Positions 1-64,000 of a stretch of DNA of 64,000 nucleotides are shown piece by piece (the stretch's first letter is position 1; every line of letters begins with the position of its first letter). The notes beneath the pieces are model-generated. The model did no database searches. It was not told the DNA's origin and saw only the letters and a program-made list of their open reading frames with translations. Origin of the DNA: Niabella ginsenosidivorans (lineage in GTDB: Bacteria; Bacteroidota; Bacteroidia; Chitinophagales; Chitinophagaceae). Made by a program: the position numbers and the translations under genes. Where the stretch lies: the NCBI RefSeq assembly GCF_001654455.1, contig NZ_CP015772.1, forward strand, positions 4,402,001-4,466,000, written 5' to 3'.

Positions 1-2
1 TA

Positions 3-71
3 AAATCAGAGTATGTAAACTACATCGTTTTGCTGTTCCGGGAACTATCCCGTAAGCTGACCCGCTCTTAA
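3..71 (+). CDS. C-terminal tail of an unidentified protein (5' end outside window)
   Basis: The first 71 bases hold an open frame of 22 codons ending in TAA at 69-71. It reads as a plausible protein tail that ends in a basic stretch (LSRKLTRS). The gene would begin upstream of the window. It is too short to assign to a family. It lies 60 bases before the next plus-strand gene, so it could be the preceding member of that group, but chance openness cannot be excluded. Confidence 0.25.
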   Translation, partial: KSEYVNYIVLLFRELSRKLTRS

Positions 72-131
72 TGAAAGGGTCGTCAGGTCATTACAGGAAT
101 CAGAAAATTCATCACATTAAAAAGCATAAAA

Positions 132-785
132 ATGAAAAAAATAGGAATATTGGGAACAGGAATAGTAGGAAGCACCATCGGTTCAAAGCTTACAGCATTA
201 GGCTACGAGGTAAAAATGGGCTCAAGAACTGCCAACAATACCAAAGCCGCAGAGTGGGTAAAAGCCAATGGCAAAAGCGCCACACAGGGCACATTTGCCG
301 ATGCGGCAGCTTATGGTGAAATTATTTTTAACTGCACAAAAGGCGCATATTCGCCTGAAGCGATAAAAATTGCCGGCGCGGCAACACTTGCAGGAAAAAT
401 ATTAATTGACATCAGTAATCCGCTGGATTTTTCAAAGGGGATGCCGCCAACGCTTATACCTGCGCTTTCCAATACCCATTCCTTGGGCGAAGCCATTCAA
501 CAACTACTTCCCCAAACCAGCGTGGTAAAAACATTGAATATTGTAAACTGTGAAGTAATGGTAGATGCGGCTAAATGTGGTGGCGACGCTACAATGTTCC
601 TGGCGGGAAATGACAGCAGCTCAAAAAAGGAAGCGGAGTTAATATTGAAACAATTTGGCTGGAAGGATATTATTGACCTGGGTAATATTACACATTCCCG
701 CAGTACGGAAATGATGCTGCTGATATGGCTAAGTACCACTATGGTTACTAAAAACAGATACATCGGGTTTAAAATACTCCGGTAA
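132..785 (+). CDS. NADPH-dependent F420 reductase-like NAD(P)-binding oxidoreductase
   Basis: This 217-residue cytoplasmic protein starts directly with a Rossmann dinucleotide-binding fold. The GILGTGIVGSTIG glycine motif lies at residues 4-16, and an MGSR segment after the second strand suits the 2'-phosphate of NADP. The middle holds the DISNPLDF segment, and the C-terminus ends FKILR, as in the family often annotated as NADPH-dependent F420 reductase-like. In organisms without F420 these proteins are usually NADP-binding oxidoreductases of unknown substrate. The ATG at 132 puts the glycine motif at the N-terminus, as expected. It sits 36 bases upstream of ubiX on the same strand, so it may share a transcript with the UbiX/UbiD pair. 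Substrate is unknown. Confidence 0.8.
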   Translation: MKKIGILGTGIVGSTIGSKLTALGYEVKMGSRTANNTKAAEWVKANGKSATQGTFADAAAYGEIIFNCTKGAYSPEAIKIAGAATLAGKILIDISNPLDFSKGMPPTLIPALSNTHSLGEAIQQLLPQTSVVKTLNIVNCEVMVDAAKCGGDATMFLAGNDSSSKKEAELILKQFGWKDIIDLGNITHSRSTEMMLLIWLSTTMVTKNRYIGFKILR

Positions 786-821
786 CAAGTATACTAAAAA
801 TAACTTTAATGACAGGAGCAA

Positions 822-1466
822 ATGCCGGAATCACAAGACCATCTGTTCAAAAGAACCAGCAAGACAATGGATAAACATTCACAAAACCGACCGGATCGGA
901 AGCGGCGTATTATTATCGGAATCAGCGGGGCAACCGGTATTATTTATGGCATCCGGTTGTTACAGGTATTAAAAGAAATAGCCATTGAAACACATCTGGT
1001 GATTACCAAACCCGGAGAAATGACCCGATCCTTTGAAACAGAAATTTCATCCGAAGCGTTAAAGAATCTTGCAGATTTCAGTTATAACGTTCAGGATATT
1101 GGAGCTGCGATCTCCAGTGGCTCCTTTAAAACAATGGGAATGATCGTGGCTCCGTGCTCAGTAAGAACACTATCTGAAATAGCAACCGGAGCTACCGGCA
1201 ACCTTCTTACGCGCGCAGCAGATGTTGTTTTAAAAGAAAGGAGGAAACTGGTGCTCCTGGTTCGTGAAACGCCCCTGCATGCCGGGCATCTGAAAAGCAT
1301 GCTTGCGGTAACAGAAAACGGAGGCATCATTGCTCCCCCGGTTCCGGCATTTTATAATAAGCCCGGATCAGTAAACGACATCGTTGATTACACAGTTGGC
1401 CGGACGCTTGACTTATTTGATCTGGAAGTTCCGGGTATGTTCCGGTGGAAAGAAAAAACTGAATAA
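822..1466 (+). CDS. ubiX: UbiX-family flavin prenyltransferase
   Basis: UbiX proteins attach a dimethylallyl group to FMN to make prenylated FMN, the cofactor of UbiD-type decarboxylases. Visible family features are the flavin-binding GISGATG motif near residue 34, the VAPCSVRTL segment near 110, and the late RETPLH motif that contacts phosphate. The 214-residue length slightly exceeds the usual 190-205 because of an N-terminal extension. ATG 822 follows AGGAG at 814-818. An internal ATG at 867 would give the more typical 199-residue length, so the start is uncertain. The stop lies 8 bases before ubiD, which supports co-transcription and a shared cofactor pathway. Confidence 0.92.
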   Translation: MPESQDHLFKRTSKTMDKHSQNRPDRKRRIIIGISGATGIIYGIRLLQVLKEIAIETHLVITKPGEMTRSFETEISSEALKNLADFSYNVQDIGAAISSGSFKTMGMIVAPCSVRTLSEIATGATGNLLTRAADVVLKERRKLVLLVRETPLHAGHLKSMLAVTENGGIIAPPVPAFYNKPGSVNDIVDYTVGRTLDLFDLEVPGMFRWKEKTE

Positions 1467-1474
1467 ACTTAAAA

Positions 1475-2968
1475 ATGAAACATTTAAAAAGCCTTAGAGC
1501 ATTTATTGAAGCCCTGAAACAAATAGGTGAAGTACAGGAAATCGACGAGGAAGTTGACTGGGATCTGGAGATGAGCGCCATTACAAGGCGAAGCATGGAC
1601 CTGAGAGCTCCTATGCCTGTTTTTAACAAAATAAAAAATATCGCTGGTTTTCGTGCATTGGGAGCGCCCGGAGGTTTGTCAGCAAAAAAAAGCTATAAAT
1701 ACAGCAGGGTAAATATTGCTTTGGGAGTGGAAGCAGATGCATCCCCCTTAGAAGTGATCGAAAAACTGGTGGCAGCAAGAAAAAGGGACCTGATCCCACC
1801 GGTCATCAGTCAAAACAAAAAGGTTCCCTGTAAAGAAAATGTATGGATCGGGGATGATGTAGATCTGTTAAAACTGCCTACCCCTAAAATTCATATGAAA
1901 GACGGCGGCAGGTATCTGCAGACTTTTGGGTTGAACATTGTAACAACGCCTGATGGAAGCTGGACGAACTGGTCCATAAACCGGATGATGCTGATTGATA
2001 AAACAAGACTGGCCTGTTTGATCCCACCGAATCAGCACCTCGGAATGATCCATGCGAAATGGAAAGAAAAAGGAGCGCCCACACCTGTTGCTATTGCGTT
2101 GGGGGTAGAACCTGGTCTCCCCTACGTGGGCGGCATGCCTGTTCCGGAAAATGTGGATGAGGCCGCCTATCTGGGTGCCTATTTCAATGAACCGCTTGAA
2201 TTGGTCAGGGCAGAAACAGTGAATATCCTTGTGCCTGCCACGGCAGAAATAATCATAGAAGGGCACATTTCTCACATAGATGTATACGAAGAAGGCCCGA
2301 TGGACGAATATCCGGGTTATGTAGGCGATGAAGGTTCACCAAAACCCGTCCTGCATGTCAGTGCAATCACTTACAGAGACAATGCCATTTTACCATTTGC
2401 GGTTGCGGGCACACCTGTTGATGAAAATCATACGGGCTGGGGATTACCCCATGCTGCAGAAACGCTTTACCTGCTCCGTTCATCAGGATTGCCTGTTTCA
2501 ATGTGCTGGATAGTATTGGAAAGTGCCAACCATTGGATGGTAGTAGCGGTCCGTAAAGACTGGCACGAAATAACAAACCTGTCTTCAAAAGAAGTTGCTG
2601 AAGCAATCGGGAATGTTGTATTTCATTCCAAAGCGGGATTTGGCATCGCAAAAATTATTCTGTTAGAGGATGATATCGATGTCACCAATCCGGAAGAAGT
2701 AATATGGGCGTTCGCAAGCCGCGCACATCCGTATCACAGTGAAATATATTTTTCTGAACAGGCGCAAAATATTTTACCTGTTTTTCTTGAACCGACAGAA
2801 AAGCAAAGATTTAAAGTAACTAAAGTTATTTATAATTGTCTTTTAGCGGATCGGTTTGACAGGGACAAACGCCCTGTGCGTTCGGACTTTAATAATGCAT
2901 GGCCTGCATCCCTTCAGGAAAAAGTATTACAGAATTGGAAAAATTATGGGTACAGCGATGAAGGGTAA
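1475..2968 (+). CDS. ubiD: UbiD-family prenyl-FMN-dependent decarboxylase
   Basis: This 497-residue cytoplasmic enzyme belongs to the UbiD family, which reversibly decarboxylates aromatic, heteroaromatic or alpha,beta-unsaturated acids using prenylated FMN. The conserved Arg-Glu-Glu catalytic set can be placed: Arg170 in INRMML, and Glu273 and Glu278 in EEGPMDEYPGY, with the same five-residue spacing as Glu277/Glu282 of fungal Fdc1. The upstream ubiX supplies the cofactor. No ubiquinone biosynthesis genes lie nearby, and Bacteroidota normally use menaquinone. A catabolic or detoxifying role (phenolic or other aromatic acid) is therefore as likely as quinone synthesis. The substrate cannot be read from sequence. 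Confidence 0.93.
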   Translation: MKHLKSLRAFIEALKQIGEVQEIDEEVDWDLEMSAITRRSMDLRAPMPVFNKIKNIAGFRALGAPGGLSAKKSYKYSRVNIALGVEADASPLEVIEKLVAARKRDLIPPVISQNKKVPCKENVWIGDDVDLLKLPTPKIHMKDGGRYLQTFGLNIVTTPDGSWTNWSINRMMLIDKTRLACLIPPNQHLGMIHAKWKEKGAPTPVAIALGVEPGLPYVGGMPVPENVDEAAYLGAYFNEPLELVRAETVNILVPATAEIIIEGHISHIDVYEEGPMDEYPGYVGDEGSPKPVLHVSAITYRDNAILPFAVAGTPVDENHTGWGLPHAAETLYLLRSSGLPVSMCWIVLESANHWMVVAVRKDWHEITNLSSKEVAEAIGNVVFHSKAGFGIAKIILLEDDIDVTNPEEVIWAFASRAHPYHSEIYFSEQAQNILPVFLEPTEKQRFKVTKVIYNCLLADRFDRDKRPVRSDFNNAWPASLQEKVLQNWKNYGYSDEG

Positions 2969-3239
2969 TTCAGGGTTATATTCCGGCAATCTATAAGGTA
3001 ACAATTAATGCAATCAGGGTGACAATAGTATATCAGTAAGTTTGTGTTTTCTGTTCCAATTCACATGCGGGAATAACGCCGAATTATTCAATAAGCCCTA
3101 TCATTTTATCTCCGGAATCTTCTATCCGTCACAATTTCAAACTTTAAATTGTCTTTTACACATTTTTGATGCATTTGTCATGGCATCCTGCCAACCGGAG
3201 GATTACACATACAAATGCAGAAAATACCGGGACTGGCCT

Positions 3240-4088
3240 CTACGGAAGAATATCAAATGTTTGCCCGCTTGTATAAATACCCAGCCGGATATTTTTAGAG
3301 GCCAGCCGGCCCCCGGAAGACACTTTTACCGGCTCTTCCGCTATCAACCGCAGCACCTGGCTTTCTCCCACTACGGTTGCCTTATTGCCTTTTACAATGA
3401 TAGCTGTTGACTCGTCTATCCCTACTCCATAATACCCGGGATAAGCCGCCAATGCAGACAGTAGGCGGTTATAGCGGCTGCGTTTTATAAAATGCTGATC
3501 GATGATCGTATGCTGCAACAATCCCAGCCCTTCGGAAAACTCAATATTAGCCGGAAGCAGCTTATCAAAAGTTTCCTTATAAACCGTATCCTTTAACTGG
3601 CGGCCCGTGATCATATATCTGCTCATCACTGCTGCACCGGCGCTGGTGCCTGCAATGGTGCTTCCGTTCTTAAATGCAGCATGTATGGACTCATAGACCG
3701 GGGTATTTTTAACAACGGCCATAAACCGGTTCTGGTCGCCTCCTAAAATATAAATAAGCCGCGCATTGCGCAAAGAATCAACACCGCTTTTATCCGCAAC
3801 ATTGCGCTTCCTGAAATCAAATAACAGTACAGGAGCGTTTGTAAATTTTTCCAGTTCCTCTTTGATATACTTATACCCGGTATCCGGCAGTTCGCTGGCC
3901 ATGGGCAGAACCACTATATAATCCTTCTTATGAAGCCCGGCTGTAGTTACAAGGCTTTTAATTAAGGCATCGCCGCGGGAGCCACCTCCTATAATAAATA
4001 AGCAGCCTTTACCGGCAGGCTGCTGGCTATACGCCTGAACAGCCAGCAGGAGCACCAGGATCAAACTATTCAGCAACCTCATTCTCAA
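3240..4088 (-). CDS. Exported cyanophycinase-like serine peptidase (family S51)
   Basis: This 282-residue protein has an N-terminal signal peptide ending near QAYSQQ, so it should act in the periplasm or outside. S51 cyanophycinases cut cyanophycin (an aspartate backbone with arginine side branches) into beta-Asp-Arg dipeptides. All catalytic elements are present: nucleophile Ser149 in GTSAGAA, His199 in IIDQHF and Glu226 in GIDEST, matching the Ser-His-Glu triad of CphB. Its ATG overlaps the stop of the isoaspartyl peptidase by four bases (ATGA), so the two genes are translationally coupled. It is the last gene of the SusCD locus. Other S51 peptidases cleave Asp-X dipeptides, but the neighbouring beta-aspartyl peptidase favours cyanophycin-type substrates. 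Confidence 0.88.
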   Translation of the reverse strand: MRMRLLNSLILVLLLAVQAYSQQPAGKGCLFIIGGGSRGDALIKSLVTTAGLHKKDYIVVLPMASELPDTGYKYIKEELEKFTNAPVLLFDFRKRNVADKSGVDSLRNARLIYILGGDQNRFMAVVKNTPVYESIHAAFKNGSTIAGTSAGAAVMSRYMITGRQLKDTVYKETFDKLLPANIEFSEGLGLLQHTIIDQHFIKRSRYNRLLSALAAYPGYYGVGIDESTAIIVKGNKATVVGESQVLRLIAEEPVKVSSGGRLASKNIRLGIYTSGQTFDILP

Positions 4089-5122
4089 TTTTTATAGATC
4101 TGTACTTCAATTTTACCATCGGCCGTTACAGCACCCCTGTACATACCTTCAGTATTGAAAGGCATGGCCATATTTCCATTCTTATCCAGGATGATCAGGC
4201 CCCCATCACCGCCCATTGCGCCCACATTGTCCAGTACTTCTTTTGAAGCCTGTTCAATGGAATAGCCCTTATACGCGATCAGGTCACAAATCGTTTTGGC
4301 TACCACATTCCTGATGAAAAACTCTCCCCAGCCGGTACAGGAAATACCTGCCGTGCGGTTATCGCAATACGTACCGGCTCCTATGATTGGAGAATCGCCC
4401 ACCCGTCCGTATTTTTTGTTGGTCATACCACCGGTAGAAGTACCTGCCGCCAGGTTGCCAGCATTGTCCAAAGCCACACAACCAACTGTACCAAACTTAT
4501 AATCCCTGTTGATGGTGCCCAGTTTGGAAGTGGTTTTGCTGTTGTGGTCCAATACGGCTTTTACTGAATCTTCTTTAATAGCTTCCTGCAATCCCTTCCA
4601 CCGTTCCTTTGTCCAGAAATATTTAGGGTCTACGATGGTAAGCCCCGCTTCTTTTGCAAAAATTTCCGCGCCTTTACCCACCATCATTACATGCTCCGAT
4701 CTGTCCATTACCGCCCTTGCGGCAGTGATCGGGTTCCTGATAGTGGTAACACCTGCCACGGCACCTGCTTTCAGGGTTTTACCATCCATGATGGAAGCAT
4801 CCAACTCATTTCTTCCATCGTGTGTGAACACAGCGCCCTTTCCGGCATTGAACAAAGGATTGTCTTCCAGTACATGAATGGCTGCTTCCACCGCATCCAG
4901 GCTGGCACCCCCGTTTTTAATGACGTTATACCCCGCCTGTAATGCCTGTGTAAGCGCTTCTGTATATGCTTTTTCTTTTTCAGCGGTCATGTTCTTTTTT
5001 AAAATGGTGCCGGCGCCGCCATGCACTACGAGAACATATTTTTTATTTTGCGCATGAACTGCAGCACAGAAAAAAATCGTAAGGATCAGCAGAATGCTTT
5101 TAAAATTATAAATCATATACAA
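4085..5122 (-). CDS. Exported isoaspartyl peptidase / type-2 L-asparaginase (Ntn hydrolase)
   Basis: These enzymes hydrolyse beta-aspartyl (isoaspartyl) dipeptides, including the beta-Asp-Arg released by cyanophycinase, and sometimes asparagine. The precursor self-cleaves before a threonine that becomes the nucleophile. Here that residue is Thr212 in the FGTVGCVA motif, preceded by a typical linker. The VVHGGAG motif at 32-38, the VGDSPIIGAGTY segment at 241-252 and the MGGDGG segment are also family hallmarks. An N-terminal hydrophobic segment ending AVHAQ predicts export to the periplasm. The 345-residue length fits the family. It sits between two cyanophycinases and is coupled to the downstream one by a four-base overlap. 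The pairing implies stepwise breakdown to aspartate and arginine. Confidence 0.92.
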   Translation of the reverse strand: MYMIYNFKSILLILTIFFCAAVHAQNKKYVLVVHGGAGTILKKNMTAEKEKAYTEALTQALQAGYNVIKNGGASLDAVEAAIHVLEDNPLFNAGKGAVFTHDGRNELDASIMDGKTLKAGAVAGVTTIRNPITAARAVMDRSEHVMMVGKGAEIFAKEAGLTIVDPKYFWTKERWKGLQEAIKEDSVKAVLDHNSKTTSKLGTINRDYKFGTVGCVALDNAGNLAAGTSTGGMTNKKYGRVGDSPIIGAGTYCDNRTAGISCTGWGEFFIRNVVAKTICDLIAYKGYSIEQASKEVLDNVGAMGGDGGLIILDKNGNMAMPFNTEGMYRGAVTADGKIEVQIYKN

Positions 5123-5137
5123 GAGAATTAAACCGGA

Positions 5138-6214
5138 CTATAATTGTTTTTTAAATAAGACTCCATTTGCTATATACCAATAATACCAGGTGCCTCCGGA
5201 AAAAGAATCCACATCAAAGCTAACTGTATTTACCGAGCCTGCGCCACTGTTGCTCCCGGTTATTTCGTAAACACGTACCGCTTTTTCGTTATCAGACCAG
5301 GTAACTTTCTGACCAACCTGAAACTGCTCAGGTTTTTTCGAACTATCAGTCAGTAAAAAGTACGCTTTTGATGAACCGAAAATCTTAGCTGTTCCTTCTT
5401 TATCAATGCAAACGGCAGTACGCTCATCAACGGCAATCCCTTTGGCCGCAACCGACCAGTCTTTCATGATCCTGCCCAGGAACGTCATCGTTCTGCCCTC
5501 CCTGCTCCTTGTAAGGAAGTGTTGGTCCGTAATCACATTTTTCAACTGGCCCGATTGAATAAAATCAGAATTGTATAACGTAATATTTACATTATACGGA
5601 TTATTTAATGCTTCCTCTGAAGTTACCCCGCCTGTTTCCCCGCTGTAATACAGGTTGCCCAGTATGGCACAGCCTGCGGAGGTTCCTCCCACAGGCGTTT
5701 TTTTTTCATTTAACAGATAGTTGATCGCTGCTTCGGTTTTGGTACCCTTCCAGTATTCCCGGTATTTTGACTGATCTCCACCGGCAATAAAAAGCATTTC
5801 CGCATTCCTGATGATGCGCGCTATGGCATCATTGTCAGCCAGTTCCCGGCTGTTGATCAATAAGGTTTCAACAGAGTTAACAGCGCCCAGCTTGTACACA
5901 TAAGGATTATAGGCATCTGTTCCGGACGCGCGGATGATCACTACATCGCCGCCGCCGCTTCTGTCAATCATCCATTTAAAAGCTGCGTCTACATCTGTAC
6001 CACCGCCCATCAGCACCATGCCGCCCCCCGTACTTTTTATTACATCCGCTGTATCCCCTACCAGCCCCAAGGACCCGGGTCTTTGGGGCGTTTGTGCGCC
6101 ACCTCCGGCTGGCGGAGGATTTGGGCTGCCGGTACTACTGTCTTTACCGCAGGCCAGCGTATGCCAGCAGGTAAGTATTATTATAAAAGGAAATAAATGC
6201 TTCATCATCCTCAA
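5138..6214 (-). CDS. Lipoprotein cyanophycinase-like serine peptidase (family S51)
   Basis: A second S51 peptidase, 358 residues, differs from the downstream one by a lipoprotein signal. The lipobox LAC has Cys22 and is followed by GKDSS and a Gly/Pro-rich linker (residues 28-48), suggesting a tethered and possibly surface-exposed enzyme. The triad is intact: Ser179 in GTSAGCA, His232 in TDQHF and Glu264 in AVDERTA. A C-terminal extension of about 80 residues beyond the S51 core is not assigned. Its start overlaps the susD stop by four bases, placing it immediately after the SusCD importer. The simplest reading is that it makes the first cut in a polymer at the cell surface. Confidence 0.86.
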   Translation of the reverse strand: MRMMKHLFPFIIILTCWHTLACGKDSSTGSPNPPPAGGGAQTPQRPGSLGLVGDTADVIKSTGGGMVLMGGGTDVDAAFKWMIDRSGGGDVVIIRASGTDAYNPYVYKLGAVNSVETLLINSRELADNDAIARIIRNAEMLFIAGGDQSKYREYWKGTKTEAAINYLLNEKKTPVGGTSAGCAILGNLYYSGETGGVTSEEALNNPYNVNITLYNSDFIQSGQLKNVITDQHFLTRSREGRTMTFLGRIMKDWSVAAKGIAVDERTAVCIDKEGTAKIFGSSKAYFLLTDSSKKPEQFQVGQKVTWSDNEKAVRVYEITGSNSGAGSVNTVSFDVDSFSGGTWYYWYIANGVLFKKQL

Positions 6215-7611
6215 TAACCGGGATTTTGTTTCGTTGCTTTATTGATCAATACCTCAGTTGCAGGAACAGGAAATGCATATTGTGCCGCTGTTGGCGCCAG
6301 TGTTACCGCACCAGAGGCATTTACTGCGTCTTCAGGCAACCGCTGAACGCTCAATCCTCTGCGCCTTAAGTCGTAAAACCGGTGACCTTCAAAAGCAAGC
6401 TCTTTAAACCGTTCCTCCATAATAGCCGTAATCAACGCTTCTTTACCTGCAAAAGCAGCATTTGTATAATTACGGATGCGTTGTGCTCTTAATGCATTTA
6501 AAGTGGCTGCACCATCCGCCCAGTTACTTCCTTCTGCCTGCGCTTCTGCTTTTATAAGATACACCTCGCCGGTGCGGAATAGTTTAATATCTGTTAACCC
6601 CGGAGCTGAAGCCGTTCCCCCGATGTATTTACTGACGCGGTATTTTGATTTGAGACCGGTCCTGGACGGATCGTATGTGATATAGGCCTTTGCCCTGACA
6701 TCATTGGTGGTATCAAATAAATGGATCAATTTAAAGGCAGGTGCGTACAATACAATTCCGCCCTGTTCCCTGTAATAAAAACCTCCGACCCGTGAACCGG
6801 TTGTTCCCACTCTTTTTGCTTTCCAGATGACTTCATTGTCATTGGCATCCGTCCAGATGCCGGGAAACTGGCTTTTAGAGGCCAACGGCTGTGCATCAAT
6901 GACCTCATTGGCATAGGTAACGGCTTCGCTCCATTTCTTTTCGTATAAAGCGATCCTTGCCTGGAGAGCAGCAACCGCAGCCCTAGTGATCCGCGTTTTA
7001 TCATTGAAAGATGCAGGGATCAGGTCTTTTGCTGCCGACAGGTCTGCCTTAGCATCCGCAATCACTACTTCAAAATTATCCCTGGCAGGATAGCCGATCG
7101 CTGAGGCTTTCATATAAGGCACACCCATTGCGCCGCTTTCGTAGGCGGAAGCATATGCTCTCAGCAGCTCAAAATGAAAATAGGCCCTTAATGCTAAAAG
7201 TTCTCCTTTGTACTGGTTTGCAAGCGGGGCATCCGCATTGCTGATCGTTAGTTTTTCTAACCCTTCCAGGGTCCTGTTCACCCGGTCAATAGCCGTATAG
7301 CCCGTATAGTAAAAAGACGTGACAGAGCCGCTGCTGGGCGTATACAACCACCGGAACGCATCGCTGTTGCCTACTGTATTTTCCGTTGGGTACATGGCTT
7401 CATCAGAAACCGTACTATTCAGGCTGATCTGATCATAATCCACCAGGGCATATACGCCTATCAAACCCATATTTACATCAGACACATTTCTGAATGCCTT
7501 GGAAGGATCTATGACATCGGTCGGCTTCAGGTCTAATTTAGTACAGGAAGCGGCTGCAAAAATTGTAAACAGTACTATATAGATATTAACAGTTGTTTTA
7601 TTGATCATCAC
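6211..7611 (-). CDS. SusD/RagB-family outer-membrane substrate-binding lipoprotein
   Basis: This 466-residue lipoprotein has a lipobox ending ASC (Cys23). It is followed by the SusD pattern: an N-terminal TPR-like helical region, a central part with LRAYFHFELLRAY near residue 140, and the C-terminal EERFKELAFEGHRFYDLRR motif near 400 that typifies SusD C-terminal domains. SusD proteins form the lid on their partner SusC and capture ligand at the cell surface. It lies 7 bases downstream of susC and overlaps the lipoprotein cyanophycinase gene by four bases. Given those neighbours, the ligand is more likely a peptide-like polymer or its fragments than a glycan. Confidence 0.95.
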   Translation of the reverse strand: MMINKTTVNIYIVLFTIFAAASCTKLDLKPTDVIDPSKAFRNVSDVNMGLIGVYALVDYDQISLNSTVSDEAMYPTENTVGNSDAFRWLYTPSSGSVTSFYYTGYTAIDRVNRTLEGLEKLTISNADAPLANQYKGELLALRAYFHFELLRAYASAYESGAMGVPYMKASAIGYPARDNFEVVIADAKADLSAAKDLIPASFNDKTRITRAAVAALQARIALYEKKWSEAVTYANEVIDAQPLASKSQFPGIWTDANDNEVIWKAKRVGTTGSRVGGFYYREQGGIVLYAPAFKLIHLFDTTNDVRAKAYITYDPSRTGLKSKYRVSKYIGGTASAPGLTDIKLFRTGEVYLIKAEAQAEGSNWADGAATLNALRAQRIRNYTNAAFAGKEALITAIMEERFKELAFEGHRFYDLRRRGLSVQRLPEDAVNASGAVTLAPTAAQYAFPVPATEVLINKATKQNPGY

Positions 7612-7618
7612 TTGTTCT

Positions 7619-10600
7619 TTAAAGGTTCATGTTTAATCCAAAAGTGTAAGTACGTGCATTAGGATACTGGAAGCGTCCGTAAACACTGTTGTTTTCAGGG
7701 TCCAGCCCTCTCCAGGAGGTCCAGGTATATAAATTTTCAGCCTGTACAAACACTTTCACATCCGTAAAGAATTTTGTGGGTGCCAGCAGCTGTTTGGGCA
7801 GCGTGTAGGACAGCACTATATTTCTTAATCTTAAAAAGGAAGCATCCTGAATATCTTTGGATGTAAAATTTCTTGGAATATCAAACCGTTGCAGGATGGC
7901 ATTATCGCCAGGCTTTTTCCAGCGGTCGTACAGCATGCGTACGGATTGGTTGCTGGTTGCATAGCGCTGGTTCTCGTTATAAAAATCTTCATTGTTCCAT
8001 CGCATCACATCATCAACAAACGAAAACAGGCTGCTCAGGCTAATGCCTTTCCAGGAAACCGAAGTGCCAAACCCACCTGTAAACTTTGGATATAAACTGC
8101 CGGATCTGGTAGTGCTTTGCTCTGCTGCATTATAGGTGGTGGTAATGGTCCCGTCAAGATTATAATACCGGGCTTCACCGGTTTGAGGGTTAACGCCTGC
8201 CCATTGCGGGGCATAATAGGTTCCATAAGGATATCCCACTTTAAAGATCCTTGTATCCCCATCTAACAGCTCATCTGCAAGCGGGGTAAGGTGCAGTATT
8301 TTATTTTTATTATAGGCGGCGTTTACAAAAAGGCTCCATACCAGGTCTTTGTTCTTTATCACATCCCCGCTTAACGCAAATTCAATACCCCTGTTCTGCA
8401 TTTTCCCGGTGCTTAACGGCAATGTTGAAAAACCGGAGGTGGCCGACAGGGGCTGATCAAAAAACATATTGAATGTTTTGCGGTTATAAAAATCGGCTGT
8501 TAACCTTATCCGGTTTGATCTTAACAGGGCTATATCAAAACCCGCATTGAACTCATTTACATACTCCCAGTCATAATCAGGATTTCCGGGGTTTAAAGGC
8601 CTGATCCCCGCAACGCCGCCATAAGAAGTAGCAGTAGAGTAAGTTGGGAGGTATTCAAAATCATTGCCGATGGGGCTGGCGGTAATACCGTAGCTGGTAC
8701 GGATCCTTAAATCCTGTATAAGATCCGATTCTTTGAGGAAGGCTTCGTTCTTTACTGCCCAGTTGGCACCAAACGAATAAAAGCCATGCCATTTGTTTTT
8801 GGGCGCTACTCTTGTAGACCCGTCATACCGGTAGCTGCCTGTAAACGTATACCTGTCATTAAACGTATAACGTAAGATGCTCATAAAAGAGGCTAATGCG
8901 CTTTTCGTTTTACCACCGCTTACCACTGGCATAAAATCAGGGTTTCCGTTTGTTACACCTGCCGGCGTTTCAGGCAGACGGCCATCCAGGCCAAAACCGG
9001 TAAATCCAAAGCTGTTATAGTTATTATAGATGTATTCGTAAATACCGGAGGCCTCAATTTCATGCACCTGATTAAAGGTATTTTTATAGGTGATACCGGA
9101 AGTGGACACTAAACTAAAATTCCTCCTGGTGCCTTCATCCAGTCTCCCCTTGCCTCCTACTGTGTTTGAATTGTTTCTTGAACCATAGTAAGAGTCCGGA
9201 TTAATGTAACGTTGATCAGTTGAGTTCCGGTAATCAATACCGGCCCGCGTAAATAATTTTAAGACCGGCAGGAGGTCATAGTTAAGATTGGCGCCTATAA
9301 TCGTTTTCAACTGGTCTGTTTTGTCGGAAGAGTTGAGCAGCCGCTCCAATGCCTGGCTTCCCTCCCGCTGATCGAGTATAAAATAAGAAGACTCATTGCC
9401 GGGGTGCACCAAGGTACCATCCGGCGCGTAAGGGTATTCATAAGGAAGCGCATAATAAACAGCAGACATTGCTGTGCCGGCGCTTGTAGAGCCTTCTCCT
9501 TCCGTAAAGGACGATTTGGAGTAGCCGATGGCCACATTTAAGCCGCCTGATAATTTTTTGTCTTTAAAATCAACATTGCTCCGCAGCGTAAACCGGTCCA
9601 AGCCTGTTCGTTTTGCTATACCCTGCTGACTGTAGTAATTTAAAGAATTATAGAACCGCACCTTTTCATTGCCCCCGCTGAGCCCTACCTGCTGTTCAAT
9701 AAATTTTCCTTTTTGAAAAAAGAAATCCCGCCAGTCTATATTTACTTTTTTCAAACTATCCAGGATATGATCTGCCCTGTCCCTGAAGGCCTGCGTACCG
9801 GAAATATAGTCGGGGTTTTGGGGGGAATAGGTCCAGCCGGGCCCCAGGTTTCTGCCATAGTCTGCTCCTATCTCCTCTTCAAACTGAAGCCGCTGCGCTG
9901 TATTCATCATGGTAAAGCGGGGGCTGGTAAAGTTGGAAAAACCGTATTGGGAATTGTACTGCACGTTTATTTTTCCTGCCTTACCCTTTTTAGTGGTAAT
10001 AACAATTACACCGTTTGAGCCCCTTGATCCATAAAGCGCTTTTGCAGAAGCATCTTTTAATACCGTAACCTTTTCTATATCCTCCGCATTGAGGGTCTGG
10101 AGATAATTACCTTCAATAGGAACACCATCCAGCACATATAAAGGCATTGAAGAACCATTAATACTGCCGATGCCGCGTATCACCACTGCAGCTGACTGAC
10201 CCGGCTGGCCGGAGGAAGATATAACGCTCATGCCCGGTACCCGCCCCTGCAATATCTGATCCAGCGTGAGCGCCGGAACATTATTGATCTTATCAGCTGT
10301 AACAACCGTGGCTGCATTCGTGGAGTTTTGCCTGGAATAACTGGTATAACCTGTAATGACCACATCCTGTAAAGAGGTTGAATCTTTCGTAAGCTTTACC
10401 ATTATTGAGGTATTACCCTGCCGGGCCAGCGTATAACCTGTAATGGTACGCTCCTCATAACCGATATGGGTGAACGTAAACCTGTATTTGCCTTCGGGGT
10501 TAATACCGGAAAATGAAAAGGCTCCGGAACTATCCGTTACTGTGCTGTAAGCATATTTTGTATTGACCGTATTATGGGCTTTTACTGTTACCCCATCCAG

Positions 10601-10726
10601 GGGCTCCCCTTCAGCATTGGTAACCATACCGTTAACAGAAACAAGCGCCTGACTTGTTCCGGCAATGGAAAATAAGCAGCAGCCCAGCATACACAGTAAG
10701 CAGGTTTTAATCAATTTTCTTTTCAT
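7619..10726 (-). CDS. SusC/RagA-family TonB-dependent outer-membrane importer
   Basis: This 1035-residue outer-membrane protein has a signal peptide, a carboxypeptidase-regulatory-like domain at about residues 30-112, a plug domain at about 120-250 (with LQGRVPGMSVISSSGQPGQ and LKDASAKALYGSRGSNGV) and a long C-terminal beta barrel ending in an aromatic/leucine pattern (FGLNMNL). With its SusD partner it imports oligomers powered by TonB. No N-terminal STN signalling domain is visible, which is unusual for a receptor encoded beside an ECF/FecR pair. A candidate ECF promoter lies at 10769-10798, about 43 bases before the ATG. Confidence 0.95.
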   Translation of the reverse strand: MKRKLIKTCLLCMLGCCLFSIAGTSQALVSVNGMVTNAEGEPLDGVTVKAHNTVNTKYAYSTVTDSSGAFSFSGINPEGKYRFTFTHIGYEERTITGYTLARQGNTSIMVKLTKDSTSLQDVVITGYTSYSRQNSTNAATVVTADKINNVPALTLDQILQGRVPGMSVISSSGQPGQSAAVVIRGIGSINGSSMPLYVLDGVPIEGNYLQTLNAEDIEKVTVLKDASAKALYGSRGSNGVIVITTKKGKAGKINVQYNSQYGFSNFTSPRFTMMNTAQRLQFEEEIGADYGRNLGPGWTYSPQNPDYISGTQAFRDRADHILDSLKKVNIDWRDFFFQKGKFIEQQVGLSGGNEKVRFYNSLNYYSQQGIAKRTGLDRFTLRSNVDFKDKKLSGGLNVAIGYSKSSFTEGEGSTSAGTAMSAVYYALPYEYPYAPDGTLVHPGNESSYFILDQREGSQALERLLNSSDKTDQLKTIIGANLNYDLLPVLKLFTRAGIDYRNSTDQRYINPDSYYGSRNNSNTVGGKGRLDEGTRRNFSLVSTSGITYKNTFNQVHEIEASGIYEYIYNNYNSFGFTGFGLDGRLPETPAGVTNGNPDFMPVVSGGKTKSALASFMSILRYTFNDRYTFTGSYRYDGSTRVAPKNKWHGFYSFGANWAVKNEAFLKESDLIQDLRIRTSYGITASPIGNDFEYLPTYSTATSYGGVAGIRPLNPGNPDYDWEYVNEFNAGFDIALLRSNRIRLTADFYNRKTFNMFFDQPLSATSGFSTLPLSTGKMQNRGIEFALSGDVIKNKDLVWSLFVNAAYNKNKILHLTPLADELLDGDTRIFKVGYPYGTYYAPQWAGVNPQTGEARYYNLDGTITTTYNAAEQSTTRSGSLYPKFTGGFGTSVSWKGISLSSLFSFVDDVMRWNNEDFYNENQRYATSNQSVRMLYDRWKKPGDNAILQRFDIPRNFTSKDIQDASFLRLRNIVLSYTLPKQLLAPTKFFTDVKVFVQAENLYTWTSWRGLDPENNSVYGRFQYPNARTYTFGLNMNL

Positions 10727-10768
10727 TAAACAAACATAATTTTAGAAGAATGACATCTTTTCTCATAT

Positions 10769-10798
10769 TATTTATACGCAATCAGCAGGGGCTACCCC
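10769..10798 (-). promoter_or_regulatory. Candidate ECF sigma promoter upstream of susC
   Basis: On the minus strand GGGGTA is followed 16 bases later by TATAAATA, ending 43 bases before the susC ATG. The same arrangement (GGGGTA, 16 bases, CATAAATT) occurs upstream of the sigma-factor gene at 12509-12538. Spacing fits a -35/-10 pair of an ECF promoter. The GGGGTA lies inside a small inverted repeat (AGGGG/CCCCCT). This is inferred from two matching sites only. Confidence 0.45.
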
Positions 10799-10887
10799 CT
10801 ATTCTTCTTTATATTTTTTCAAAAAAATAGATATGCCCTGTTATAAATGAAAGGACTTAACCGGGAAAGGCACTACCGCGGTCATTT

Positions 10888-11925
10888 TTATTTCCGGGAT
10901 ACCTGGTAATCTTTGTCAGAAATTTTTACCAGCTTCAGGTTATTGATCTGGGCAATATTCTGCAGCAATTTCTCTACAGACTCCTGCCGGGAGTAATCTG
11001 CTATTATATGAATCGCTTCCAGATCCTTTGCTGTATAGGTGATGCGTACATCAAAAACGTCTGCAATTTTATCAAAAGCCTCTTTGAGAGGCACGTTTTT
11101 AAAGGAGATGGTTCCTTTTAGTGCTGCCTGTTGCTTCTCCGGCTGCCGCGGCCTGGAAGATTCCTGTTTTGCCGGCTGCAACAGGGATACTGTAAACCTG
11201 TTTTGATTGGTCTTAAATACGATCTGGCGGTTGGGCGTCAAAAAATACTGCGGCGGATTGACCTGATCTTTATTCCATACCACCACTTTTCCTTCATACA
11301 ACCGTACCGTAACCTTTTCTTTTTCTGCTTTTATTTTAAACCGGGTGCCCAGCGCTTTTGTGGCTATATTGCCGGCCCAAACAACAAATGGCCTTGCGGT
11401 ATCTCCGGCCACTTTAAAGTCTGCCTCTCCTTCAATAAAGACCTGCCGTTCTTTTAAGCCGGAATTGTTTATGTATGTAATGCAGCTGTTATTGTAAAGG
11501 ATTATGGCTGTATGATCCGGCAATTGAAGCTGTTCCGGCTTACCGGAACTGTTGGCCTGCTGCATTGTTTGCGGTTCAATGTTAACAACAGCGGCGGAGT
11601 CGATTCCGGTGTTTTGTTTTTTTAAAGAAAACACCAGCCAGCCTGCTATGCCTGCAAGAATTAAGAAAGAAAGGATGCCACCTTTTAGTGCCCGTTTCCT
11701 GGCTGCGCTCTTTTGAAGCCGACTATGTATCCGGGCAAGCAGTTTCCCGGAAGTAGCGCTGTCTATTAACGAACCGCCGGACTGCCCGGCGGGCAGATCA
11801 TCGGGCTGCAGGTAGTTATTTAATGCCTCCCTGTTATTTTCAAAGTAGGATAAAACTTCTTCCTCCTGCTCTTTTGAACACTTTCCGGCAAAGAAATCTG
11901 CAATTATATCGTCAGGGATCTTCAT
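10888..11925 (-). CDS. FecR-family anti-sigma factor
   Basis: This 345-residue inner-membrane regulator sequesters a partner ECF sigma factor and releases it when an outer-membrane receptor signals. The layout is an N-terminal cytoplasmic sigma-binding region (1-80), one membrane helix at about 83-101, a periplasmic FecR domain (about 115-215, with TALGTRFKIKAEKEKVTVRLYEG) and a C-terminal DUF4974/STN-like domain (about 271-342, with FKNVPLKEAFDKIADVF). It starts 13 bases after the sigma-factor stop, so the two are co-expressed. It probably controls the downstream SusCD-cyanophycinase genes. Confidence 0.95.
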   Translation of the reverse strand: MKIPDDIIADFFAGKCSKEQEEEVLSYFENNREALNNYLQPDDLPAGQSGGSLIDSATSGKLLARIHSRLQKSAARKRALKGGILSFLILAGIAGWLVFSLKKQNTGIDSAAVVNIEPQTMQQANSSGKPEQLQLPDHTAIILYNNSCITYINNSGLKERQVFIEGEADFKVAGDTARPFVVWAGNIATKALGTRFKIKAEKEKVTVRLYEGKVVVWNKDQVNPPQYFLTPNRQIVFKTNQNRFTVSLLQPAKQESSRPRQPEKQQAALKGTISFKNVPLKEAFDKIADVFDVRITYTAKDLEAIHIIADYSRQESVEKLLQNIAQINNLKLVKISDKDYQVSRK

Positions 11926-11938
11926 TATTGATATTTGC

Positions 11939-12478
11939 TTATAAGCAAACGGATAAAGCCAGTAGTAATACCATATACCAGTACAGTTTAATATGCTTTA
12001 ATGCATGGGTAATATGGCTTTCTACTGTTTTTATACTGATATTGAGCAGGTTTGAGATCTCTTTGTGCGATAATTCGTCAAAGCGGCTGAGCTCAAAAAC
12101 CTTTTTCCGTACGGGTGGTAACGTGTTAAGCAGTTTTTCAATCCTTGCCCTCGTATCGTTAAAATTTACTTTATTGGCAACATCATGATTTACGGGCTCG
12201 TAAGCCCTGTCTGCCTGAGGCGCCCGGTAAACGGAATTCTTTTTGCTGTATTTTTTCCGCAACTGGTCGATCAGCACTGTTTTGGCAATCTGAAAAACCT
12301 GTGTACGCAGCTCAATATGTTCCGGTATTTTTTTCCGGTTGTTCCAGAATTTTATAAAGGTCAGCTGTACAACTTCCTCAGCAAGGTAACTACAGCCTAC
12401 CTTCTTCTGCACGAAATCATATACTTCAGCATGATATTCATAATAAACAGTATTAAAAATTGCTTCGGGGTTATGCAT
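11939..12478 (-). CDS. ECF-type RNA polymerase sigma-70 factor
   Basis: This 179-residue sigma factor has region 2 near residues 10-80 (YHAEVYDFVQKKVG through FIKFWNNRKKI) and a region 4 helix-turn-helix near 120-170 (LSHKEISNLLNISIKTVESHI). The length and layout match ECF factors encoded with FecR in Bacteroidota nutrient-uptake loci. The FecR gene follows by 13 bases. A promoter-like pair shared with susC lies upstream (12509-12538), suggesting autoregulation. The C-terminal residues are hydrophobic (WYMVLLLALSVCL), a feature seen in some of these factors. Confidence 0.95.
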   Translation of the reverse strand: MHNPEAIFNTVYYEYHAEVYDFVQKKVGCSYLAEEVVQLTFIKFWNNRKKIPEHIELRTQVFQIAKTVLIDQLRKKYSKKNSVYRAPQADRAYEPVNHDVANKVNFNDTRARIEKLLNTLPPVRKKVFELSRFDELSHKEISNLLNISIKTVESHITHALKHIKLYWYMVLLLALSVCL

Positions 12479-12508
12479 CCTTATATTCTGGAATAAAAAT
12501 TAATCACG

Positions 12509-12538
12509 AATTTATGTATTTATATCATATAGTACCCC
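12509..12538 (-). promoter_or_regulatory. Candidate autoregulated ECF promoter upstream of the sigma-factor gene
   Basis: Minus-strand GGGGTA at 12538-12533 is followed after 16 bases by CATAAATT, about 30 bases before the ATG at 12478. It matches the site upstream of susC in sequence and spacing. The -35-like element overlaps the inverted repeat at 12535-12559. Confidence 0.45.
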
Positions 12539-12559
12539 GGAAAACCTTGTTTTCGGGGG
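12535..12559. promoter_or_regulatory. Near-perfect inverted repeat upstream of the sigma-factor gene
   Basis: CCCCGGAAAAC, a three-base CTT spacer, and GTTTTCGGGGG form an 11-bp inverted repeat with one mismatch. It lies 57-81 bases before the sigma-factor ATG and overlaps the putative -35 element. It could be an operator or an attenuating hairpin. It lacks a T-tract in the reading direction, so a simple terminator is less likely. Confidence 0.5.
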
Positions 12560-12837
12560 CAAACACATCTGATAATAACCGGTTATCAAAAATATTATTT
12601 TATACAAAAAGCAATTGAAGCACAACAGACCACCGTACGGGCTGTTGCCTTTTATTCATCCATTCTACTATCTCCTGTGGGACTGCCCTGCGGGCAACCT
12701 GCTGAGGATTCAGAGTATTCAAAAATGAACTTTCATTCATAGTACTGATGCTCACGCTGGCGGATCCACCCTTATAAGAACAGCACCTGCTTTTGTTAAA
12801 GCAGGTACTGTTTTTATAAAGAGAAGGTATTACCGGA
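12560..12837. other. Intergenic region between the lipoprotein gene and the sigma-factor promoter
   Basis: No coding potential is recognised here. Apart from the hairpin at 12780-12811 there are short GC-rich inverted segments near 12690-12705 (GCCCTGCGGGC). Nothing else is supported. Confidence 0.4.
12780..12811 (-). terminator. Hairpin terminator after the lipoprotein gene
   Basis: A 14-bp stem (ACAGCACCTGCTTT paired with AAAGCAGGTACTGT, one wobble pair) encloses a four-base loop, 27 bases beyond the stop of the minus-strand lipoprotein gene. T-rich sequence follows more strongly on the plus strand, so it may act in both directions. Confidence 0.55.
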
Positions 12838-13620
12838 TCAATTTGTTGTTTGTATCTTCAGATGGAACAAGGTAGCAAAGTCTGTAGCGCCAAAGGGAGC
12901 ATTGACATCGTTGCTGGCTTTGGAAAAGGCATCATCATACCAGGGATAATTTTTAGTAAATTTATCCTGTATGCCATGCCGTAAATCTACAACCATATCA
13001 AAATTTTGTCCTGCTTTTACAATATGAAAATAACCGTTTAAGCCTATCTTCTGGTTCGTAAACCTGGTACCTTTATCTCCGTAGAAATAGCTCAGCCCGC
13101 CATGATCGGCAAGTCCGTTAATGTTTGTAAACCCGATGATCTTATCCCCATCGTCATTTGTCTGGTCTACCGGCTTGATGCTGCCGGATGCAACCGGTAC
13201 AAAGAAGAACTGGTGAATATAGGCACCGGCTTCCTCATTATCTTCTTCGGTATATTCGTCATTACTGATCTTGCCGTCTTCATCGCGGAAGTTGATCTGG
13301 AACTGGTAGTCGTGCCCGGCCGACCAGGTAAGCGTAGGCGTCTCTGCCTTCACCGTATCCTTACCGTTAATGGAATAATACTGCCCCAGCGCGTCCACAT
13401 AATAGGTTTGGGAAGCGCCGTCAGCCGTAAACACAGGAAGCGCACCGGTTGTGTCGGTCAAATGACCCGGTGTTACCACCAGTTCCGTAGAGGAGTAAAA
13501 TTCCTGCGGAGCCACCTTTTGCCCTACATCGGAGGGGGTTTTTGAACAGGAATTAAACAGCAGGGCGCCTGCCAGGATTGCCGCGCCGGGTAATAAAATG
13601 TTTCTCTTTTTCATTTTCAT
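12838..13620 (-). CDS. Lipoprotein of unknown function beside a ZnuD-like receptor
   Basis: This 260-residue protein has a lipobox ending FNSC (Cys25), so it is a lipoprotein. The mature part is acidic (for example RDEDGKISNDEYTEEDNEE near 110-130) and contains several His residues (GAYIHQFFF, ADHGGL, DLRHGI, LFHLKI). It has no motif I recognise. It starts 45 bases downstream of a TonB receptor whose gene follows a Fur-family regulator, so it probably shares that receptor's task. Metal handling is an inference from context. It is followed by a terminator-like hairpin. Confidence 0.8.
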   Translation of the reverse strand: MKMKKRNILLPGAAILAGALLFNSCSKTPSDVGQKVAPQEFYSSTELVVTPGHLTDTTGALPVFTADGASQTYYVDALGQYYSINGKDTVKAETPTLTWSAGHDYQFQINFRDEDGKISNDEYTEEDNEEAGAYIHQFFFVPVASGSIKPVDQTNDDGDKIIGFTNINGLADHGGLSYFYGDKGTRFTNQKIGLNGYFHIVKAGQNFDMVVDLRHGIQDKFTKNYPWYDDAFSKASNDVNAPFGATDFATLFHLKIQTTN

Positions 13621-13665
13621 TTGTTTTAGATTACCGTATTATTTATTTTATTTGTTTTCCATTGA

Positions 13666-16089
13666 TCAGAATCTGAAAATGGCATGCAACTGTATGTTCC
13701 TGCCGATCTCATCCGTGTAATATCTCCAGCTGTCCAGGTAGTCGCGGTAAGCTTTGTTGAACAGGTTCTCTACCGCCAGGTCAATGGTCAGTGATCTGCT
13801 TCCGTTGCCCAGCAGGAATTTAGTTCCGGCGTCCAGCCCCCATAAGCCGTAAGGCCCGGGCGGAAGTGAATAATCGCTGTTGGGCTCGTAGCGCGTTTGC
13901 CGCGTTACATACATATAATTCACCTGTAAGAAATTATCTGTCGTTTTTTTGGATGAAGGAATGTTCCATTGCAGGCTGTTGGTATACCTGTCTGCCGGGA
14001 TAGCGGGCAGGTAAGCCTCTTTGGTATGGTCGTAAGCCCGTATCAAAGCTGCTTTTAATTCGTACTGGAACTGTTTGCCATCATTGCCAAAATTGTATTT
14101 GCCGTCAAAATCCAATCCTTTAAAAAAAGCATTCGTTTGCCCGAACCGGAAAATAGGGTAGTAGCCCGTGACCGTTTTTGTAAAGGAGCCGGCCGGGTTC
14201 AGGAAGATATAATTCTGTATATACTGAAAATAGAGATTGGTGTAAAATGAAAACCGGGCGCCTGATTTTGTAAGCGTTGTGATCCATTTATAACCATGCT
14301 CGCTGCTCAGCGTGCTGTCGCCGTATTCATATTTATTGGCGCCCTGGTTCAGCCCATAGGCATACAATTCTTCCGGATTGGGCGTACGCCATGCCAGGCC
14401 CAGGTTAGAGCGCAGGTCCCACAGGTTATTTATCTTCCATAAGCCGCCTGCAATAAAGGAAAAGCTGCCAAAATGCCTGTCTCCTCCATATTCGTGATAA
14501 GCACCCCTGAGCGTAGTATACCCATTATAATTCCCCAACTGTTCAGGCGGTATTATATTCCCCAGACTGTCATAATACTGATACAGGAAACGCCGTGAAG
14601 AAGCGTTAAATTGCTGGTAGTCGTACCTTGCGCCCGCTTCCAGGTCTATCTTATCATTTAAAGTAAGCCGTTCTATACCAAAGACGCCTGCAGAGTTAGC
14701 ACTGTAATTGGGTATAAACGGGTTGGAGAGCGTAATGGTATCGTTATAATTGCTTTGCCCCCTCAGGTTAATGCCTGCCGTGGTATGCCATTTTTCCGCA
14801 AAGGTTTTTTGCCAGGTACCTTCCAGTGTATTGGTATGCAATATCCAGTCATTAATGGGCAGGGTGCTTCTGTCGCCGCGCCGCCGGTCATACTCCTGCC
14901 GGTGGTCAATCTGTAAATTGTAATTGACCTCAAACCGGCTGCCGTCATAGGTATTATAATAAATACCGGCTTTTAATAACCGGTGCAGCACGGTTTGGTA
15001 GGGCGCACTGTATTTATAGGAAAAGCTGCCTTCTTCAAAAGGGCCTGTTGATTGCATGCGGGCCTTCAGATCATCAATGCTCCCAATATCAGACGCGAGC
15101 GAGATACCGAGGCTTGTCTGGAACTGGCTGTAAAACACCTGCCCGCCGAAATGGGTTCCCTGGTACCCCAGCGCACCGGAGAAGTTCTTTTGTTCCGTTC
15201 CGGTATTTTCCAGGAAATAATTTTTTGTACGATAATCACCCAGCTTTACATAAGAGCCCTGAACGCGCCAGGCAAGCCGGGGCGTTTTTTTAAAACTGCT
15301 GTTCAGCATTGCCGAGCCTGAACCACCCCGGCCGTTAGAAACGCCATTTATATTTACTTCCCCGTGCAATGCGGGGTCATTGAAAGGCAATGCTGCGGGA
15401 TCCAACAGTATGACGCCTCCCAATGCTTCTGCCCCGTAGCGCACTGCATCTGCTCCTTTAATTACTGTAATATGCTGCGCAATATTGGGGTCTACTTCCG
15501 GCGCATGTTCTATGCCCCATTGCTGCCCTTCCTGCCGGACGCCATTATTGATGACCAGTACCCGGTTGCCGTACAAGCCACCTACTACGGGCTTTGCAAT
15601 GGTGTTACCTGTTTGCAGCATGTTCACCCCCGGAATCGTTTGCAGCAGGTTGGCAAGGTTGGCGCCGCGCATTTTATCCAGGTCCTGTTCTGTTAATACA
15701 GTGGCGGGGGCAATGGCATTTACACCATTGGTTACTTTATATCCCGTTACGGTTACCTGCTCTAAGGTGCCTTCGCCTGGTGTAAGATAAACCGTATCAG
15801 CCTCAATCGTATTTTTTGGGAAAAAATGAACATCCAGCCTATTGTATCCTATCAATGAAAACCTTGCATGAAAACTTTTTAACGAAGGCAGATGCAGCAC
15901 AATCCTCCCACTGTCATCCGCAGCATATTGCCTGGCATTAACTGTTAGCCCGGTAGACGGCAATGGCAAACCGGATGTCCTGTCTCTTATAATAAGAGAA
16001 AGGGTGTACCCTGTTTGCTGTGCTTTTGCGGGGAAAAGAACGGATAAAAACAGACTGAATAAAAAGAATTTCACCAATACCCTTGCCAT
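13666..16089 (-). CDS. TonB-dependent receptor, ZnuD-like (probable metal uptake)
   Basis: This 807-residue outer-membrane receptor has a signal peptide cut after FPAKA, a carboxypeptidase-regulatory-like domain (about 28-112), a plug domain (about 115-235, with TIPGVNML, NGVRQEGQQWGIEH and VIKGADAVRYGAEALGGV) and a barrel ending in an aromatic residue (IFRF). The plug wording with GIEHAPEVD resembles ZnuD-type zinc receptors rather than SusC, and no susD follows. A Fur-family regulator gene is 130 bases upstream on the same strand, and operator-like repeats occupy the gap. Zinc as the metal is an inference; iron or haem uptake is possible. Confidence 0.88.
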   Translation of the reverse strand: MARVLVKFFLFSLFLSVLFPAKAQQTGYTLSLIIRDRTSGLPLPSTGLTVNARQYAADDSGRIVLHLPSLKSFHARFSLIGYNRLDVHFFPKNTIEADTVYLTPGEGTLEQVTVTGYKVTNGVNAIAPATVLTEQDLDKMRGANLANLLQTIPGVNMLQTGNTIAKPVVGGLYGNRVLVINNGVRQEGQQWGIEHAPEVDPNIAQHITVIKGADAVRYGAEALGGVILLDPAALPFNDPALHGEVNINGVSNGRGGSGSAMLNSSFKKTPRLAWRVQGSYVKLGDYRTKNYFLENTGTEQKNFSGALGYQGTHFGGQVFYSQFQTSLGISLASDIGSIDDLKARMQSTGPFEEGSFSYKYSAPYQTVLHRLLKAGIYYNTYDGSRFEVNYNLQIDHRQEYDRRRGDRSTLPINDWILHTNTLEGTWQKTFAEKWHTTAGINLRGQSNYNDTITLSNPFIPNYSANSAGVFGIERLTLNDKIDLEAGARYDYQQFNASSRRFLYQYYDSLGNIIPPEQLGNYNGYTTLRGAYHEYGGDRHFGSFSFIAGGLWKINNLWDLRSNLGLAWRTPNPEELYAYGLNQGANKYEYGDSTLSSEHGYKWITTLTKSGARFSFYTNLYFQYIQNYIFLNPAGSFTKTVTGYYPIFRFGQTNAFFKGLDFDGKYNFGNDGKQFQYELKAALIRAYDHTKEAYLPAIPADRYTNSLQWNIPSSKKTTDNFLQVNYMYVTRQTRYEPNSDYSLPPGPYGLWGLDAGTKFLLGNGSRSLTIDLAVENLFNKAYRDYLDSWRYYTDEIGRNIQLHAIFRF

Positions 16090-16111
16090 TACAATAATTC
16101 AAATAATAAAA

Positions 16112-16126
16112 TGCAACTACGATGCA
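16112..16126. promoter_or_regulatory. Zur/Fur-type operator candidate before the TonB receptor
   Basis: TGCAAC, TAC, GATGCA is an imperfect 6-3-6 inverted repeat, 22 bases before the receptor ATG. It matches the half-site of the palindrome upstream of the regulator gene (TGCAAC/GTTGCA). Another half-site (TTGCAAC) lies at 16148-16154. Confidence 0.45.
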
Positions 16127-16219
16127 TTTGACAAATGTATACAATAATTGCAACTATGTGTCAAAATTTTTTCTGGTTTTTTAAAGCGGGGAATTGCAGT
16201 AAAAATTTAAAAGAATTGT

Positions 16220-16672
16220 CTACGGATTGATCAATTTTGACTGCCTGCTTTTTTTACATTCATTACAGATGCCGTAAATGAAAGTTTCGGATCTGGTTAC
16301 GTTTAAATGCGGCGGTAAGCTGATCGGGGGGATGTTTACCCCGTTCAGGTAAAAAGTTTTATTACATTTCTCACATATAAAATGGGAATGCCCGTTCAGT
16401 GTTGATGCAGACTGGTCTGCATAGAAAGCATATGCAATACTCAGGTCTGTTGTAGGAACCACGTACAATAGCTTTTTCTTCACAAAAAGCCGGAGCGTTC
16501 TGTAGATAGTAGCTTTGTCCAGCTGGCCGTTAAAGATCTTACATAACTTTAGCTGACTGACAGCAACGTTAGTAGCCAGAAAGGTCTCCAGGAGCAGTTT
16601 GCGGGAATAGGTAACGGATAATCCCTTATTTTTTAATAAAAGTATCACATTATCATTTGATCGTTCTCCCAT
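16220..16672 (-). CDS. Fur-family metalloregulator (Zur-like)
   Basis: This 150-residue DNA-binding repressor has an N-terminal winged helix (about 10-75, with the DKATIYRTLRLF recognition region) and a C-terminal metal-binding dimerisation domain. Two CxxC pairs are visible, Cys100/Cys103 and Cys136/Cys139, which hold structural zinc in the family. His95 and His97 in HSHF are likely sensory-site ligands. A perfect palindrome at 16688-16702 lies just upstream of its start, suggesting autoregulation. The adjacent ZnuD-like receptor supports a Zur role. Fur or PerR cannot be excluded from sequence alone. Confidence 0.9.
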   Translation of the reverse strand: MGERSNDNVILLLKNKGLSVTYSRKLLLETFLATNVAVSQLKLCKIFNGQLDKATIYRTLRLFVKKKLLYVVPTTDLSIAYAFYADQSASTLNGHSHFICEKCNKTFYLNGVNIPPISLPPHLNVTRSETFIYGICNECKKSRQSKLINP

Positions 16673-16687
16673 TTTGATTCACATGTA

Positions 16688-16702
16688 TGCAACAATGTTG
16701 CA
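16688..16702. promoter_or_regulatory. Palindromic Zur/Fur-type operator upstream of the regulator gene
   Basis: TGCAAC AAT GTTGCA is a perfect 6-3-6 palindrome 16 bases before the regulator ATG. A related imperfect copy lies before the TonB receptor. AT-rich 6-3-6 palindromes at this place suit binding by a dimeric Fur-family repressor. Confidence 0.6.
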
Positions 16703-16778
16703 AATGTAAACAGATGGTTTGATTCTTCAAAATTCTGTTTGCCGGGGAAAATTCAGGCAGTAACTTATAAAGCTTAAA

Positions 16779-16809
16779 AAAGGGTGAACGAATTAAACCG
16801 CCACCCTTT
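16779..16809 (-). terminator. Rho-independent terminator of the 29 kb polysaccharide locus
   Basis: On the minus strand AAAGGGTG, a 15-base loop and CACCCTTT are followed by a T-tract (TTTTAAG). It lies about 165 bases beyond the stop of the sugar symporter gene, the last gene of the long minus-strand series. Confidence 0.6.
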
Positions 16810-16973
16810 GTGCTGGTTAACAGCAACTATTTTTTTTAGCTTTTATAGTTTTTTACGGGCTATATTCTTCAGGCTGTATAAAAGGAGCTGATAAATTCTT
16901 GCGGTAATATGAATTGATACGGCGAGTCCGGTGCTATTGATCACAATAAGGCACAAAGAGCCGCCTGGGAAAT

Positions 16974-18296
16974 TCATTTTTCATATAGCTCCTCTAACTC
17001 CTCAAGTGTTTTACCTTTTGTTTCCCTTAGCATGGTAACGGAGAACAGCGCAGATAATATACACATAGCGGCATAGATAAAGAATGCATAGCCCTGCATT
17101 TCTTTTAATAAGATGGGGAAAGTGACTGTAACCAAAAAGTTAGCGACCCACATAACAAAAACAGAAAGGGCCACCCCTTCACTCCTGTATTGATTAGGAA
17201 ATATTTCCGGAATGAGTACCCAAACAACAGGACCCAGCGAAAAGCCAAAGGAAGCAATAAAGCCCATAATGCAGAACATTACCCAGGATCCTCCGGTATG
17301 CTTTGTAACAAAAGTCAGCGCCAAAAAAATAAGGGATATTCCCATGCCAATGGAACCAGCAATCATTAATGGTTTCCGGCCGATCCGGTCAATAAATAAA
17401 AAAGCCAGCAGCGAAGCAATCAGATAGACCACGCCAATTATTGCAGTTTGGAATAAAGCGGCGCTTTGACCAAAATCAGCTGCCTTGAAAATAGACGGTG
17501 CAAAATACATAATGATGTTTATACCCGTGACCTGCTGAAAAACAGCTAAAAGGCAGCCTACTACAAGGATCTTTAAAATGGTTCCTTTGAACAGCGCGCC
17601 CGGTTTAATAGTGGGCGAAGATTTCAAAGAATCCTTTATTTCTGTAATTACGGATTGCGCTACAGCTTTTGTATTCAGCCGTTCAAGTACCAACAGCGCT
17701 TCTTTATCCCTTTTCTTTTCCACCAGCCAGCGGGGGCTTTCCGGAACAAAGAACAGGAACACCAGAAAGAGCACTGAAGGGGCAGCCATTATTCCGATCA
17801 TCCATCTCCAGTTATCGGTTCCGCCCACCTGCTGCAAGGCATAATTGGAAAAGAAGGCAGCGGTTTGACCCAGGATGATCGCAATCAGGTTAAGGGTCAA
17901 TAGTTTTCCCCTGTGCCTGGCCGGCGATATCTCCGCAATATATACCGGGGCCAGGGTGGAAGCGGCTCCTACAGAAATACCGGCAATCAGCCGGTTTACG
18001 ATAAACACCATATACGTATTTGAAAAAGCGCAGCCCAAAGAAGAGATAAAAAAAATAACAGCGGCAAACATCAGGGCCTTTTTCCGGCCATATTTTGTAC
18101 TGATCCTCCCGGAAAGACCACTGCCGATCATACAACCAACCAATATACAGGCAACCGTCCACCCCTTTTGAATTTCATTTAATTCAAATTTCGGCACCAG
18201 ATACTCAATGACGCCGGAAATGACAGAGGTATCAAATCCAAAAAGAAACCCGCCTGCTGCTGCAACCAGGCATACCAGAACCAAATAAGTTTTCAT
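16974..18296 (-). CDS. Sugar porter family MFS transporter (sugar:H+ symporter)
   Basis: This 440-residue inner-membrane protein has about twelve hydrophobic segments and the sugar-porter signatures: GFLFGFDTSVISG (16-28), GRKKAL after helix 2, RGKLL, PESPRWL near 185, QQVTGINIIMYFAP near 255, DRIGRKPLM and PEIFPNQYRSEG. These match XylE/AraE-like proton symporters for pentoses and hexoses. Its ATG overlaps the stop of the AraD-like gene (ATGA), so both are translated together. It probably brings monosaccharide released in the periplasm into the cell. The exact sugar is not readable; the AraD-like partner suggests a pentose. Confidence 0.92.
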   Translation of the reverse strand: MKTYLVLVCLVAAAGGFLFGFDTSVISGVIEYLVPKFELNEIQKGWTVACILVGCMIGSGLSGRISTKYGRKKALMFAAVIFFISSLGCAFSNTYMVFIVNRLIAGISVGAASTLAPVYIAEISPARHRGKLLTLNLIAIILGQTAAFFSNYALQQVGGTDNWRWMIGIMAAPSVLFLVFLFFVPESPRWLVEKKRDKEALLVLERLNTKAVAQSVITEIKDSLKSSPTIKPGALFKGTILKILVVGCLLAVFQQVTGINIIMYFAPSIFKAADFGQSAALFQTAIIGVVYLIASLLAFLFIDRIGRKPLMIAGSIGMGISLIFLALTFVTKHTGGSWVMFCIMGFIASFGFSLGPVVWVLIPEIFPNQYRSEGVALSVFVMWVANFLVTVTFPILLKEMQGYAFFIYAAMCILSALFSVTMLRETKGKTLEELEELYEK

Positions 18297-19057
18297 TTAT
18301 TATTATTTTTTTTAAGAAAGAATAAAGCAATCGTTTTTACCAGTTCCCCGCCTGGCACTCCTGCTTTAAACCTGGCCGTAACAGGCCCCGCACCATGTTT
18401 CCTGAAAAAGTGTTTTTTCAGCAGATCAGGGGAAATGGCTTTTACCCTGTTACCCTCTAAAGCCAGCGTATGAAACGCCATTCGGGCTACTGTTTTCAAT
18501 ACAACGGCATTAAGCACTGCTTCAACAGTATTCCGGCCCCAGGTAAACGGCCCATGGGAGTGAACCAATGCCCCCGGAATCATATCAGAGTTCTTATTCT
18601 CAAACTGCTCCACAATTACTTTATCCGTTTCTGATTCATAGCCGGCATGGATCTCACCCGGGATCATAAGACGTGTTACGGGCACTTCATCTGCAAAATA
18701 GTCTGCATGTGTTGTTCCTAAAACCGGTATAGGTATTCCGGCCTGCGCAAAAACAGCAGCCCAATGAGAGTGGGTGTGCAGAAGGCTTCGTACGTTCCTG
18801 AAACTGCGATACAGGTACAGGTAGGCAGGCGTACAGGACGACGGTTTACGGGTTCCTTCTACCATTTTCCCTGCCTCATCCGGCACTACCATATCCGCTG
18901 TCTTCATCGTATCATAAGGCACTCCGGAAGGTTTAATCACCATCAGCCCGGTAGCGCTATCATATGCTGAAACGTTACCCCAGGTAAATGTTACCAATCC
19001 GTACTCCGGAAGTAGCCTGTTTGCTTCAAAGACCTCCTGTTGCAATTTTTCCAGCAT
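18293..19057 (-). CDS. AraD-like class II aldolase/epimerase with altered active-site residues
   Basis: The 254-residue protein aligns well with E. coli L-ribulose-5-phosphate 4-epimerase (AraD, 231 residues). It keeps TWGNVSA (25-31), KPSGVPY (42-48), zinc-ligand histidines His94 and His96 in HTHS, Asp119 in TTHADYF, and His168 in VHSHGPF. Two positions differ: the KPSSD aspartate (Asp76 in E. coli) is Cys75 here, and the C-terminal AYYGQ tail carrying Tyr229 is replaced by GPVTARF plus about 20 extra residues. It may be a class II aldolase or epimerase acting on a different sugar phosphate. It overlaps the symporter gene by four bases. Confidence 0.85.
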   Translation of the reverse strand: MLEKLQQEVFEANRLLPEYGLVTFTWGNVSAYDSATGLMVIKPSGVPYDTMKTADMVVPDEAGKMVEGTRKPSSCTPAYLYLYRSFRNVRSLLHTHSHWAAVFAQAGIPIPVLGTTHADYFADEVPVTRLMIPGEIHAGYESETDKVIVEQFENKNSDMIPGALVHSHGPFTWGRNTVEAVLNAVVLKTVARMAFHTLALEGNRVKAISPDLLKKHFFRKHGAGPVTARFKAGVPGGELVKTIALFFLKKNNNK

Positions 19058-19071
19058 GTATTTGCCATTTA

Positions 19072-19251
19072 TTATTTAAATGCATGTATAGATTCCCAAA
19101 CACCATCCGGGGCTGCAATCACTTTTTTGAATAAGGCATATTTTTGATCATCAGTAGTCTTATACGCAGAACGGGGCATTATCCTGTAACCGGGCCTGAC
19201 CATATTTCCGGCGGCAGCCGTCTGCCAATGGGTGGCAATAGCCACTATTAT
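19072..19251 (-). pseudogene. C-terminal remnant of an unidentified gene
   Basis: In the gap between GH31 and the AraD-like gene, a minus-strand frame of about 59 codons runs without a stop and reads like real protein (ATHWQTAAAGNM, RIMPRSAY, LFKKVIAAPDGVWESI). It lacks a proper start, with a TAG directly upstream. It appears to be the end of a gene whose 5' part was deleted. I cannot name the family. In this position a sugar isomerase or kinase would be expected, but no such motif is visible. Confidence 0.4.
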
Positions 19252-19309
19252 CTAATCCAACTTTGATACTATCTTAATCGCTTAAAATGCCCCGGGGACG
19301 CGCTCCTGG

Positions 19310-21517
19310 TTATTTGATCACCTCCCATCCGGTAACCTTATACAGGGATCCTTTAAAATTTCCTGAACGCTTGAGCTGAACCCGGCTCCTGTTCCAGGCC
19401 AGGCTAACCCAATTGAATGCGCCCCTTTCAAAATTGAAGGTGTGTCCATCATCTTCAAACAACCGGACGGGGGCACCCGGAGTACCGTATATACGACATT
19501 TCAAAGCAAAAGTAGTTCGGGGTGTAATGTATTCAACCGGCTTGGCAAGGGGCAGAATCGTTCCGTCTTTAACGAACATAGGTATCTGATCGAGCGACAT
19601 GCTTATGGCATATTCTTTCCCTCCCTGGTATTTTTTTCCTGTGTTAAAATCATACCAGGTGCCGGCCGGAAGATATACCTTGCGGGATGAAGCACCGTCT
19701 ATAAACGGGGCGCAAAGAATGGCATCTCCCATCATATACTCATCATCTGTTTTCCATACACCCGGATCGTCCGGATAGTCAAGCACCAAAGCGCGAAACG
19801 GAGGCGTGCCATTAAAATGATACCTGGCAAATGCAGCATACAGGTAGGGGATCAGGCGCATCCTCAGCTCAATCAAATTCTTTGCTTTTTGTTCCAGCTC
19901 CCTGTAATTAGGTAAAAATTCGCCCCGGTTGTTTTTTTCCCTGTCATACTGGTACCAGGGAAGGTTTTTCAGGAACCAGCAATCCACCACCATTTGCGAA
20001 GCCATAACCGTTGTTTGTAACCTACGTATCAGGTCAGCATCGGAGCCGGTTTGCCGTACCTCGGGCGACCAGTTTAAACCTGAGAACCCGGAATTTACGA
20101 TCATCCGGACAAAATCAGAATGATCATACATATCAGAATAGAGAACAGAACAATAAGGAGCAGCAAAAAGGCCGGAAGCCCTTACATCCAGAAGCGTTCG
20201 CCGATTAACTTTCCTGAATTCGTCAGATAATGTTTTCTGGTAAAGCAGTCCAAACAACTGCCGCATCTGTTCCCCGTCAATGCCCGAAGGGAACCGTGCA
20301 ATGTCCGGAAAGCTCCATTCCCCCTGAGCCTTGTCGTAATAAGCAGCATCACATTCATCCAGTTTGAATGACGCAATACCTTTATCAATAAATGCATTCT
20401 TATGATATCCCCCGAAAATATGCCTGGCTTCGGAGGTTACAAAATCCGGAACAGCGCCCTTCCATACAGCATAATCGCCTGAATAAGGAAGGATGCTGTC
20501 AAAAATCGGCGAAGTCGGATGCACATAGGCATGCTCCCACAGGTTTAATTTATAATTCATGCCCTGCATTATTTCTAACAAGCTGTCGGGATTTGAAAAA
20601 TTCTTTTCATTCCATTTGTATGAGCAGGAATAAGCTGCTGACTGCCATCCGGGCTCCAGCCCTAACATGTCACACGGAATATGGTTATTTCGGAAATATC
20701 CGGAGAAGTTGATTACCTCAGCAGCAGTAAAATTGCTTTTTGCCCGGTATTTGAGTCCCAGCCCCCAAAGCGGAGGTATGGCTCCGCCACCGGAATACAG
20801 ATTGTACCGTTCAACAACCTCACGCATTCCCGGGCCTTCAAATACATACAATTCCATTCCTTTGGTCCCATCTGCCAAAATCTCAACATCATCGGAGGGC
20901 TCATAGTGCCGGTCATAAAGCGCTGCAGGTGATGATGCGTCTTCACCGGGCCCTTCCTTCAGCGTTTGTTTCAGCGCTACCGATTGTTCCAGCTTATGTT
21001 GCGCCCCCATATAGAAAGTAACATAGCGGGAAGTATTTATCAGCAATCCATATCCTTTTGAAGAAATATAGAATGGCATGGGTGCATGACTGAACCCGAT
21101 GTTGCCGATTGTCCAGCTGTTGGTACGGATATCACGGCGAAGGCCGCGCTGCTCAAAAGTATTTACCTGCAGGCCAAAACCATAGATCCGCTCTGAAGAT
21201 TCCAGTTTCAGGCGGGCCAACGCCCCTTTTTCGGTCTGGTTAAAAAGAACAGCATCCAAAGCTATTGGTGGTTTATTGGAATCAGGGAGCTTTTTTAAAC
21301 CTTCCCAACAGGCTTCTTTTTTGAAATCGGCAGGCCGGATCTTTTCCGGAGACCCAAAAGTAACTTTCCATATTCCCGGTCCGACTTTCTCAATACGTCC
21401 TGCTTGCGGCACTCCCAAAGCAGCTGTTGTTTTGCTTATTGTTTCCTGCTTCAAAGAGCCGGAAACAGCCCGGGTGCACATGGCGGATAAAAGAATACTA
21501 AAAAATAATTTTTTCAT
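19310..21517 (-). CDS. Exported glycoside hydrolase family 31 enzyme
   Basis: GH31 enzymes are mainly alpha-glucosidases, alpha-xylosidases and alpha-galactosidases. The chosen ATG at 21517 starts a signal peptide (MKKLFFSILL); an in-frame ATG at 21553 would overlap GH79 and blur the signal. Visible features are the N-terminal beta-sandwich, IYGFGLQVNTFEQRG near residue 112, the nucleophile Asp387 in FKLDECD, then the SGFSGLNWSPEVRQTG segment near 475 where the acid/base normally lies, and a C-terminal beta domain with GTWYDF and FEDDGHT. The gene follows GH79 by 13 bases. The acid/base segment differs from standard alpha-glucosidases, so substrate is open. Confidence 0.88.
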   Translation of the reverse strand: MKKLFFSILLSAMCTRAVSGSLKQETISKTTAALGVPQAGRIEKVGPGIWKVTFGSPEKIRPADFKKEACWEGLKKLPDSNKPPIALDAVLFNQTEKGALARLKLESSERIYGFGLQVNTFEQRGLRRDIRTNSWTIGNIGFSHAPMPFYISSKGYGLLINTSRYVTFYMGAQHKLEQSVALKQTLKEGPGEDASSPAALYDRHYEPSDDVEILADGTKGMELYVFEGPGMREVVERYNLYSGGGAIPPLWGLGLKYRAKSNFTAAEVINFSGYFRNNHIPCDMLGLEPGWQSAAYSCSYKWNEKNFSNPDSLLEIMQGMNYKLNLWEHAYVHPTSPIFDSILPYSGDYAVWKGAVPDFVTSEARHIFGGYHKNAFIDKGIASFKLDECDAAYYDKAQGEWSFPDIARFPSGIDGEQMRQLFGLLYQKTLSDEFRKVNRRTLLDVRASGLFAAPYCSVLYSDMYDHSDFVRMIVNSGFSGLNWSPEVRQTGSDADLIRRLQTTVMASQMVVDCWFLKNLPWYQYDREKNNRGEFLPNYRELEQKAKNLIELRMRLIPYLYAAFARYHFNGTPPFRALVLDYPDDPGVWKTDDEYMMGDAILCAPFIDGASSRKVYLPAGTWYDFNTGKKYQGGKEYAISMSLDQIPMFVKDGTILPLAKPVEYITPRTTFALKCRIYGTPGAPVRLFEDDGHTFNFERGAFNWVSLAWNRSRVQLKRSGNFKGSLYKVTGWEVIK

Positions 21518-21530
21518 AATTAAGGTATAA

Positions 21531-22988
21531 TCAGTATAATGGCAACCGAACAATTACAGCAGAGCTTACCGCCAGGTTTACGTTATACCGGCCATTACGC
21601 TCCGTTCCGAGGCTGGTCCATTGTCCCTTCCAGGGCCGGTTGTTTGTGATGGAATCACCACCAAGTGTGATCCCGCTTGTTGCGCCGGCATCGTTACCTG
21701 GCGCAGTAAGGAACATAGCAGAAGCTTTTCCGCCTGTAAAACCTTTCGCTGAGATTGTGGCATATACATTACGCGCCCCGGCGCCATGTTCTTTATTAAT
21801 AATGGTAATGTAAAGATAGCGATTGCCCTTAATCGCATAAGCGGTCAGATTCACTCCGGTGGGATTGGAGATGGTTACAGGTTCTGTGCGCCCGCCGCTC
21901 ACCAGGTCAAACGCTCTGATGGCATGGGCTTTGGGGTTAGCCAGGAGCTCTCCGGAAGGCCCCTGGTAAATGGTACAGGTTTTTAACCACTGGTTGTTGT
22001 GAAAGTTAATGCCGATCAGTCCGCGGGCGGCCTGCCAGTGCATATAGTCCAATGCCCAGAGGGCCGATGACATGGCATTGCTTGCGCCTGCAATGCCGCC
22101 CAGGTAATCATTGGCTTCGGTCATCCGGCAGGAAAAACCATATGGTGCCACTTTCTCCCCCGTATGGGCATAGATGTAAGGGTACTCCCCTGTCAGCCAT
22201 TTGGGAGACAGCATACTGTCGATGGCCTGCTGTGCTGTCAGCGGTACATTATGAACCACCGGCCTGCCCCCGGGATACTGGTGGTGCGTGATCATAGTGA
22301 TCCGCCCGGAGCCTTTCTCATCCCTGGCAAATTCTTCCGTCCAGTCCCACCCGCCCGAGTCAGGCCCGGCAAACCTGGCGCCGGGAACTGCTTTTAAAAT
22401 AGTGGCAGCAAAGGTCTTCCAGGCCGCGATGTATTGCCGGTATGTCTTTATTGCACCTACCGGGGCCTCTTTATAAGGCGGACAGTTCGGCTCATTTCCA
22501 ATAGAAAAGCAGACCAGATAATCCCTGTAATGCGTCCAGATATATTTGGCAGTAAGGGCATCAGCCGTATCGTTGGCATTGAGCAATGGCAGCGAATAGA
22601 TTACTTTTATTCCGGCAGCCCTGGCAAAACTAAAGACACTGTCAATGGCTGCACGATCATGAGCCGCCTCAGGATAGATATCAACCGTGCCGCCGCCAAC
22701 GCGAAGGATCCGTATACCGCTGTTGACAAAAAGACGGATCAATTGCCTGTTTGCTGAAGAAAACAGGTATCCTTTCACACCCCGGTGGTTAGGTAAGGCG
22801 GCATCTGCCTCAAAACTGATACCTGTAAAATCAGCCGGCACCCTGAACCCGGGTGCATCGCTGACATTTACCTCTACCACTGATGGTGCTGAATGTGCGC
22901 CCTGCCCGCTGGCAACAGCCCCTGAAGCTATTAAGATCAATACCGGTAAAGCAAGCCGGGCAAAAAAATCAGGACTCAGTTTTTTCAT
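21531..22988 (-). CDS. Exported GH79-like glycosidase (beta-glucuronidase family)
   Basis: This 485-residue protein begins at ATG 22988, which gives a clean signal peptide; an ATG at 23027 would add 13 residues ahead of it. It has a TIM barrel with acid/base Glu166 in FSIGNEPN and nucleophile Glu291 in RMTEANDY, followed by a C-terminal beta-sandwich (LYITIINKEHG onward) typical of GH79 enzymes. These remove glucuronic acid or 4-O-methyl-glucuronic acid. It lies between the ketoglutarate-semialdehyde-type dehydrogenase and GH31 genes on the same strand, so it is part of the long locus. Relatives such as GH39 or GH30 are possible but fit less well. Confidence 0.72.
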   Translation of the reverse strand: MKKLSPDFFARLALPVLILIASGAVASGQGAHSAPSVVEVNVSDAPGFRVPADFTGISFEADAALPNHRGVKGYLFSSANRQLIRLFVNSGIRILRVGGGTVDIYPEAAHDRAAIDSVFSFARAAGIKVIYSLPLLNANDTADALTAKYIWTHYRDYLVCFSIGNEPNCPPYKEAPVGAIKTYRQYIAAWKTFAATILKAVPGARFAGPDSGGWDWTEEFARDEKGSGRITMITHHQYPGGRPVVHNVPLTAQQAIDSMLSPKWLTGEYPYIYAHTGEKVAPYGFSCRMTEANDYLGGIAGASNAMSSALWALDYMHWQAARGLIGINFHNNQWLKTCTIYQGPSGELLANPKAHAIRAFDLVSGGRTEPVTISNPTGVNLTAYAIKGNRYLYITIINKEHGAGARNVYATISAKGFTGGKASAMFLTAPGNDAGATSGITLGGDSITNNRPWKGQWTSLGTERNGRYNVNLAVSSAVIVRLPLY

Positions 22989-23088
22989 ACCTTTTACGAT
23001 TAATGATTGCAGGCCTGATAGCAGCACAACACAACAAGCCTGTTCTTCTGCGATTGTATACGATCTGTTTTAAGTGCTGTAATTATTA

Positions 23089-24714
23089 TTATATATCTTT
23101 TCCGGATCCCCTGTTTACTTCTACCTGCTGCACCGGATCTTTTGTCCAGTTGCCATCCACCAGGCGAAGTATATTTAACGGATTTGCATTTTGCAGGGCT
23201 TCAGGCAGCAAATGATCCGGAAAATCCTGGTACGCTACCGGCCTTACAAAACGATAAATGGCTGCTGTTCCCACCGACGTGGACCGGGCATCTGTTGTGG
23301 ACGGGAAAGGGCCGCCATGCTGCATGGCATGGCAAACTTCGACACCGGTAGGATACCCCCCATAAATGATGCGGCCGGCCTTCTGAATAATTATATCGGT
23401 TACCGGTTTCAGGTCTTCTTCATCTTCCGCTGTAGCATGTATAGTGGCAGTAAGCTGGCCTTCCAGGGATTGCAGCACATTTTTCAGCTCTTCTTCATTT
23501 TTACAATGAATAATAAGCGTGGCAGGGCCAAAGACCTCATCAGAGAATTTTTTGTCTGCAAGAAAAATGCGCCCGCTTACAGTACATGCCACCGGCGGTG
23601 CCTGATACGGTTCATAACTGCTTTCTTCCGGCGTTGTCAATGAAGTGATCCCAGCAGTATTTTGCCAGGAGGTTACCCCTGCAGAATAGGCGCTGTAAAT
23701 TGCCTTGCTGAGCATAGTGGCCGGTAATACAGTATTGATACACTTTGCAAACTCTTCCAGAAAACTTTTTGAGGCATTACTTTCCTTCATTATTACCAAA
23801 CCAGGCTTGGTACAAAATTGACCGGCGCCCATTGTAACGGAACCTGAAAGCCCTTTTGCGATCTTTTCCTTTTGTGTGCGCAGTGCGCCTTCAAATAAAA
23901 TAACAGGATTCACGGCACTCATTTCAGCATATACAGGTACCGGCTCGGCACGTGTTACCGCTGCATGAAACAACGCCATACCTACCCTTCGCGAACCGGT
24001 AAATCCAACCGCTTTTATGCCCGGATGCTGTACCAGTTGTATTGCCTGCTCATGAGAAAGGGACAGCGATGAGAAAATGCCTTCAGGCATTGCTGTTTGC
24101 TGTGCAGCCCTGATGATGGCCGACGCCACCAATGCATTGGTACCGGGATGCGAGGGATGGGATTTGACCACCACCGGACAGCCTGCGGCCAATGCAGATG
24201 CCGTATCACCGCCGGCTGTGGAAAACGCCAAAGGAAAATTGCCGGCACCGAATACAGCAACCGGTCCAAGAGGAACGAGCATTCTTCTGATGTCTGGCGC
24301 CGGTAAAGGCTGGCGCTCCGGCTGCGCCTTATCAATGCGCGCATCCACCCACCAGCCATCCCGTAATAATTTTGCGAAAAGCTGCAACTGGTCACAGGTC
24401 CTCTTCCGCTCTCCAGTAAGCCTGCCAACAGGAAGGCCGGTCTCTGCCGAGCATCTTTCTATGAGCACATTCCCCAGATCCATAATTTCCCGGGCAATGG
24501 CATCAAGAAATGCTGCCCGCCGGTCATAAGACAGTGCACGGTATGCCTGAAAGGCACGGGCTGCCTCATTTACGGCCCATTGCAGCTCTTTTTCTGTGGC
24601 GATCGTAAAGGCTTCCGGCAAATATTCATCCTTAGCGGGGGCAAATGCCCGGAAGGTGCTGCTCCCCGCTGCGCTACTTTTAAATCCTATAAAATTTGCT
24701 CCTGTTATATTCAT
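23089..24714 (-). CDS. Aldehyde dehydrogenase (NADP+), alpha-ketoglutaric semialdehyde dehydrogenase type
   Basis: This 541-residue cytoplasmic enzyme belongs to the ALDH clade that oxidises 2,5-dioxopentanoate (alpha-ketoglutaric semialdehyde) to 2-oxoglutarate. Catalytic Cys301 lies in GAGQFCTKPG, general base Glu264 in VYAEMSAVNP, and cofactor-site residues Asn159 (FGAGNFPLAFS) and Lys184 (VVVKSHPSHP). The GQFCTKPG and AGGDTASALAAGCPVV wording is characteristic of that clade. It closes the oxidative pentose or sugar-acid route implied by the upstream dehydrogenase, lactonase and dehydratase genes. It is separated from the lactonase gene by a 215-base gap. Confidence 0.9.
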   Translation of the reverse strand: MNITGANFIGFKSSAAGSSTFRAFAPAKDEYLPEAFTIATEKELQWAVNEAARAFQAYRALSYDRRAAFLDAIAREIMDLGNVLIERCSAETGLPVGRLTGERKRTCDQLQLFAKLLRDGWWVDARIDKAQPERQPLPAPDIRRMLVPLGPVAVFGAGNFPLAFSTAGGDTASALAAGCPVVVKSHPSHPGTNALVASAIIRAAQQTAMPEGIFSSLSLSHEQAIQLVQHPGIKAVGFTGSRRVGMALFHAAVTRAEPVPVYAEMSAVNPVILFEGALRTQKEKIAKGLSGSVTMGAGQFCTKPGLVIMKESNASKSFLEEFAKCINTVLPATMLSKAIYSAYSAGVTSWQNTAGITSLTTPEESSYEPYQAPPVACTVSGRIFLADKKFSDEVFGPATLIIHCKNEEELKNVLQSLEGQLTATIHATAEDEEDLKPVTDIIIQKAGRIIYGGYPTGVEVCHAMQHGGPFPSTTDARSTSVGTAAIYRFVRPVAYQDFPDHLLPEALQNANPLNILRLVDGNWTKDPVQQVEVNRGSGKDI

Positions 24715-24929
24715 ATTATTACCTGTATTGAATCCTATCTTTTAAACAATAAACCCTGTTCCATAAGCAATGTTGGGGTGAGGCACGGATGATCGCAGAT
24801 CAAGTCCTCTGAAATGTCAAAAACGATTGTCATGCTGAGCCCGGCCGCGCAGGCCTGCTGAACAATGATTCGATTATAAAAATCACCCTTCGTCAGGCTC
24901 CGGGAAGATACTCCAGAGCTTTTCACCGG
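24715..24929. other. Intergenic gap inside the polysaccharide locus with a GC-rich repeat-like segment
   Basis: This 215-base gap holds no recognisable gene. Around 24829-24860 a GTCATGCTGAGC segment is followed by GGCCGCGCAGGCCTGC, resembling the short dispersed GC-rich intergenic repeats common in Bacteroidota genomes. No second copy was seen in this window. Confidence 0.3.
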
Positions 24930-25793
24930 CTACCGGTTCAATAAATTTAATTTGTAAAACCGGGCGGCATTGCTGCCAAAAACGGCATTCCACTCTCTAT
25001 CCTCTAACTTTTCTGGCAGATCTTCCAAAACAGCTGCCAGTAAGTTATGCACCTGCATATACGTTGCAGCCTGTAAACACACCGGCCAGTCACTTCCATA
25101 CATCAGGCGCCTGCAGCCAAAGTGTTTTATCATGCACTGCACATAAGGCACAAAATCCTGTTGCTGCCAGTTGCTGTGATCGGCTTCCGTTACCATGCCC
25201 GATAGCTTACACCATACATTCGGGAATCTGCTGATCTTCCGCATCCAGAAGCGCCACGATGCTATTTCGTGCGTACGGATCTCCGGCTTTGCCATATGAT
25301 CGATCACCGCTCTGAGCAGCGGTACCTTTTGCAGCATCTCATAAATGTGCGGCAGGTGCCGGGGATAGACCAGGATGTCGAACGGAAAATCCAGAGCTGC
25401 CACTGTCCGAAGATTTTCCAGTACCCGGGGCCTTAAAATAAACCGGTCATCCGGCAGATCCTGCAACATAGGCCGTACACCTATAAATTTGGGATTTGCC
25501 CGGAAAGCATTCAACCTTTGTATAAACGTACCCGGATCGGTGTCAAAGTCAATCCACCCCACAACCCCTGCTATGTAGTCTGCTCCCCTGGCGAGATCCA
25601 GCAGCCACCGGGTTTCCGCTTCCGTTTCAGCTGCCTGTACCAATACGGTATAATCAACGCCCGCTTCTTCCAGGCGGGGCTTCAGATCGTCCGGCAGGTA
25701 TTCCTTATACAGCACGCCCGCCGCCGGGGTTAAGAACCCATAATCATTTGGCCGCTTTGTAGACCAGAAATGCTGATGTGCGTCTATTTTCAT
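24930..25793 (-). CDS. Amidohydrolase-family sugar lactonase (L-fuconolactonase/COG3618 type)
   Basis: This 287-residue TIM-barrel hydrolase shows the metal-binding DAHQHFW motif at residues 4-10, HMAKPEIRTH near 170, and the late YGSDWPVC motif containing the catalytic aspartate. The family includes L-fuconolactonase, L-rhamnonolactonase and other sugar-lactone hydrolases. Its ATG overlaps the stop of the Gfo/Idh/MocA gene by four bases. That suits a pathway in which the dehydrogenase makes a lactone that this enzyme opens to an aldonate for the dehydratase. The stereochemistry of the sugar is unknown. Confidence 0.88.
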   Translation of the reverse strand: MKIDAHQHFWSTKRPNDYGFLTPAAGVLYKEYLPDDLKPRLEEAGVDYTVLVQAAETEAETRWLLDLARGADYIAGVVGWIDFDTDPGTFIQRLNAFRANPKFIGVRPMLQDLPDDRFILRPRVLENLRTVAALDFPFDILVYPRHLPHIYEMLQKVPLLRAVIDHMAKPEIRTHEIASWRFWMRKISRFPNVWCKLSGMVTEADHSNWQQQDFVPYVQCMIKHFGCRRLMYGSDWPVCLQAATYMQVHNLLAAVLEDLPEKLEDREWNAVFGSNAARFYKLNLLNR

Positions 25794-26788
25794 ATAAAGG
25801 CCCTCCTTTTTGCCCGGGCATCTTCTTCTGCCCGGATAACCATTTCCAATACCTTAAGGGCGTCCCATAAAGTGGACAGAGGCGGCGTGCCCCCCAGTAT
25901 ACATTCATTAATGAAATACCGGATCTCGTGCTCATAGGTTTCCTCATACCGGCCATATGAACAGGATAATGTACCCAGCGCGCGATTAAGAACAACATCC
26001 TGCCAGGAAAGCTGCGTGCTTCCCCGGGTGCCCAGCACTTTTACTACAAAAGACCAGGGGTTTGTGGACTGATCTGTTACGGCAAAACTGGCAAACAGAT
26101 TGCTCATAGAACCGTCCGGCATCATCAGCGTAAGCATCATCTGGTCATCGCGATCAAGGTGCGGATATAAGAACCGGGTGGTATGGGCCGTCATGGATGC
26201 AGGCTCGCCAAATAAATACCGGTGCGTGTAGAGCAAATGGGTACCGATCTGGCGGACGATTCCCGGATAACGGGCACAGAGCTCTTCATTATGATGAATA
26301 TGATACATGAACCAGGAAACCGGGATCCGGCCAAAACAGCCTTCTTTAATGTTCTTCCTCAGCCGGTACATATCCGGAGAATAAATGTAATTATGCGCCG
26401 GCATGCACTGCAATCCTTTTGCCTCGGCTAAGGCAGCCATTTCTTTAATTTCATGCAATGCACCGGCTACCGGCTTTTCTACAAGTACATGTTTGCCGGC
26501 ATTCAGCGCAGCCATTGCATTTGTGTAATGGCTGTCAACAGGGGTCAGAACAAATACCGCCTTTATTGCTTCATCATTCAGTAATGCTCCAAGGCTTTCA
26601 AAGGCAGCAACGTTCCATTCACCGGATCTTCGTTTCATCAGACCGGGATCACTGTCGTATATACCGGCCAGCGCTGCATCAGGGCAAGCCATCAATCCCT
26701 GGTAATGCAATTCGGCAACTGCACCGCACCCGATGAAGCCGATCTTTATTTTTGATGCAGCTGATGCATTAGTTCTGTTTGTTTTCAT
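25790..26788 (-). CDS. Gfo/Idh/MocA-family NAD(P)-dependent sugar dehydrogenase
   Basis: The start at 26788 gives a 332-residue protein whose ATG overlaps the dehydratase stop (ATGA); the earlier ATG at 26818 would overlap more deeply. The N-terminal Rossmann motif is GFIGCGAVAELH, and the family EKPVA motif that carries the conserved lysine follows. The C-terminal half is the usual mixed alpha/beta domain. Members oxidise aldoses, inositols or sugar acids. With the lactonase and dehydratase on either side, oxidation of a free sugar to its lactone is the most economical role. Reduction or epimerisation of another sugar is an alternative. Confidence 0.9.
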   Translation of the reverse strand: MKTNRTNASAASKIKIGFIGCGAVAELHYQGLMACPDAALAGIYDSDPGLMKRRSGEWNVAAFESLGALLNDEAIKAVFVLTPVDSHYTNAMAALNAGKHVLVEKPVAGALHEIKEMAALAEAKGLQCMPAHNYIYSPDMYRLRKNIKEGCFGRIPVSWFMYHIHHNEELCARYPGIVRQIGTHLLYTHRYLFGEPASMTAHTTRFLYPHLDRDDQMMLTLMMPDGSMSNLFASFAVTDQSTNPWSFVVKVLGTRGSTQLSWQDVVLNRALGTLSCSYGRYEETYEHEIRYFINECILGGTPPLSTLWDALKVLEMVIRAEEDARAKRRAFI

Positions 26789-27879
26789 TTTACCTGATAA
26801 CGTTTTAACAGTTTCCAATCAAATTCAATCCCATGCCCCGGCAGCTCCTTGGGCCGCAAAATACCATCTGTGGTACGAACGGGATTGAGCTGAACCGGAT
26901 GAAACCAGGGCAGGTATTCTGCTATATAGGCATTGGGTATGGCGCAAAGCAGGCTTACATGCAGATCCACCATAAAGTGAGGGGCCATCTGCAAATTGTA
27001 TACATCTGCAAGATGTGCCACTTTTAACCATTCTGTAATTCCACCGCAACGCACCACATCTGCCTGAACCACCTGCATCGCCTGCTTTTTGAAATAATCA
27101 TTAAACTGGTATCCGGAATACAGATTTTCACCGGCTGCAATGGGGATACCGGTTATTCTTCCCAAAAGGGCGTGGGCATCAATATCTTCCGGTATAAACG
27201 GTTCCTCTATCCAGGCAAGGCCTATTTCCCGCAGGGCGTTGGCCCGCATAATGGCTTCATTGATCTGCCAGCCCATATTGGCGTCCACCATAATTTTAGC
27301 TCTGTTACCTACCAGCTTCCTTACTCCCCGCAAACGCGCCACATCTTCTTCAATATCCAGCATGCCTACTTTTACCTTTACGCCCACAAACCCGCTTTCC
27401 ATATGCTCTTTTGTTTCTTCCAGCAGTTCATCAAGGGAATAAGAAAGATTCACCCCGCTGCCGTAAGCCGGTATACCATTACGATGCTCCCCGATAAATT
27501 TATAAAGCGGCTGGCCTGCTGCTTTGGCCCTGGCGTCCCAAACACCAATATCAACCGCCGCCATAGCCAGTGTTGCAACACCACCGCGGCCGGCCCAATG
27601 CGTCCGCCACCATGCTTTTTTCCATAAATAATCATACTGTCGTAAAGGCTGGTCCTTATAAACAGGAATGATCTCTTCTTCAATCATCTGTTTTACTGTT
27701 AATGCATTGTGGCCTGTGGTATAGGTATACCCTATTCCTTCTATGCCTGTATCCGTTAGCATACGGGTCACAATAATCTCCAGTGACGGGATACGATGCG
27801 TCGTATCCGTTACATCATTCTTTGCAAATAACGGGGAGGGTACCGAATAATGTTCAGTTGTAAGCTGTTCAATGATCAT
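26785..27879 (-). CDS. Enolase-superfamily sugar-acid dehydratase (mandelate racemase/muconate lactonising type)
   Basis: This 364-residue enzyme has the capping domain and a barrel with the complete mandelate-racemase-type catalytic set: Lys168 and Lys170 in KVKVG, metal ligands Asp199 (VDANMGW), Glu225 (WIEEPF) and Glu251 (AAGENLY), then Asp274 (QADVVRCGG) and His301 (APHF). Such enzymes dehydrate aldonates or aldarates to 2-keto-3-deoxy acids. Placement beside a dehydrogenase, a lactonase and a semialdehyde dehydrogenase supports that role. Candidates include arabinonate, fuconate, xylonate or galactonate. It starts 22 bases after the upstream TIM-barrel gene. Confidence 0.92.
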   Translation of the reverse strand: MIIEQLTTEHYSVPSPLFAKNDVTDTTHRIPSLEIIVTRMLTDTGIEGIGYTYTTGHNALTVKQMIEEEIIPVYKDQPLRQYDYLWKKAWWRTHWAGRGGVATLAMAAVDIGVWDARAKAAGQPLYKFIGEHRNGIPAYGSGVNLSYSLDELLEETKEHMESGFVGVKVKVGMLDIEEDVARLRGVRKLVGNRAKIMVDANMGWQINEAIMRANALREIGLAWIEEPFIPEDIDAHALLGRITGIPIAAGENLYSGYQFNDYFKKQAMQVVQADVVRCGGITEWLKVAHLADVYNLQMAPHFMVDLHVSLLCAIPNAYIAEYLPWFHPVQLNPVRTTDGILRPKELPGHGIEFDWKLLKRYQVK

Positions 27880-27901
27880 TTTAATAGTATTTGAATAGTT
27901 G

Positions 27902-28843
27902 TTAGGAAAGGGTTGTGTGCACCGGAATTCCCAGGCCTGCAGCCCCGGGTCCGGAGGTGACGGCCTCCGGGTAATATTTTTCGATCATCTGCATGCCCAA
28001 TAAAGCGCGGTGCACTCTTTCTTTACATAGCGCGATATTGACGGCTTCCAGGTGTTTGCCGGAGGGATATACATCCGGATGGTTCCTCAGACCGAACTTA
28101 ATATAGACCGGCGACAAAACGCGGATAAACTCAGCAATTTCATACAGCCGGATAAATCCGCCAAAGTTATCAGGCACTTCCACATATAGATCAATAGGAA
28201 TATCTATCGCCGCCCGAATGGCCGCCAGCTTAGGTAACGTAAGCGCAGTGGGAACGTTATAGGTATCAGCACCAAGCTCCTGCATCAGCTTTACTGAAAC
28301 GGGGTTGGATGCCATCATCTGCACCGAGCATTTTATGACAAAATCCACGGGCAGCAATCCTGCCTGTTTCATTTCCCTGGTCAGTAGCAGCAACCCCTCA
28401 TCACCCACCAGGGCACTCCTCAGCCCGAGCCGGGCGCCCCGCTTCAGGTCTTCCATGGCATAAACCAGCTGGTCGGCCCCTTCATGACGGATTCCTGATG
28501 CCTTACCTGCCGGTGTGAATGGCTGCGCGCTGATATCCCAGGTTCCACGTGGTCCCACAAACAGGCTCAGCTCCATGCCACGGCCGGCGCACATGGCAAT
28601 CATCGACCTGATCTCATTGTCGGAAAGGAGCATGATCCCGCTTCCCTGTGAAACCCGGTGCACCAGCAAACCATTATGCTCCGTTTCTTCCAGTGTTGCT
28701 TCAAGTGCCTTTGGCCCTTCTATGCTTGGCAGCTCAATACGGTATTGCGCCCCGTCGGGGAACCGCTTTGCTGAATCGGGAAGGTTATACAGATCTCCTC
28801 CCGGGTAACCTAATTTTCTTAAAAATTCCCTGCTCTCTTTCAT
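27902..28843 (-). CDS. TIM-barrel protein of unknown function (U32-peptidase-like in appearance)
   Basis: This 313-residue cytoplasmic protein has repeating beta/alpha units suggestive of a TIM barrel, with conserved-looking segments GADQLVYAMEDLKRG near 145, ALVGDEGLLLL near 165, KCSVQMMASNPVS near 190 and LYVEVPDNFGGFIRLYE near 225. Proteins of this look are sometimes annotated as U32-family peptidases. No protease motif is evident to me. Its position directly before the sugar-acid dehydratase suggests a metabolic step such as retro-aldol cleavage or dehydration of a 2-keto-3-deoxy acid, which no other gene here supplies. Function is not established. Confidence 0.7.
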   Translation of the reverse strand: MKESREFLRKLGYPGGDLYNLPDSAKRFPDGAQYRIELPSIEGPKALEATLEETEHNGLLVHRVSQGSGIMLLSDNEIRSMIAMCAGRGMELSLFVGPRGTWDISAQPFTPAGKASGIRHEGADQLVYAMEDLKRGARLGLRSALVGDEGLLLLTREMKQAGLLPVDFVIKCSVQMMASNPVSVKLMQELGADTYNVPTALTLPKLAAIRAAIDIPIDLYVEVPDNFGGFIRLYEIAEFIRVLSPVYIKFGLRNHPDVYPSGKHLEAVNIALCKERVHRALLGMQMIEKYYPEAVTSGPGAAGLGIPVHTTLS

Positions 28844-28896
28844 TCGAAACTATTTATTTTTTCAATGGTTAAATCATCTCTTCATCATACCCGGTT

Positions 28897-31020
28897 TTAT
28901 AAGCCATAGCTGAACACTTTCATGAAGTAACTATTCAGTTCCTGATTGGCAGCACGGACATATTCGATCCTGACCCGGATATTCTTTTTATTCTTTGTGT
29001 ATCTCTCCGGTATTTCATACTCACTTTCGAACCAGCCGTCAAATGAGCGGCTGCCTTTTGCTGTCTGATCGGAATAGGTGAGTATATACCAGGGTTGCGG
29101 TATTTTAACACCATCCACATATACATTCGCCAGTTGAATCCCATTTCCCTTCCTGTTGATCTTATTACGTAACCGCACCCCCTGGTTCCGGGGATTGATG
29201 GCTGCATTGAAAGCAATGGCTTTATTAAAGGCCCTGCCATCGTCTTTGTTCTCAGAATAATTATCCGCACTTTCATAACTGTCAAAACAATCTGTAAGGG
29301 TTTCCCGGCGCGTTTGCCCTGTGATTGAAAACCGGTGCTGTTTTTCACTTACTGTGTTTCCGATATCTATACTATCCGTCTGGTGCATCGCAAATGAAGT
29401 GTTTGCCTTGTAATACCACACCATAAATTCTGTTTCAATAAGGGTATCTAATGTGCCCATTCTTGCACGCGGGCTGTTTTCTTTGTACTTAGAGAATGTA
29501 TTTTCAAACCGCATTTCGATGCTGTCGTAAAAAATATAAGGCTCATTCAGATGAATCCTGTATGCTCCTTTTACGCCGTTCTCCAATGCGCCCCATAACG
29601 GTTTCTGGTATTTGCCCCCGGCCCATCCCTGGTTAAAATCATCTTCCGTGCCATCGCCATGGATCTGCGGTGTATTACTGCCATCGATATATGTAAATTC
29701 ATCGCCATCTTCCCAATAGTTACCGGAAAACATTTCCAGGGCCACTACGTGCCCGTGTCCTGTTTCTTTAAAGGCAGTTTCAAAAGGTTTTGAATACACT
29801 TTTGGCGCTCCTACAACCTTTGCTCCGCCGGAACAGGAATCGGTGGTAAGCTTTGCCATAAAGTACCCCGTCTTATTTTCAGGGTAATTCATAACGGATG
29901 CCGGCTTTACGCTAATGGCATAAGCTAATTCATCGATCGGAGCAGCAGATTTATTAACAATTTCAATTTTCGCCTTTTCAAAATACGGCATGGGGAAATA
30001 GCAGTAAAACGAATGCGCCTGTGCATCAAATCCGAAAAGCAGCGATCTCAGTGCTTTACTGCTGAATTGATCTTTCCATCCCCCGCCTCCAAAAAAGTAG
30101 CTGACCGGCACATCTACTGCCGGCTGCGCCAGGTTGTCCCAGCTCATCCGTATACAGGTATGATAAAATGTTTCTTCAGTGAATGGTTCCAGTTTCAGAT
30201 GAATAGCCGCAATGGATGCCTTTCCTTTTTTGTCAAAAATAACAGCACTGCTTCCCGGCGCTATCTGCACCTTTCCTTCCGATACCTGATCACCTGCTGA
30301 AGGCTGTGGATTGTTCCCCTGGTGCAGCCATTGCTCCCTGACCCTGCTTTTATAAACATCCGGCCGGGAAGCCGACCAGGTCACCGCAGGGGTGCCGGCA
30401 GGATAGGTAAGGTAGTCATACTGGTACCAATTGCAGCTCTGGTCAATATTCTCTTTTACCAGCCTTTTCAAAGCAGTATCTGAAAGGGCCACCTTCAGCC
30501 GCTTCTGAAAAGTAAAGGGATAATACAGAATGGCAAACTGCTTTGCGCTTTTAAAGGCAAAAGGCGTGTCTACCGGGGCATCATCGCCATTAAAGAAATC
30601 ATTGACCGAAGCATTGATCCTGGGCTCCTGCTCTTCATCAAAGTAATACTTTATCCGTATGCTATTGCTTAAAGTTCCGACCCCTTTACTTCCCCAGATA
30701 TTCATCTGCTGACGATACAAACATCCCGGTCCGTATGCATCAAAGATCACTACGTCCCCGTTTTCATCCACATATTTTTTGAATGTATTCATCAATAGCC
30801 CAAAACCATTTCCGCCGGTAGCATCGTAGGAGATCAGCCGGTTCTTTTTAGTGCCGTTGGGGTACAGGAGCGGTAATCTTTCTATCTTATACATTTGCTC
30901 AAACCCGGTTAAGATACCCGTTCCCCGTTCCTGAGCCAATAGCGGTGCGCTTGCAACAAAAAGGGCCGGGATAAGTACACCTATTCTTTTTGCTGCCTGA
31001 TTGAATAACTTATAGATCAT
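28897..31020 (-). CDS. Exported DUF2961 / glycoside hydrolase family 172 enzyme (copy 1)
   Basis: This 707-residue protein has a signal peptide ending near APLLAQ. It carries the DUF2961 hallmarks SYDATGGNGFGLL (near 63-75), YGPGCLYRQQMNIW (near 97) and SYFFGGGGWKDQF (near 310), plus an EDDFNQGW segment near 455. GH172 members studied include difructose-dianhydride I synthase/hydrolase and exo-acting D-arabinofuranosidases. These act on D-fructofuranosyl or D-arabinofuranosyl linkages, which have the same ring stereochemistry. It is paralogous along its whole length to the protein at 33290-35395, with GH92 between them. It is exported and probably trims oligosaccharides in the periplasm. Confidence 0.9.
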   Translation of the reverse strand: MIYKLFNQAAKRIGVLIPALFVASAPLLAQERGTGILTGFEQMYKIERLPLLYPNGTKKNRLISYDATGGNGFGLLMNTFKKYVDENGDVVIFDAYGPGCLYRQQMNIWGSKGVGTLSNSIRIKYYFDEEQEPRINASVNDFFNGDDAPVDTPFAFKSAKQFAILYYPFTFQKRLKVALSDTALKRLVKENIDQSCNWYQYDYLTYPAGTPAVTWSASRPDVYKSRVREQWLHQGNNPQPSAGDQVSEGKVQIAPGSSAVIFDKKGKASIAAIHLKLEPFTEETFYHTCIRMSWDNLAQPAVDVPVSYFFGGGGWKDQFSSKALRSLLFGFDAQAHSFYCYFPMPYFEKAKIEIVNKSAAPIDELAYAISVKPASVMNYPENKTGYFMAKLTTDSCSGGAKVVGAPKVYSKPFETAFKETGHGHVVALEMFSGNYWEDGDEFTYIDGSNTPQIHGDGTEDDFNQGWAGGKYQKPLWGALENGVKGAYRIHLNEPYIFYDSIEMRFENTFSKYKENSPRARMGTLDTLIETEFMVWYYKANTSFAMHQTDSIDIGNTVSEKQHRFSITGQTRRETLTDCFDSYESADNYSENKDDGRAFNKAIAFNAAINPRNQGVRLRNKINRKGNGIQLANVYVDGVKIPQPWYILTYSDQTAKGSRSFDGWFESEYEIPERYTKNKKNIRVRIEYVRAANQELNSYFMKVFSYGL

Positions 31021-31029
31021 CTCTTTTTT

Positions 31030-33285
31030 TTAATATACTGATTTAGGCCTGTTTTCTTTTAAAGAACCAAAGTTTTTATTGGGTTTGCTGCCCATTACAA
31101 ATTCAAGGTTGCCGCCCCTGACAATATCCTGGTGCAGGATATACGTTTTGTGATAGGGTTTGCCATTCAGTTTTACTTTTTGAATGTATTTATTTGCCGG
31201 CTGGTTATTCACCGCCGTTATGATGAACTTTTTTCCTTTTGACAGGTGAACCACCACTTTGTCAAATAAGGGGCTTCCTATAACATACGCTCCGTTGGCA
31301 GGGAATACCGGGTAAAAACCGAGCGATGAAAAAATATACCAGGCAGACATCTGACCGCAATCTTCATTTCCGCTGATACCATCTGTAGCATCCTTGTATA
31401 ATGCTGTAAGGATGTACCTAGCCTTTTCTGCTGTTTTCCATTGCTGCCCCACATAAGGATATAAATAGATATTATGATGCCCCGGCTCATTGCCGTGCGC
31501 ATACATACCTACCAACCCGGCAATATCCGGTGGCGCGTCAGGATCAGGAGGTAACGGCGTATTGAAAAAAGAATCCAGGCGTGCCGAAAATTGCTGATCG
31601 CCACCCAGCAGGCCGATGACGCCTTCCACATCCTGCGGGGCCAGCCACGTGTATTCCCATACATTGCCTTCGCAATAATCATTGATCCAGGGCCTGGAAG
31701 ATTTCCAGGGATCCAGCCGTGGATTCCATGCACCTGTTGAATCTTTCCCCCTGAAGAAATTGGTTTTGGGATCAAAAAGAATGCGATAATACTTCGAGCG
31801 TTGTGTGAACAGATCATCATCAGCATTCTGCCCCAGTTGCTTTGCCATCAATGCAATACTTCCATCACTGATCCCATATTCCATTGTTCTTGCTACCGAT
31901 TCCCTTGTTACTTCATAGGGAACATAGTGCAGGCTTTTCAGATACCCCAGGCCCCTGTATTGATCCTGGCTGAGTATAGAATGCTTTACTGCTTCATATG
32001 CCAGCCGGGTATCAAAACCGCGGAACCCTTTCAGCCAGGCTTCTGCCACCACCTGGGTAGCGCTGACGCCCGGCATAAGGTTTGTTTCACAACCTGCCAG
32101 ATGCCAGATCGGCAGCTTACCCTGCTGCTGATAAACGGCGAGCATGGAATTGATAATATCATCCACTTTTTCCTGCTGAATGATCGTGTACAAAGGGTGC
32201 AACGCGCGGTAAGTGTCCCATAAGGAAAAGATGGTGTAATTTTTAAACGGAGCCTTGCGGTATACCTTCTTATCCGTTCCCCGGTAATCGTTATTGGCAT
32301 CGTTAAACAATGCCGGATCTATCATTGTATGGTATAATGCCGTATAAAAGATCTTTTTGTATGCCGTATCCGGCGTTTCGATCCCGATCTTTGATAATTC
32401 CTTATTCCATTTATCATCGGCCTGCCGTACAATAGCATTAAAATTCCAGTGTGGTATCTCAGTCCTGATATTTGCCAGCGCATTTTCTTCATTGACCGGC
32501 GAAATACCCACTTTTAGTTTTACCACGCCCGGGTTATGCTGAAACGTCAGCACGCCCTTAAGGTTTTTGTCCCTTGCCGATGATCCGTTCAGCAAGGTAT
32601 CATTCCTATAAAGATTAAAGGAGCTAACGGGCCGGGACAGTATAACGGCAAAGAATAACTGCTGATTCTTTGCCCACCCACTGGAGAACCGATAGCCTAC
32701 AATGGTTGTATCATTCAGCAACTGCAGCCGGGCATCCGTTGACCGGTCGCCGGTACCTTCCTTCAGATCAATAATGATATGCGCCTCTTTATGATCATCG
32801 GGATAATGATATTGATGAAAGCCCACCCGCTCTGTTGCCGTTAATTCTACCCGGATCTTATAATCATCCAGCACCACGTTATAATAGCCGGGGCGTACCT
32901 GTTCTGTGGAATGGGAAAACAGGGAACTGTAGCCTGTACGGTGGTGTTCCTGCGTGCCTTTATCAGTTTTTATTTCGCCTGTGAAGGGCATTATCAGCAC
33001 ATCCCCCAAATCACAACCACCCGTTCCGCTCAGGTGTGTTTGCGGAAAGCCGATTATGATACTGTCTGAATAATGATACCCCGAGCACCAGTCCCAGCCT
33101 TTGAATATATTGGAGGGGCCTACCTGAACGGCGCCAAAAGGAACGCTTGCGCCTACAAAAACGTGCCCATGCCCGCCGGCCCCGATCAAGGGATTGACAT
33201 ACCGGGTAAGCTGCTGTGCAGCAGCATCAGCCATTTGAATAAGTAATGCAGGAATTATCAATAACAGGAAAAGATAGCGCTTCAT
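31030..33285 (-). CDS. Exported GH92 alpha-mannosidase
   Basis: GH92 enzymes are calcium-dependent exo-acting alpha-mannosidases. The 751-residue protein from ATG 33285 has a clean signal peptide (MKRYLFLLLIIPALL); an ATG at 33306 would run into the upstream gene. Family motifs include YVNPLIGAGGHGHVF just after the signal, SLWDTYRALHPL near 360, HGNEPGHHNIYLY near 600 and GNEDCGQMSAWYIFSSLGFYPV near 660. It is sandwiched between two GH172 paralogues with gaps of 9 and 4 bases, so all three are co-expressed. Mannose removal alongside furanosidase action is implied. Confidence 0.95.
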   Translation of the reverse strand: MKRYLFLLLIIPALLIQMADAAAQQLTRYVNPLIGAGGHGHVFVGASVPFGAVQVGPSNIFKGWDWCSGYHYSDSIIIGFPQTHLSGTGGCDLGDVLIMPFTGEIKTDKGTQEHHRTGYSSLFSHSTEQVRPGYYNVVLDDYKIRVELTATERVGFHQYHYPDDHKEAHIIIDLKEGTGDRSTDARLQLLNDTTIVGYRFSSGWAKNQQLFFAVILSRPVSSFNLYRNDTLLNGSSARDKNLKGVLTFQHNPGVVKLKVGISPVNEENALANIRTEIPHWNFNAIVRQADDKWNKELSKIGIETPDTAYKKIFYTALYHTMIDPALFNDANNDYRGTDKKVYRKAPFKNYTIFSLWDTYRALHPLYTIIQQEKVDDIINSMLAVYQQQGKLPIWHLAGCETNLMPGVSATQVVAEAWLKGFRGFDTRLAYEAVKHSILSQDQYRGLGYLKSLHYVPYEVTRESVARTMEYGISDGSIALMAKQLGQNADDDLFTQRSKYYRILFDPKTNFFRGKDSTGAWNPRLDPWKSSRPWINDYCEGNVWEYTWLAPQDVEGVIGLLGGDQQFSARLDSFFNTPLPPDPDAPPDIAGLVGMYAHGNEPGHHNIYLYPYVGQQWKTAEKARYILTALYKDATDGISGNEDCGQMSAWYIFSSLGFYPVFPANGAYVIGSPLFDKVVVHLSKGKKFIITAVNNQPANKYIQKVKLNGKPYHKTYILHQDIVRGGNLEFVMGSKPNKNFGSLKENRPKSVY

Positions 33286-33289
33286 TTTA

Positions 33290-35395
33290 TTATCTGGTTT
33301 GATCATTATCTACATAACTGTACACTTTCAGGAAATAGGAATTCAGCTCATTCTTTATGGAACGTACATGCTCTATCTTAATGGTTACGCTGCCTTTCCC
33401 TTTAGTGTACCTGGCAGGAATTTCGTATTCGCTTTCAAACCATCCGTCAAAGGAGCGCCTGCCCCTGGCATGCTGCTCTGAATAAGTTAAAATATACCAG
33501 GGCTGAGGCAGTTTTTCCCCGTCTACATAAACATTGGCTACCTGAATGCCGTTTTCTGTACGGTAGATCCTGTTACGAAGCCGGATGCCCTTATTTTGCC
33601 TGCTGACAGCCGTCCTGAACGTAATCGACTGATTGTATGCCCTGCCATCATCTTCCATCTGCATATAGTTATCTGCCGTTTCATAACTGTCGAAACAGGT
33701 TTCCTTTTTACCGTAAAATGTTTGCCCGCGGATGGTAAACCGGTGCTTTTTTTCACTTTGTGCATTCCCTACATCAACACTATCTGATAACTGCAGCACA
33801 GGGCCTTTTCCGCTTTTATAATACCATACCATAAACTCTGTCTGTATCATTGAGTCAGGAGTACCGTATCTTCTGCGCGGGGCATCTCCCGGGTATTTGC
33901 CGGCATTGTCCTCAAAACGGATGTTGATATCGTTATAAAAGATGTACGGCTCATTCATATGAATCCTGTAGGAGCCTTTTACACCGCTTTTTAAAGCCCC
34001 CCACAGTGGTTCCTGGAACAGGCCTCCTGACCATCCCTGGTTAAATTCATCCTCTGTACCGGCACCATGGATCTGAGGCGTATTGCTGCCATCCACATAG
34101 GTAAATTCATCACCATCTTCATTAAAGTTCCCCGAGAACATATTAATTGCTTCCACATGGCCGTATCCGCTTTCTGAAAAGGCGTTCTGGTAGGGTTTGA
34201 TAAAATGCTTCCTGGTTTGGCCGCCCGGGGTTGAGTCTTTTGTAACCTTTGCCATGAAATAGGCGGTCTGGCCCCGGGGATAATCCAGCACAGCGGAGGT
34301 CTTCCTGCTTATCCTGTATCTGAGATCAGCGATATCAACAGGCGAGTTATTGATGATCTCAATCTTTGCATTTTTAAAATAGGGCATGGGAAAATAGCAA
34401 TAGGCTGTTCCTTCACCGGCATCAAACCCATATAGCAGGGTCTTTAGTGTTTGCTTATAGAACTGGTCTTTCCACCCGCCTCCGCCAAAAAAGTAGCTGA
34501 TGGGCATATCAACGGCCGGCGCTGCTAAATCATCAAAGGAAATACGAATGTTGGTATTATAAAATGTTGCTTCATTGAAAGGGATCATTTTTAATTCAAT
34601 GGCGGCGATAGAGGCTTTTCCGGTATCCTCAAAGATGACCGCCGCAGCGCCTGCCGGGAGTGGGGCCGACTTTTCACTTACCACATTTCCGGTGGCTGCT
34701 TTCGGGTCCCGTCCCAGATTCAGCCACTGCTGCCTGGTAATGGCTTCATAAGGATCGGTTCCTTTTGTCCAGGATTTTACGGTCACATCCTGGGGAAACG
34801 TCAGGTAGTCAAACTGGTACCAGTTACAGGAGCGGTCATTATTTTCCTTCAGCAATCTTGTAATAACCGTATCAGATAAAGCGATCTTCAGTCTTTTATT
34901 AAAGGAAAAGGGATAGTAAACATCTCCGAACTGATGAATCTTCATAAAACCAAATGGCTCCCTGACCGGGTCGTACTGCCCTTTAAAGAAGTCAAGCACC
35001 GGTGCGTCTATCCGTGGTGTTGTTTCGTCATCAAAATAGTATTTAATGCGGATCGTTTTGCTTATTTTACCAATTCCATTATCCGTCCATATATTCATTT
35101 GCTCGCGGTACAAACAACCGGGCCCATAAACATCAAAAATTACTACATCCCCGTTTTCATCAATATATTTCTTAAAGGTATTTATCAACAGCCCAAAGCC
35201 GTTACCACCGGATGCGTCGTAAGAGATCATCCGGTTTTTTTTTGTTCCGTAAGGATAGAGGAGCGGCAGGCGCTCTGTTTTAGCCATTTGCTCAAAACCC
35301 GTTACAGGGTTATTATTCAGCGTCGTTGTAACCTGTGCAAAATTGAAAAAAGGAATCAGTAAAGCGAAGTGTAACAGAGCTGTCTTATGCTTCAT
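33290..35395 (-). CDS. Exported DUF2961 / glycoside hydrolase family 172 enzyme (copy 2)
   Basis: The 701-residue protein has a signal peptide ending FNFAQ and shares the SYDASGGNGFGLL, YGPGCLYREQMNIW, SYFFGGGGWKDQF and EDEFNQGW segments with the copy at 28897-31020. The two are strongly similar end to end. They probably act on related but non-identical furanosyl linkages, for example different anomers or positions. The stop is 4 bases before the GH92 start. Two paralogues kept side by side in one locus point to a substrate with more than one furanosyl linkage. Confidence 0.9.
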   Translation of the reverse strand: MKHKTALLHFALLIPFFNFAQVTTTLNNNPVTGFEQMAKTERLPLLYPYGTKKNRMISYDASGGNGFGLLINTFKKYIDENGDVVIFDVYGPGCLYREQMNIWTDNGIGKISKTIRIKYYFDDETTPRIDAPVLDFFKGQYDPVREPFGFMKIHQFGDVYYPFSFNKRLKIALSDTVITRLLKENNDRSCNWYQFDYLTFPQDVTVKSWTKGTDPYEAITRQQWLNLGRDPKAATGNVVSEKSAPLPAGAAAVIFEDTGKASIAAIELKMIPFNEATFYNTNIRISFDDLAAPAVDMPISYFFGGGGWKDQFYKQTLKTLLYGFDAGEGTAYCYFPMPYFKNAKIEIINNSPVDIADLRYRISRKTSAVLDYPRGQTAYFMAKVTKDSTPGGQTRKHFIKPYQNAFSESGYGHVEAINMFSGNFNEDGDEFTYVDGSNTPQIHGAGTEDEFNQGWSGGLFQEPLWGALKSGVKGSYRIHMNEPYIFYNDINIRFEDNAGKYPGDAPRRRYGTPDSMIQTEFMVWYYKSGKGPVLQLSDSVDVGNAQSEKKHRFTIRGQTFYGKKETCFDSYETADNYMQMEDDGRAYNQSITFRTAVSRQNKGIRLRNRIYRTENGIQVANVYVDGEKLPQPWYILTYSEQHARGRRSFDGWFESEYEIPARYTKGKGSVTIKIEHVRSIKNELNSYFLKVYSYVDNDQTR

Positions 35396-35528
35396 GCGTT
35401 AAAATGATTTGTCGTTTATAATAGAGGTTGTTTTAAAAATCTGTATTCAGGCACATCCGCCTGTAGGAAGCAACCGCTCAGGATCACGGATCAGCATGCT
35501 GTCAGCAGCAGGGAGCAGGCAGGCACAT

Positions 35529-37682
35529 TTATTTTTCCATTAATACGACCACAGAGCGGGCCGGTATATCTACCTCTCCTTCGCTGCCGGTTGCAGTAAG
35601 CGTTTCGGGCGTTACAACATTGAACTGTGTCCTTTCTTTTCCCTCCAGCCGCACATGGGCGTGAATGCCCCTGTCCTTTTCAAAGTTGGCCACCACTACT
35701 GCCTTTTTGCCGCTGGCTGTTACAAAAACCGAGTACCGGTGCGCTCCGTCAGCCCCTACAGTTGCGCCCAGAACATCTCTGAATTCTGCATTCCAAACCC
35801 ATTCTTTGTATTTTTTTCTTAATGCATCAATCTTTTTGCCGTAAGCCAGGGTAAGCGGAAAGTCCGTTACATGCCCTTTGAAATTATAAGGCTCATAACT
35901 GATAATATACCGGTCCATCAAAATAAGATTCAGCTTTTCACGGTCATCAATACCTGTAACGGCCACCACCAGCGGGGTTTCGGAATCTATATACCGGTCA
36001 ACCGCTGTTGAGGCCAATCCCATACGGAAATAGGAGCACTGGTAATTCTGCAACAGCCAGTCCATCTGGCCTTCACCGGCAAATAAAAAATCCGGGTTCC
36101 TTTTAAAAGCCATTGCATTCAGCTTCGACGCCAATGGCATATCCCCGCCATAAATGTACCCCGGTCCTTTGTAGCCATTGGGGAAAAAATTATACAAGGC
36201 GGGTCCGTGATGGCAGTTCTCATCAAACAACCACCCGGAAGGATTCAGGTCAAGTACTTTTTTAAATTCCCTGGTGATGGCTTCCTGATAGCCTGGCGCA
36301 TTAAAATCCATAATGGCTCGGCGGTGGTTGTTGATTCCGGCCAGCTGGGTGGGCGTGTAATAGCTGTAGCCGCCTTGTTCATAAGGAATTCCGTAGGGGT
36401 CTTTTACTTCATATTTGTACCATTCTTTTTTATAGGCCGGAGTGGTTTTATCGGCCCAGTTTATTTTTCCGAACAACACCATGTGAACGCCCAGGTCTTC
36501 AATTTTTTTGATCGCGTCACGCAGATCATTCCAGGTTCCCAAATGATCTTCAAAATCCTGTGAAGGGTCATTGCCATCCTGCCCCAGCTTGTTCCAGCCA
36601 ACCAGTTGAATACCCGTAACGCCATTGTCTGCACACTCCTTACCATATTTGTACAGGTCTTTAAACTGAACGCGCCAGTCATCTTCAGGTGAGTTGATCT
36701 GCAGCTGAAGCCAGGAATGCACATCCTTTACCCATGCCGGCAGGTTCGGTTTTTTAAACCAGGTCTTTCTCCATTCTTTATAAATATCCACACCGGCCTG
36801 CCAGTCGCCATTATAGGGTGTAAACAGTATGGGAATGAGGTCGGTTGCTGAATGGGGCGCTGCAAATACAAAATGACACAAACGGAACTCCGTGTTAACG
36901 GTTAAGCCGCTTACCTCATCCGGCCGGGGCACCAGGCCACTTACTGAATTAAGGTTGGCCGGATGCTGCTCCCAGGTATATTCCACATAATACCGCTGCC
37001 GTGGTTCCTGCACGCCTACATATAAGCCCTGATTAGCCGATGTTTGTAGTAAACAATACAGGCTGTGATGAGACCCTTTTGTTTTTGTGGGATTAAAAAC
37101 GCCCCAGTAGCCTTTCCGGTTGTCAAAATTCGGATAGATCTCCTCTGTTTCCAGGTTGCCATACCACATGGTACGCGCATTTATGGAAGCATTCTTCGCC
37201 GGAGCGTTCAGATCTCCTAAATAGGGATAATCTATTGTTTCAATAGTAAGAGCCGAATTATTGATGAGCTTACCGGTAAAAGTCAGCTTCCCATCTGCCA
37301 GGGTTACCGTAGCACTAAAGACCAGGGGTAAAACGCCGCCATTTTCACTTTTTAAATTACTCCATTCAAAATGGATCTGGCTGTCGGATACTTGATGGAC
37401 AACCGCGTGCTGTTTTTGCCCATAAATGTAGTTAAACCGGCGGTCAGGCATGGGTGCGTGCATCCGGAATGAAATACCCAATGCCGCTCTCCGGTTAATG
37501 ATCCATCCTGTTTGAACATTCTCCAGCCTGGTGATAGCGCCGGTTTCGGAATCAAAAACCACCTTCAGTTTTTTATCCTGCAGTTCTATGTCTGAAGCCA
37601 TTGCCCAACCCGGCATTATTAAAGACAGAACTGTAAAGAACAATAACAGTCTCTCGCCTATTATCTTTGATACCTTTTTCAT
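35529..37682 (-). CDS. Exported DUF6259-type putative glycoside hydrolase
   Basis: This 717-residue protein has a signal peptide ending near WAMASD, an N-terminal beta-sandwich (about 35-290) and a TIM-barrel-like region (about 300-600) with GVTGIQLVGWNKLG, GWLFDENCHHG and FLFAGEGQMDW segments, then a C-terminal beta domain with KKAVVVANFEKD. The order (sandwich, barrel, sandwich) resembles GH36/GH-D-like hydrolases. The FDENCHHG and AGEG motifs are candidates for catalytic acids. The family is found in Bacteroidota glycan loci but its activity is not known to me. It lies in the exported-enzyme block of the locus. Confidence 0.75.
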   Translation of the reverse strand: MKKVSKIIGERLLLFFTVLSLIMPGWAMASDIELQDKKLKVVFDSETGAITRLENVQTGWIINRRAALGISFRMHAPMPDRRFNYIYGQKQHAVVHQVSDSQIHFEWSNLKSENGGVLPLVFSATVTLADGKLTFTGKLINNSALTIETIDYPYLGDLNAPAKNASINARTMWYGNLETEEIYPNFDNRKGYWGVFNPTKTKGSHHSLYCLLQTSANQGLYVGVQEPRQRYYVEYTWEQHPANLNSVSGLVPRPDEVSGLTVNTEFRLCHFVFAAPHSATDLIPILFTPYNGDWQAGVDIYKEWRKTWFKKPNLPAWVKDVHSWLQLQINSPEDDWRVQFKDLYKYGKECADNGVTGIQLVGWNKLGQDGNDPSQDFEDHLGTWNDLRDAIKKIEDLGVHMVLFGKINWADKTTPAYKKEWYKYEVKDPYGIPYEQGGYSYYTPTQLAGINNHRRAIMDFNAPGYQEAITREFKKVLDLNPSGWLFDENCHHGPALYNFFPNGYKGPGYIYGGDMPLASKLNAMAFKRNPDFLFAGEGQMDWLLQNYQCSYFRMGLASTAVDRYIDSETPLVVAVTGIDDREKLNLILMDRYIISYEPYNFKGHVTDFPLTLAYGKKIDALRKKYKEWVWNAEFRDVLGATVGADGAHRYSVFVTASGKKAVVVANFEKDRGIHAHVRLEGKERTQFNVVTPETLTATGSEGEVDIPARSVVVLMEK

Positions 37683-37773
37683 TTTTCCTATTTTTTAAGT
37701 ACGATGTAATGGATCGTTTTATTTTTTTTATTGCCGCTGTCAGTAAAGCCATCAATCGCCGGCCTGCTTATCT

Positions 37774-39819
37774 TTATTTTTTACCATAAATTTCAACATC
37801 GCCGATCCTGGCCCTCCCGTCTTTACCAGGGTCCGTAATCTGCAGCCGCACATACCTGGCCCGTACGGGCGTTATATCAAAATCCGACACATCGCCGGTG
37901 TTATTGACGCAAACATTACCCGTTGTCCAGCTTTTGTTATCCATACTGGTTTCCAGTTTAAAGGATCTTGTATTCAGGGAAGGCCTTAACCCTCCGGCAC
38001 CGGCATGCCGGACAACATACCGGTTTATGAGGAATGGCTCTTTAAAATCAAAACAGATCTGTTGCGGGCCTGTGCCGGAAGCCACCCATTGGTGCGCAAC
38101 AGAAGGGCTGCCGTCTGCCACCTTGCTGATAGCTGCCTTCTTATCTTTTGATGCGATGCTGATATCCGGTAAAAGACAAAGATTAAAATAGTGGTTATTT
38201 GCCTGGTTGAAAAGATTGAAGAAATGATCTCCCCTGCAAACAACGACGTTTCCCGGGGATAGTGCTTCCAGCCGTTCTTTTAAGACGGTGATGTTTTCCG
38301 GGGTCATCCGCCAGGCTACTCCCTGCGCCGTCAGAAAAACAGGATGTTTACCATCAAAATGCTGAATAGTATCTTTCCATTTCCTGAAGATCTCCTCTAT
38401 ATCGCCCGTATAACCCGGCCTGTTGGGAATAAAAGGCATGCGGTCGTTTATTACATAGGTTTTAAGCGGTGCGCCTTTTCCCCAGTCGTGTGTTGTATTA
38501 CCGTATAAATAACGGCAGTTTTTTTCGTACATCCGCATTCGCTGTTCATCAATATCATCCCAGATGGTAACCACCCGCAGGCCGGAGCGTTCCAGGTAGG
38601 GTTGGGAAAAACGGGTGTAGGCATCCAGCAAGGCATTATCTATATTAAACCGCTTTCTGAACACATCATAGATCAGCGCATAACCCACACCGGAAGGCCC
38701 GGATACCAGGCAATCATTTGCTGTAGCCGTTTTATTATAGTAGTTCAATAGCTGCGGCGCGGCATCCAGCAAGGCCGGGCTCACTGTCCAGTTAATGGGT
38801 ATGGCGCCTCTTTTTTCATTTCCCCAGAGCTTTGCCAGCGCATGCTGGCAGTATTGTATATTATCACCATCACTCAGGAAAATGGTCAGGTAAATCTTAT
38901 TTTCCAGTTCCGGCATTTTGGGAACCGCAGCCATTTCAATCTGTTGTGACTGGCCGGCATAAATGGTGGCATTTTCAAAAAAGTCAGCTGCCACCGTAGC
39001 AATTCCATGCCGGGTTCCGATACCGACACCTGTACGCTCTTCCGGCCACCAGCCCATTATAAAACTGCTTCCCTGACGCATATCGCTAAGAAATTTATCG
39101 GCAAGAAGGGAATCTTTCTTCTTCCGGATGTCCAGCCATATTACAGCAGACCGTGTGGCTACGGCCAGATCCCGTATAAAATTTGGATTACGGGGAGATA
39201 AGCTTATGTACAATCGTTTATTGCATTCTTTCCAGTAATGCCGGTAAAGATATTCATAGATTGCTATCGGTGTTTCCAGATCCAGGCTCCTCAGATCTGC
39301 CAAAACAGGAGGCAGGCTCACTTTTTTTCTTTGCAGTTCCCCGTATAAAGAGTCATTGACCGGCAAAGCATTCTTAATACCGCTTATGGTGGTTGCCAGA
39401 TTAACGAAATGCTCATTTTGCCGGTTGCCATATAGTACCAGTCCGGACACTTCATTTTTATATTTATCAAATAGCGCCCAGGCCGATGCGCTCTTTTTTA
39501 CCTTCAGATCACAGTGCCGTATCCAGAACTCTTTCCCTTCTCCGCCCTTATCTACTAAAATGATGCGTGGTCTGGTTTTATTTATCAGGCCCTGCAACAC
39601 TGTAAAAAATAATTTTTCTGAAGGCTGCAGTTTTAATTCCTGTAAATCCAAAAGGTCTATCAAAGGCGCCGGCGCAGCAAATTGAGGAAGTATTTTATTT
39701 TCAGGCCATAACAGGTCCCGATCAAAAGAGCGCCGCTGTTTATTAAAATTACTCTGGCTGAATCCCGGTATTAAAAAAAGACAGAATAAAAAACAGCTTT
39801 GTAAAGTTTTTAAACCCAT
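37774..39819 (-). CDS. Exported GxGYxYP-type putative glycoside hydrolase with C-terminal F5/8C (CBM32-like) domain
   Basis: This 681-residue protein begins with a signal peptide (to IPGFSQ). The N-terminal part (about 35-270) precedes a barrel-like region holding LSDGDNIQYCQH near 315 and GPSGVGYALIYD near 375, which matches the GxGYxYP signature. The last 120 residues form an F5/8-type C (CBM32-like) sandwich with FLINRYVVRHAGAGG and RYVRLQITDPG, a module that binds sugars such as galactose. The catalytic activity of the family is not established. It is the second exported enzyme after susD and DUF3823. Confidence 0.75.
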   Translation of the reverse strand: MGLKTLQSCFLFCLFLIPGFSQSNFNKQRRSFDRDLLWPENKILPQFAAPAPLIDLLDLQELKLQPSEKLFFTVLQGLINKTRPRIILVDKGGEGKEFWIRHCDLKVKKSASAWALFDKYKNEVSGLVLYGNRQNEHFVNLATTISGIKNALPVNDSLYGELQRKKVSLPPVLADLRSLDLETPIAIYEYLYRHYWKECNKRLYISLSPRNPNFIRDLAVATRSAVIWLDIRKKKDSLLADKFLSDMRQGSSFIMGWWPEERTGVGIGTRHGIATVAADFFENATIYAGQSQQIEMAAVPKMPELENKIYLTIFLSDGDNIQYCQHALAKLWGNEKRGAIPINWTVSPALLDAAPQLLNYYNKTATANDCLVSGPSGVGYALIYDVFRKRFNIDNALLDAYTRFSQPYLERSGLRVVTIWDDIDEQRMRMYEKNCRYLYGNTTHDWGKGAPLKTYVINDRMPFIPNRPGYTGDIEEIFRKWKDTIQHFDGKHPVFLTAQGVAWRMTPENITVLKERLEALSPGNVVVCRGDHFFNLFNQANNHYFNLCLLPDISIASKDKKAAISKVADGSPSVAHQWVASGTGPQQICFDFKEPFLINRYVVRHAGAGGLRPSLNTRSFKLETSMDNKSWTTGNVCVNNTGDVSDFDITPVRARYVRLQITDPGKDGRARIGDVEIYGKK

Positions 39820-40003
39820 GTAAAAAAATTATTAATAACCAACAAAAATAATTCCTGCAAGCGCTGAGCCTCCTATATTCACGAAGCAGCAATTACATGA
39901 AATTTTTAAAAAACCACCTCGTTTAGATTGTTGAAGCAAAAGAACATCTTTTTTAAACGTTTTAATGGCTGTGTTTTTTTATAATTATTTTTATTCAACT
40001 ATT

Positions 40004-40831
40004 TTATTTACTAACAGTAACCGTTTGAATAGTGGAATAATTTAATGGCGTGCCTACAACAGGTATATTCGTTGTGGTACAGGCCCCTACCCTAACCCAC
40101 CAGGTCCTGGGCGTAGATGTCGGTGCAATTTTACCTATTGACTTTACAATATAATTATTGCCATAGGCAAACACATTTGATGTAACCACTCCATTCAGCA
40201 CAACAGTTTCATTGTTGGGAAAACTGGTTTTCACATTTGTATAACGATTATCATAATTGGAGTTTGCAGGATAAGGGGCGTTACCATTTATATAAAAATT
40301 AATATTCTTGATTGCATCATGGTTGTATGCGGGATGGTTGGTACCGCGGATTACTTTAATAGTTGCTGTAATGGAGCTATCGGATGCATTAAACACAGGA
40401 GGCGTAACCCACTGGATCACCAGCATGGAAGATACGGTAAAATCTTTAGTGGTTACACCCTGGATATTAATATTCCGGGAAGAATCTATTACAGAAGGCC
40501 ATGTGGGCGCCAAAGGAACAAATGGCCCATTGATATTGATGTTATAATACCCCTTAAATATCCTGGAATTGTTATAATAACCTTCGGTGTTAGCACCAAA
40601 GTTCGGATTAGGTGTTGGAGCTGTGGCCGTCCAGCTTAACTCCAATAGCTGGATACTTGCTTCTCCCATATCCAGCTGAAGCGGCTGACCCGTCAACGAG
40701 TCATAAATAGTTCCCCTGATGGTGGCATCAGGTTCTGCATAGCTATCCGCTTTAATACAGGCAGTAAGGCAGCTGACAATCAGCATAGCGATCAGAACTA
40801 CGGGCATTGGATATTTATTTCCTCTTTGCAT
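40004..40831 (-). CDS. DUF3823-type surface lipoprotein next to SusD
   Basis: This 275-residue lipoprotein has a lipobox ending LTAC (Cys25). The mature protein opens with ATIRGTIYDSLTGQPLQLDMG, typical of DUF3823 proteins: an N-terminal carboxypeptidase-regulatory-like fold followed by a second beta-sandwich. These genes usually follow susD in polysaccharide loci and are thought to be surface glycan-binding proteins. Here it starts 25 bases after the susD stop, consistent with that role. No catalytic motif is visible. Confidence 0.88.
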   Translation of the reverse strand: MQRGNKYPMPVVLIAMLIVSCLTACIKADSYAEPDATIRGTIYDSLTGQPLQLDMGEASIQLLELSWTATAPTPNPNFGANTEGYYNNSRIFKGYYNININGPFVPLAPTWPSVIDSSRNINIQGVTTKDFTVSSMLVIQWVTPPVFNASDSSITATIKVIRGTNHPAYNHDAIKNINFYINGNAPYPANSNYDNRYTNVKTSFPNNETVVLNGVVTSNVFAYGNNYIVKSIGKIAPTSTPRTWWVRVGACTTTNIPVVGTPLNYSTIQTVTVSK

Positions 40832-40856
40832 TGTAACGATTTTTAAAATTCCACAA

Positions 40857-42947
40857 TTAATAACCTATATTTTGAATCATTTTTTTGTTATTCGATATTT
40901 CAGAACCCGGGAAGTTTTGATAATACCATACAGATTTCCATGTGTACCCATTACTATATCTTGTCATTTCCTCAAAGGGTTTAATATCAAAAATATATTT
41001 GCCGGTCTCTGCTACATAGAATGGAGTTAACTGACGATAAATGGTCGCATTCATTTCTGAGTCAAACAATCTCCAGCGATTCAGATTGAACCACGTTTTG
41101 TTTTCAAAGGCAAATTCCTTTCTCCATTCCTTCCTCACTGTATTCAGCGAGAAGGAAGCCAGCGGGGTCTGGGTAGCGCCGGCCCTGGCCTGGATCTGAT
41201 TCACATATCCCAGGGCTTCACTTGTATTTCCGCCTAACTCCATAATGGCTTCAGCAGCGGTCAGTAACACTTCCGCATACCGAATCTCGATCCAGGTTTG
41301 ATTACTATGCCCATAGCTGCTGCTGGAACCCATGTCGGCAGGCGCCTTACTCGGATTCAGGTATTTACGTATTGAAAAACCCATAAAAGCAGAGGAGCTA
41401 TACCATGCACCCCCACCGGTGGAATATATACCGGCATTGCCGGCAGCTAATATTGTTTGCCCGGCATTAGGATACCCCGCGGGTATCGTATAGAGGCGGT
41501 TGGTATTACCACTGCCTGTGTTTGTTGGTCCCAGGCCAACAAATATCTGGCTGCCGGTATTCGTAATATCATACCTGCTGTTCAAAGGCGTGCCTTCACC
41601 CGAGTTCTTGATATCATCAGGACTGATTGCTCCCCCGGCATGCCCCTGAGGTTTTACAATACCCGCCCTTATTTCTATAACAGAACCTTTTAGCACATCA
41701 TAGGGGGTAATGACAAAAGCCTTCAGGCGTGGTTCTGCGTTGGCAAACAGGTCAGTTGGGTTGGCATACTGTACATAGGTCCCGTCCGGATTCAGGTTTT
41801 TCAACCTGGGGCAACCAAAAGCGTTTGGCAGATTCTGGATGGCCTTAGGCCCGTCCCCGTTCCAGGTTGGAATGCCATCATACATTTCTACAAAATCCAA
41901 TGTAGGGCTTACTTCAGAGCCCCACCCCCATCCTCTGATGCAGTCAGGGATCATATACAGGTCCCAGTTATGGCCGGAAGACAGGTATGTATCATATTGC
42001 CTTACAAAAATATTTTCCGGACTGGCGGCATCAAAGAACATATCGATCATATTTTGGGTTTGAGCAGCCAAATTACCTGCCACCCAACTTTTCATATACA
42101 AACTGTAGGTTTTACCGGCAGTACCGTTTATGACCAATTTAGCAGCATCATACGCAGCCTGGAAATAAGCAGCTGCTTTGGCCGGGCCATCCGCAAAGCC
42201 GCATAATTGCCCTGTACCATATTGGTTCGCAGGAGAAATGTTGGTGTTGTATTTAGCAATACATCCCGCATACAGCATTGCCCTGGCTTTGTAGGCGGCT
42301 GCGGTACTTTTATCAGCCCGGCCTGTTTGATTGGTTACAGGCAGCAGATTATAAGCAGAATCCAGATCAGAACCGATAAAGTTCCATGTGTCCTCTTCTG
42401 AAGACCTTTCCAGACCATTGATGGCTGCCGAATCTGTACTGGTTGAGGGGTAGTTAATGGGCGTTTTCACCAAGGGAACGCCGCCAAAACGTCTTACCAG
42501 GGCATAATAGCAGGTAGCACGTACAAAATGCGCTTCGCCCAGCCAACCCTGTACCTGTGCAGCAGAGAAGCTCCCCGCATAAGCAGGAAGGTTTTGTATA
42601 AAATAATTACAATCCCTGATGGTACCGTACACCGCATTATAGTTAACAACATTACTGTTCTCATTAGGCTGACGCCAGTCTCTCCCTAAAGATTCTCCGG
42701 TTGATTTACTGCCCCAATTAAAGGCATTATACGCGTTATTGTAACCATTGGAGGGAGAATATTTAAAGTCTTCTATGGGCATTTCACTATATAAACGCGC
42801 CATATAAGAGGTTACACCATCCGGAGTACCTAATATGGCAGCATCTGATAAAATGTTAGGAGGCGGAACATCCAATTTTTTACAGGAATCCATCATTATT
42901 GTAAGGCTCATCAATAACAATGAGAAAATTAAAAATCTTTTTGACAT
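40857..42947 (-). CDS. SusD/RagB-family outer-membrane glycan-binding lipoprotein
   Basis: This 696-residue lipoprotein has a lipobox ending DSC (Cys22) followed by SusD-like helices (HFVRATCYYALVRRFGGVPLV near 145) and the C-terminal WRKEFAFENKTWFNLNRWRLF region near 620. It is longer than most SusD proteins (about 500-600), with long inserts in the middle. It pairs with the adjacent SusC, whose stop is 25 bases upstream. It should capture the glycan at the surface and hand it to the importer. Confidence 0.94.
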   Translation of the reverse strand: MSKRFLIFSLLLMSLTIMMDSCKKLDVPPPNILSDAAILGTPDGVTSYMARLYSEMPIEDFKYSPSNGYNNAYNAFNWGSKSTGESLGRDWRQPNENSNVVNYNAVYGTIRDCNYFIQNLPAYAGSFSAAQVQGWLGEAHFVRATCYYALVRRFGGVPLVKTPINYPSTSTDSAAINGLERSSEEDTWNFIGSDLDSAYNLLPVTNQTGRADKSTAAAYKARAMLYAGCIAKYNTNISPANQYGTGQLCGFADGPAKAAAYFQAAYDAAKLVINGTAGKTYSLYMKSWVAGNLAAQTQNMIDMFFDAASPENIFVRQYDTYLSSGHNWDLYMIPDCIRGWGWGSEVSPTLDFVEMYDGIPTWNGDGPKAIQNLPNAFGCPRLKNLNPDGTYVQYANPTDLFANAEPRLKAFVITPYDVLKGSVIEIRAGIVKPQGHAGGAISPDDIKNSGEGTPLNSRYDITNTGSQIFVGLGPTNTGSGNTNRLYTIPAGYPNAGQTILAAGNAGIYSTGGGAWYSSSAFMGFSIRKYLNPSKAPADMGSSSSYGHSNQTWIEIRYAEVLLTAAEAIMELGGNTSEALGYVNQIQARAGATQTPLASFSLNTVRKEWRKEFAFENKTWFNLNRWRLFDSEMNATIYRQLTPFYVAETGKYIFDIKPFEEMTRYSNGYTWKSVWYYQNFPGSEISNNKKMIQNIGY

Positions 42948-42972
42948 AATATAATAATTTTAATTTCTTGAA

Positions 42973-45900
42973 TTAGAATTTCAGGTCAAGACCAAAACTC
43001 ACTGCCTTGTTCAACGGATAAGCATAACCACTTGCCTCACCATTATTTCCCGGATGTTCCGGATCCATGGATGCAGGCGCTTTTTGCAACGTCCAGATAT
43101 TATATGCATTAACAAAGAAACGTACGTTGCTGATCCCGCTTTTCTTCAGTATAGCTGGCGGAACCGAATACCCCAGCTCTATTGATTTTAATCTTAAATA
43201 AGAGCCATTGATGTAATACGAAGTTGTTGTTGTAGGAATAGCATTTCCGTTCATAGGATAGTAACCGGGCACCCATTCCTGTGTAGGATCATAAGGATCT
43301 GCAGCCGGGTCGGCAGGATGCCATGCATTCATAAAGTCTGCAATGCCGTTCCCTTTAGACTGTCCAACAGAGAACCTTGTAAACTCGCCCGGAAGTTGTA
43401 AGTACCGCATCGTTGCGCCCTGCCACACCATTGCCAGATCCAAATCCCGATATCTTAAACCAACGGAAGAACCAAAGTTCATCAACGGATAAGCGCCATT
43501 AGCATTGATCAGGAAAGTACCATAGTTATAGGTAGAACTGGCGGAACTTTGTTGCCCGATCCCGGCATAATCTGTATAGTAGAAATCGCCGGGAAGGGTT
43601 CCGTTAGGTACATACCAGGGAGAATTTAAGATCTGATCCCAGCTTTGGTATTGCCCTGCAGTTTGTTCCATAAAGGTCACATCAGCAGGTCTGTTTACCA
43701 AATTATTCCGCCAGTTGTTATAAGAATTGGTCTGTTTAGCATCTCCGGGACGGCTGGTCCAATAGGTTCTTGTATAAGACGCATTTACGGTTGCATCCAA
43801 TACAAACTTACCAAAAGTGCTATGGTGCGTCAACGTCAATTCAAAACCATGCGCCTGATCATTATTGAGGTTTTCCTGGGGCAGACTGGCACCCACTATA
43901 CCGGGCAGTGCAGCCGACCGGGTACCTAACAGCCCAGACCTGTTCCTGACAAAATACTCAGCTGTAATTCCTAACATCCCCTTCCACATGCTGTAATCGA
44001 GACCTACATTAAATGTTTTAGAGGTAAGCCATGTTAAATTTGGATTTGCAATCCCTTTATTTTGAGAAGCAGATACAAACTGACCGTCAAATACAGCTCC
44101 CGCCGGCAGATACTGAGGATTCAGCGTATACCCAAGACCACCGGTGGCAGGATAATAATACCCTGTCAGAAATTGGTAGGCGGCAGAACCGTCATCGCCC
44201 AATACACCATAAGAAGCTCTGAATTTCAGGTTATCTACAAATGATAAAAAGTCAGCATTCCTAAAGAACTTTTCATCACTGATCTTCCAGCCGGCAGAAG
44301 CGACGGGGAAAAATCCCCATTGATCCGTGCTGATAAATTTAGAGGATCCGTCATAGCGGAAGGAAACTTCTGCCATATACTTTGACCTGTAGTCATAAGC
44401 TAAACGGCCTACATACGCTCTGTTTACATAATCATACGGATATCCGCCGTTCATGCCCGCGTTATTGTTTGCATTCATTATTCCTGCAAACAAATAGGGT
44501 ACAGACAGGGCTAAATCCCTTTGTCCATTAAAGTTATCCCCTTTACTTTCTGTTTGTTCCGCCAAAATCATGGCGTCCACGTTATGTCCGCTGAATGATG
44601 CCCGGTATTCTGCCTTTATCCTCGTCATCCATTGTTTCGTAACAAAGTATTGCCTTGTAATGGTGCTTGGTGATTGTTGTACATTGCCCTTGGGATTATT
44701 CTGTAAATAGGTGGCAGATGTGTCAGCATACAAACTATATGTCTTAGCGTAAAAATCATTATCGCTGTTACTATAATTATAGCTTCCTGTAAAAGAGAGC
44801 TGCAGCCCCTTTAAGAAGGGCGCATCATAGGTAATATCCACCAACCCGTTTGCATAAAGGTTATTGTACTTTTTATAGCCCACTGTATTAGGGTCCATTA
44901 ATATCAGCGGGTTCCAGCCATAGTCAAGCCATGATTGCTGGGGATATTGTTGTGCTTCATCCCAATAAGGCTTCTGTATGGGATTCATATTCCAGGCAGT
45001 ATAAAAAAAGTTATTTACATCTACATAAGGCTGATGCCTGTCATCGGCGATGGCATCCAGATTAAATTTAATTTTCAGATCTCTTGTCAGTTTTGCGGAT
45101 ATGTTATTTGTCAAAGAATACTTATTGTATTTAAGCGCATTGTTTTTAAATAATCCATCCTGGTATAAATAACTTAAGCTGGAGTAAAAAGTGATCCTGT
45201 CGCTACCACCTGTAGCGCTCAATGTATGCTGTGTTTGCGGCGCATTTTTTAACATGGTCATATTGATCCAGTCCGTTCCCGTTAAGGTTCCGTTCCGATA
45301 CAGGTTGATCGCAGAATCTGAAAAAGACCGCACCAATCCTGACGCCGGGCCGCCGGCGCGCTCTGCCATTTGGTTGGCGATCGTCATATACTGTACAGGA
45401 TCAGCCATTGTAGGTACGCCGGATCTGTTTTGCAATCCATATGTGCCCGTATATTCCAAAGAAAATCTTCCGGACTGTCCTTTTTTAGTAGTTACTACTA
45501 CCACACCATTGGCAGAGCGGAAACCATATACTGCAGCAGAGGCATCTTTCAATATGCTGATGCTTTCTATATCGTTAGGGTTTAAGCGGTAAAATACGCT
45601 GGCATCCTTTTGAATCACCCCATCAATAACAATCAGCGGTGTCCCCCCAGCCCCCGGATGTTAAAGGTATTATCATAGGTACCGGGTTGGGCAGAGTTCT
45701 GAACAATGATCGCACCAGGCATTTTACCTGCCAGCGCGTTTAGAACGGCTTCATTTTTAGTGGTAATGATCTGATCCGTGTTAATAGACGTAACAGCCCC
45801 TGTTAAAGTAGCTTTCTTCTGGGTGCCATATCCTATCACAACAACATCGTTCAGGTCCAGTTCCGACTGTTTCAGAACTATTGACAGGCTGGTATTATTT

Positions 45901-46226
45901 CCGGCCCGGACTTCCTGTGTTGTATATCCTAAATGGGAAATTACCAAAACAGCATTGCTATCCTTTACCGTAATTGTAAACCTGCCATCTTCCCTGGTAA
46001 CCGTTCCATTGGATGTTCCTTTTTCAACAATGCTCACTCCAGACAGCGGATTGCCATCTTCATCAGTTATTTTGCCGGACAAAATAAATTCAGGATTAAA
46101 GCTGCCTGCCCGGGCATCAGTGATAGAAGGCAATGTCAGGAATATAAGCAGTTTCAGAACTACCAGACAGGTCTTAACCCGATAATTTCTTACCGGCCTT
46201 TTAATATCCGATCTTTTCATATACAA
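42973..46226 (-). pseudogene. SusC/RagA-family TonB-dependent importer interrupted by a frameshift
   Basis: One susC gene is split into two frames. The 5' part (46226-45633, 197 residues) has a signal sequence, a carboxypeptidase-regulatory-like domain and the start of the plug (TGAVTSINTDQI, NIRGLGG), then hits TGA at 45633. The rest (881 residues from a GTG at 45618) continues the plug ([18 protein letters not shown]) and the barrel, ending FGLDLKF. On the minus strand a run of six G (45648-45643) sits at the break. Seven G would restore an uninterrupted [15 protein letters not shown] reading. Everything downstream of the locus looks intact, so a sequencing error or a phase-variable tract is as likely as true inactivation. 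Confidence 0.88.
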
Positions 46227-46555
46227 ACACGTTGGATTTAAATTATATTAATAAAATTTATAATATACTATCAGATAATAATCACCCTAAAGTTTCTTTT
46301 ATTGCTTAACTACCTGATTTTTTTGAAAAATATTGCGTATTGATGATCTGCTTTGAGTGTGGCAACACAAAACCGTCTCTTAATAAATTTTTGTTTCCTA
46401 ATTTTTCTTCATACTGGCAACCCTGCTAATTAGCCCAGGTATCGTAAAACGAATGTACAGCCCATCCTTTTTAAAATTTTTGCGTATTTTTATCAGTTTA
46501 TACCTTATTTTGTAATTTTTTCAGCATATTCCCACAATTCTATTCAAAATAGATC
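46227..46555. promoter_or_regulatory. Divergent regulatory region between susC and the AraC regulator
   Basis: This 329-base AT-rich gap separates the start of the 29 kb minus-strand locus from a plus-strand AraC gene. It must hold promoters for both. I did not find a confident -33/-7 pair or a clear palindromic operator in it. Confidence 0.5.
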
Positions 46556-47419
46556 ATGAGAGCTCAGTACAATCCGATTTCTCCACTTGAATCCAATTCA
46601 TTTAAGGCAGAATACCAGGTAAGAGAAAAGTTTGATACCCCCTGGCACTATCATTCAGAATTTGAGCTCACGCTGATCTTATCAAGTAATGGAGTGCGGT
46701 ATGTAGGCAATCATTTTGAAGATTTTTGTGAACACGATCTGGTGCTGCTGGGGCCCAATCTTCCGCATTGCTGGACAACTATAGGACCGCAGAGTGTTCC
46801 TGCCAGGGCAATAGTTATACAATGGAAAGAGGATTTCCTCGGAAAGGATTGGATCAATTGCAAAGAATTCCAAATATTTAAGCACCTTTTCAAGCTATCC
46901 CAGGAGGGAGTCAGATTTGATGAACCTGTTGCTCTGAAGCTAAAAGAAAAATTTATAAAGCTGGTTGATTTACAGCCGCTGAATAAACTTACCAGCCTTT
47001 TGGAAATTTTGCAGGAGCTCAGTTTTTCAACTCATTTTCAAACGCTGTGTGATCCGGATTTTAAATACAAGCTGAACCATATGGACAACGAACGACTGAG
47101 AACAGTTTTCCAGTTTGTAGACCGTCATTTTTCAAAGAAAGTGACACTGAAAGAACTATCGGAGATGGTTTATATGACGGAAGAATCCTTTTCCAGGTTC
47201 TTCAGCAAAGTAATGAATAAACCCTTCTTTTTCTTTTTGAACGAGTACAGGATCAATATGGCATGCAACCTGCTGCTTGAAACCGACCGGCCTGTAAGTG
47301 ATATTTGTTATGAAGTCGGATATGAAAGTTTTCCGTTCTTTTACCGGCAGTTTAAAAAATTTAAGAATTGCACGCCTCAAAAATTCCGCAAACAGTACCT
47401 TACGTTTAAAAGTAGCTAA
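46556..47419 (+). CDS. AraC-family transcriptional regulator, probable regulator of the adjacent glycan locus
   Basis: This 287-residue regulator has an N-terminal cupin-like sensor (about 15-110, with YHSEFELTLI and NLPHCW) and a C-terminal double helix-turn-helix (about 180-285). The HTH part carries VTLKELSEMVYMTEESFSRFF and VSDICYEVGYESFPFFYRQFKKF. The start at 46556 gives an intact sensor. It is transcribed away from the susC-susD locus across a 329-base gap, the classical arrangement for a pathway-specific activator. The likely effector is a sugar from that locus. No sigma/FecR or hybrid two-component system is present for this locus, making the AraC protein the best candidate. Confidence 0.9.
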   Translation: MRAQYNPISPLESNSFKAEYQVREKFDTPWHYHSEFELTLILSSNGVRYVGNHFEDFCEHDLVLLGPNLPHCWTTIGPQSVPARAIVIQWKEDFLGKDWINCKEFQIFKHLFKLSQEGVRFDEPVALKLKEKFIKLVDLQPLNKLTSLLEILQELSFSTHFQTLCDPDFKYKLNHMDNERLRTVFQFVDRHFSKKVTLKELSEMVYMTEESFSRFFSKVMNKPFFFFLNEYRINMACNLLLETDRPVSDICYEVGYESFPFFYRQFKKFKNCTPQKFRKQYLTFKSS

Positions 47420-47446
47420 CAGTTTTTTACCTGCTCCCTTTCCGGA

Positions 47447-47802
47447 AATCAAAATTTTTATCTGATCCGATACCGCACCGACAGGATATCCCTTACAGCA
47501 ATCAATGACAACCATTTTATTGAATGTTTTGAAAACGAACCGGCCATTCAATTCCTGCGATCTGACACCACAGGGCTGATCCTGACCCTTGACAAGGGCA
47601 TCCGGGACATTACCAGAAAGCTGGAAGTATTAAACCTGCCCCTCCTGTATTAATACACTATAGCGAGAATCTGAAAAGTCAGTACCTGATCCGGGGCTCC
47701 GCTGATCCTGATTCATCTGCAAAAGCTGCTGAAACGCCTCTTTCCAACAATATTCTCCTGAAAAATAGTATATTTATTAAGGGGGAGCAGTTGAAGCTCT
47801 GA
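47447..47802 (+). pseudogene. Decayed LytTR-type response regulator remnant
   Basis: After the AraC stop the same frame stays open and reads like the middle of a receiver domain (FENEPAIQFLRSDTTGLIL, then KLEVLNLPLLY) before TAA at 47651-47653. A one-base shift at about 47644 continues as PVLIHYSENLKS and later AETPLSNNILLKNSIFIKG up to TGA at 47800-47802. This resembles the receiver-to-LytTR linker and the first LytTR strand (IFIK) of Bacteroidota response regulators. There is no start, the receiver aspartate region is disturbed and most of the DNA-binding domain is gone. The identification is moderate. Confidence 0.4.
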
Positions 47803-47830
47803 AAAACTATTTAACTTAAAATCAAATAAA

Positions 47831-48268
47831 ATGGAGCAGGAACTGGAAGAAGAACAAATAGAGCATATTTTGCATCAGAATGTCCTGGGGCACCTGGGCT
47901 GTCATGCCGAAGGTATTACCTATGTGATCCCGATCTGTTATGCTTATGACGGAACCTTTATTTATGGCCGTACCTATGAAGGCCTGAAAATAAAAATGAT
48001 CAGGAAAAACCCCGATGTTTGCTTCCAGGTGGAATCCATAAAAAACATGATCCAGTGGGAAAGTGTTATCGGCTGGGGTAAGTTTGAGGAGCTGACCGAT
48101 GACGGCCAGCGTGAGGCAGCCATCCGCACCCTTAAAGAACGCATTACAGCTATTGTAAAAAGCGACGAGCTGCGCGGCTCTCCCTACTGGCCCTTTTCTG
48201 CGCCCGGTTCCAAAGGGATCCTTTTCCGCATCCGGCTTAATAAAAAGACCGGCAGGTCTTCATTATGA
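47831..48268 (+). CDS. Pyridoxamine 5'-phosphate oxidase-family flavin-binding protein
   Basis: This 145-residue cytoplasmic protein has the split beta-barrel fold of the PNPOx-like family: GHLGCHAEGITYVIPICYAYDG near 22-43, FIYGRTYEGLKIKMIRKNPDVCF near 45-67 and VIGWGKFEEL near 84. Members bind FMN, F420 or haem and are usually annotated as nitroimidazole-resistance or general stress flavoproteins. It is too short for true PdxH. It is a single gene between the remnant regulator and the prp operon. Physiological substrate is unknown. Confidence 0.85.
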   Translation: MEQELEEEQIEHILHQNVLGHLGCHAEGITYVIPICYAYDGTFIYGRTYEGLKIKMIRKNPDVCFQVESIKNMIQWESVIGWGKFEELTDDGQREAAIRTLKERITAIVKSDELRGSPYWPFSAPGSKGILFRIRLNKKTGRSSL

Positions 48269-48306
48269 AATACGTTTGTCATTCCTGTATTTCCCGGAAT
48301 ATTTCC

Positions 48307-48329
48307 GGTTCGCGAGACGAGAACCGGGG
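48307..48329. terminator. Hairpin between the PNPOx-like gene and prpD (convergent genes)
   Basis: CCGGTTC and GAACCGG form a perfect 7-bp stem around a 9-base loop in the 83-base convergent gap. There is no clear T-tract, so terminator function is tentative. Confidence 0.3.
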
Positions 48330-48351
48330 CGTCTGAACTTCAACATCCGCC

Positions 48352-49809
48352 CTATAATACCATACTGTCTGTAAACTCATGTACAGGTGTTTGAATCAGG
48401 CGGTGATAATCCAGCGAATTTTCCAGCACCGTTTTTTGTTGCTTTTCGGGGAATATCCTTGCCAGGTTGATCCTGTATTTTTTGATCAGTTCAGGAATGC
48501 CTTCCTCCCTCCTGCGTTTATGCCCGATGGGGTATTCCACCACCACTTCCTCCCAAATCGTTCCGTCGTTGAGCTCAACCGTCAGCGCATTGGCAATGGA
48601 GCGTTTTTCCGGGTCGTGATAATCTTTGGTAAACTGCGGATCTTCCACACATTCCATCTTATCGCGCAGCGCATCAATTCCCGGATCTGCGGCAACAGCG
48701 TCTTCATAATCCGCCGCTGTCAGTCGGCCGTAGATCAGCGGAACGGCAATCATATACTGGATACAATGATCCCGGTCAGCCGGATTATTCAACGGGCCTT
48801 TTTTATCGATGATACGGATCGCCGCTTCATGCGTGCGGATGGTAATCTTTTTAATGTCTTCCGCTGTTTTGTCTGCTTCTTTCAGTTTTCTATGTAAGGT
48901 CATTGCGGCTTCAACTGCGGTCTGGGAATGGAATTCGGCCGGGAAAGAGATCTTGAACAGGATGTTTTCCATTACATAGGAACCATAATCCCTCTGGAAC
49001 CGGAAGGCATTGCCCCTGAAAGAAACATCATAGAAGCCCCAGGTCTTTGCCGTTAATACGGATGGATAGCCCATTTCGCCCGTTTTCGCGATCAGCGCCA
49101 AACGAACAGCCCTGGAAGTAGCATCGCCCGCTGCCCAGGATTTACGGCTTCCCGTGTTGGGCGCATGGCGATAAGTCCTCAACGACTGCCCGTCTACAAA
49201 TGCCAGTGAAACCGCATTGATGAGCTCCTCCCGCGTCAGCCCTAAAAGCTTTCCCACAACCGCAACGGAAGCCACTTTTACCAGCAGCACATGGTCTAAA
49301 CCTACTTTATTGAAAGAGTTCTCCAGTGCCAGCACTCCCTGTATCTCGTGCGCTCTTATCATAGCATCCAACACCTCTCTCATCAGCAACGGCGGCTTAC
49401 CTGCCGTTACAGCCGTTCTTGAGATCCAGTCGGCCGTTGCCAGGATGCCCCCTAAATTATCAGAAGGATGCCCCCATTCAGCGGCCAGCCAGGTGTCGTT
49501 AAAATCTAACCAGCGGATCATGGCGCCAATGTTAAATGCAGCCTGAACGGGGTCTAACTGGAACTGCGTTCCCGGCACTTTAGCACCGTTCGGCACTATT
49601 GTTCCTTTTACGACCGGCCCCAGCAATTTGGTGCAGGCCGGATAGGTTAATGCTTCAAACCCGCAGCCCAATGTGTCTAAAAGACAATAGTGCGCTGTTT
49701 GCCAGGCTAGTTCGCTTTTAATCTCATAGTTGAATACATAATCCGCAATGTCTGCCAGTACTTTGTCCGGCTGCGGCCGTTCATTGGAAATGTGTGATGC
49801 CATTATCAA
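48352..49809 (-). CDS. prpD: 2-methylcitrate dehydratase (MmgE/PrpD family)
   Basis: PrpD dehydrates 2-methylcitrate to 2-methyl-cis-aconitate in the methylcitrate cycle of propionate breakdown. This 485-residue protein shows [12 protein letters not shown] near 44-55, [25 protein letters not shown] near 100-125, and [16 protein letters not shown] near 305, all typical for the family. It starts 28 bases after prpC, completing a prpB-prpC-prpD series on the minus strand. Start could be Met1 or the Met three codons later. The aconitase that finishes the cycle is not in this window. Confidence 0.93.
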
Positions 49810-49837
49810 TTGAAAGTTGAGAAATGAGAATGTTTTT

Positions 49838-50992
49838 TTAGTTTCTTTTTTCTATTGGAACAAATGCTTTGTTTTCCGGACCTGTATAATTGGCGCTGGG
49901 GCGGATGATCTTACCGTCCTGCCGTTGTTCTATAATATGCGCGCTCCAGCCCGTAACCCTTGAAATTACAAACAGGGGGGTAAACATTTGGGTAGGCACT
50001 CCCATCAAATGATAGGATACCGCAGAGAACCAGTCCAGGTTCGGAAACATTTTCTTCTCGTTCCACATTACCGTTTCCAGGCGCTCTGCAATATTGAACA
50101 GGAGCAGATCTCCGGCTTCTTCAGAAAGCTCCTTTGCCACTTTTTTGATCACTGCGTTCCTGGGGTCGGAAATAGTGTAAACCGGGTGCCCAAAACCGAT
50201 GATCACTTCTTTATTGACCAGCCGTTTACGGATATCTTCCTCCGCTTCCTCCGGAGAATGATAGCGGCTTTGTATATCAAAAGCCACTTCATTGGCGCCC
50301 CCGTGCCTGGGGCCTCTTAATGCCCCGATCGCACCGGTAACCGCCGAATAAATATCCGAACCTGTGCCCGCAATAACCCGGCTGGTAAAGGTGGAGGCAT
50401 TGAACTCATGCTCTGCATACAGGTTCAATGAAACCTGCATGGCTTTTACCCAGGATGCGGGAGGCTCGGTTCCGTGTAGCAGGTGTAAAAAATGCCCGCC
50501 GATGGTATCATCATCTGTTTCCACATCGATCTCTTTCCCGTTATGCGTATAATGATACCAGAACAATAACGCAGAGCTGAAGGAAGCCAGCAACTTGTCT
50601 GCTATAGCTCTAGCACCAGCCTCATTATGATCTTCCTTTTCAGGAAGAAGCGTACCCAATACAGAAGCTGTAGTGCGCAGCACATCCATGGGATGCGCCG
50701 CAGGAGGAATATTTTTTAAACAGTCTTTTACCCCTCCGGGAAGCCCTCTCAAAGAACGCAGCCTGCTTTTATAGGCATTCAGCTGCGGTTGTGTGGGCAA
50801 CTGGCCATAAATAAGAAGGTAGGCTACTTCTTCAAACTGCACCTTTTCTGCCAGGTCAAGAATATCATAGCCACGGTAATGCAGGTCGTTCCCGCTTTTT
50901 CCAACACTGCACAGGGCTGTATTACCGGCAGCAACGCCCGAGAGCGCTACACTTTTCTTTGGCTTAAAAGCGCTTTCATTATTATTGGACAT
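49838..50992 (-). CDS. prpC: 2-methylcitrate synthase / citrate synthase family
   Basis: PrpC condenses propionyl-CoA with oxaloacetate. The 384-residue protein has the citrate synthase catalytic segments: the [21 protein letters not shown] helix near 198, [13 protein letters not shown] near 222, the second histidine in IIGFGHPVY near 265, and the aspartate in NLDWFSA near 322, followed by the CoA-binding FVISRVTGW. Position between prpB and prpD identifies it as the methylcitrate isozyme. Its ATG overlaps the prpB stop by 11 bases, indicating translational coupling. Confidence 0.94.
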
Positions 50993-51887
50993 TTTTATTC
51001 TTTTTAAAGAGGTGATCTAATTTCTGTTCATAGTCGTAATAGCCGATGCTTTGATACAGTTCTTCCCGCGTTTGCATGGTATCCAGCACATTTTTCTGTG
51101 TGCCATCTTTGCGGATATGCGCATACACATTTTGGGCGGCTTTATTGGCTGCGCGAAAGGCAGAGAGCGGGTATAAAGCCAACTCCACACCAGCCTCCCT
51201 TAATTCATCAACAGTATACATTTTTATCATCCCGAACTCGGTAATATTCGCCAGCACGGGAATACCCGTAGCATCTACAAACTTCTGATAAAGATCCAGG
51301 CCCGGAACAGCTTCGGCAAAAATAAAATCAGCACCGGCTTCCTTATAGGCAACCGCCCTTTCCAGGGTCTTTTCCAGCCCTTCACTGGCAAAGGCATCTG
51401 TACGGGCACCTATTACAAAATACTCATCGGTACGTGCATCTGCAGCGGCTTTTAGCCGGTCTGACATTTCCTCTTTGCTTACAATTTCCTTTCCCGGGCG
51501 GTGCCCGCAACGTTTGGCGCCTACCTGGTCTTCTATATGCAGCGCTGCGGCGCCCGCTTTGATCAGCGATCTTACCGTACGGGCAATATTAAAGGCCGAT
51601 GGGCCGAAGCCGGTATCCACATCCACCATCAGCGGCAGGTCGCATACATTGGTGATCCGCTGTACGTCTGTTAAAACATCTTCCAGCGTGGTAATGCCCA
51701 GGTCCGGAATACCTAACGAACCGGCAGCAACCCCACCCCCTGAAAGATAAATGGCATTAAAGCCTGCCTGCTGTGCCAGCAAAGCATGATTGGCATTGAT
51801 GGCGCCAACAATCTGTAACGGTTTTTCTTTTTGCATCGCCTCTCTGAAGCGGAGCCCCGGAGTGCTTATTCTGTTCTGATTCTTCAT
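50982..51887 (-). CDS. prpB: 2-methylisocitrate lyase
   Basis: PrpB splits 2-methylisocitrate into pyruvate and succinate. This 301-residue TIM-barrel enzyme of the isocitrate lyase superfamily carries YLSGGGVAA near 48, metal-binding VDVDTGFG near 88, HIEDQ near 117 and the catalytic Cys127 in KRCGHRPGK. It is the first gene of the prpBCD operon, with an upstream non-coding stretch for the promoter. No dedicated regulator (PrpR or a GntR protein) is adjacent, so control must come from elsewhere. Confidence 0.95.
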
Positions 51888-52182
51888 GCTGACTGTTAAA
51901 ATATGCTTTCAAATATAATACACTGCCCCGTAATTGATAAATTAACAAAAAAATTGCTTCTTTTCTGCATTTGAGAGGTACCAGGCAACGGAGATGTTGC
52001 ATGAATTTGTGGCTAGAACAGTGAAACCGGCCATCTATACCCTCCAGTACCATTATTACAAAACATCCAGGCCGTTCTGATTTTATTTCCAAAGCTCTTT
52101 TTGGCTACAACAATCTGTCATTTGGTTATAGCGGTATTTTGGACCTGGCCGAACTTTGCAGCAACAGAAAGTATTATTAACT
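51888..52182. other. Intergenic region upstream of prpB
   Basis: This 295-base stretch lies between the prpB start and a decayed NmrA-like gene. A short plus-strand frame near 52090-52178 (ALFGYNNLSFGYSGILDLAEL, then TAA) looks protein-like but is unassigned and has no start. The prpB promoter should be within the first 100 bases; no motif is clear. Confidence 0.35.
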
Positions 52183-52516
52183 ATAAACATTGTATTAACA
52201 GGTTCCTTGAGGAACATGGGAAACCACTCACGCAGGAGCTGGTGCAAAAAGGGCATCCGGTAACAGTAGCCAGCAGCGGGGCTATAGAAAAGACAGAACT
52301 GAAATGGCAGGTCATTCCGGATGAAGCATTACTGAACGAATGACCGGCAACGGGATTTAACCCGCAAATTGCCAAAGGTTTTGTGGAAATGCAGACGGCA
52401 CAGGGTTCAGGGGTTCTGTACGAAGATTATTACCGCAACAGGCCGGTATTGGGCAGGTAAAGCTGAACGATTTTGCAAAGGAATTCGCCGGTTTGTATAA
52501 TGCTTCAGATGAATAA
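52183..52516 (+). pseudogene. Decayed NmrA-like NAD(P)-binding oxidoreductase
   Basis: Three plus-strand frames in succession read like one NmrA-family protein. NIVLTGSLRNMG (from 52186) is the dinucleotide-binding start. A one-base shift continues KPLTQELVQKGHPVTVASS. Near 52360 another frame gives QIAKGFVEMQTAQGSG and LYEDYYRNRPVLG, and a further shift gives QVKLNDFAKEFAGLYNASDE with TAA at 52514-52516. About 150 central residues are missing. The gene has therefore suffered frameshifts and an internal deletion. It sits just before an intact SDR gene, which may have taken its place. Confidence 0.6.
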
Positions 52517-52608
52517 AGCAGTATTGTAACAATCCTAAAACACAGGATGCCTTTCCGGCAGGCGGCGCTGCCTAACACAGCATTATTCAATAAATAAAAC
52601 AGCATCCA

Positions 52609-53328
52609 ATGAAAACAGCGTTTATAACAGGGGCAAACAAAGGGATTGGCTTTGAAACTGCCCGGCAGTTAGCCCAGCTCGGTTATTTTGTTTATATCGG
52701 TAGCCGTGATCCATCCAAAGGGTCTGAGGCCGCAGAAAAACTAAAGGCAGCAGGATGCACCAATGTGGATTGTATTAAAATAGATGTTACGGATAGCCAT
52801 TCCATACAATCAGCAGTAAAAAAACTGGAACGTAAAATACCCTGTTTAGACGTTTTAATTAATAATGCAGGCATTGCGGGAACACAGCCGCAAAACATAT
52901 CGGCCTGTAAAACGAAGCTTTTACGGGAGGTGTTTGAAACCAATTTTTTTGGTGCCGTGCAAACAACGCAGCAATTCATTGGCTTATTAAAAAAAGCGGC
53001 GGCACCACGGATCGTAAATGTTTCCAGCCAGTTAGGATCCTTAACCGTTCAAAGCAGCTCTCAAAACCCCAACTACAGGGTCTATGATGCATACAGTTGC
53101 TCTAAAACAGCGCTCAATGCTTTTACTGTGCTGCTGGCAAAGGAATTCCAGGGCACTCATTTCAAAATAAACAGCGTAGCACCAGGCTATACGGCAACTG
53201 ACCTGAATCAGTTCCGGGGAACACAAACACCCGCGCAGGCAGCACAGGTCATTGTAAAATATGCCACTTCAGACAATGACAGGCCAACAGGCGGCTATTT
53301 CAAAAAAGAGGGCGAACTTGCATGGTAG
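52609..53328 (+). CDS. Short-chain dehydrogenase/reductase (SDR)
   Basis: This 239-residue cytoplasmic oxidoreductase has the classical SDR elements: TGANKGIGFETA (residues 7-18) for NADP binding, SRDP suggesting NADP preference, NNAGIAG near 86, catalytic Ser in NVSSQLG near 138, and the YSCSK catalytic Tyr/Lys pair near 160. The wording resembles the carbonyl-reductase-like SDRs often found beside AraC regulators in Bacteroidota. An AraC gene starts 51 bases downstream on the same strand. Substrate is unknown; reactive carbonyl detoxification is possible. Confidence 0.92.
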   Translation: MKTAFITGANKGIGFETARQLAQLGYFVYIGSRDPSKGSEAAEKLKAAGCTNVDCIKIDVTDSHSIQSAVKKLERKIPCLDVLINNAGIAGTQPQNISACKTKLLREVFETNFFGAVQTTQQFIGLLKKAAAPRIVNVSSQLGSLTVQSSSQNPNYRVYDAYSCSKTALNAFTVLLAKEFQGTHFKINSVAPGYTATDLNQFRGTQTPAQAAQVIVKYATSDNDRPTGGYFKKEGELAW

Positions 53329-53379
53329 CAAATCCCTGGATCTATTGTTGTTTTACAGTTTACAAAATAACTCATACAG

Positions 53380-54300
53380 ATGGCGAGCACAAAAACACAA
53401 AGGATAAAAACGATAACTGAGTTTCACCAGCTCAGGGGTCTGCCAAAACCGGAGCATCCTTTGATCAGTGTAGTGGACTATACCAAGATCAGACGTCCGC
53501 CTGATATCAGTGCAGTGAACTGGGTCTTTGATTTCTACCAGATCTCCGTAAAAAAAGGGATAAATGCCAAAATGAAATACGGGCAGCAGGAATATGATTT
53601 TGATGAAGGGATCATGTTCTTCATTGCTCCTAACCAGGTTTTCAGAATTGAAGCAGAACCCGGCCCAATGGCCGAACGTTCGGGCTGGATAATGCTGATC
53701 CATCCGGATTTTCTCTGGAACACACCTTTGGCAAAGACCATTAAGCAATACGAATATTTTGATTATTCGGTGAACGAAGCCCTGTTCCTTTCAGAAAAAG
53801 AGGAAACAACCGTTAACGGCATCATACAAAATATCCGCCAGGAGTATCATTCCAACATTGATCTGTTCAGCCAGCGCATCATTATTTCGCATATAGAGGC
53901 ATTGCTCAACTATTCAGAACGCTTTTATCAACGGCAATTCATTACACGAAAGATCACCAACCATAAAATCCTGGACCGACTGGAAGCATTACTGTCCGAC
54001 TATTTCAATAACGATGACATTACAGAAAAAGGGCTGCCCACTGTACAATACATTGCCCATGCATTAAATGTTTCGCCCAAGTATTTAAGCAGCCTCTTAA
54101 AGACATTGACGGGGCAAAGCACCCAGCAGCACATTCATGACAAGCTGATAGAAAAAGCAAAAGAAAAATTATCCACTACCGGACTATCAGTAAGCGAAAT
54201 TGCCTATGAACTGGGCTTTGAGCATCCCCAATCCTTCAGCAAGTTGTTCAAAACAAAAACCCGTCAATCACCATTGGAGTTCAGGGCTTCATTCAACTGA
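53380..54300 (+). CDS. AraC-family transcriptional regulator
   Basis: This 306-residue regulator has an N-terminal sensor region (about 20-150) and a C-terminal AraC helix-turn-helix (about 205-305). The HTH part has PTVQYIAHALNVSPKYLSSLLKTLTG and LSVSEIAYELGFEHPQSFSKLFKTKT, the usual second HTH signature. It lies 51 bases after the SDR gene and probably controls it, a frequent pairing in this phylum. It converges with a DoxX gene downstream. Confidence 0.92.
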   Translation: MASTKTQRIKTITEFHQLRGLPKPEHPLISVVDYTKIRRPPDISAVNWVFDFYQISVKKGINAKMKYGQQEYDFDEGIMFFIAPNQVFRIEAEPGPMAERSGWIMLIHPDFLWNTPLAKTIKQYEYFDYSVNEALFLSEKEETTVNGIIQNIRQEYHSNIDLFSQRIIISHIEALLNYSERFYQRQFITRKITNHKILDRLEALLSDYFNNDDITEKGLPTVQYIAHALNVSPKYLSSLLKTLTGQSTQQHIHDKLIEKAKEKLSTTGLSVSEIAYELGFEHPQSFSKLFKTKTRQSPLEFRASFN

Positions 54301-54394
54301 ATGATCTTTACAAGCTTCTTATATCCAAATTGCAATAATTTTTGAAAACAGACACAAAATCTGCCCGCCTCAAGGAACAGAGCCTGGTTACAGA

Positions 54395-54790
54395 TTATCG
54401 TTTATAATTTACGATCTTTCCGGATGCAGGTCTTAACCACCAGGATAACAGGGTAAATAATGTAAATATCAGCGGAAACAGTACTGAAGCATAATCTTTT
54501 ACAACGATATGGGATATAACCGCCCCCGTGAAAAGAAAGCACAGGCCTGCATAAGCCCATTCTTTCAGTACTGACAGGCGGGGCAGCAGGATCACAATTG
54601 CGGCAGGGATCTTTGCGCTTCCCAAAATAAAAGCCAGGTATTCCGGATAGCCTAAACGGGAAAGCACGCCCTGCACGCTTCCCTTATTAAGGATATTAAA
54701 ATCCCATAAGGCACCGTTGATCAGTTCAAAGGCAAGCAAGGCCGTAATGATCCAAAAAATCACCGGTCTTATTTTTGAGGGTTTGCCCAT
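54395..54790 (-). CDS. DoxX-family membrane protein
   Basis: Reading from ATG 54790 (MGKPSKIRP) gives a 131-residue protein with four hydrophobic helices (VIFWIITALLAFELI, FILGSAKIPAAIVILL, WAYAGLCFLFTGAVISHIVV, LFPLIFTLFTLLSWWL). This is the DoxX-like layout. An upstream ATG at 54814 would add eight residues. DoxX proteins are small quinone-associated or oxidative-stress-related membrane proteins whose role is usually unknown. The gene stands alone. Confidence 0.85.
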   Translation of the reverse strand: MGKPSKIRPVIFWIITALLAFELINGALWDFNILNKGSVQGVLSRLGYPEYLAFILGSAKIPAAIVILLPRLSVLKEWAYAGLCFLFTGAVISHIVVKDYASVLFPLIFTLFTLLSWWLRPASGKIVNYKR

Positions 54791-54814
54791 AAAGCACAAT
54801 TGTTTTATAACCAA

Positions 54815-55159
54815 TCATTTTACCAGGACCACCAGCCAGACTGCCGCTTTTTATGTTCTTTTATTTATTGATGAAAAACGCCAGGAAAAGACAAAAATTG
54901 TCTGTATGGGTTTCAATTTTTTAAGCACGTTTTTTTTAGTTAAACCCGGCTTCCTGCCCCTGTAACAAAACTCCTTTGATTTCCTGAAAAATGTTCCGCT
55001 ACCGATAAAGGATCAACCGCCCCGACCCTTTTCAGAAAATAATGCGCCCGTTTTATTGATAATATCGGGGCTATTTGTATAGCAAAGGAGCACCTACAGC
55101 ATAACCCGCTAAAAGGCCGGCAGAAAATGTACCGGCATCTATCATTGAAAGATACGTGC
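54815..55159 (-). other. Intergenic region with possible unassigned gene remnant
   Basis: This 345-base gap between DoxX and DUF1330 genes shows two protein-like minus-strand stretches in different frames (AGTFSAGLLAGYAVGAPLLYK, and RVGAVDPLSVAEHFSGNQRSFVTGAG). Neither has a start in place and I do not recognise the family. It may be a decayed gene, like others in this part of the window. Confidence 0.25.
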
Positions 55160-55459
55160 CTACAGTTCTTTTTCAAATGCTTTTACCAGCACCATTGTAC
55201 AGTTCTTTACAGACCGGTGCCGGATCTCTTTTATAGCAGCATATTCAGGGTCATTATAGCATTGCAGGGCTGCCTCCAGGGAGGGGAATTTTATAATGGC
55301 ATTCATTTTACGGGCAGTACCTTCTACCGGCAGGGCATTAGTATCCGAAGCCAGCACTTCCGCTCCGTATTTTTCAAGCAGCGGGCGCACTTTTGGCGGA
55401 TACTTTTCAAATTCAGCTTCATCTTCAATATCATAGCTGTTGATATAATATACAATCAT
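55160..55459 (-). CDS. DUF1330 family protein (dimeric ferredoxin-like fold)
   Basis: This 99-residue protein begins MIVYYINSYDIEDEAEFEKYP and ends with AIKEIRHRSVKNCTMVLVKAF, the standard DUF1330 pattern in the dimeric alpha/beta-barrel (ABM-like) superfamily. Members are small cytoplasmic proteins of unknown function. It starts 23 bases after the DinB-family gene stop, so the two may be co-transcribed. Confidence 0.85.
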   Translation of the reverse strand: MIVYYINSYDIEDEAEFEKYPPKVRPLLEKYGAEVLASDTNALPVEGTARKMNAIIKFPSLEAALQCYNDPEYAAIKEIRHRSVKNCTMVLVKAFEKEL

Positions 55460-55482
55460 AATCAGGGTATTATAGAAAGGTT

Positions 55483-55890
55483 TTAATATACATATTCAGG
55501 GGGTTCAATACCGCTGCACCTCAGGTAAACAACTGCCTGTCCGCGATGGTGGGTAATATGGTCCAGAGTTGCATAAAGGCCCTGCAAAACCCGGTCATTC
55601 CATTTTACCGACCCGAGCGTGCTTTTCAGATCCGTATACGCGTCGCTGAGGCAGGCAATAACGGACTGTTTACCGTTTTTTGGCGCAGGCGGGTCCCATG
55701 CGGTTTCCTGGTTTTTAACATAATTTTCCTGCCACCAGTAAATACCATATGTTATATGGTTCATCAGTTCCGAAAAATCCCAGCCGCCGTTCTCCGGTCT
55801 GAAATGATATGCCTTTTCCGGCATGGCAGCCGCTACATCAAGTGTATACTTCATCGAGGTTTCCAGTGTGGACAATGCATGCTCTTTCAT
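55483..55890 (-). CDS. DinB-family protein
   Basis: This 135-residue four-helix-bundle protein shows the DinB/YfiT metal-binding histidines: one in ELMNHITYGIYWW near 48 and two in DHITHHRGQAVVYLR near 115. The C-terminus IEPPEYVY is typical. Family members are thiol- or metal-dependent enzymes, many without known substrate. Despite the name there is no link to DNA polymerase IV. It lies 23 bases upstream of the DUF1330 gene. Confidence 0.9.
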   Translation of the reverse strand: MKEHALSTLETSMKYTLDVAAAMPEKAYHFRPENGGWDFSELMNHITYGIYWWQENYVKNQETAWDPPAPKNGKQSVIACLSDAYTDLKSTLGSVKWNDRVLQGLYATLDHITHHRGQAVVYLRCSGIEPPEYVY

Positions 55891-55974
55891 ATAATAATTT
55901 TTAGAGCGCCAAAATTACCTGCAGCAAAAAGCAATCTCTTAAGGAATCTTGCTGTTTTGGAAAACGGGAGCCAT

Positions 55975-56853
55975 TTATTCCGGGTAATGATCTTTTATGA
56001 GAAGATGCCCCTGATGCAATTCCCTGAATTTTGCGGGAGAACAGGTATACCTGCTTTTAAAGGCAGCGCTGAAGTGCTCTATACTGTTAAACCCCGAAGA
56101 AAACCCGATATCCCCTACCGGCAGACGGGTATGCTGTAAAAGCATTTCCGCGTGCTTAAGCCTTAATCCCAGCAAAAAACGGTGCGGGGAGGTACGGGTA
56201 AATGTACTGAATATCCGGCTGAAATGAAAAGGACTGATGTGGCAATGCTTTGAAAGATCCGTTAACGAAATATCGCTGGTAAATTGCTGCATCATATATT
56301 CCTTAGCCCTTTCAATGGTTGTTAGATGATTTTTTTTCAGTTGGGCATGAACGCGTTCATCAGGTTTATACACTGTAAGATGCTCCAGCACCCTGCGAAT
56401 GATCTGCATCACTATAGTATCCATATACAGCCTGCTTTCTGTTTGATGCTGTATATGCTGCAGGAGGGAAAAATGCAGCCATTCCGTTTCTGCCGTTGTT
56501 TTGATCAATGTGGAATGCAGGTCTTCATCAGTAAAAAATTTCACACCCGCATACTGCTGCTTCAATGCTGCATAAAAATCATTTTTAAAATCGAGGATGG
56601 TGCATTCATCAGGAATCGAATGCGCATGGGTAACCGTGCGTTCATACCCCGGTTTGGTAACGAGCACACAACCGGTATAGGAGTCCAGTGCATGTCGGAA
56701 AACATTAAAAATAAAATTGCCCTTGCGTACAAAGCTTATAGAAAAGCTTTTGCTGTACTCCGGCCCGGAAGTACAGCAATCCCTGCACCGGCACTTAAAG
56801 TTGAGGATACGATAAAAGCCGGAACCGTATAATAAATGAATATCGGCATCCAT
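55975..56853 (-). CDS. AraC-family transcriptional regulator with cysteine-rich N-terminus
   Basis: Starting at ATG 56853 gives a 292-residue protein, the usual length. The frame extends upstream to 56982, but the added 43 residues look like untranslated sequence. The N-terminal sensor has an unusual cysteine cluster (FKCRCRDCCTSGPEYSKSF) seen in a subgroup of Bacteroidota AraC proteins. The C-terminal HTH spans about 190-285 (DISLTDLSKHCHISPFHFSRIF and GFSSGFNSIEHFSAAFKSRY). The cysteines could serve metal or redox sensing, which is an inference. It diverges from the YciI/ECF42 genes. Confidence 0.87.
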   Translation of the reverse strand: MDADIHLLYGSGFYRILNFKCRCRDCCTSGPEYSKSFSISFVRKGNFIFNVFRHALDSYTGCVLVTKPGYERTVTHAHSIPDECTILDFKNDFYAALKQQYAGVKFFTDEDLHSTLIKTTAETEWLHFSLLQHIQHQTESRLYMDTIVMQIIRRVLEHLTVYKPDERVHAQLKKNHLTTIERAKEYMMQQFTSDISLTDLSKHCHISPFHFSRIFSTFTRTSPHRFLLGLRLKHAEMLLQHTRLPVGDIGFSSGFNSIEHFSAAFKSRYTCSPAKFRELHQGHLLIKDHYPE

Positions 56854-57026
56854 GCCTATAAAGATAGAAGCTTTTACAAAACCGGCCAATGCATATTCTA
56901 CCGGCACACAGCGCTTTTTTTTAATTTTGGGACACCCGGCTAAATCTTTTAAAAATTTACCGGATTTATTGTCCAATTTCACGCCCTTTGGTTGTTATTT
57001 ATTTTTAATCTTTAAAATTTAAAACA

Positions 57027-57368
57027 ATGAAAGAATTCTTATTCATCTACCGCAGGGATGTTAATAACATTCCTAAAGGCTCCCCGGAAGAAATGCAAAA
57101 CGAAACCAAACGCTGGATGGACTGGATCGGCGGCATTGCAGCCCAGAATAAGCTGGTAAACAGGGGTAACCGTTTGGAGCTTGATGGGAGAGTTTTGAAA
57201 AGCGACAGTCTTATTACAGACGGGCCTTATGCAGAAACAAAAGAATCTGTCGGAGGATATACCCTTGTAAAGGCGGATACCATTGAAGAAGCCTGCGAAA
57301 TGGCAAAAGGATGCCCTATATTTTCCATAGGCGGCACCGTGGAAGTAAGAGAGATCAGCGTAATGTAA
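57027..57368 (+). CDS. YciI-related (DGPF-type) protein, copy 1
   Basis: This 113-residue protein of the YCII/DGPF family begins MKEFLFIYR and carries the DGPYAETKESVGGYTLV motif near residues 68-84. The family has a ferredoxin-like fold with a putative catalytic His/Asp pair. Its genes cluster with ECF42 sigma factors, as here. It is a tandem duplicate of the gene at 57452: the first 25 or so coding bases and the preceding AACA are nearly identical. The physiological role is unknown. Confidence 0.9.
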   Translation: MKEFLFIYRRDVNNIPKGSPEEMQNETKRWMDWIGGIAAQNKLVNRGNRLELDGRVLKSDSLITDGPYAETKESVGGYTLVKADTIEEACEMAKGCPIFSIGGTVEVREISVM

Positions 57369-57451
57369 CCGTTATTAAAAATTTCATCCGGAATCTGTCT
57401 TGTGTTGGCTGCCCCGGTTGTCATTTGTTTTTAACTTATAAAAATTAAACA

Positions 57452-57802
57452 ATGAAAGAATTCTTATTCATCTTCCGGGTTGACTATTCAAAGATGCAGC
57501 AACTACCGCCACAGGAGTTGCAAAATGTGGCAGAAAGCGCTAAAAACTGGATCGAAAGCGTAGCTGCACAAAATAAGCTGGCAGATAAAGGCAACCGTTT
57601 AGTACCCAATTCAGGAAAAGTTTTAAAAAGTAAAACCCTTGTCACAGACGGTCCTTACGTAGAAACAAAAGAAGCCATCAATGGCTACCTGATCATTAAA
57701 ACAGATACGCCTGAGGCAGCTGTGGAACTTGCAAAAGGCAACCCTATATTCACTTTCAACATCGGGGGTAGTATAGAAGTGAGGGCAATCAGCACAATAT
57801 AA
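57452..57802 (+). CDS. YciI-related (DGPF-type) protein, copy 2
   Basis: This 116-residue paralogue of the preceding gene begins MKEFLFIFR and has DGPYVETKEAINGYLII near 70-86. It lies 83 bases downstream of copy 1 and 45 bases before the ECF42 sigma gene, so the three are probably one transcript. The two copies have diverged mainly in the N-terminal third and at the C-terminus, implying an old duplication. Confidence 0.9.
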   Translation: MKEFLFIFRVDYSKMQQLPPQELQNVAESAKNWIESVAAQNKLADKGNRLVPNSGKVLKSKTLVTDGPYVETKEAINGYLIIKTDTPEAAVELAKGNPIFTFNIGGSIEVRAISTI

Positions 57803-57847
57803 GCTTTCCAATAAAAGCCTTCGTATTTTTACAGGGCTTTTATTTTT

Positions 57848-59080
57848 ATGAATGAAGAAAAATTAATTCCGCATCTGTTCCGTACAGAATACAGGAAAAT
57901 AGTGGCAGTGCTCTGTAAAACCTTCGGTATAGAGCATATCGAAACAGCAGAGGACATCGCCAGCGATACTTTTTTACAGGCTTCCGAAACCTGGGGCATT
58001 AAAGGCTTACCCGAAAACCCTGCGGCCTGGCTATATACGGTTGCAAAAAACAAGACCAAAAATTATTTAAAGCGGGATAAGATACTGACGGATAAAATTA
58101 TTCCGCAGATAAAATACCAGGCAACAGGAACTGAAAAAACGGAGATCGATTTGAGCGAAGCGAATATTAAAGACAGCCAGTTACAGATGATGTTTGCCGT
58201 CTGCCATCCTTCCATTGCGGCCGAAGCACAGATAGCATTGGCGTTGCGTGTACTTTGCGGTTTCGGCATTGATGAAATTGCTTCGGCGTTCCTGACCAAT
58301 AAGGAAGCGATCAATAAAAGATTGTTCCGCGCGAAGGAAAAATTGCGCGCAGAAAATATTGCCGTTGCATTGCCATCTCCTGATGAAATCAGTAACCGGC
58401 TGGATATTGTATTGCGGACTTTGTATCTGTTGTACAACGAAGGTTATTATACCTCGCAAAGCGAAAAAGTATTGCGGAAAGAATTATGCTATGAGGCGAT
58501 GCGATTGACTTTTCTATTGACGGAAAACGAACAGACCAACCTGCCACAGGTAAACGCCTTAATGGCTTTAATGAGTTTCCACGCCTCGCGCTTTGATGCG
58601 CGTACGGATGAGAACGGCAACCTGGTTTTATATGATGAGCAGGACGAGTTGCTTTGGAACCTGCAACTGATACAACAGGGGGCTTATTTTTTGCAGCAGG
58701 CATCACGGGGCAATCAATTGACTAAATATCATTTGGAAGCAGGTATTGCTTACTGGCATACGCGCAAGGAAGATACCAAAGCAAAATGGGAACATATTCT
58801 GCAATTGTACAATCAATTATTGACGCTGGAATATTCGCCCATCATAGCGCTGAACAGGACCTATGCCTTGTCCAAGGCCAACAGCATTGATGAAGCGATT
58901 ATTGAAGCGGAGAAATTACAGCTTATCCAAAGCCATTTTTACCATACTTTACTGGGCGAGCTGTATAAACACAGGAATAAGGAGAAAGCAGCTTTCCATT
59001 TTTCGGCTGCACTGCAGTTGGCCAAAACACCGGAAGACAGGCAGCTCATTCAACGGAAGATAGAAACGTTGCATCTTTAA
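57848..59080 (+). CDS. ECF42-type RNA polymerase sigma factor with C-terminal TPR-like extension
   Basis: This 410-residue protein is far longer than ordinary ECF factors. Sigma region 2 lies at about 10-75 (ETAEDIASDTFLQASETW), region 4 at about 110-165 (LRVLCGFGIDEIASAFLTNKEAINKRLFRAKEKL). These are followed by the DUF6596-type segment LRTLYLLYNEGYY and a helical TPR-like C-terminal part to 410 (LNRTYALSKANSIDEAIIEAEKL). ECF42 factors lack a classical anti-sigma factor; the C-terminal domain is thought to regulate them. They are encoded beside DGPF/YciI genes, exactly as here. Confidence 0.93.
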   Translation: MNEEKLIPHLFRTEYRKIVAVLCKTFGIEHIETAEDIASDTFLQASETWGIKGLPENPAAWLYTVAKNKTKNYLKRDKILTDKIIPQIKYQATGTEKTEIDLSEANIKDSQLQMMFAVCHPSIAAEAQIALALRVLCGFGIDEIASAFLTNKEAINKRLFRAKEKLRAENIAVALPSPDEISNRLDIVLRTLYLLYNEGYYTSQSEKVLRKELCYEAMRLTFLLTENEQTNLPQVNALMALMSFHASRFDARTDENGNLVLYDEQDELLWNLQLIQQGAYFLQQASRGNQLTKYHLEAGIAYWHTRKEDTKAKWEHILQLYNQLLTLEYSPIIALNRTYALSKANSIDEAIIEAEKLQLIQSHFYHTLLGELYKHRNKEKAAFHFSAALQLAKTPEDRQLIQRKIETLHL

Positions 59081-59183
59081 ACCATTAAAAAGCTAAGAAG
59101 AGTTAAGTCTTAATGTTCCTTAATCTAAATGGGGCCAGGCTGCTTAGCTGCTGCGAATTCACAAATGTGCCTCCGGCATTGCC

Positions 59184-59209
59184 GGAACACCTTTGATACG
59201 GTGATCACT
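59184..59209 (+). repeat. 26-base imperfect direct repeat, copy 1
   Basis: GGAACAC, (C), TTTGAT then TGATCACT matches the copy at 59298-59323 at 22 of 26 positions, 114 bases apart. It contains the palindrome GTGATCAC. Confidence 0.5.
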
Positions 59210-59297
59210 CCGCCACCGTTAGTGTTGAGTACAGCTTATGCGCGAGGGAAAAGCGCCAATGGCATAACAGCCTTTGTTGGTGTTTCTGCTATCATCC

Positions 59298-59323
59298 GGA
59301 ACACTTTTGATGGCGTGATCACT
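59298..59323 (+). repeat. 26-base imperfect direct repeat, copy 2
   Basis: This is the partner of 59184-59209, with the same GGAACAC and GTGATCACT ends and four central differences. Function unknown; a mobile-repeat fragment or protein-binding site is possible. Confidence 0.5.
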
Positions 59324-59521
59324 AATAGCCTGCTGACAATGCAGACTTCCCGCGCTTTGGCGGAAGCGCAGATCAACCGTATGCATCAGCGAAAATCTGC
59401 GAAATCTGCAGAGTGCTGTTTTAACTCCTTTTCTTTTAGCCGGTTTTCTGTAAAATGGTTTATTGGGTTGGCTGCAAAGCACCCTATTTCCCGGTTATTC
59501 AGCAGGCCCTAAATGATTCTC

Positions 59522-60052
59522 TTATCCGCATTTTGCCAATATTTTTTCAAGCGTATTTACATTCCGGTTGGTAATAAAATGTTTAACAGCCATTTTGTTC
59601 ATGTATTTCCCAAAAGCGCTGTCAAGCGTGTACCCTTTCTGTACGCACCAGTAAACAACACCTGCACCTGCTTTTACGGCTTCCATATTTTTGTCCAAAA
59701 CACCGCAGTCTTTCACTAATTGCTTTTCAAAACCGTTTTCAGTAAAAACGATATAGCGATGAAAGCCGGCATCAATATTTGTAAAAGCATATTGCCGGAC
59801 AATATTTTCCAATTGCTCCGGGGTAAGTGCTAGCACCTTTGCAGGGTAATTAAAAGCAGCCGTTAGTTCAGCCTCTGCTTTCTTCTGTAGCTTTGCAATA
59901 TTCTTTTCATTTGCCTGCACAATCACATTGCCTGTTTGCAGGATGGTTTGCACATTTTGATAGCCGTTCTCTTCAAAGCAGGATTTCAATGCTGCCATCT
60001 TAATAGTTCTGCCGCCAACATTTACACCACGCAAAAGAATAATGTATTGCAT
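59522..60052 (-). CDS. DUF1697 family protein
   Basis: This 176-residue cytoplasmic protein begins with the DUF1697 signature YIILLRGVNVGGRTIKMAAL and continues with ILQTGNVIVQ near 37-46. It ends with the family's NRNVNTLEKIL segment. The fold is a duplicated alpha/beta ferredoxin-like domain. No biochemical function is established. The gene is solitary, with gaps on both sides. Confidence 0.93.
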   Translation of the reverse strand: MQYIILLRGVNVGGRTIKMAALKSCFEENGYQNVQTILQTGNVIVQANEKNIAKLQKKAEAELTAAFNYPAKVLALTPEQLENIVRQYAFTNIDAGFHRYIVFTENGFEKQLVKDCGVLDKNMEAVKAGAGVVYWCVQKGYTLDSAFGKYMNKMAVKHFITNRNVNTLEKILAKCG

Positions 60053-60259
60053 AGGAAGAGTTTTAGTGTCTCAAAAATAAGCCAATTCTTTTTGACGGCG
60101 AGGGCTTTAACAGGCAAATATTTCCTGCATTTTCTGTATTACGCTTCTGCGCCTGCCATATATCTCAGTTAATCTTTATTATCGGTAGCAGATTCGTAAA
60201 TTACGGAAGTGACCAGTTCTGCCATTTAAAACCGGCTTATTCTTCTTTTATTATTCTTT
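60053..60259. other. Intergenic region without recognised features
   Basis: About 200 bases between the DUF1697 start and an SDR remnant hold nothing I can support. Confidence 0.3.
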
Positions 60260-60520
60260 TCACTGACTTTTTCTTCTAATTTCCGGGTGCCCTGCAAAAC
60301 CGGTATAAATACCGACCGGTGCAATTGTTTTTACCAGCAGCCCAAATGGTGCCAGCTTATGCGCAAGGCTTTCTGAAAGCCGTCCTAAACAAATTGAGCT
60401 GCAGCATAAAGAGAACATGCAGGCCCAACCAACCAAAAACAGAAATAATATTAATGAACATTCTGTTTTTTCTTCTACGGAAATAAGGTAAAATGCCTTT
60501 GTTACCCTTATAGCGCCCAA
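60260..60520 (-). pseudogene. C-terminal remnant of a short-chain dehydrogenase
   Basis: The 86-codon frame reads GAIRVTKAF at its start and LSESLAHKLAPFGLLVKTIAPVG near its end. Both are SDR signatures (the helix before the catalytic region, and the segment after the catalytic Tyr/Lys). The middle is scrambled by small frameshifts: the catalytic YxxxK is replaced by CSSICLGR. There is no Rossmann N-terminus. It appears to be the tail of a different SDR from the remnant immediately upstream. Confidence 0.6.
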
Positions 60521-60543
60521 CAGATCCGTATGGATCTGCTTCT

Positions 60544-61020
60544 TCAGGTTACCTTTGTTTTTTCAGCGCCAGGTTTACCACTATCCTGTACCAATAAATG
60601 GCATCGCCCAATAACCCCGATAAGCTCATATAACAACCAGTAAATAGCAGCACCTGCCTCATAAAATAAAGCCAGAACAGGGACCAGCTCGCTCATACAA
60701 ATTTTAAGATCATCCATTAAGCGATTAAAGGGCGCTTCGGGCAGACCCTCTTTATATATTTGTGCAGGATCATATAAAAAAACGTCCGGTTGTTCATTCT
60801 CTTTTACGATTTCTGCTAGACTATGAAACAACTGTTGCGCATCATCTGTATCACCTGAATAACCTTTTATTGGCTGGTTTGTAAATCTATGCTGTGCCCT
60901 TGTCAGTTTATTCCCATTACCGCTCGCAGATAGCAGATTAGGCATTCCGGCGGAAAACCTTTTTGCCAGCCCAAAACCACCTTTTCCTATTCTACTAAAA
61001 ATTGCTATAGTTTTATTCAT
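60544..61020 (-). pseudogene. Truncated SDR-like gene (N-terminal half only)
   Basis: The 158-residue frame begins MNKTIAIFSRIGKGGFGLAKRF, a damaged SDR dinucleotide-binding start where GxGxG-type glycines are shifted. It continues with DDAQQLFHSLAEIVKE and the MDDLKICMSELVPVL region. After about residue 125 the sequence no longer resembles an SDR and ends at TGA, before the catalytic Ser-Tyr-Lys. The 23 bases to the next SDR fragment suggest a decayed tandem pair or a deletion fusing two SDR genes. It is unlikely to be an active oxidoreductase. Confidence 0.55.
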
Positions 61021-61173
61021 GATTAATTAGCTGTTGTGCTTTAAACTCAGGCTACCGAGCATCGCCGGTGATAAAATCATGATGCTTCTTCAATTTCCCG
61101 GCTGATTATCAAAACGCTATACCCCGGAATAACCTCACGTTTCCTGAAGCAGAAGGGCACAGCAATAACAGGT

Positions 61174-61214
61174 AAAATCACAGGGGTATAACATATCATT
61201 TCCCCTGTGATTTT
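61174..61214 (-). terminator. Strong hairpin terminator after the carboxymuconolactone-decarboxylase-like gene
   Basis: A perfect 13-bp stem (AAAATCACAGGGG with CCCCTGTGATTTT) encloses a 15-base loop, 37 bases beyond the stop of the minus-strand gene. On the minus strand the stem ends in TTTT, as in Rho-independent terminators. Confidence 0.75.
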
Positions 61215-61250
61215 TATAAAAAAACAACTTCTCTGCATTAAGACAGAACT

Positions 61251-61718
61251 TTAATTTTGTTCAAACTGTCCCACTTGGTAGCTGCCTACATCTGCCCCAA
61301 ATGCAATATTGAGGCGGTTATAGCTATTAATGGCAATTACGCCTAACGTGAGGGCTAACAGTTCTTTCTCAGAAAATTGCCTGCGGGCCGCTTCATAAAT
61401 CTCATCAGGCACCAGGGGCCCTTTAAGGATTGTCAGCGCTTCTGCCCAGGCCAGTGCGGCCCTTTCCCGTTCGCTGTAAAAAGGTGCTTCCTGCCATGCA
61501 TCCAGCACATAAAGCCGCTGTTCCGATTCGCCCATTACCCGCAGGTCTTTAGCATGCATATCCAGGCAAAAAGCACATCCATTGATCTGCGACACCCTGA
61601 AGTGGACCAAAGCCAGCAATTGTTTCTCTATAGAAGAGTTTGCCAGGTATTTATTTATGGGATATAATGTCCTCAATACTTCCTGACCCGCTTCGTTTAA
61701 CTTAATTCTTTGTGTCAT
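61251..61718 (-). CDS. Carboxymuconolactone decarboxylase-family (AhpD-like) protein
   Basis: This 155-residue protein has the AhpD-type active-site motif with Cys48 and Cys51 in NGCAFCLDMHAKDL and His55 nearby, and the following helices (SERERAALAWAEALT). Members with this redox CxxC reduce peroxides or handle reactive species, rather than decarboxylate carboxymuconolactone. Bacteroidota copies often accompany DoxX genes, as here. It is followed by a strong terminator hairpin. Confidence 0.92.
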   Translation of the reverse strand: MTQRIKLNEAGQEVLRTLYPINKYLANSSIEKQLLALVHFRVSQINGCAFCLDMHAKDLRVMGESEQRLYVLDAWQEAPFYSERERAALAWAEALTILKGPLVPDEIYEAARRQFSEKELLALTLGVIAINSYNRLNIAFGADVGSYQVGQFEQN

Positions 61719-61958
61719 TATATATCATTTTAACGGTTAAAAACAAATGACAACCGAAGGATGTGAAATTGGACAGCATTTTTGTTTTTTTTATTGTCGC
61801 AGGAGAAAAACCCACAACAGATTGCTTTTCAAAAAACAGCTGTCGTCCAATCTGCCGGGAGAGGAGTCTGAAACAGGCGGCCATAAAGGGTTCTGAAAAA
61901 TACTGTTCCCTTCTTCTGAATCATAAAAAGCTACAATTCCTCATATCCCATATCGTTG
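61719..61958. other. Intergenic region between DoxX and AhpD-like genes
   Basis: This 240-base gap holds no recognisable gene or repeat. It should contain the promoter for the AhpD-like gene if that gene is not read through from doxX. Confidence 0.3.
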
Positions 61959-62333
61959 CTATTGATTCATAAATACTCTGCCACAGGCTATTAAAATACA
62001 AATGATAAAAAGAATAACATTTGTAAGCACATTTTTGGGTTCATTTCTTTTATAGTGTATCCTTGCTGCAAACGGCATAATGAAAGCAAGGCAGATAGCA
62101 GCAACAGGCGTAAGCCAGACCGCAATATGAAGGTATACAGGTACAATCAACCCTATAACACCTGCTACTTCAGATATACCAATAAACTTTATAAAATACG
62201 GATGTAGCCCCTCAACCCCTGTTTGCCCCATAGCTACTAATTTTTGTTCGGGCAATAACAGCTTGCAAACGCCTGAATAAAGAAAAGCGCCGGCCGCAAT
62301 TATTTGCAAGACCCATAGAATACTATTGCTCAT
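61959..62333 (-). CDS. DoxX-family membrane protein
   Basis: This 124-residue membrane protein has four hydrophobic helices (ILWVLQIIAAGAFLYSGVCKLL, FIKFIGISEVAGVIGLIVPVYL, VWLTPVAAICLAFIMPFAA, VLTNVILFIICILIACGRVF). The first holds the FxxSGxxKL pattern of DoxX proteins, followed by the ExxGxxGL motif in helix 2. The AhpD-like gene downstream supports a redox-related or stress role. It is a different subtype from the DoxX at 54395. Confidence 0.9.
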   Translation of the reverse strand: MSNSILWVLQIIAAGAFLYSGVCKLLLPEQKLVAMGQTGVEGLHPYFIKFIGISEVAGVIGLIVPVYLHIAVWLTPVAAICLAFIMPFAARIHYKRNEPKNVLTNVILFIICILIACGRVFMNQ

Positions 62334-62430
62334 AACCTTTTATTTTTAAAATGCAAAGGTCAGAACAACAATGAACAGCCCTTTTGATATATATCAAAAA
62401 ATCAGCCAGGGTCGTGCCAAGCCTCAATTT

Positions 62431-62502
62431 TCTCCCGCAGAATGCGCTGACTTACGCAGATAATCAAATCATTCTGCGCTTTTCTGCTAAATCTGCGGGA
62501 AA
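62431..62502. repeat. Palindromic CGCAGA-type intergenic repeat
   Basis: CCCGCAGA at the left and TCTGCGGG at the right bound an imperfect inverted repeat of about 30 bases per arm. Internal matching CGCAGA/TCTGCG units flank a short AATCAAATC-like loop. It resembles repeats with CGCAGATT units that are scattered between genes in Bacteroidota. A related piece occurs near 59386-59412. It lies immediately beside the IS110-family element. Confidence 0.6.
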
Positions 62503-62547
62503 CATCGACTTACACTTTATTGTGCCAATGACAAGATATGTAATGCA

Positions 62548-63859
62548 CTATATTTCAACTAATTTCAAGTTGTGTTTTGTAGCCAGTTTCAATAAATACT
62601 GTTGCTCGCGTTGCTTTAATTGCTGTTCATATTTAGCAGCTCCTTGTTCTAAATAAGCTGTCCCTTTAGTCAGTAAGTTATAAAATGCAATAGCAATTTT
62701 TCTGGCTCCTGCTTTTATTGCAATTGCGGGACCTTTCCTGGTGCGTATTCTGCGTATAAATGTTCCAATGGCTATAGGTTTGCTATTGAGCAGCGATTGT
62801 GCGATCTCCCTGAATATCTGGCCCACTCTGGAACTGTTTTTCATTTTTGCTTTCCTGCTGCGGCTGCCGCTTTGGTTATGACCAGGGGAAAGCCCGCACC
62901 AGCTTACATAATGCTTTTCCGTAGGAAATCTACTCAGATCGGTACCTGTTTCTCCCAGCAGCTTCAACATAGAATAGTTGGTTACTCCCGGCAGACAGCC
63001 CGCATCTACACCGTATATATTGAGCAATTTTTGATTTAAATCCTTAATCATTGGCTTATGATGGCGTACGGGCTTCTCCTTATGTACCGGCGCTACAAAT
63101 GAACTACCTTGCTCCAGAAAAGAAAGCAACACTTCCATACGCTGATCTACTATGAGTATTTGCTGCTCATGAATTTTCCAAAGCTTGAGGTTCTGTTCCA
63201 ACAAGAACAGCCAGCTTTCATTGTAGTTGCCTTCTAAGGCCATCAATACCTCGTCTGCCTTTTTATCTTTTATACTTTTGTGACACAGGCTTAATAATAC
63301 CTTTCCGTCCCTTTCCCCTCTAAGGATCGCCTCTATCATACGGATACCACTGACACCAGTAATCTGAGAAATAACCTCCGTCAATTTGATGTTCATCAAC
63401 TCTAATGCCTTCTGCATTTTATTTACATAACTGCTGCCCATACTGATAATATCTTCCCGCTCCCGCATTAGCATCCGGAGTTCTTTCAATCTACCGGCCG
63501 GTATATAGCTTTGCCGTACCAATCCTGCACTAAACATTTTCTGCATCCAACAGGCATCCGCAACATCTGTCTTCCGACCTTTTACCTGCTTTACCTCTTT
63601 GGGATTTACCAGGCATACACAGAAACCGGCTTGCTCCAGCAGCTCATGCAGCGCAATCCAGTAGACGCCTGTAGCCTCCATACATACATTTTTTCACCTG
63701 CTGGCTCCTAAGATCTTCAATACACTTACGATAGCTAAACGTAAAAGTATCGTAACTTTTAACCGTAATCCCATCACAGGAAACGAAGATTTTCTTTGAG
63801 CCGATATCTATAGCGGCTGCACACGCATTGTGTTGTTCAAAACTGACTAAATTTGACAT
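62548..63859 (-). mobile_element. IS110-family insertion sequence transposase, frameshifted
   Basis: IS110 recombinases combine an N-terminal RuvC-like DEDD domain with a C-terminal Transposase_20 domain carrying a catalytic serine. Here the N-terminal 71-codon frame (63859-63644) supplies AIDIGSKK. A second frame (from about 63687) continues with VCMEATGVYW, TDVADACW and the C-terminal LPGVTNYSMLKLLGE, CGLSPGHNQSGSRSRKAKMK region with the probable catalytic Ser in NQSG. The frames meet at six A on the minus strand (63694-63689); five A would restore VKNVCMEATG. All catalytic segments are otherwise intact, so the interruption may be recent or an error. Confidence 0.9.
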
Positions 63860-64000
63860 AACTACTTTTTTAAGTATTAATTAAAAAAAGCAGGTTACAG
63901 CTCAAAGAGGTTCAATAAAAAAGCAATGTGCCAAACGGGAATGCTGCTGCAAACAGTATCACCAAACATTAATGCACCATTCTTTGAAGCAAGTGTCGAC
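63860..64000 (-). ncRNA. Upstream non-coding end of the IS110 element (possible bridge-RNA region)
   Basis: In IS110-group elements the non-coding left end upstream of the recombinase encodes the bridge RNA that pairs with target and donor DNA. The 141 bases available here are AT-rich, with CTCTTTGAG and repeated AACCT units. The element may extend past the window. TAATGCAC occurs at 63970-63977 and again at 62541-62548, near both possible ends. Whether this member uses the upstream (IS110-group) or downstream (IS1111-group) arrangement is undetermined. Confidence 0.25.

Follow-up and report, generated by a model that had tools for sequence, protein, structure and literature searches.

Cyanophycin, a polymer in which cyanobacteria and some other bacteria store nitrogen, is large and poorly soluble. 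An extracellular cyanophycinase, CphE, is known, and the SusCD-type system RagAB of Porphyromonas gingivalis imports oligopeptides. In Bacteroidota, cyanophycin utilisation loci have already been described, in strain L21-Spi-D4 (Salinivirga; Ben Hania et al. 2017, via PMC10206079 and PMC6243061). As relayed in passages of these two papers, cyanophycinase genes lie there together with an isoaspartyl dipeptidase and a transporter, an arrangement proposed to serve the scavenging of external cyanophycin. A passage of PMC6243061 adds that a Por-secretion domain appears to be present in the counterpart of CYPRO_0608 from S. cyanobacteriivorans. Outside the Bacteroidota, cyanophycin was proposed from gene context as the substrate of a TonB-dependent transporter in Citromicrobium sp. 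JLT1363; the relevant passage of PMC3400609 names one such transporter and one cyanophycinase gene, with neither a SusD nor an isoaspartyl peptidase.

We analyzed a 64,000-nucleotide window of the Niabella ginsenosidivorans genome (NZ_CP015772.1, positions 4,402,001 to 4,466,000). Five adjacent conserved genes in it, encoding a SusC/SusD pair, two exported peptidases of family S51 (S51a and S51b) and an exported isoaspartyl peptidase (IaaA), form the core of what is probably (about 0.75) a SusCD-type cyanophycin utilisation operon. A first-pass annotation of the window had proposed a SusCD-linked locus for a beta-aspartyl polymer, most likely cyanophycin; protein families, active-site signature and synteny support this proposal and suggest the substrate. 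Cyanophycinase genes and a transporter stand together as in the L21-Spi-D4 type of locus, as that type is defined in passages of PMC10206079. However, the dipeptidase gene there is iadA, whereas the window locus has an IaaA-family gene and no iadA, and uses SusCD and a lipoprotein S51. It appears to be a variant of this known kind of scavenging locus. We found no SusCD–cyanophycinase locus, including the SusCD-plus-IaaA form, in the open literature searched, although an earlier description in print is possible. If our reading is correct, the cargo of this SusCD system would be a polymer of defined and simple chemistry that is not a glycan. It would also provide a genetic marker of cyanophycin consumption in the widely cultured genera Pedobacter, Mucilaginibacter, Sphingobacterium, Chitinophaga and Niabella, so that what becomes of nitrogen stores released by cyanobacteria and other bacteria could be tested in culture.

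Results

All seven reading frames of the first-pass annotation were recovered on the minus strand at the positions and with the families assigned to them. SusC (7619..10726; 1035 amino acids) is a TonB-dependent transporter of the SusC/RagA family (TIGR04056, 697.3 bits; Pfam Plug and CarboxypepD_reg), and is followed by SusD (6211..7611; PF07980, 84.2 bits; PF14322, 64.0 bits), a lipoprotein with the lipobox AASC; this tandem is that of a SusCD nutrient importer. Next come S51b (5138..6214), IaaA (4085..5122) and S51a (3240..4088), with alternative ATG starts at 6208, 5116 and 4082, respectively. The four-base overlaps claimed for SusD/S51b and IaaA/S51a exist only if translation of S51b and S51a begins at TTG, and disappear if the ATG two codons inside each gene is used. 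Family profile scans of the locus genes found no glycosidase, in agreement with the first-pass annotation; the carbohydrate-active enzymes that accompany SusCD in a polysaccharide utilisation locus being absent, we rejected a glycan reading. A Pfam scan of the locus genes likewise found no endopeptidase among them. The window does hold a GH31 gene (19310-21553), some 7 kb past the gene for the ECF sigma factor described below.

The transporter sequences give differing hints as to cargo. The best solved relative of the window SusC is RagA (6sli), while that of SusD is 3kez, annotated as a "putative sugar binding protein", so that a peptide cargo cannot be read from the transporter sequence itself. 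The locus resembles RagAB in its SusCD architecture and, presumably, in a non-glycan cargo, but RagB matches the window SusD only weakly (about 30 bits), and the cargo here would be a beta-Asp-Arg polymer or dipeptide. Across 396 genomes, the 14 top SusD matches all came from S51b loci, and no S51 gene was found in 20 regions covering 22 of the 42 remaining matches. Neighbours of the nearest paralogous SusCDs (eight proteins scanned) were gatB, TlpA-like, alaS and MMPL genes, two proteins having no assigned family; they gave no clue to an ancestral substrate.

Both S51 enzymes match cyanophycinases best by sequence, and S51b does so by fold as well. S51a exceeds the cut-off of the cyanophycinase equivalog TIGR02069 (166.6 versus 126.6 bits), and its best solved relatives are cyanophycinases. 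S51b falls below that cut-off (73.9 bits), passes the Pfam S51 profile PF03575 (30.6 versus 23.9 bits) and has the cyanophycinases 7uqv, 3en0 and 7uqw as its best profile matches; our literature search found no paper on the nature of 7uqv, a "pseudo-CphB". In a structure model of S51b (mean pLDDT 87.4), the best fold matches were cyanophycinases, with TM scores by target of 0.77-0.82, versus 0.58-0.68 for PepE-type enzymes. On these grounds S51b is best classed as cyanophycinase-like, outside the TIGR02069 equivalog. The Ser-His-Glu triads are intact, as had been claimed, and do not vary among the 40 S51b and 38 S51a sequences aligned. The same holds for Q101, S132, D172, Q173, H174, R178, R180, R183 and E201 (CphB numbering, checked against the CphB sequence), residues that we take to be important for substrate binding or catalysis. 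Two other enzymes do not keep the cyanophycinase motif in the printed alignments: it is missing from the dipeptidase 7c9b, and in 6nqc, a cyanophycinase-like exopeptidase, PHF replaces DQHF and the arginines are absent. With this signature kept and the fold match to PepE-type enzymes lower, a PepE-like identity is disfavoured. The window enzymes thus share the S51 fold and active-site signature of CphB (3en0, 7uqw), the comparison being with CphB and not with CphE. They differ from CphB, which is intracellular according to a passage of PMC10206079, in carrying export signals and in sitting behind SusCD.

IaaA has an Asparaginase_2 domain (PF01112, 398.4 bits) and scores below the narrower NCBIfam equivalog NF007589 (345.1 versus a cut-off of 567 bits). 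Its best solved relatives are L-asparaginase/isoaspartyl peptidases. Their beta chains begin at the position of Thr212, in agreement with its annotation as a Thr-nucleophile isoaspartyl peptidase.

Loss of the gene neighbourhood in related genomes had been named in advance as grounds for giving up the cyanophycin reading; instead, it is conserved. Among 80 named S51b relatives, an orthologous SusD precedes S51b in 60, spread over eleven named genera, and these 60 loci also contain SusC (59), IaaA next to or fused with S51b (56) and S51a (49). The neighbourhood is also kept in 13 further genomes, whereas the other 20 named relatives are not behind an orthologous SusD, which we counted against the main reading. 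Recurrence of the module in related genera indicates that the locus is real rather than a chance neighbourhood. In two divergent clusters (L274 and L285), we found a CtlX citrulline hydrolase (447 and 454 bits versus a cut-off of 334), a weakly matching arginine-deiminase-like gene and YfcC-like carrier genes, with a family score for the carrier in L274. A dicarboxylate-family symporter lies downstream in 14 of the 80 named loci, all of them in Pedobacter; the one scored (L126) is of the C4-dicarboxylate DctA type, rather than a proven Asp carrier. These arginine/citrulline-type and carrier genes would fit the products expected from cyanophycin.

All three enzymes appear to be exported, as the first reading held: by rule of thumb rather than SignalP, S51b has a lipobox-like signal (TLAC), and IaaA and S51a have ordinary signal peptides. 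A general scheme in which a surface lipoprotein makes the first cut and IaaA acts in the periplasm did not hold across loci. A crude rule classed S51b as a lipoprotein in 41 of 58 linked loci, and IaaA as one in 18 of 54. S51b and IaaA are fused into one polypeptide in six Chitinophagaceae loci (L167, L172, L168, L052, L054 and L058), which places both activities in one compartment. In L274 and L285, IaaA has no evident signal peptide, so the final step may not always be extracytoplasmic.

Upstream, 161 bases before SusC, lies a FecR-family anti-sigma factor (10888..11925; PF04773 and PF16344), adjacent to an ECF sigma factor (11939..12478; PF08281 and PF04542). That these are the locus's own regulators is doubtful. 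The window SusC shares about 70% identity with its counterparts in L047, L132 and L147, whereas its FecR is 25-36% identical to FecR of four comparison loci (L047, L119, L132 and L193) and its ECF protein 20-29% identical to those of five, so neither is orthologous to the sister-locus pairs. In addition, the Pfam scan found no STN domain, expected of a FecR/ECF-regulated SusC, in the window SusC; the domain was present in all three FecR-linked SusCs scanned (L047, L055 and L119) and absent from the remaining four. Neither the identities nor the STN pattern supports FecR/ECF as a conserved regulator of the module.

Discussion

We propose that beta-Asp-Arg dipeptides would be clipped off the ends of the polymer by S51b, acting as a lipoprotein at the cell surface or facing the periplasm, and by S51a within the periplasm, that IaaA would cleave these to Asp and Arg in the periplasm, and that inner-membrane amino-acid or dicarboxylate carriers encoded elsewhere in the host genome would import the products for nitrogen and carbon. 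S51 cyanophycinases are exo-enzymes according to a passage of PMC10206079; with a polymer of such size and low solubility, this puts in question how large the molecules imported by SusCD would be. The sub-threshold TIGR02069 score of S51b and a cyanophycin synthetase (CphA) in the host were also counted against this reading.

The same genes might scavenge isoaspartyl peptides in general, such as those from aged or digested protein, with cyanophycin as one possible substrate. The abstract of PMC10206079 describes IaaA and IadA enzymes from cyanophycin clusters as promiscuous rather than specific for beta-Asp-Arg, so the gene set could serve other beta-aspartyl peptides, and the relationship of SusC to the oligopeptide importer RagA points the same way. 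We nevertheless consider this unlikely, given two S51 genes with a signature missing from 6nqc and 7c9b, the arginine/citrulline-type genes of the divergent loci and a module devoid of endopeptidase. A peptide SusCD operon whose S51 proteins bind without cutting, or are PepE-type alpha-aspartyl dipeptidases, would suit the low equivalog score of S51b; the invariant Ser, His and Glu and the higher fold similarity to cyanophycinases make it the least probable account.

The host CphA (1108.9 bits) bears on the source of the polymer. Since S51a and S51b, both exported, are the only S51 genes found in the host genome, they could chiefly recycle cyanophycin made by the cell itself or by lysed kin. 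This is very unlikely in our view: CphA is missing from 12 of the 14 locus-bearing genomes, a separate cyanophycinase gene adjoins CphA in genome G347, and SusCD implies uptake from outside. For the cyanophycin operon that we favour, the absence of CphA fits the scavenging suggested earlier from cyanobacteria or other producers, although the polymer may well come from something other than a cyanobacterium, since the host has its own CphA. Speculatively, and with a slim chance of being right, cyanophycin could be a shared outside currency: the host would make it with CphA but, as its cyanophycinases are all exported, would recover it chiefly once kin or neighbours have released it, by way of a dedicated SusCD importer laterally transferred between families. 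In one further locus (L256), possibly a relative of the L21-Spi-D4 locus, the TonB receptor is not a SusC, the carrier is of the DcuC family and the S51 protein has a type IX secretion tail.

Layout and surroundings of the locus

The genes of the locus, read on the minus strand from position 12478 down to 3240, encode an ECF sigma factor, FecR, SusC, SusD, an S51 peptidase with a lipoprotein signal (S51b), an isoaspartyl peptidase of the Asparaginase_2 family (IaaA) and a second S51 peptidase (S51a). Between SusC and S51a, no two neighboring genes are more than about 21 bases apart under any choice of start codon; the four-base overlaps described in the first-pass annotation do appear with TTG starts, and only with them. 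Downstream lies a convergent UbiX/UbiD-like pair, two tandem plus-strand genes (822-2968) that match a UbiX-like flavoprotein and a UbiD-family decarboxylase. Upstream, at 12838-16672, are a haem- or metal-type TonB receptor, a 260-amino-acid protein for which a family search gave no match, and a Fur-family gene; this stretch is probably a separate metal-uptake unit.

Conservation of the SusCD-S51 module

We scanned a species-genome collection with the S51b alignment and kept the best 80 of 393 relatives, a sample that leans to near kin. In 60 of these 80, S51b is preceded on its own strand by a SusD gene scoring above 600 bits, immediately so in 59 (two ORFs intervene in locus L193). SusC is present in 59 of the 60 linked loci, IaaA is next to S51b in 56, including two in which the enzymes form one polypeptide (L167 and L172), and S51a lies within two genes in 49, on the other strand in two (L149 and L161); contig ends account for some of the loci missing IaaA or S51a. 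The neighborhood, which was to be sought in other Bacteroidota, recurs behind an orthologous SusD in Pedobacter, Mucilaginibacter, Sphingobacterium, Chitinophaga, Niabella, Daejeonella, Arcticibacter, Pararcticibacter, Filimonas, Flavisolibacter and Rufibacter. The 20 relatives not linked to this SusD are mostly solo S51b genes of Mucilaginibacter; they also include a region cut by a contig end (L162), an S51b-IaaA fusion (L168) and two loci with another SusD (L155 and L174). Neighbors of one solo Mucilaginibacter gene, outside SusCD (L142), include queA, ispD and a gene for a GH19 chitinase. In L053 (8493-9827) and in the Chitinophaga polysaccharea locus L193, SusD and S51b are separated by two ORFs, one of them for a reverse transcriptase (PF00078), which looks like the insertion of a mobile element into the operon.

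Within the order, 151 of 396 genomes have an S51b-like match, and the 14 best matches, including the window's, all fall within SusCD loci, three of them as fusions of 656-660 amino acids. None of 25 regions with weaker matches (L060-L084) has an orthologous SusCD directly upstream; SusC is two genes upstream in L060 and on the other strand in L079. Another of these regions (L074, genome G264) has SusC and IaaA nearby on the opposite strand and may be a rearranged form of the module. A SusD search of the 396 genomes, scoring at most four candidates per genome, gave 56 matches. Those of 423 bits or more were again the 14 SusCD loci; the other 42 scored 404 bits or less, and the 20 regions inspected for 22 of them showed no S51 gene. 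Thus, in the loci examined, this SusD occurs together with the SusCD-linked S51b. S51b-IaaA fusions, as one protein of 652-676 amino acids, were seen in L052, L054, L058, L167, L168 and L172, with L168 lacking an orthologous SusCD upstream.

A 74-row SusD tree groups the window SusD with Flavisolibacter (support 96/91) inside a 31-row set (100/100) made up mostly of Pedobacter loci. The same-genus loci UL049-UL051 branch elsewhere, in a 20-row set (100/100) that also contains loci of Niabella, Sphingobacterium and Chitinophagaceae. This pattern suggests that the locus may have moved between families by lateral transfer.

The S51 and isoaspartyl peptidases

S51a exceeds the cut-off of the cyanophycinase equivalog TIGR02069 (166.6 against 126.6 bits), and S51b falls under it at 73.9. 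The first solved chains matched, by profile for S51b and by both single sequence and profile for S51a, are the cyanophycinases 7uqv, 3en0 and 7uqw, of which the best match, 7uqv, bears the title 'pseudo-CphB'. We aligned the window S51b with 39 of 77 from the named loci (n=40) and S51a with 37 of 49 (n=38). Counterparts of Q101, S132, D172, Q173, H174, R178, R180, R183 and E201 (3en0 numbering), residues with roles in substrate binding or catalysis in CphB, are invariant in both sets, and with them the proposed Ser-His-Glu triads (S132, H174 and E201). As aligned, PHF replaces the DQHF of S51a and S51b in the cyanophycinase-like exopeptidase 6nqc, which is also without the three arginines; the motif is absent too from the alpha-aspartyl dipeptidase 7c9b. 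In a structure model of S51b (mean pLDDT 87.4), cyanophycinases were the top fold matches (TM by target 0.77-0.82), whereas PepE-type enzymes scored lower (0.58-0.68). IaaA aligns with solved isoaspartyl peptidases, and their beta chains start at the position of its Thr nucleophile, Thr212.

We conclude that the locus is a real, conserved SusCD variant of the known cyanophycin utilization locus, with a putative role in the use of cyanophycin, which SusCD would import. The proposed topology, a first cut by a surface lipoprotein, is plausible for the window locus but is not general: by a crude rule, lipoprotein signals occur on S51b in 41 of 58 linked loci, on IaaA in 18 of 54 and on S51a in 4 of 49, and the two SusCD-linked fusions among the best 80 relatives (L167 and L172) have plain signal peptides. 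Fusion necessarily places S51b and IaaA in one compartment.

Across the phylum, TIGR02069 matched 96 of 395 genomes at E 1e-30. Among 40 such regions fetched, SusCD stands in line with S51 or IaaA genes in six (L274, L283, L284, L285, L288 and L290), L283 being a Pedobacter-type locus with the same module as the window's; in L251 and L264 no S51 ORF was labeled. In L256, the only cluster of another kind scanned, the TonB receptor is not a SusC. With it are a DcuC-family carrier, an M20 peptidase and an S51 enzyme that has a type IX secretion tail and so resembles the tailed S51 described in PMC6243061.

Regulatory genes

The first-pass annotation gave the locus its own ECF and FecR, which is doubtful. 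The window SusC, SusD and IaaA share about 70-78% identity with those of the nearest loci (L047, L132 and L147), whereas the identity of FecR to its counterparts in four comparison loci is 25-36%, and that of ECF to its counterparts in five is 20-29%. A Pfam search found no STN domain, the signaling domain facing FecR, in the window SusC (1035 amino acids). Among the best 80 loci, SusC proteins above 1300 bits with FecR or ECF within two genes upstream on either strand (n=47) have at least 1109 amino acids in 45 cases (the others being L126 and L194); those without (n=9) have 1043-1070. STN was found in all three FecR-linked SusC proteins scanned and in none of the four others. In sequence, though, the window SusC is closer to STN-bearing proteins (70% identity to L047 and 68% to L119, but 53% to L055) than to the STN-less one of L051, from a same-genus genome (58%).

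Cyanophycin synthesis and accessory genes

A search for cyanophycin synthetase (CphA) at E 1e-100 found none in 12 of the 14 genomes that carry the locus. Scavengers would be expected to lack it, and PMC10206079 likewise counts 32 genomes having cyanophycinase and IaaA without CphA, with the genes clustered in 94%. The window genome (5.63 Mb, one contig) is an exception: it has a full-length CphA (1108.9 bits; G000:C1:3307239-3309830, L046:8730-11426), adjoined by a topoisomerase IB gene, and no S51 match other than the two exported enzymes of the locus. Genome G347 carries CphA with its own cyanophycinase gene alongside. About 18 kb from the window-genome CphA, a second IaaA-like copy (G000:C1:3288010-3288906, L005) has two in-frame stops and is apparently a broken gene.

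Some accessory genes fit the predicted products, Asp and Arg. A dicarboxylate-family symporter follows the locus in 14 of the 80 best S51b relatives, all Pedobacter; in ten it adjoins S51a, and in four a single ORF intervenes. In L126, where it was scored, it is of the DctA type (596.7 bits), a carrier of C4-dicarboxylates with Asp as a possible substrate. Two loci from genomes of the window's taxonomic class (L274 and L285) have divergent SusCD, then IaaA without an evident signal peptide, S51a, a carrier (YfcC-like in L274, 367.8 bits, under the cut-off of 500), S51b, an arginine-deiminase-like protein (weak, below 49 bits) and CtlX, which scores 447 and 454 bits against a cut-off of 334. 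The window genome has a CtlX gene (428.9 bits) outside the locus, and also three genes of the arginase family (one a weak match) and three of the dicarboxylate-symporter family. A larger S51b-like ORF of 682 amino acids lies upstream of SusC at L285:16686-18734, and an arginine-decarboxylase-like ORF, with NCBIfam matches under their cut-offs, lies near the same-genus locus at L051:14096-15559. In 14 other loci of the best 80, from Sphingobacterium, Niabella and Chitinophagaceae, the gene after S51a encodes a PKD/beta-propeller protein. Five Pedobacter loci (L117, L119, L120, L124 and L127) have an opposite-strand gene right after S51a, that of L119 being M14 metallopeptidase-like by Pfam.
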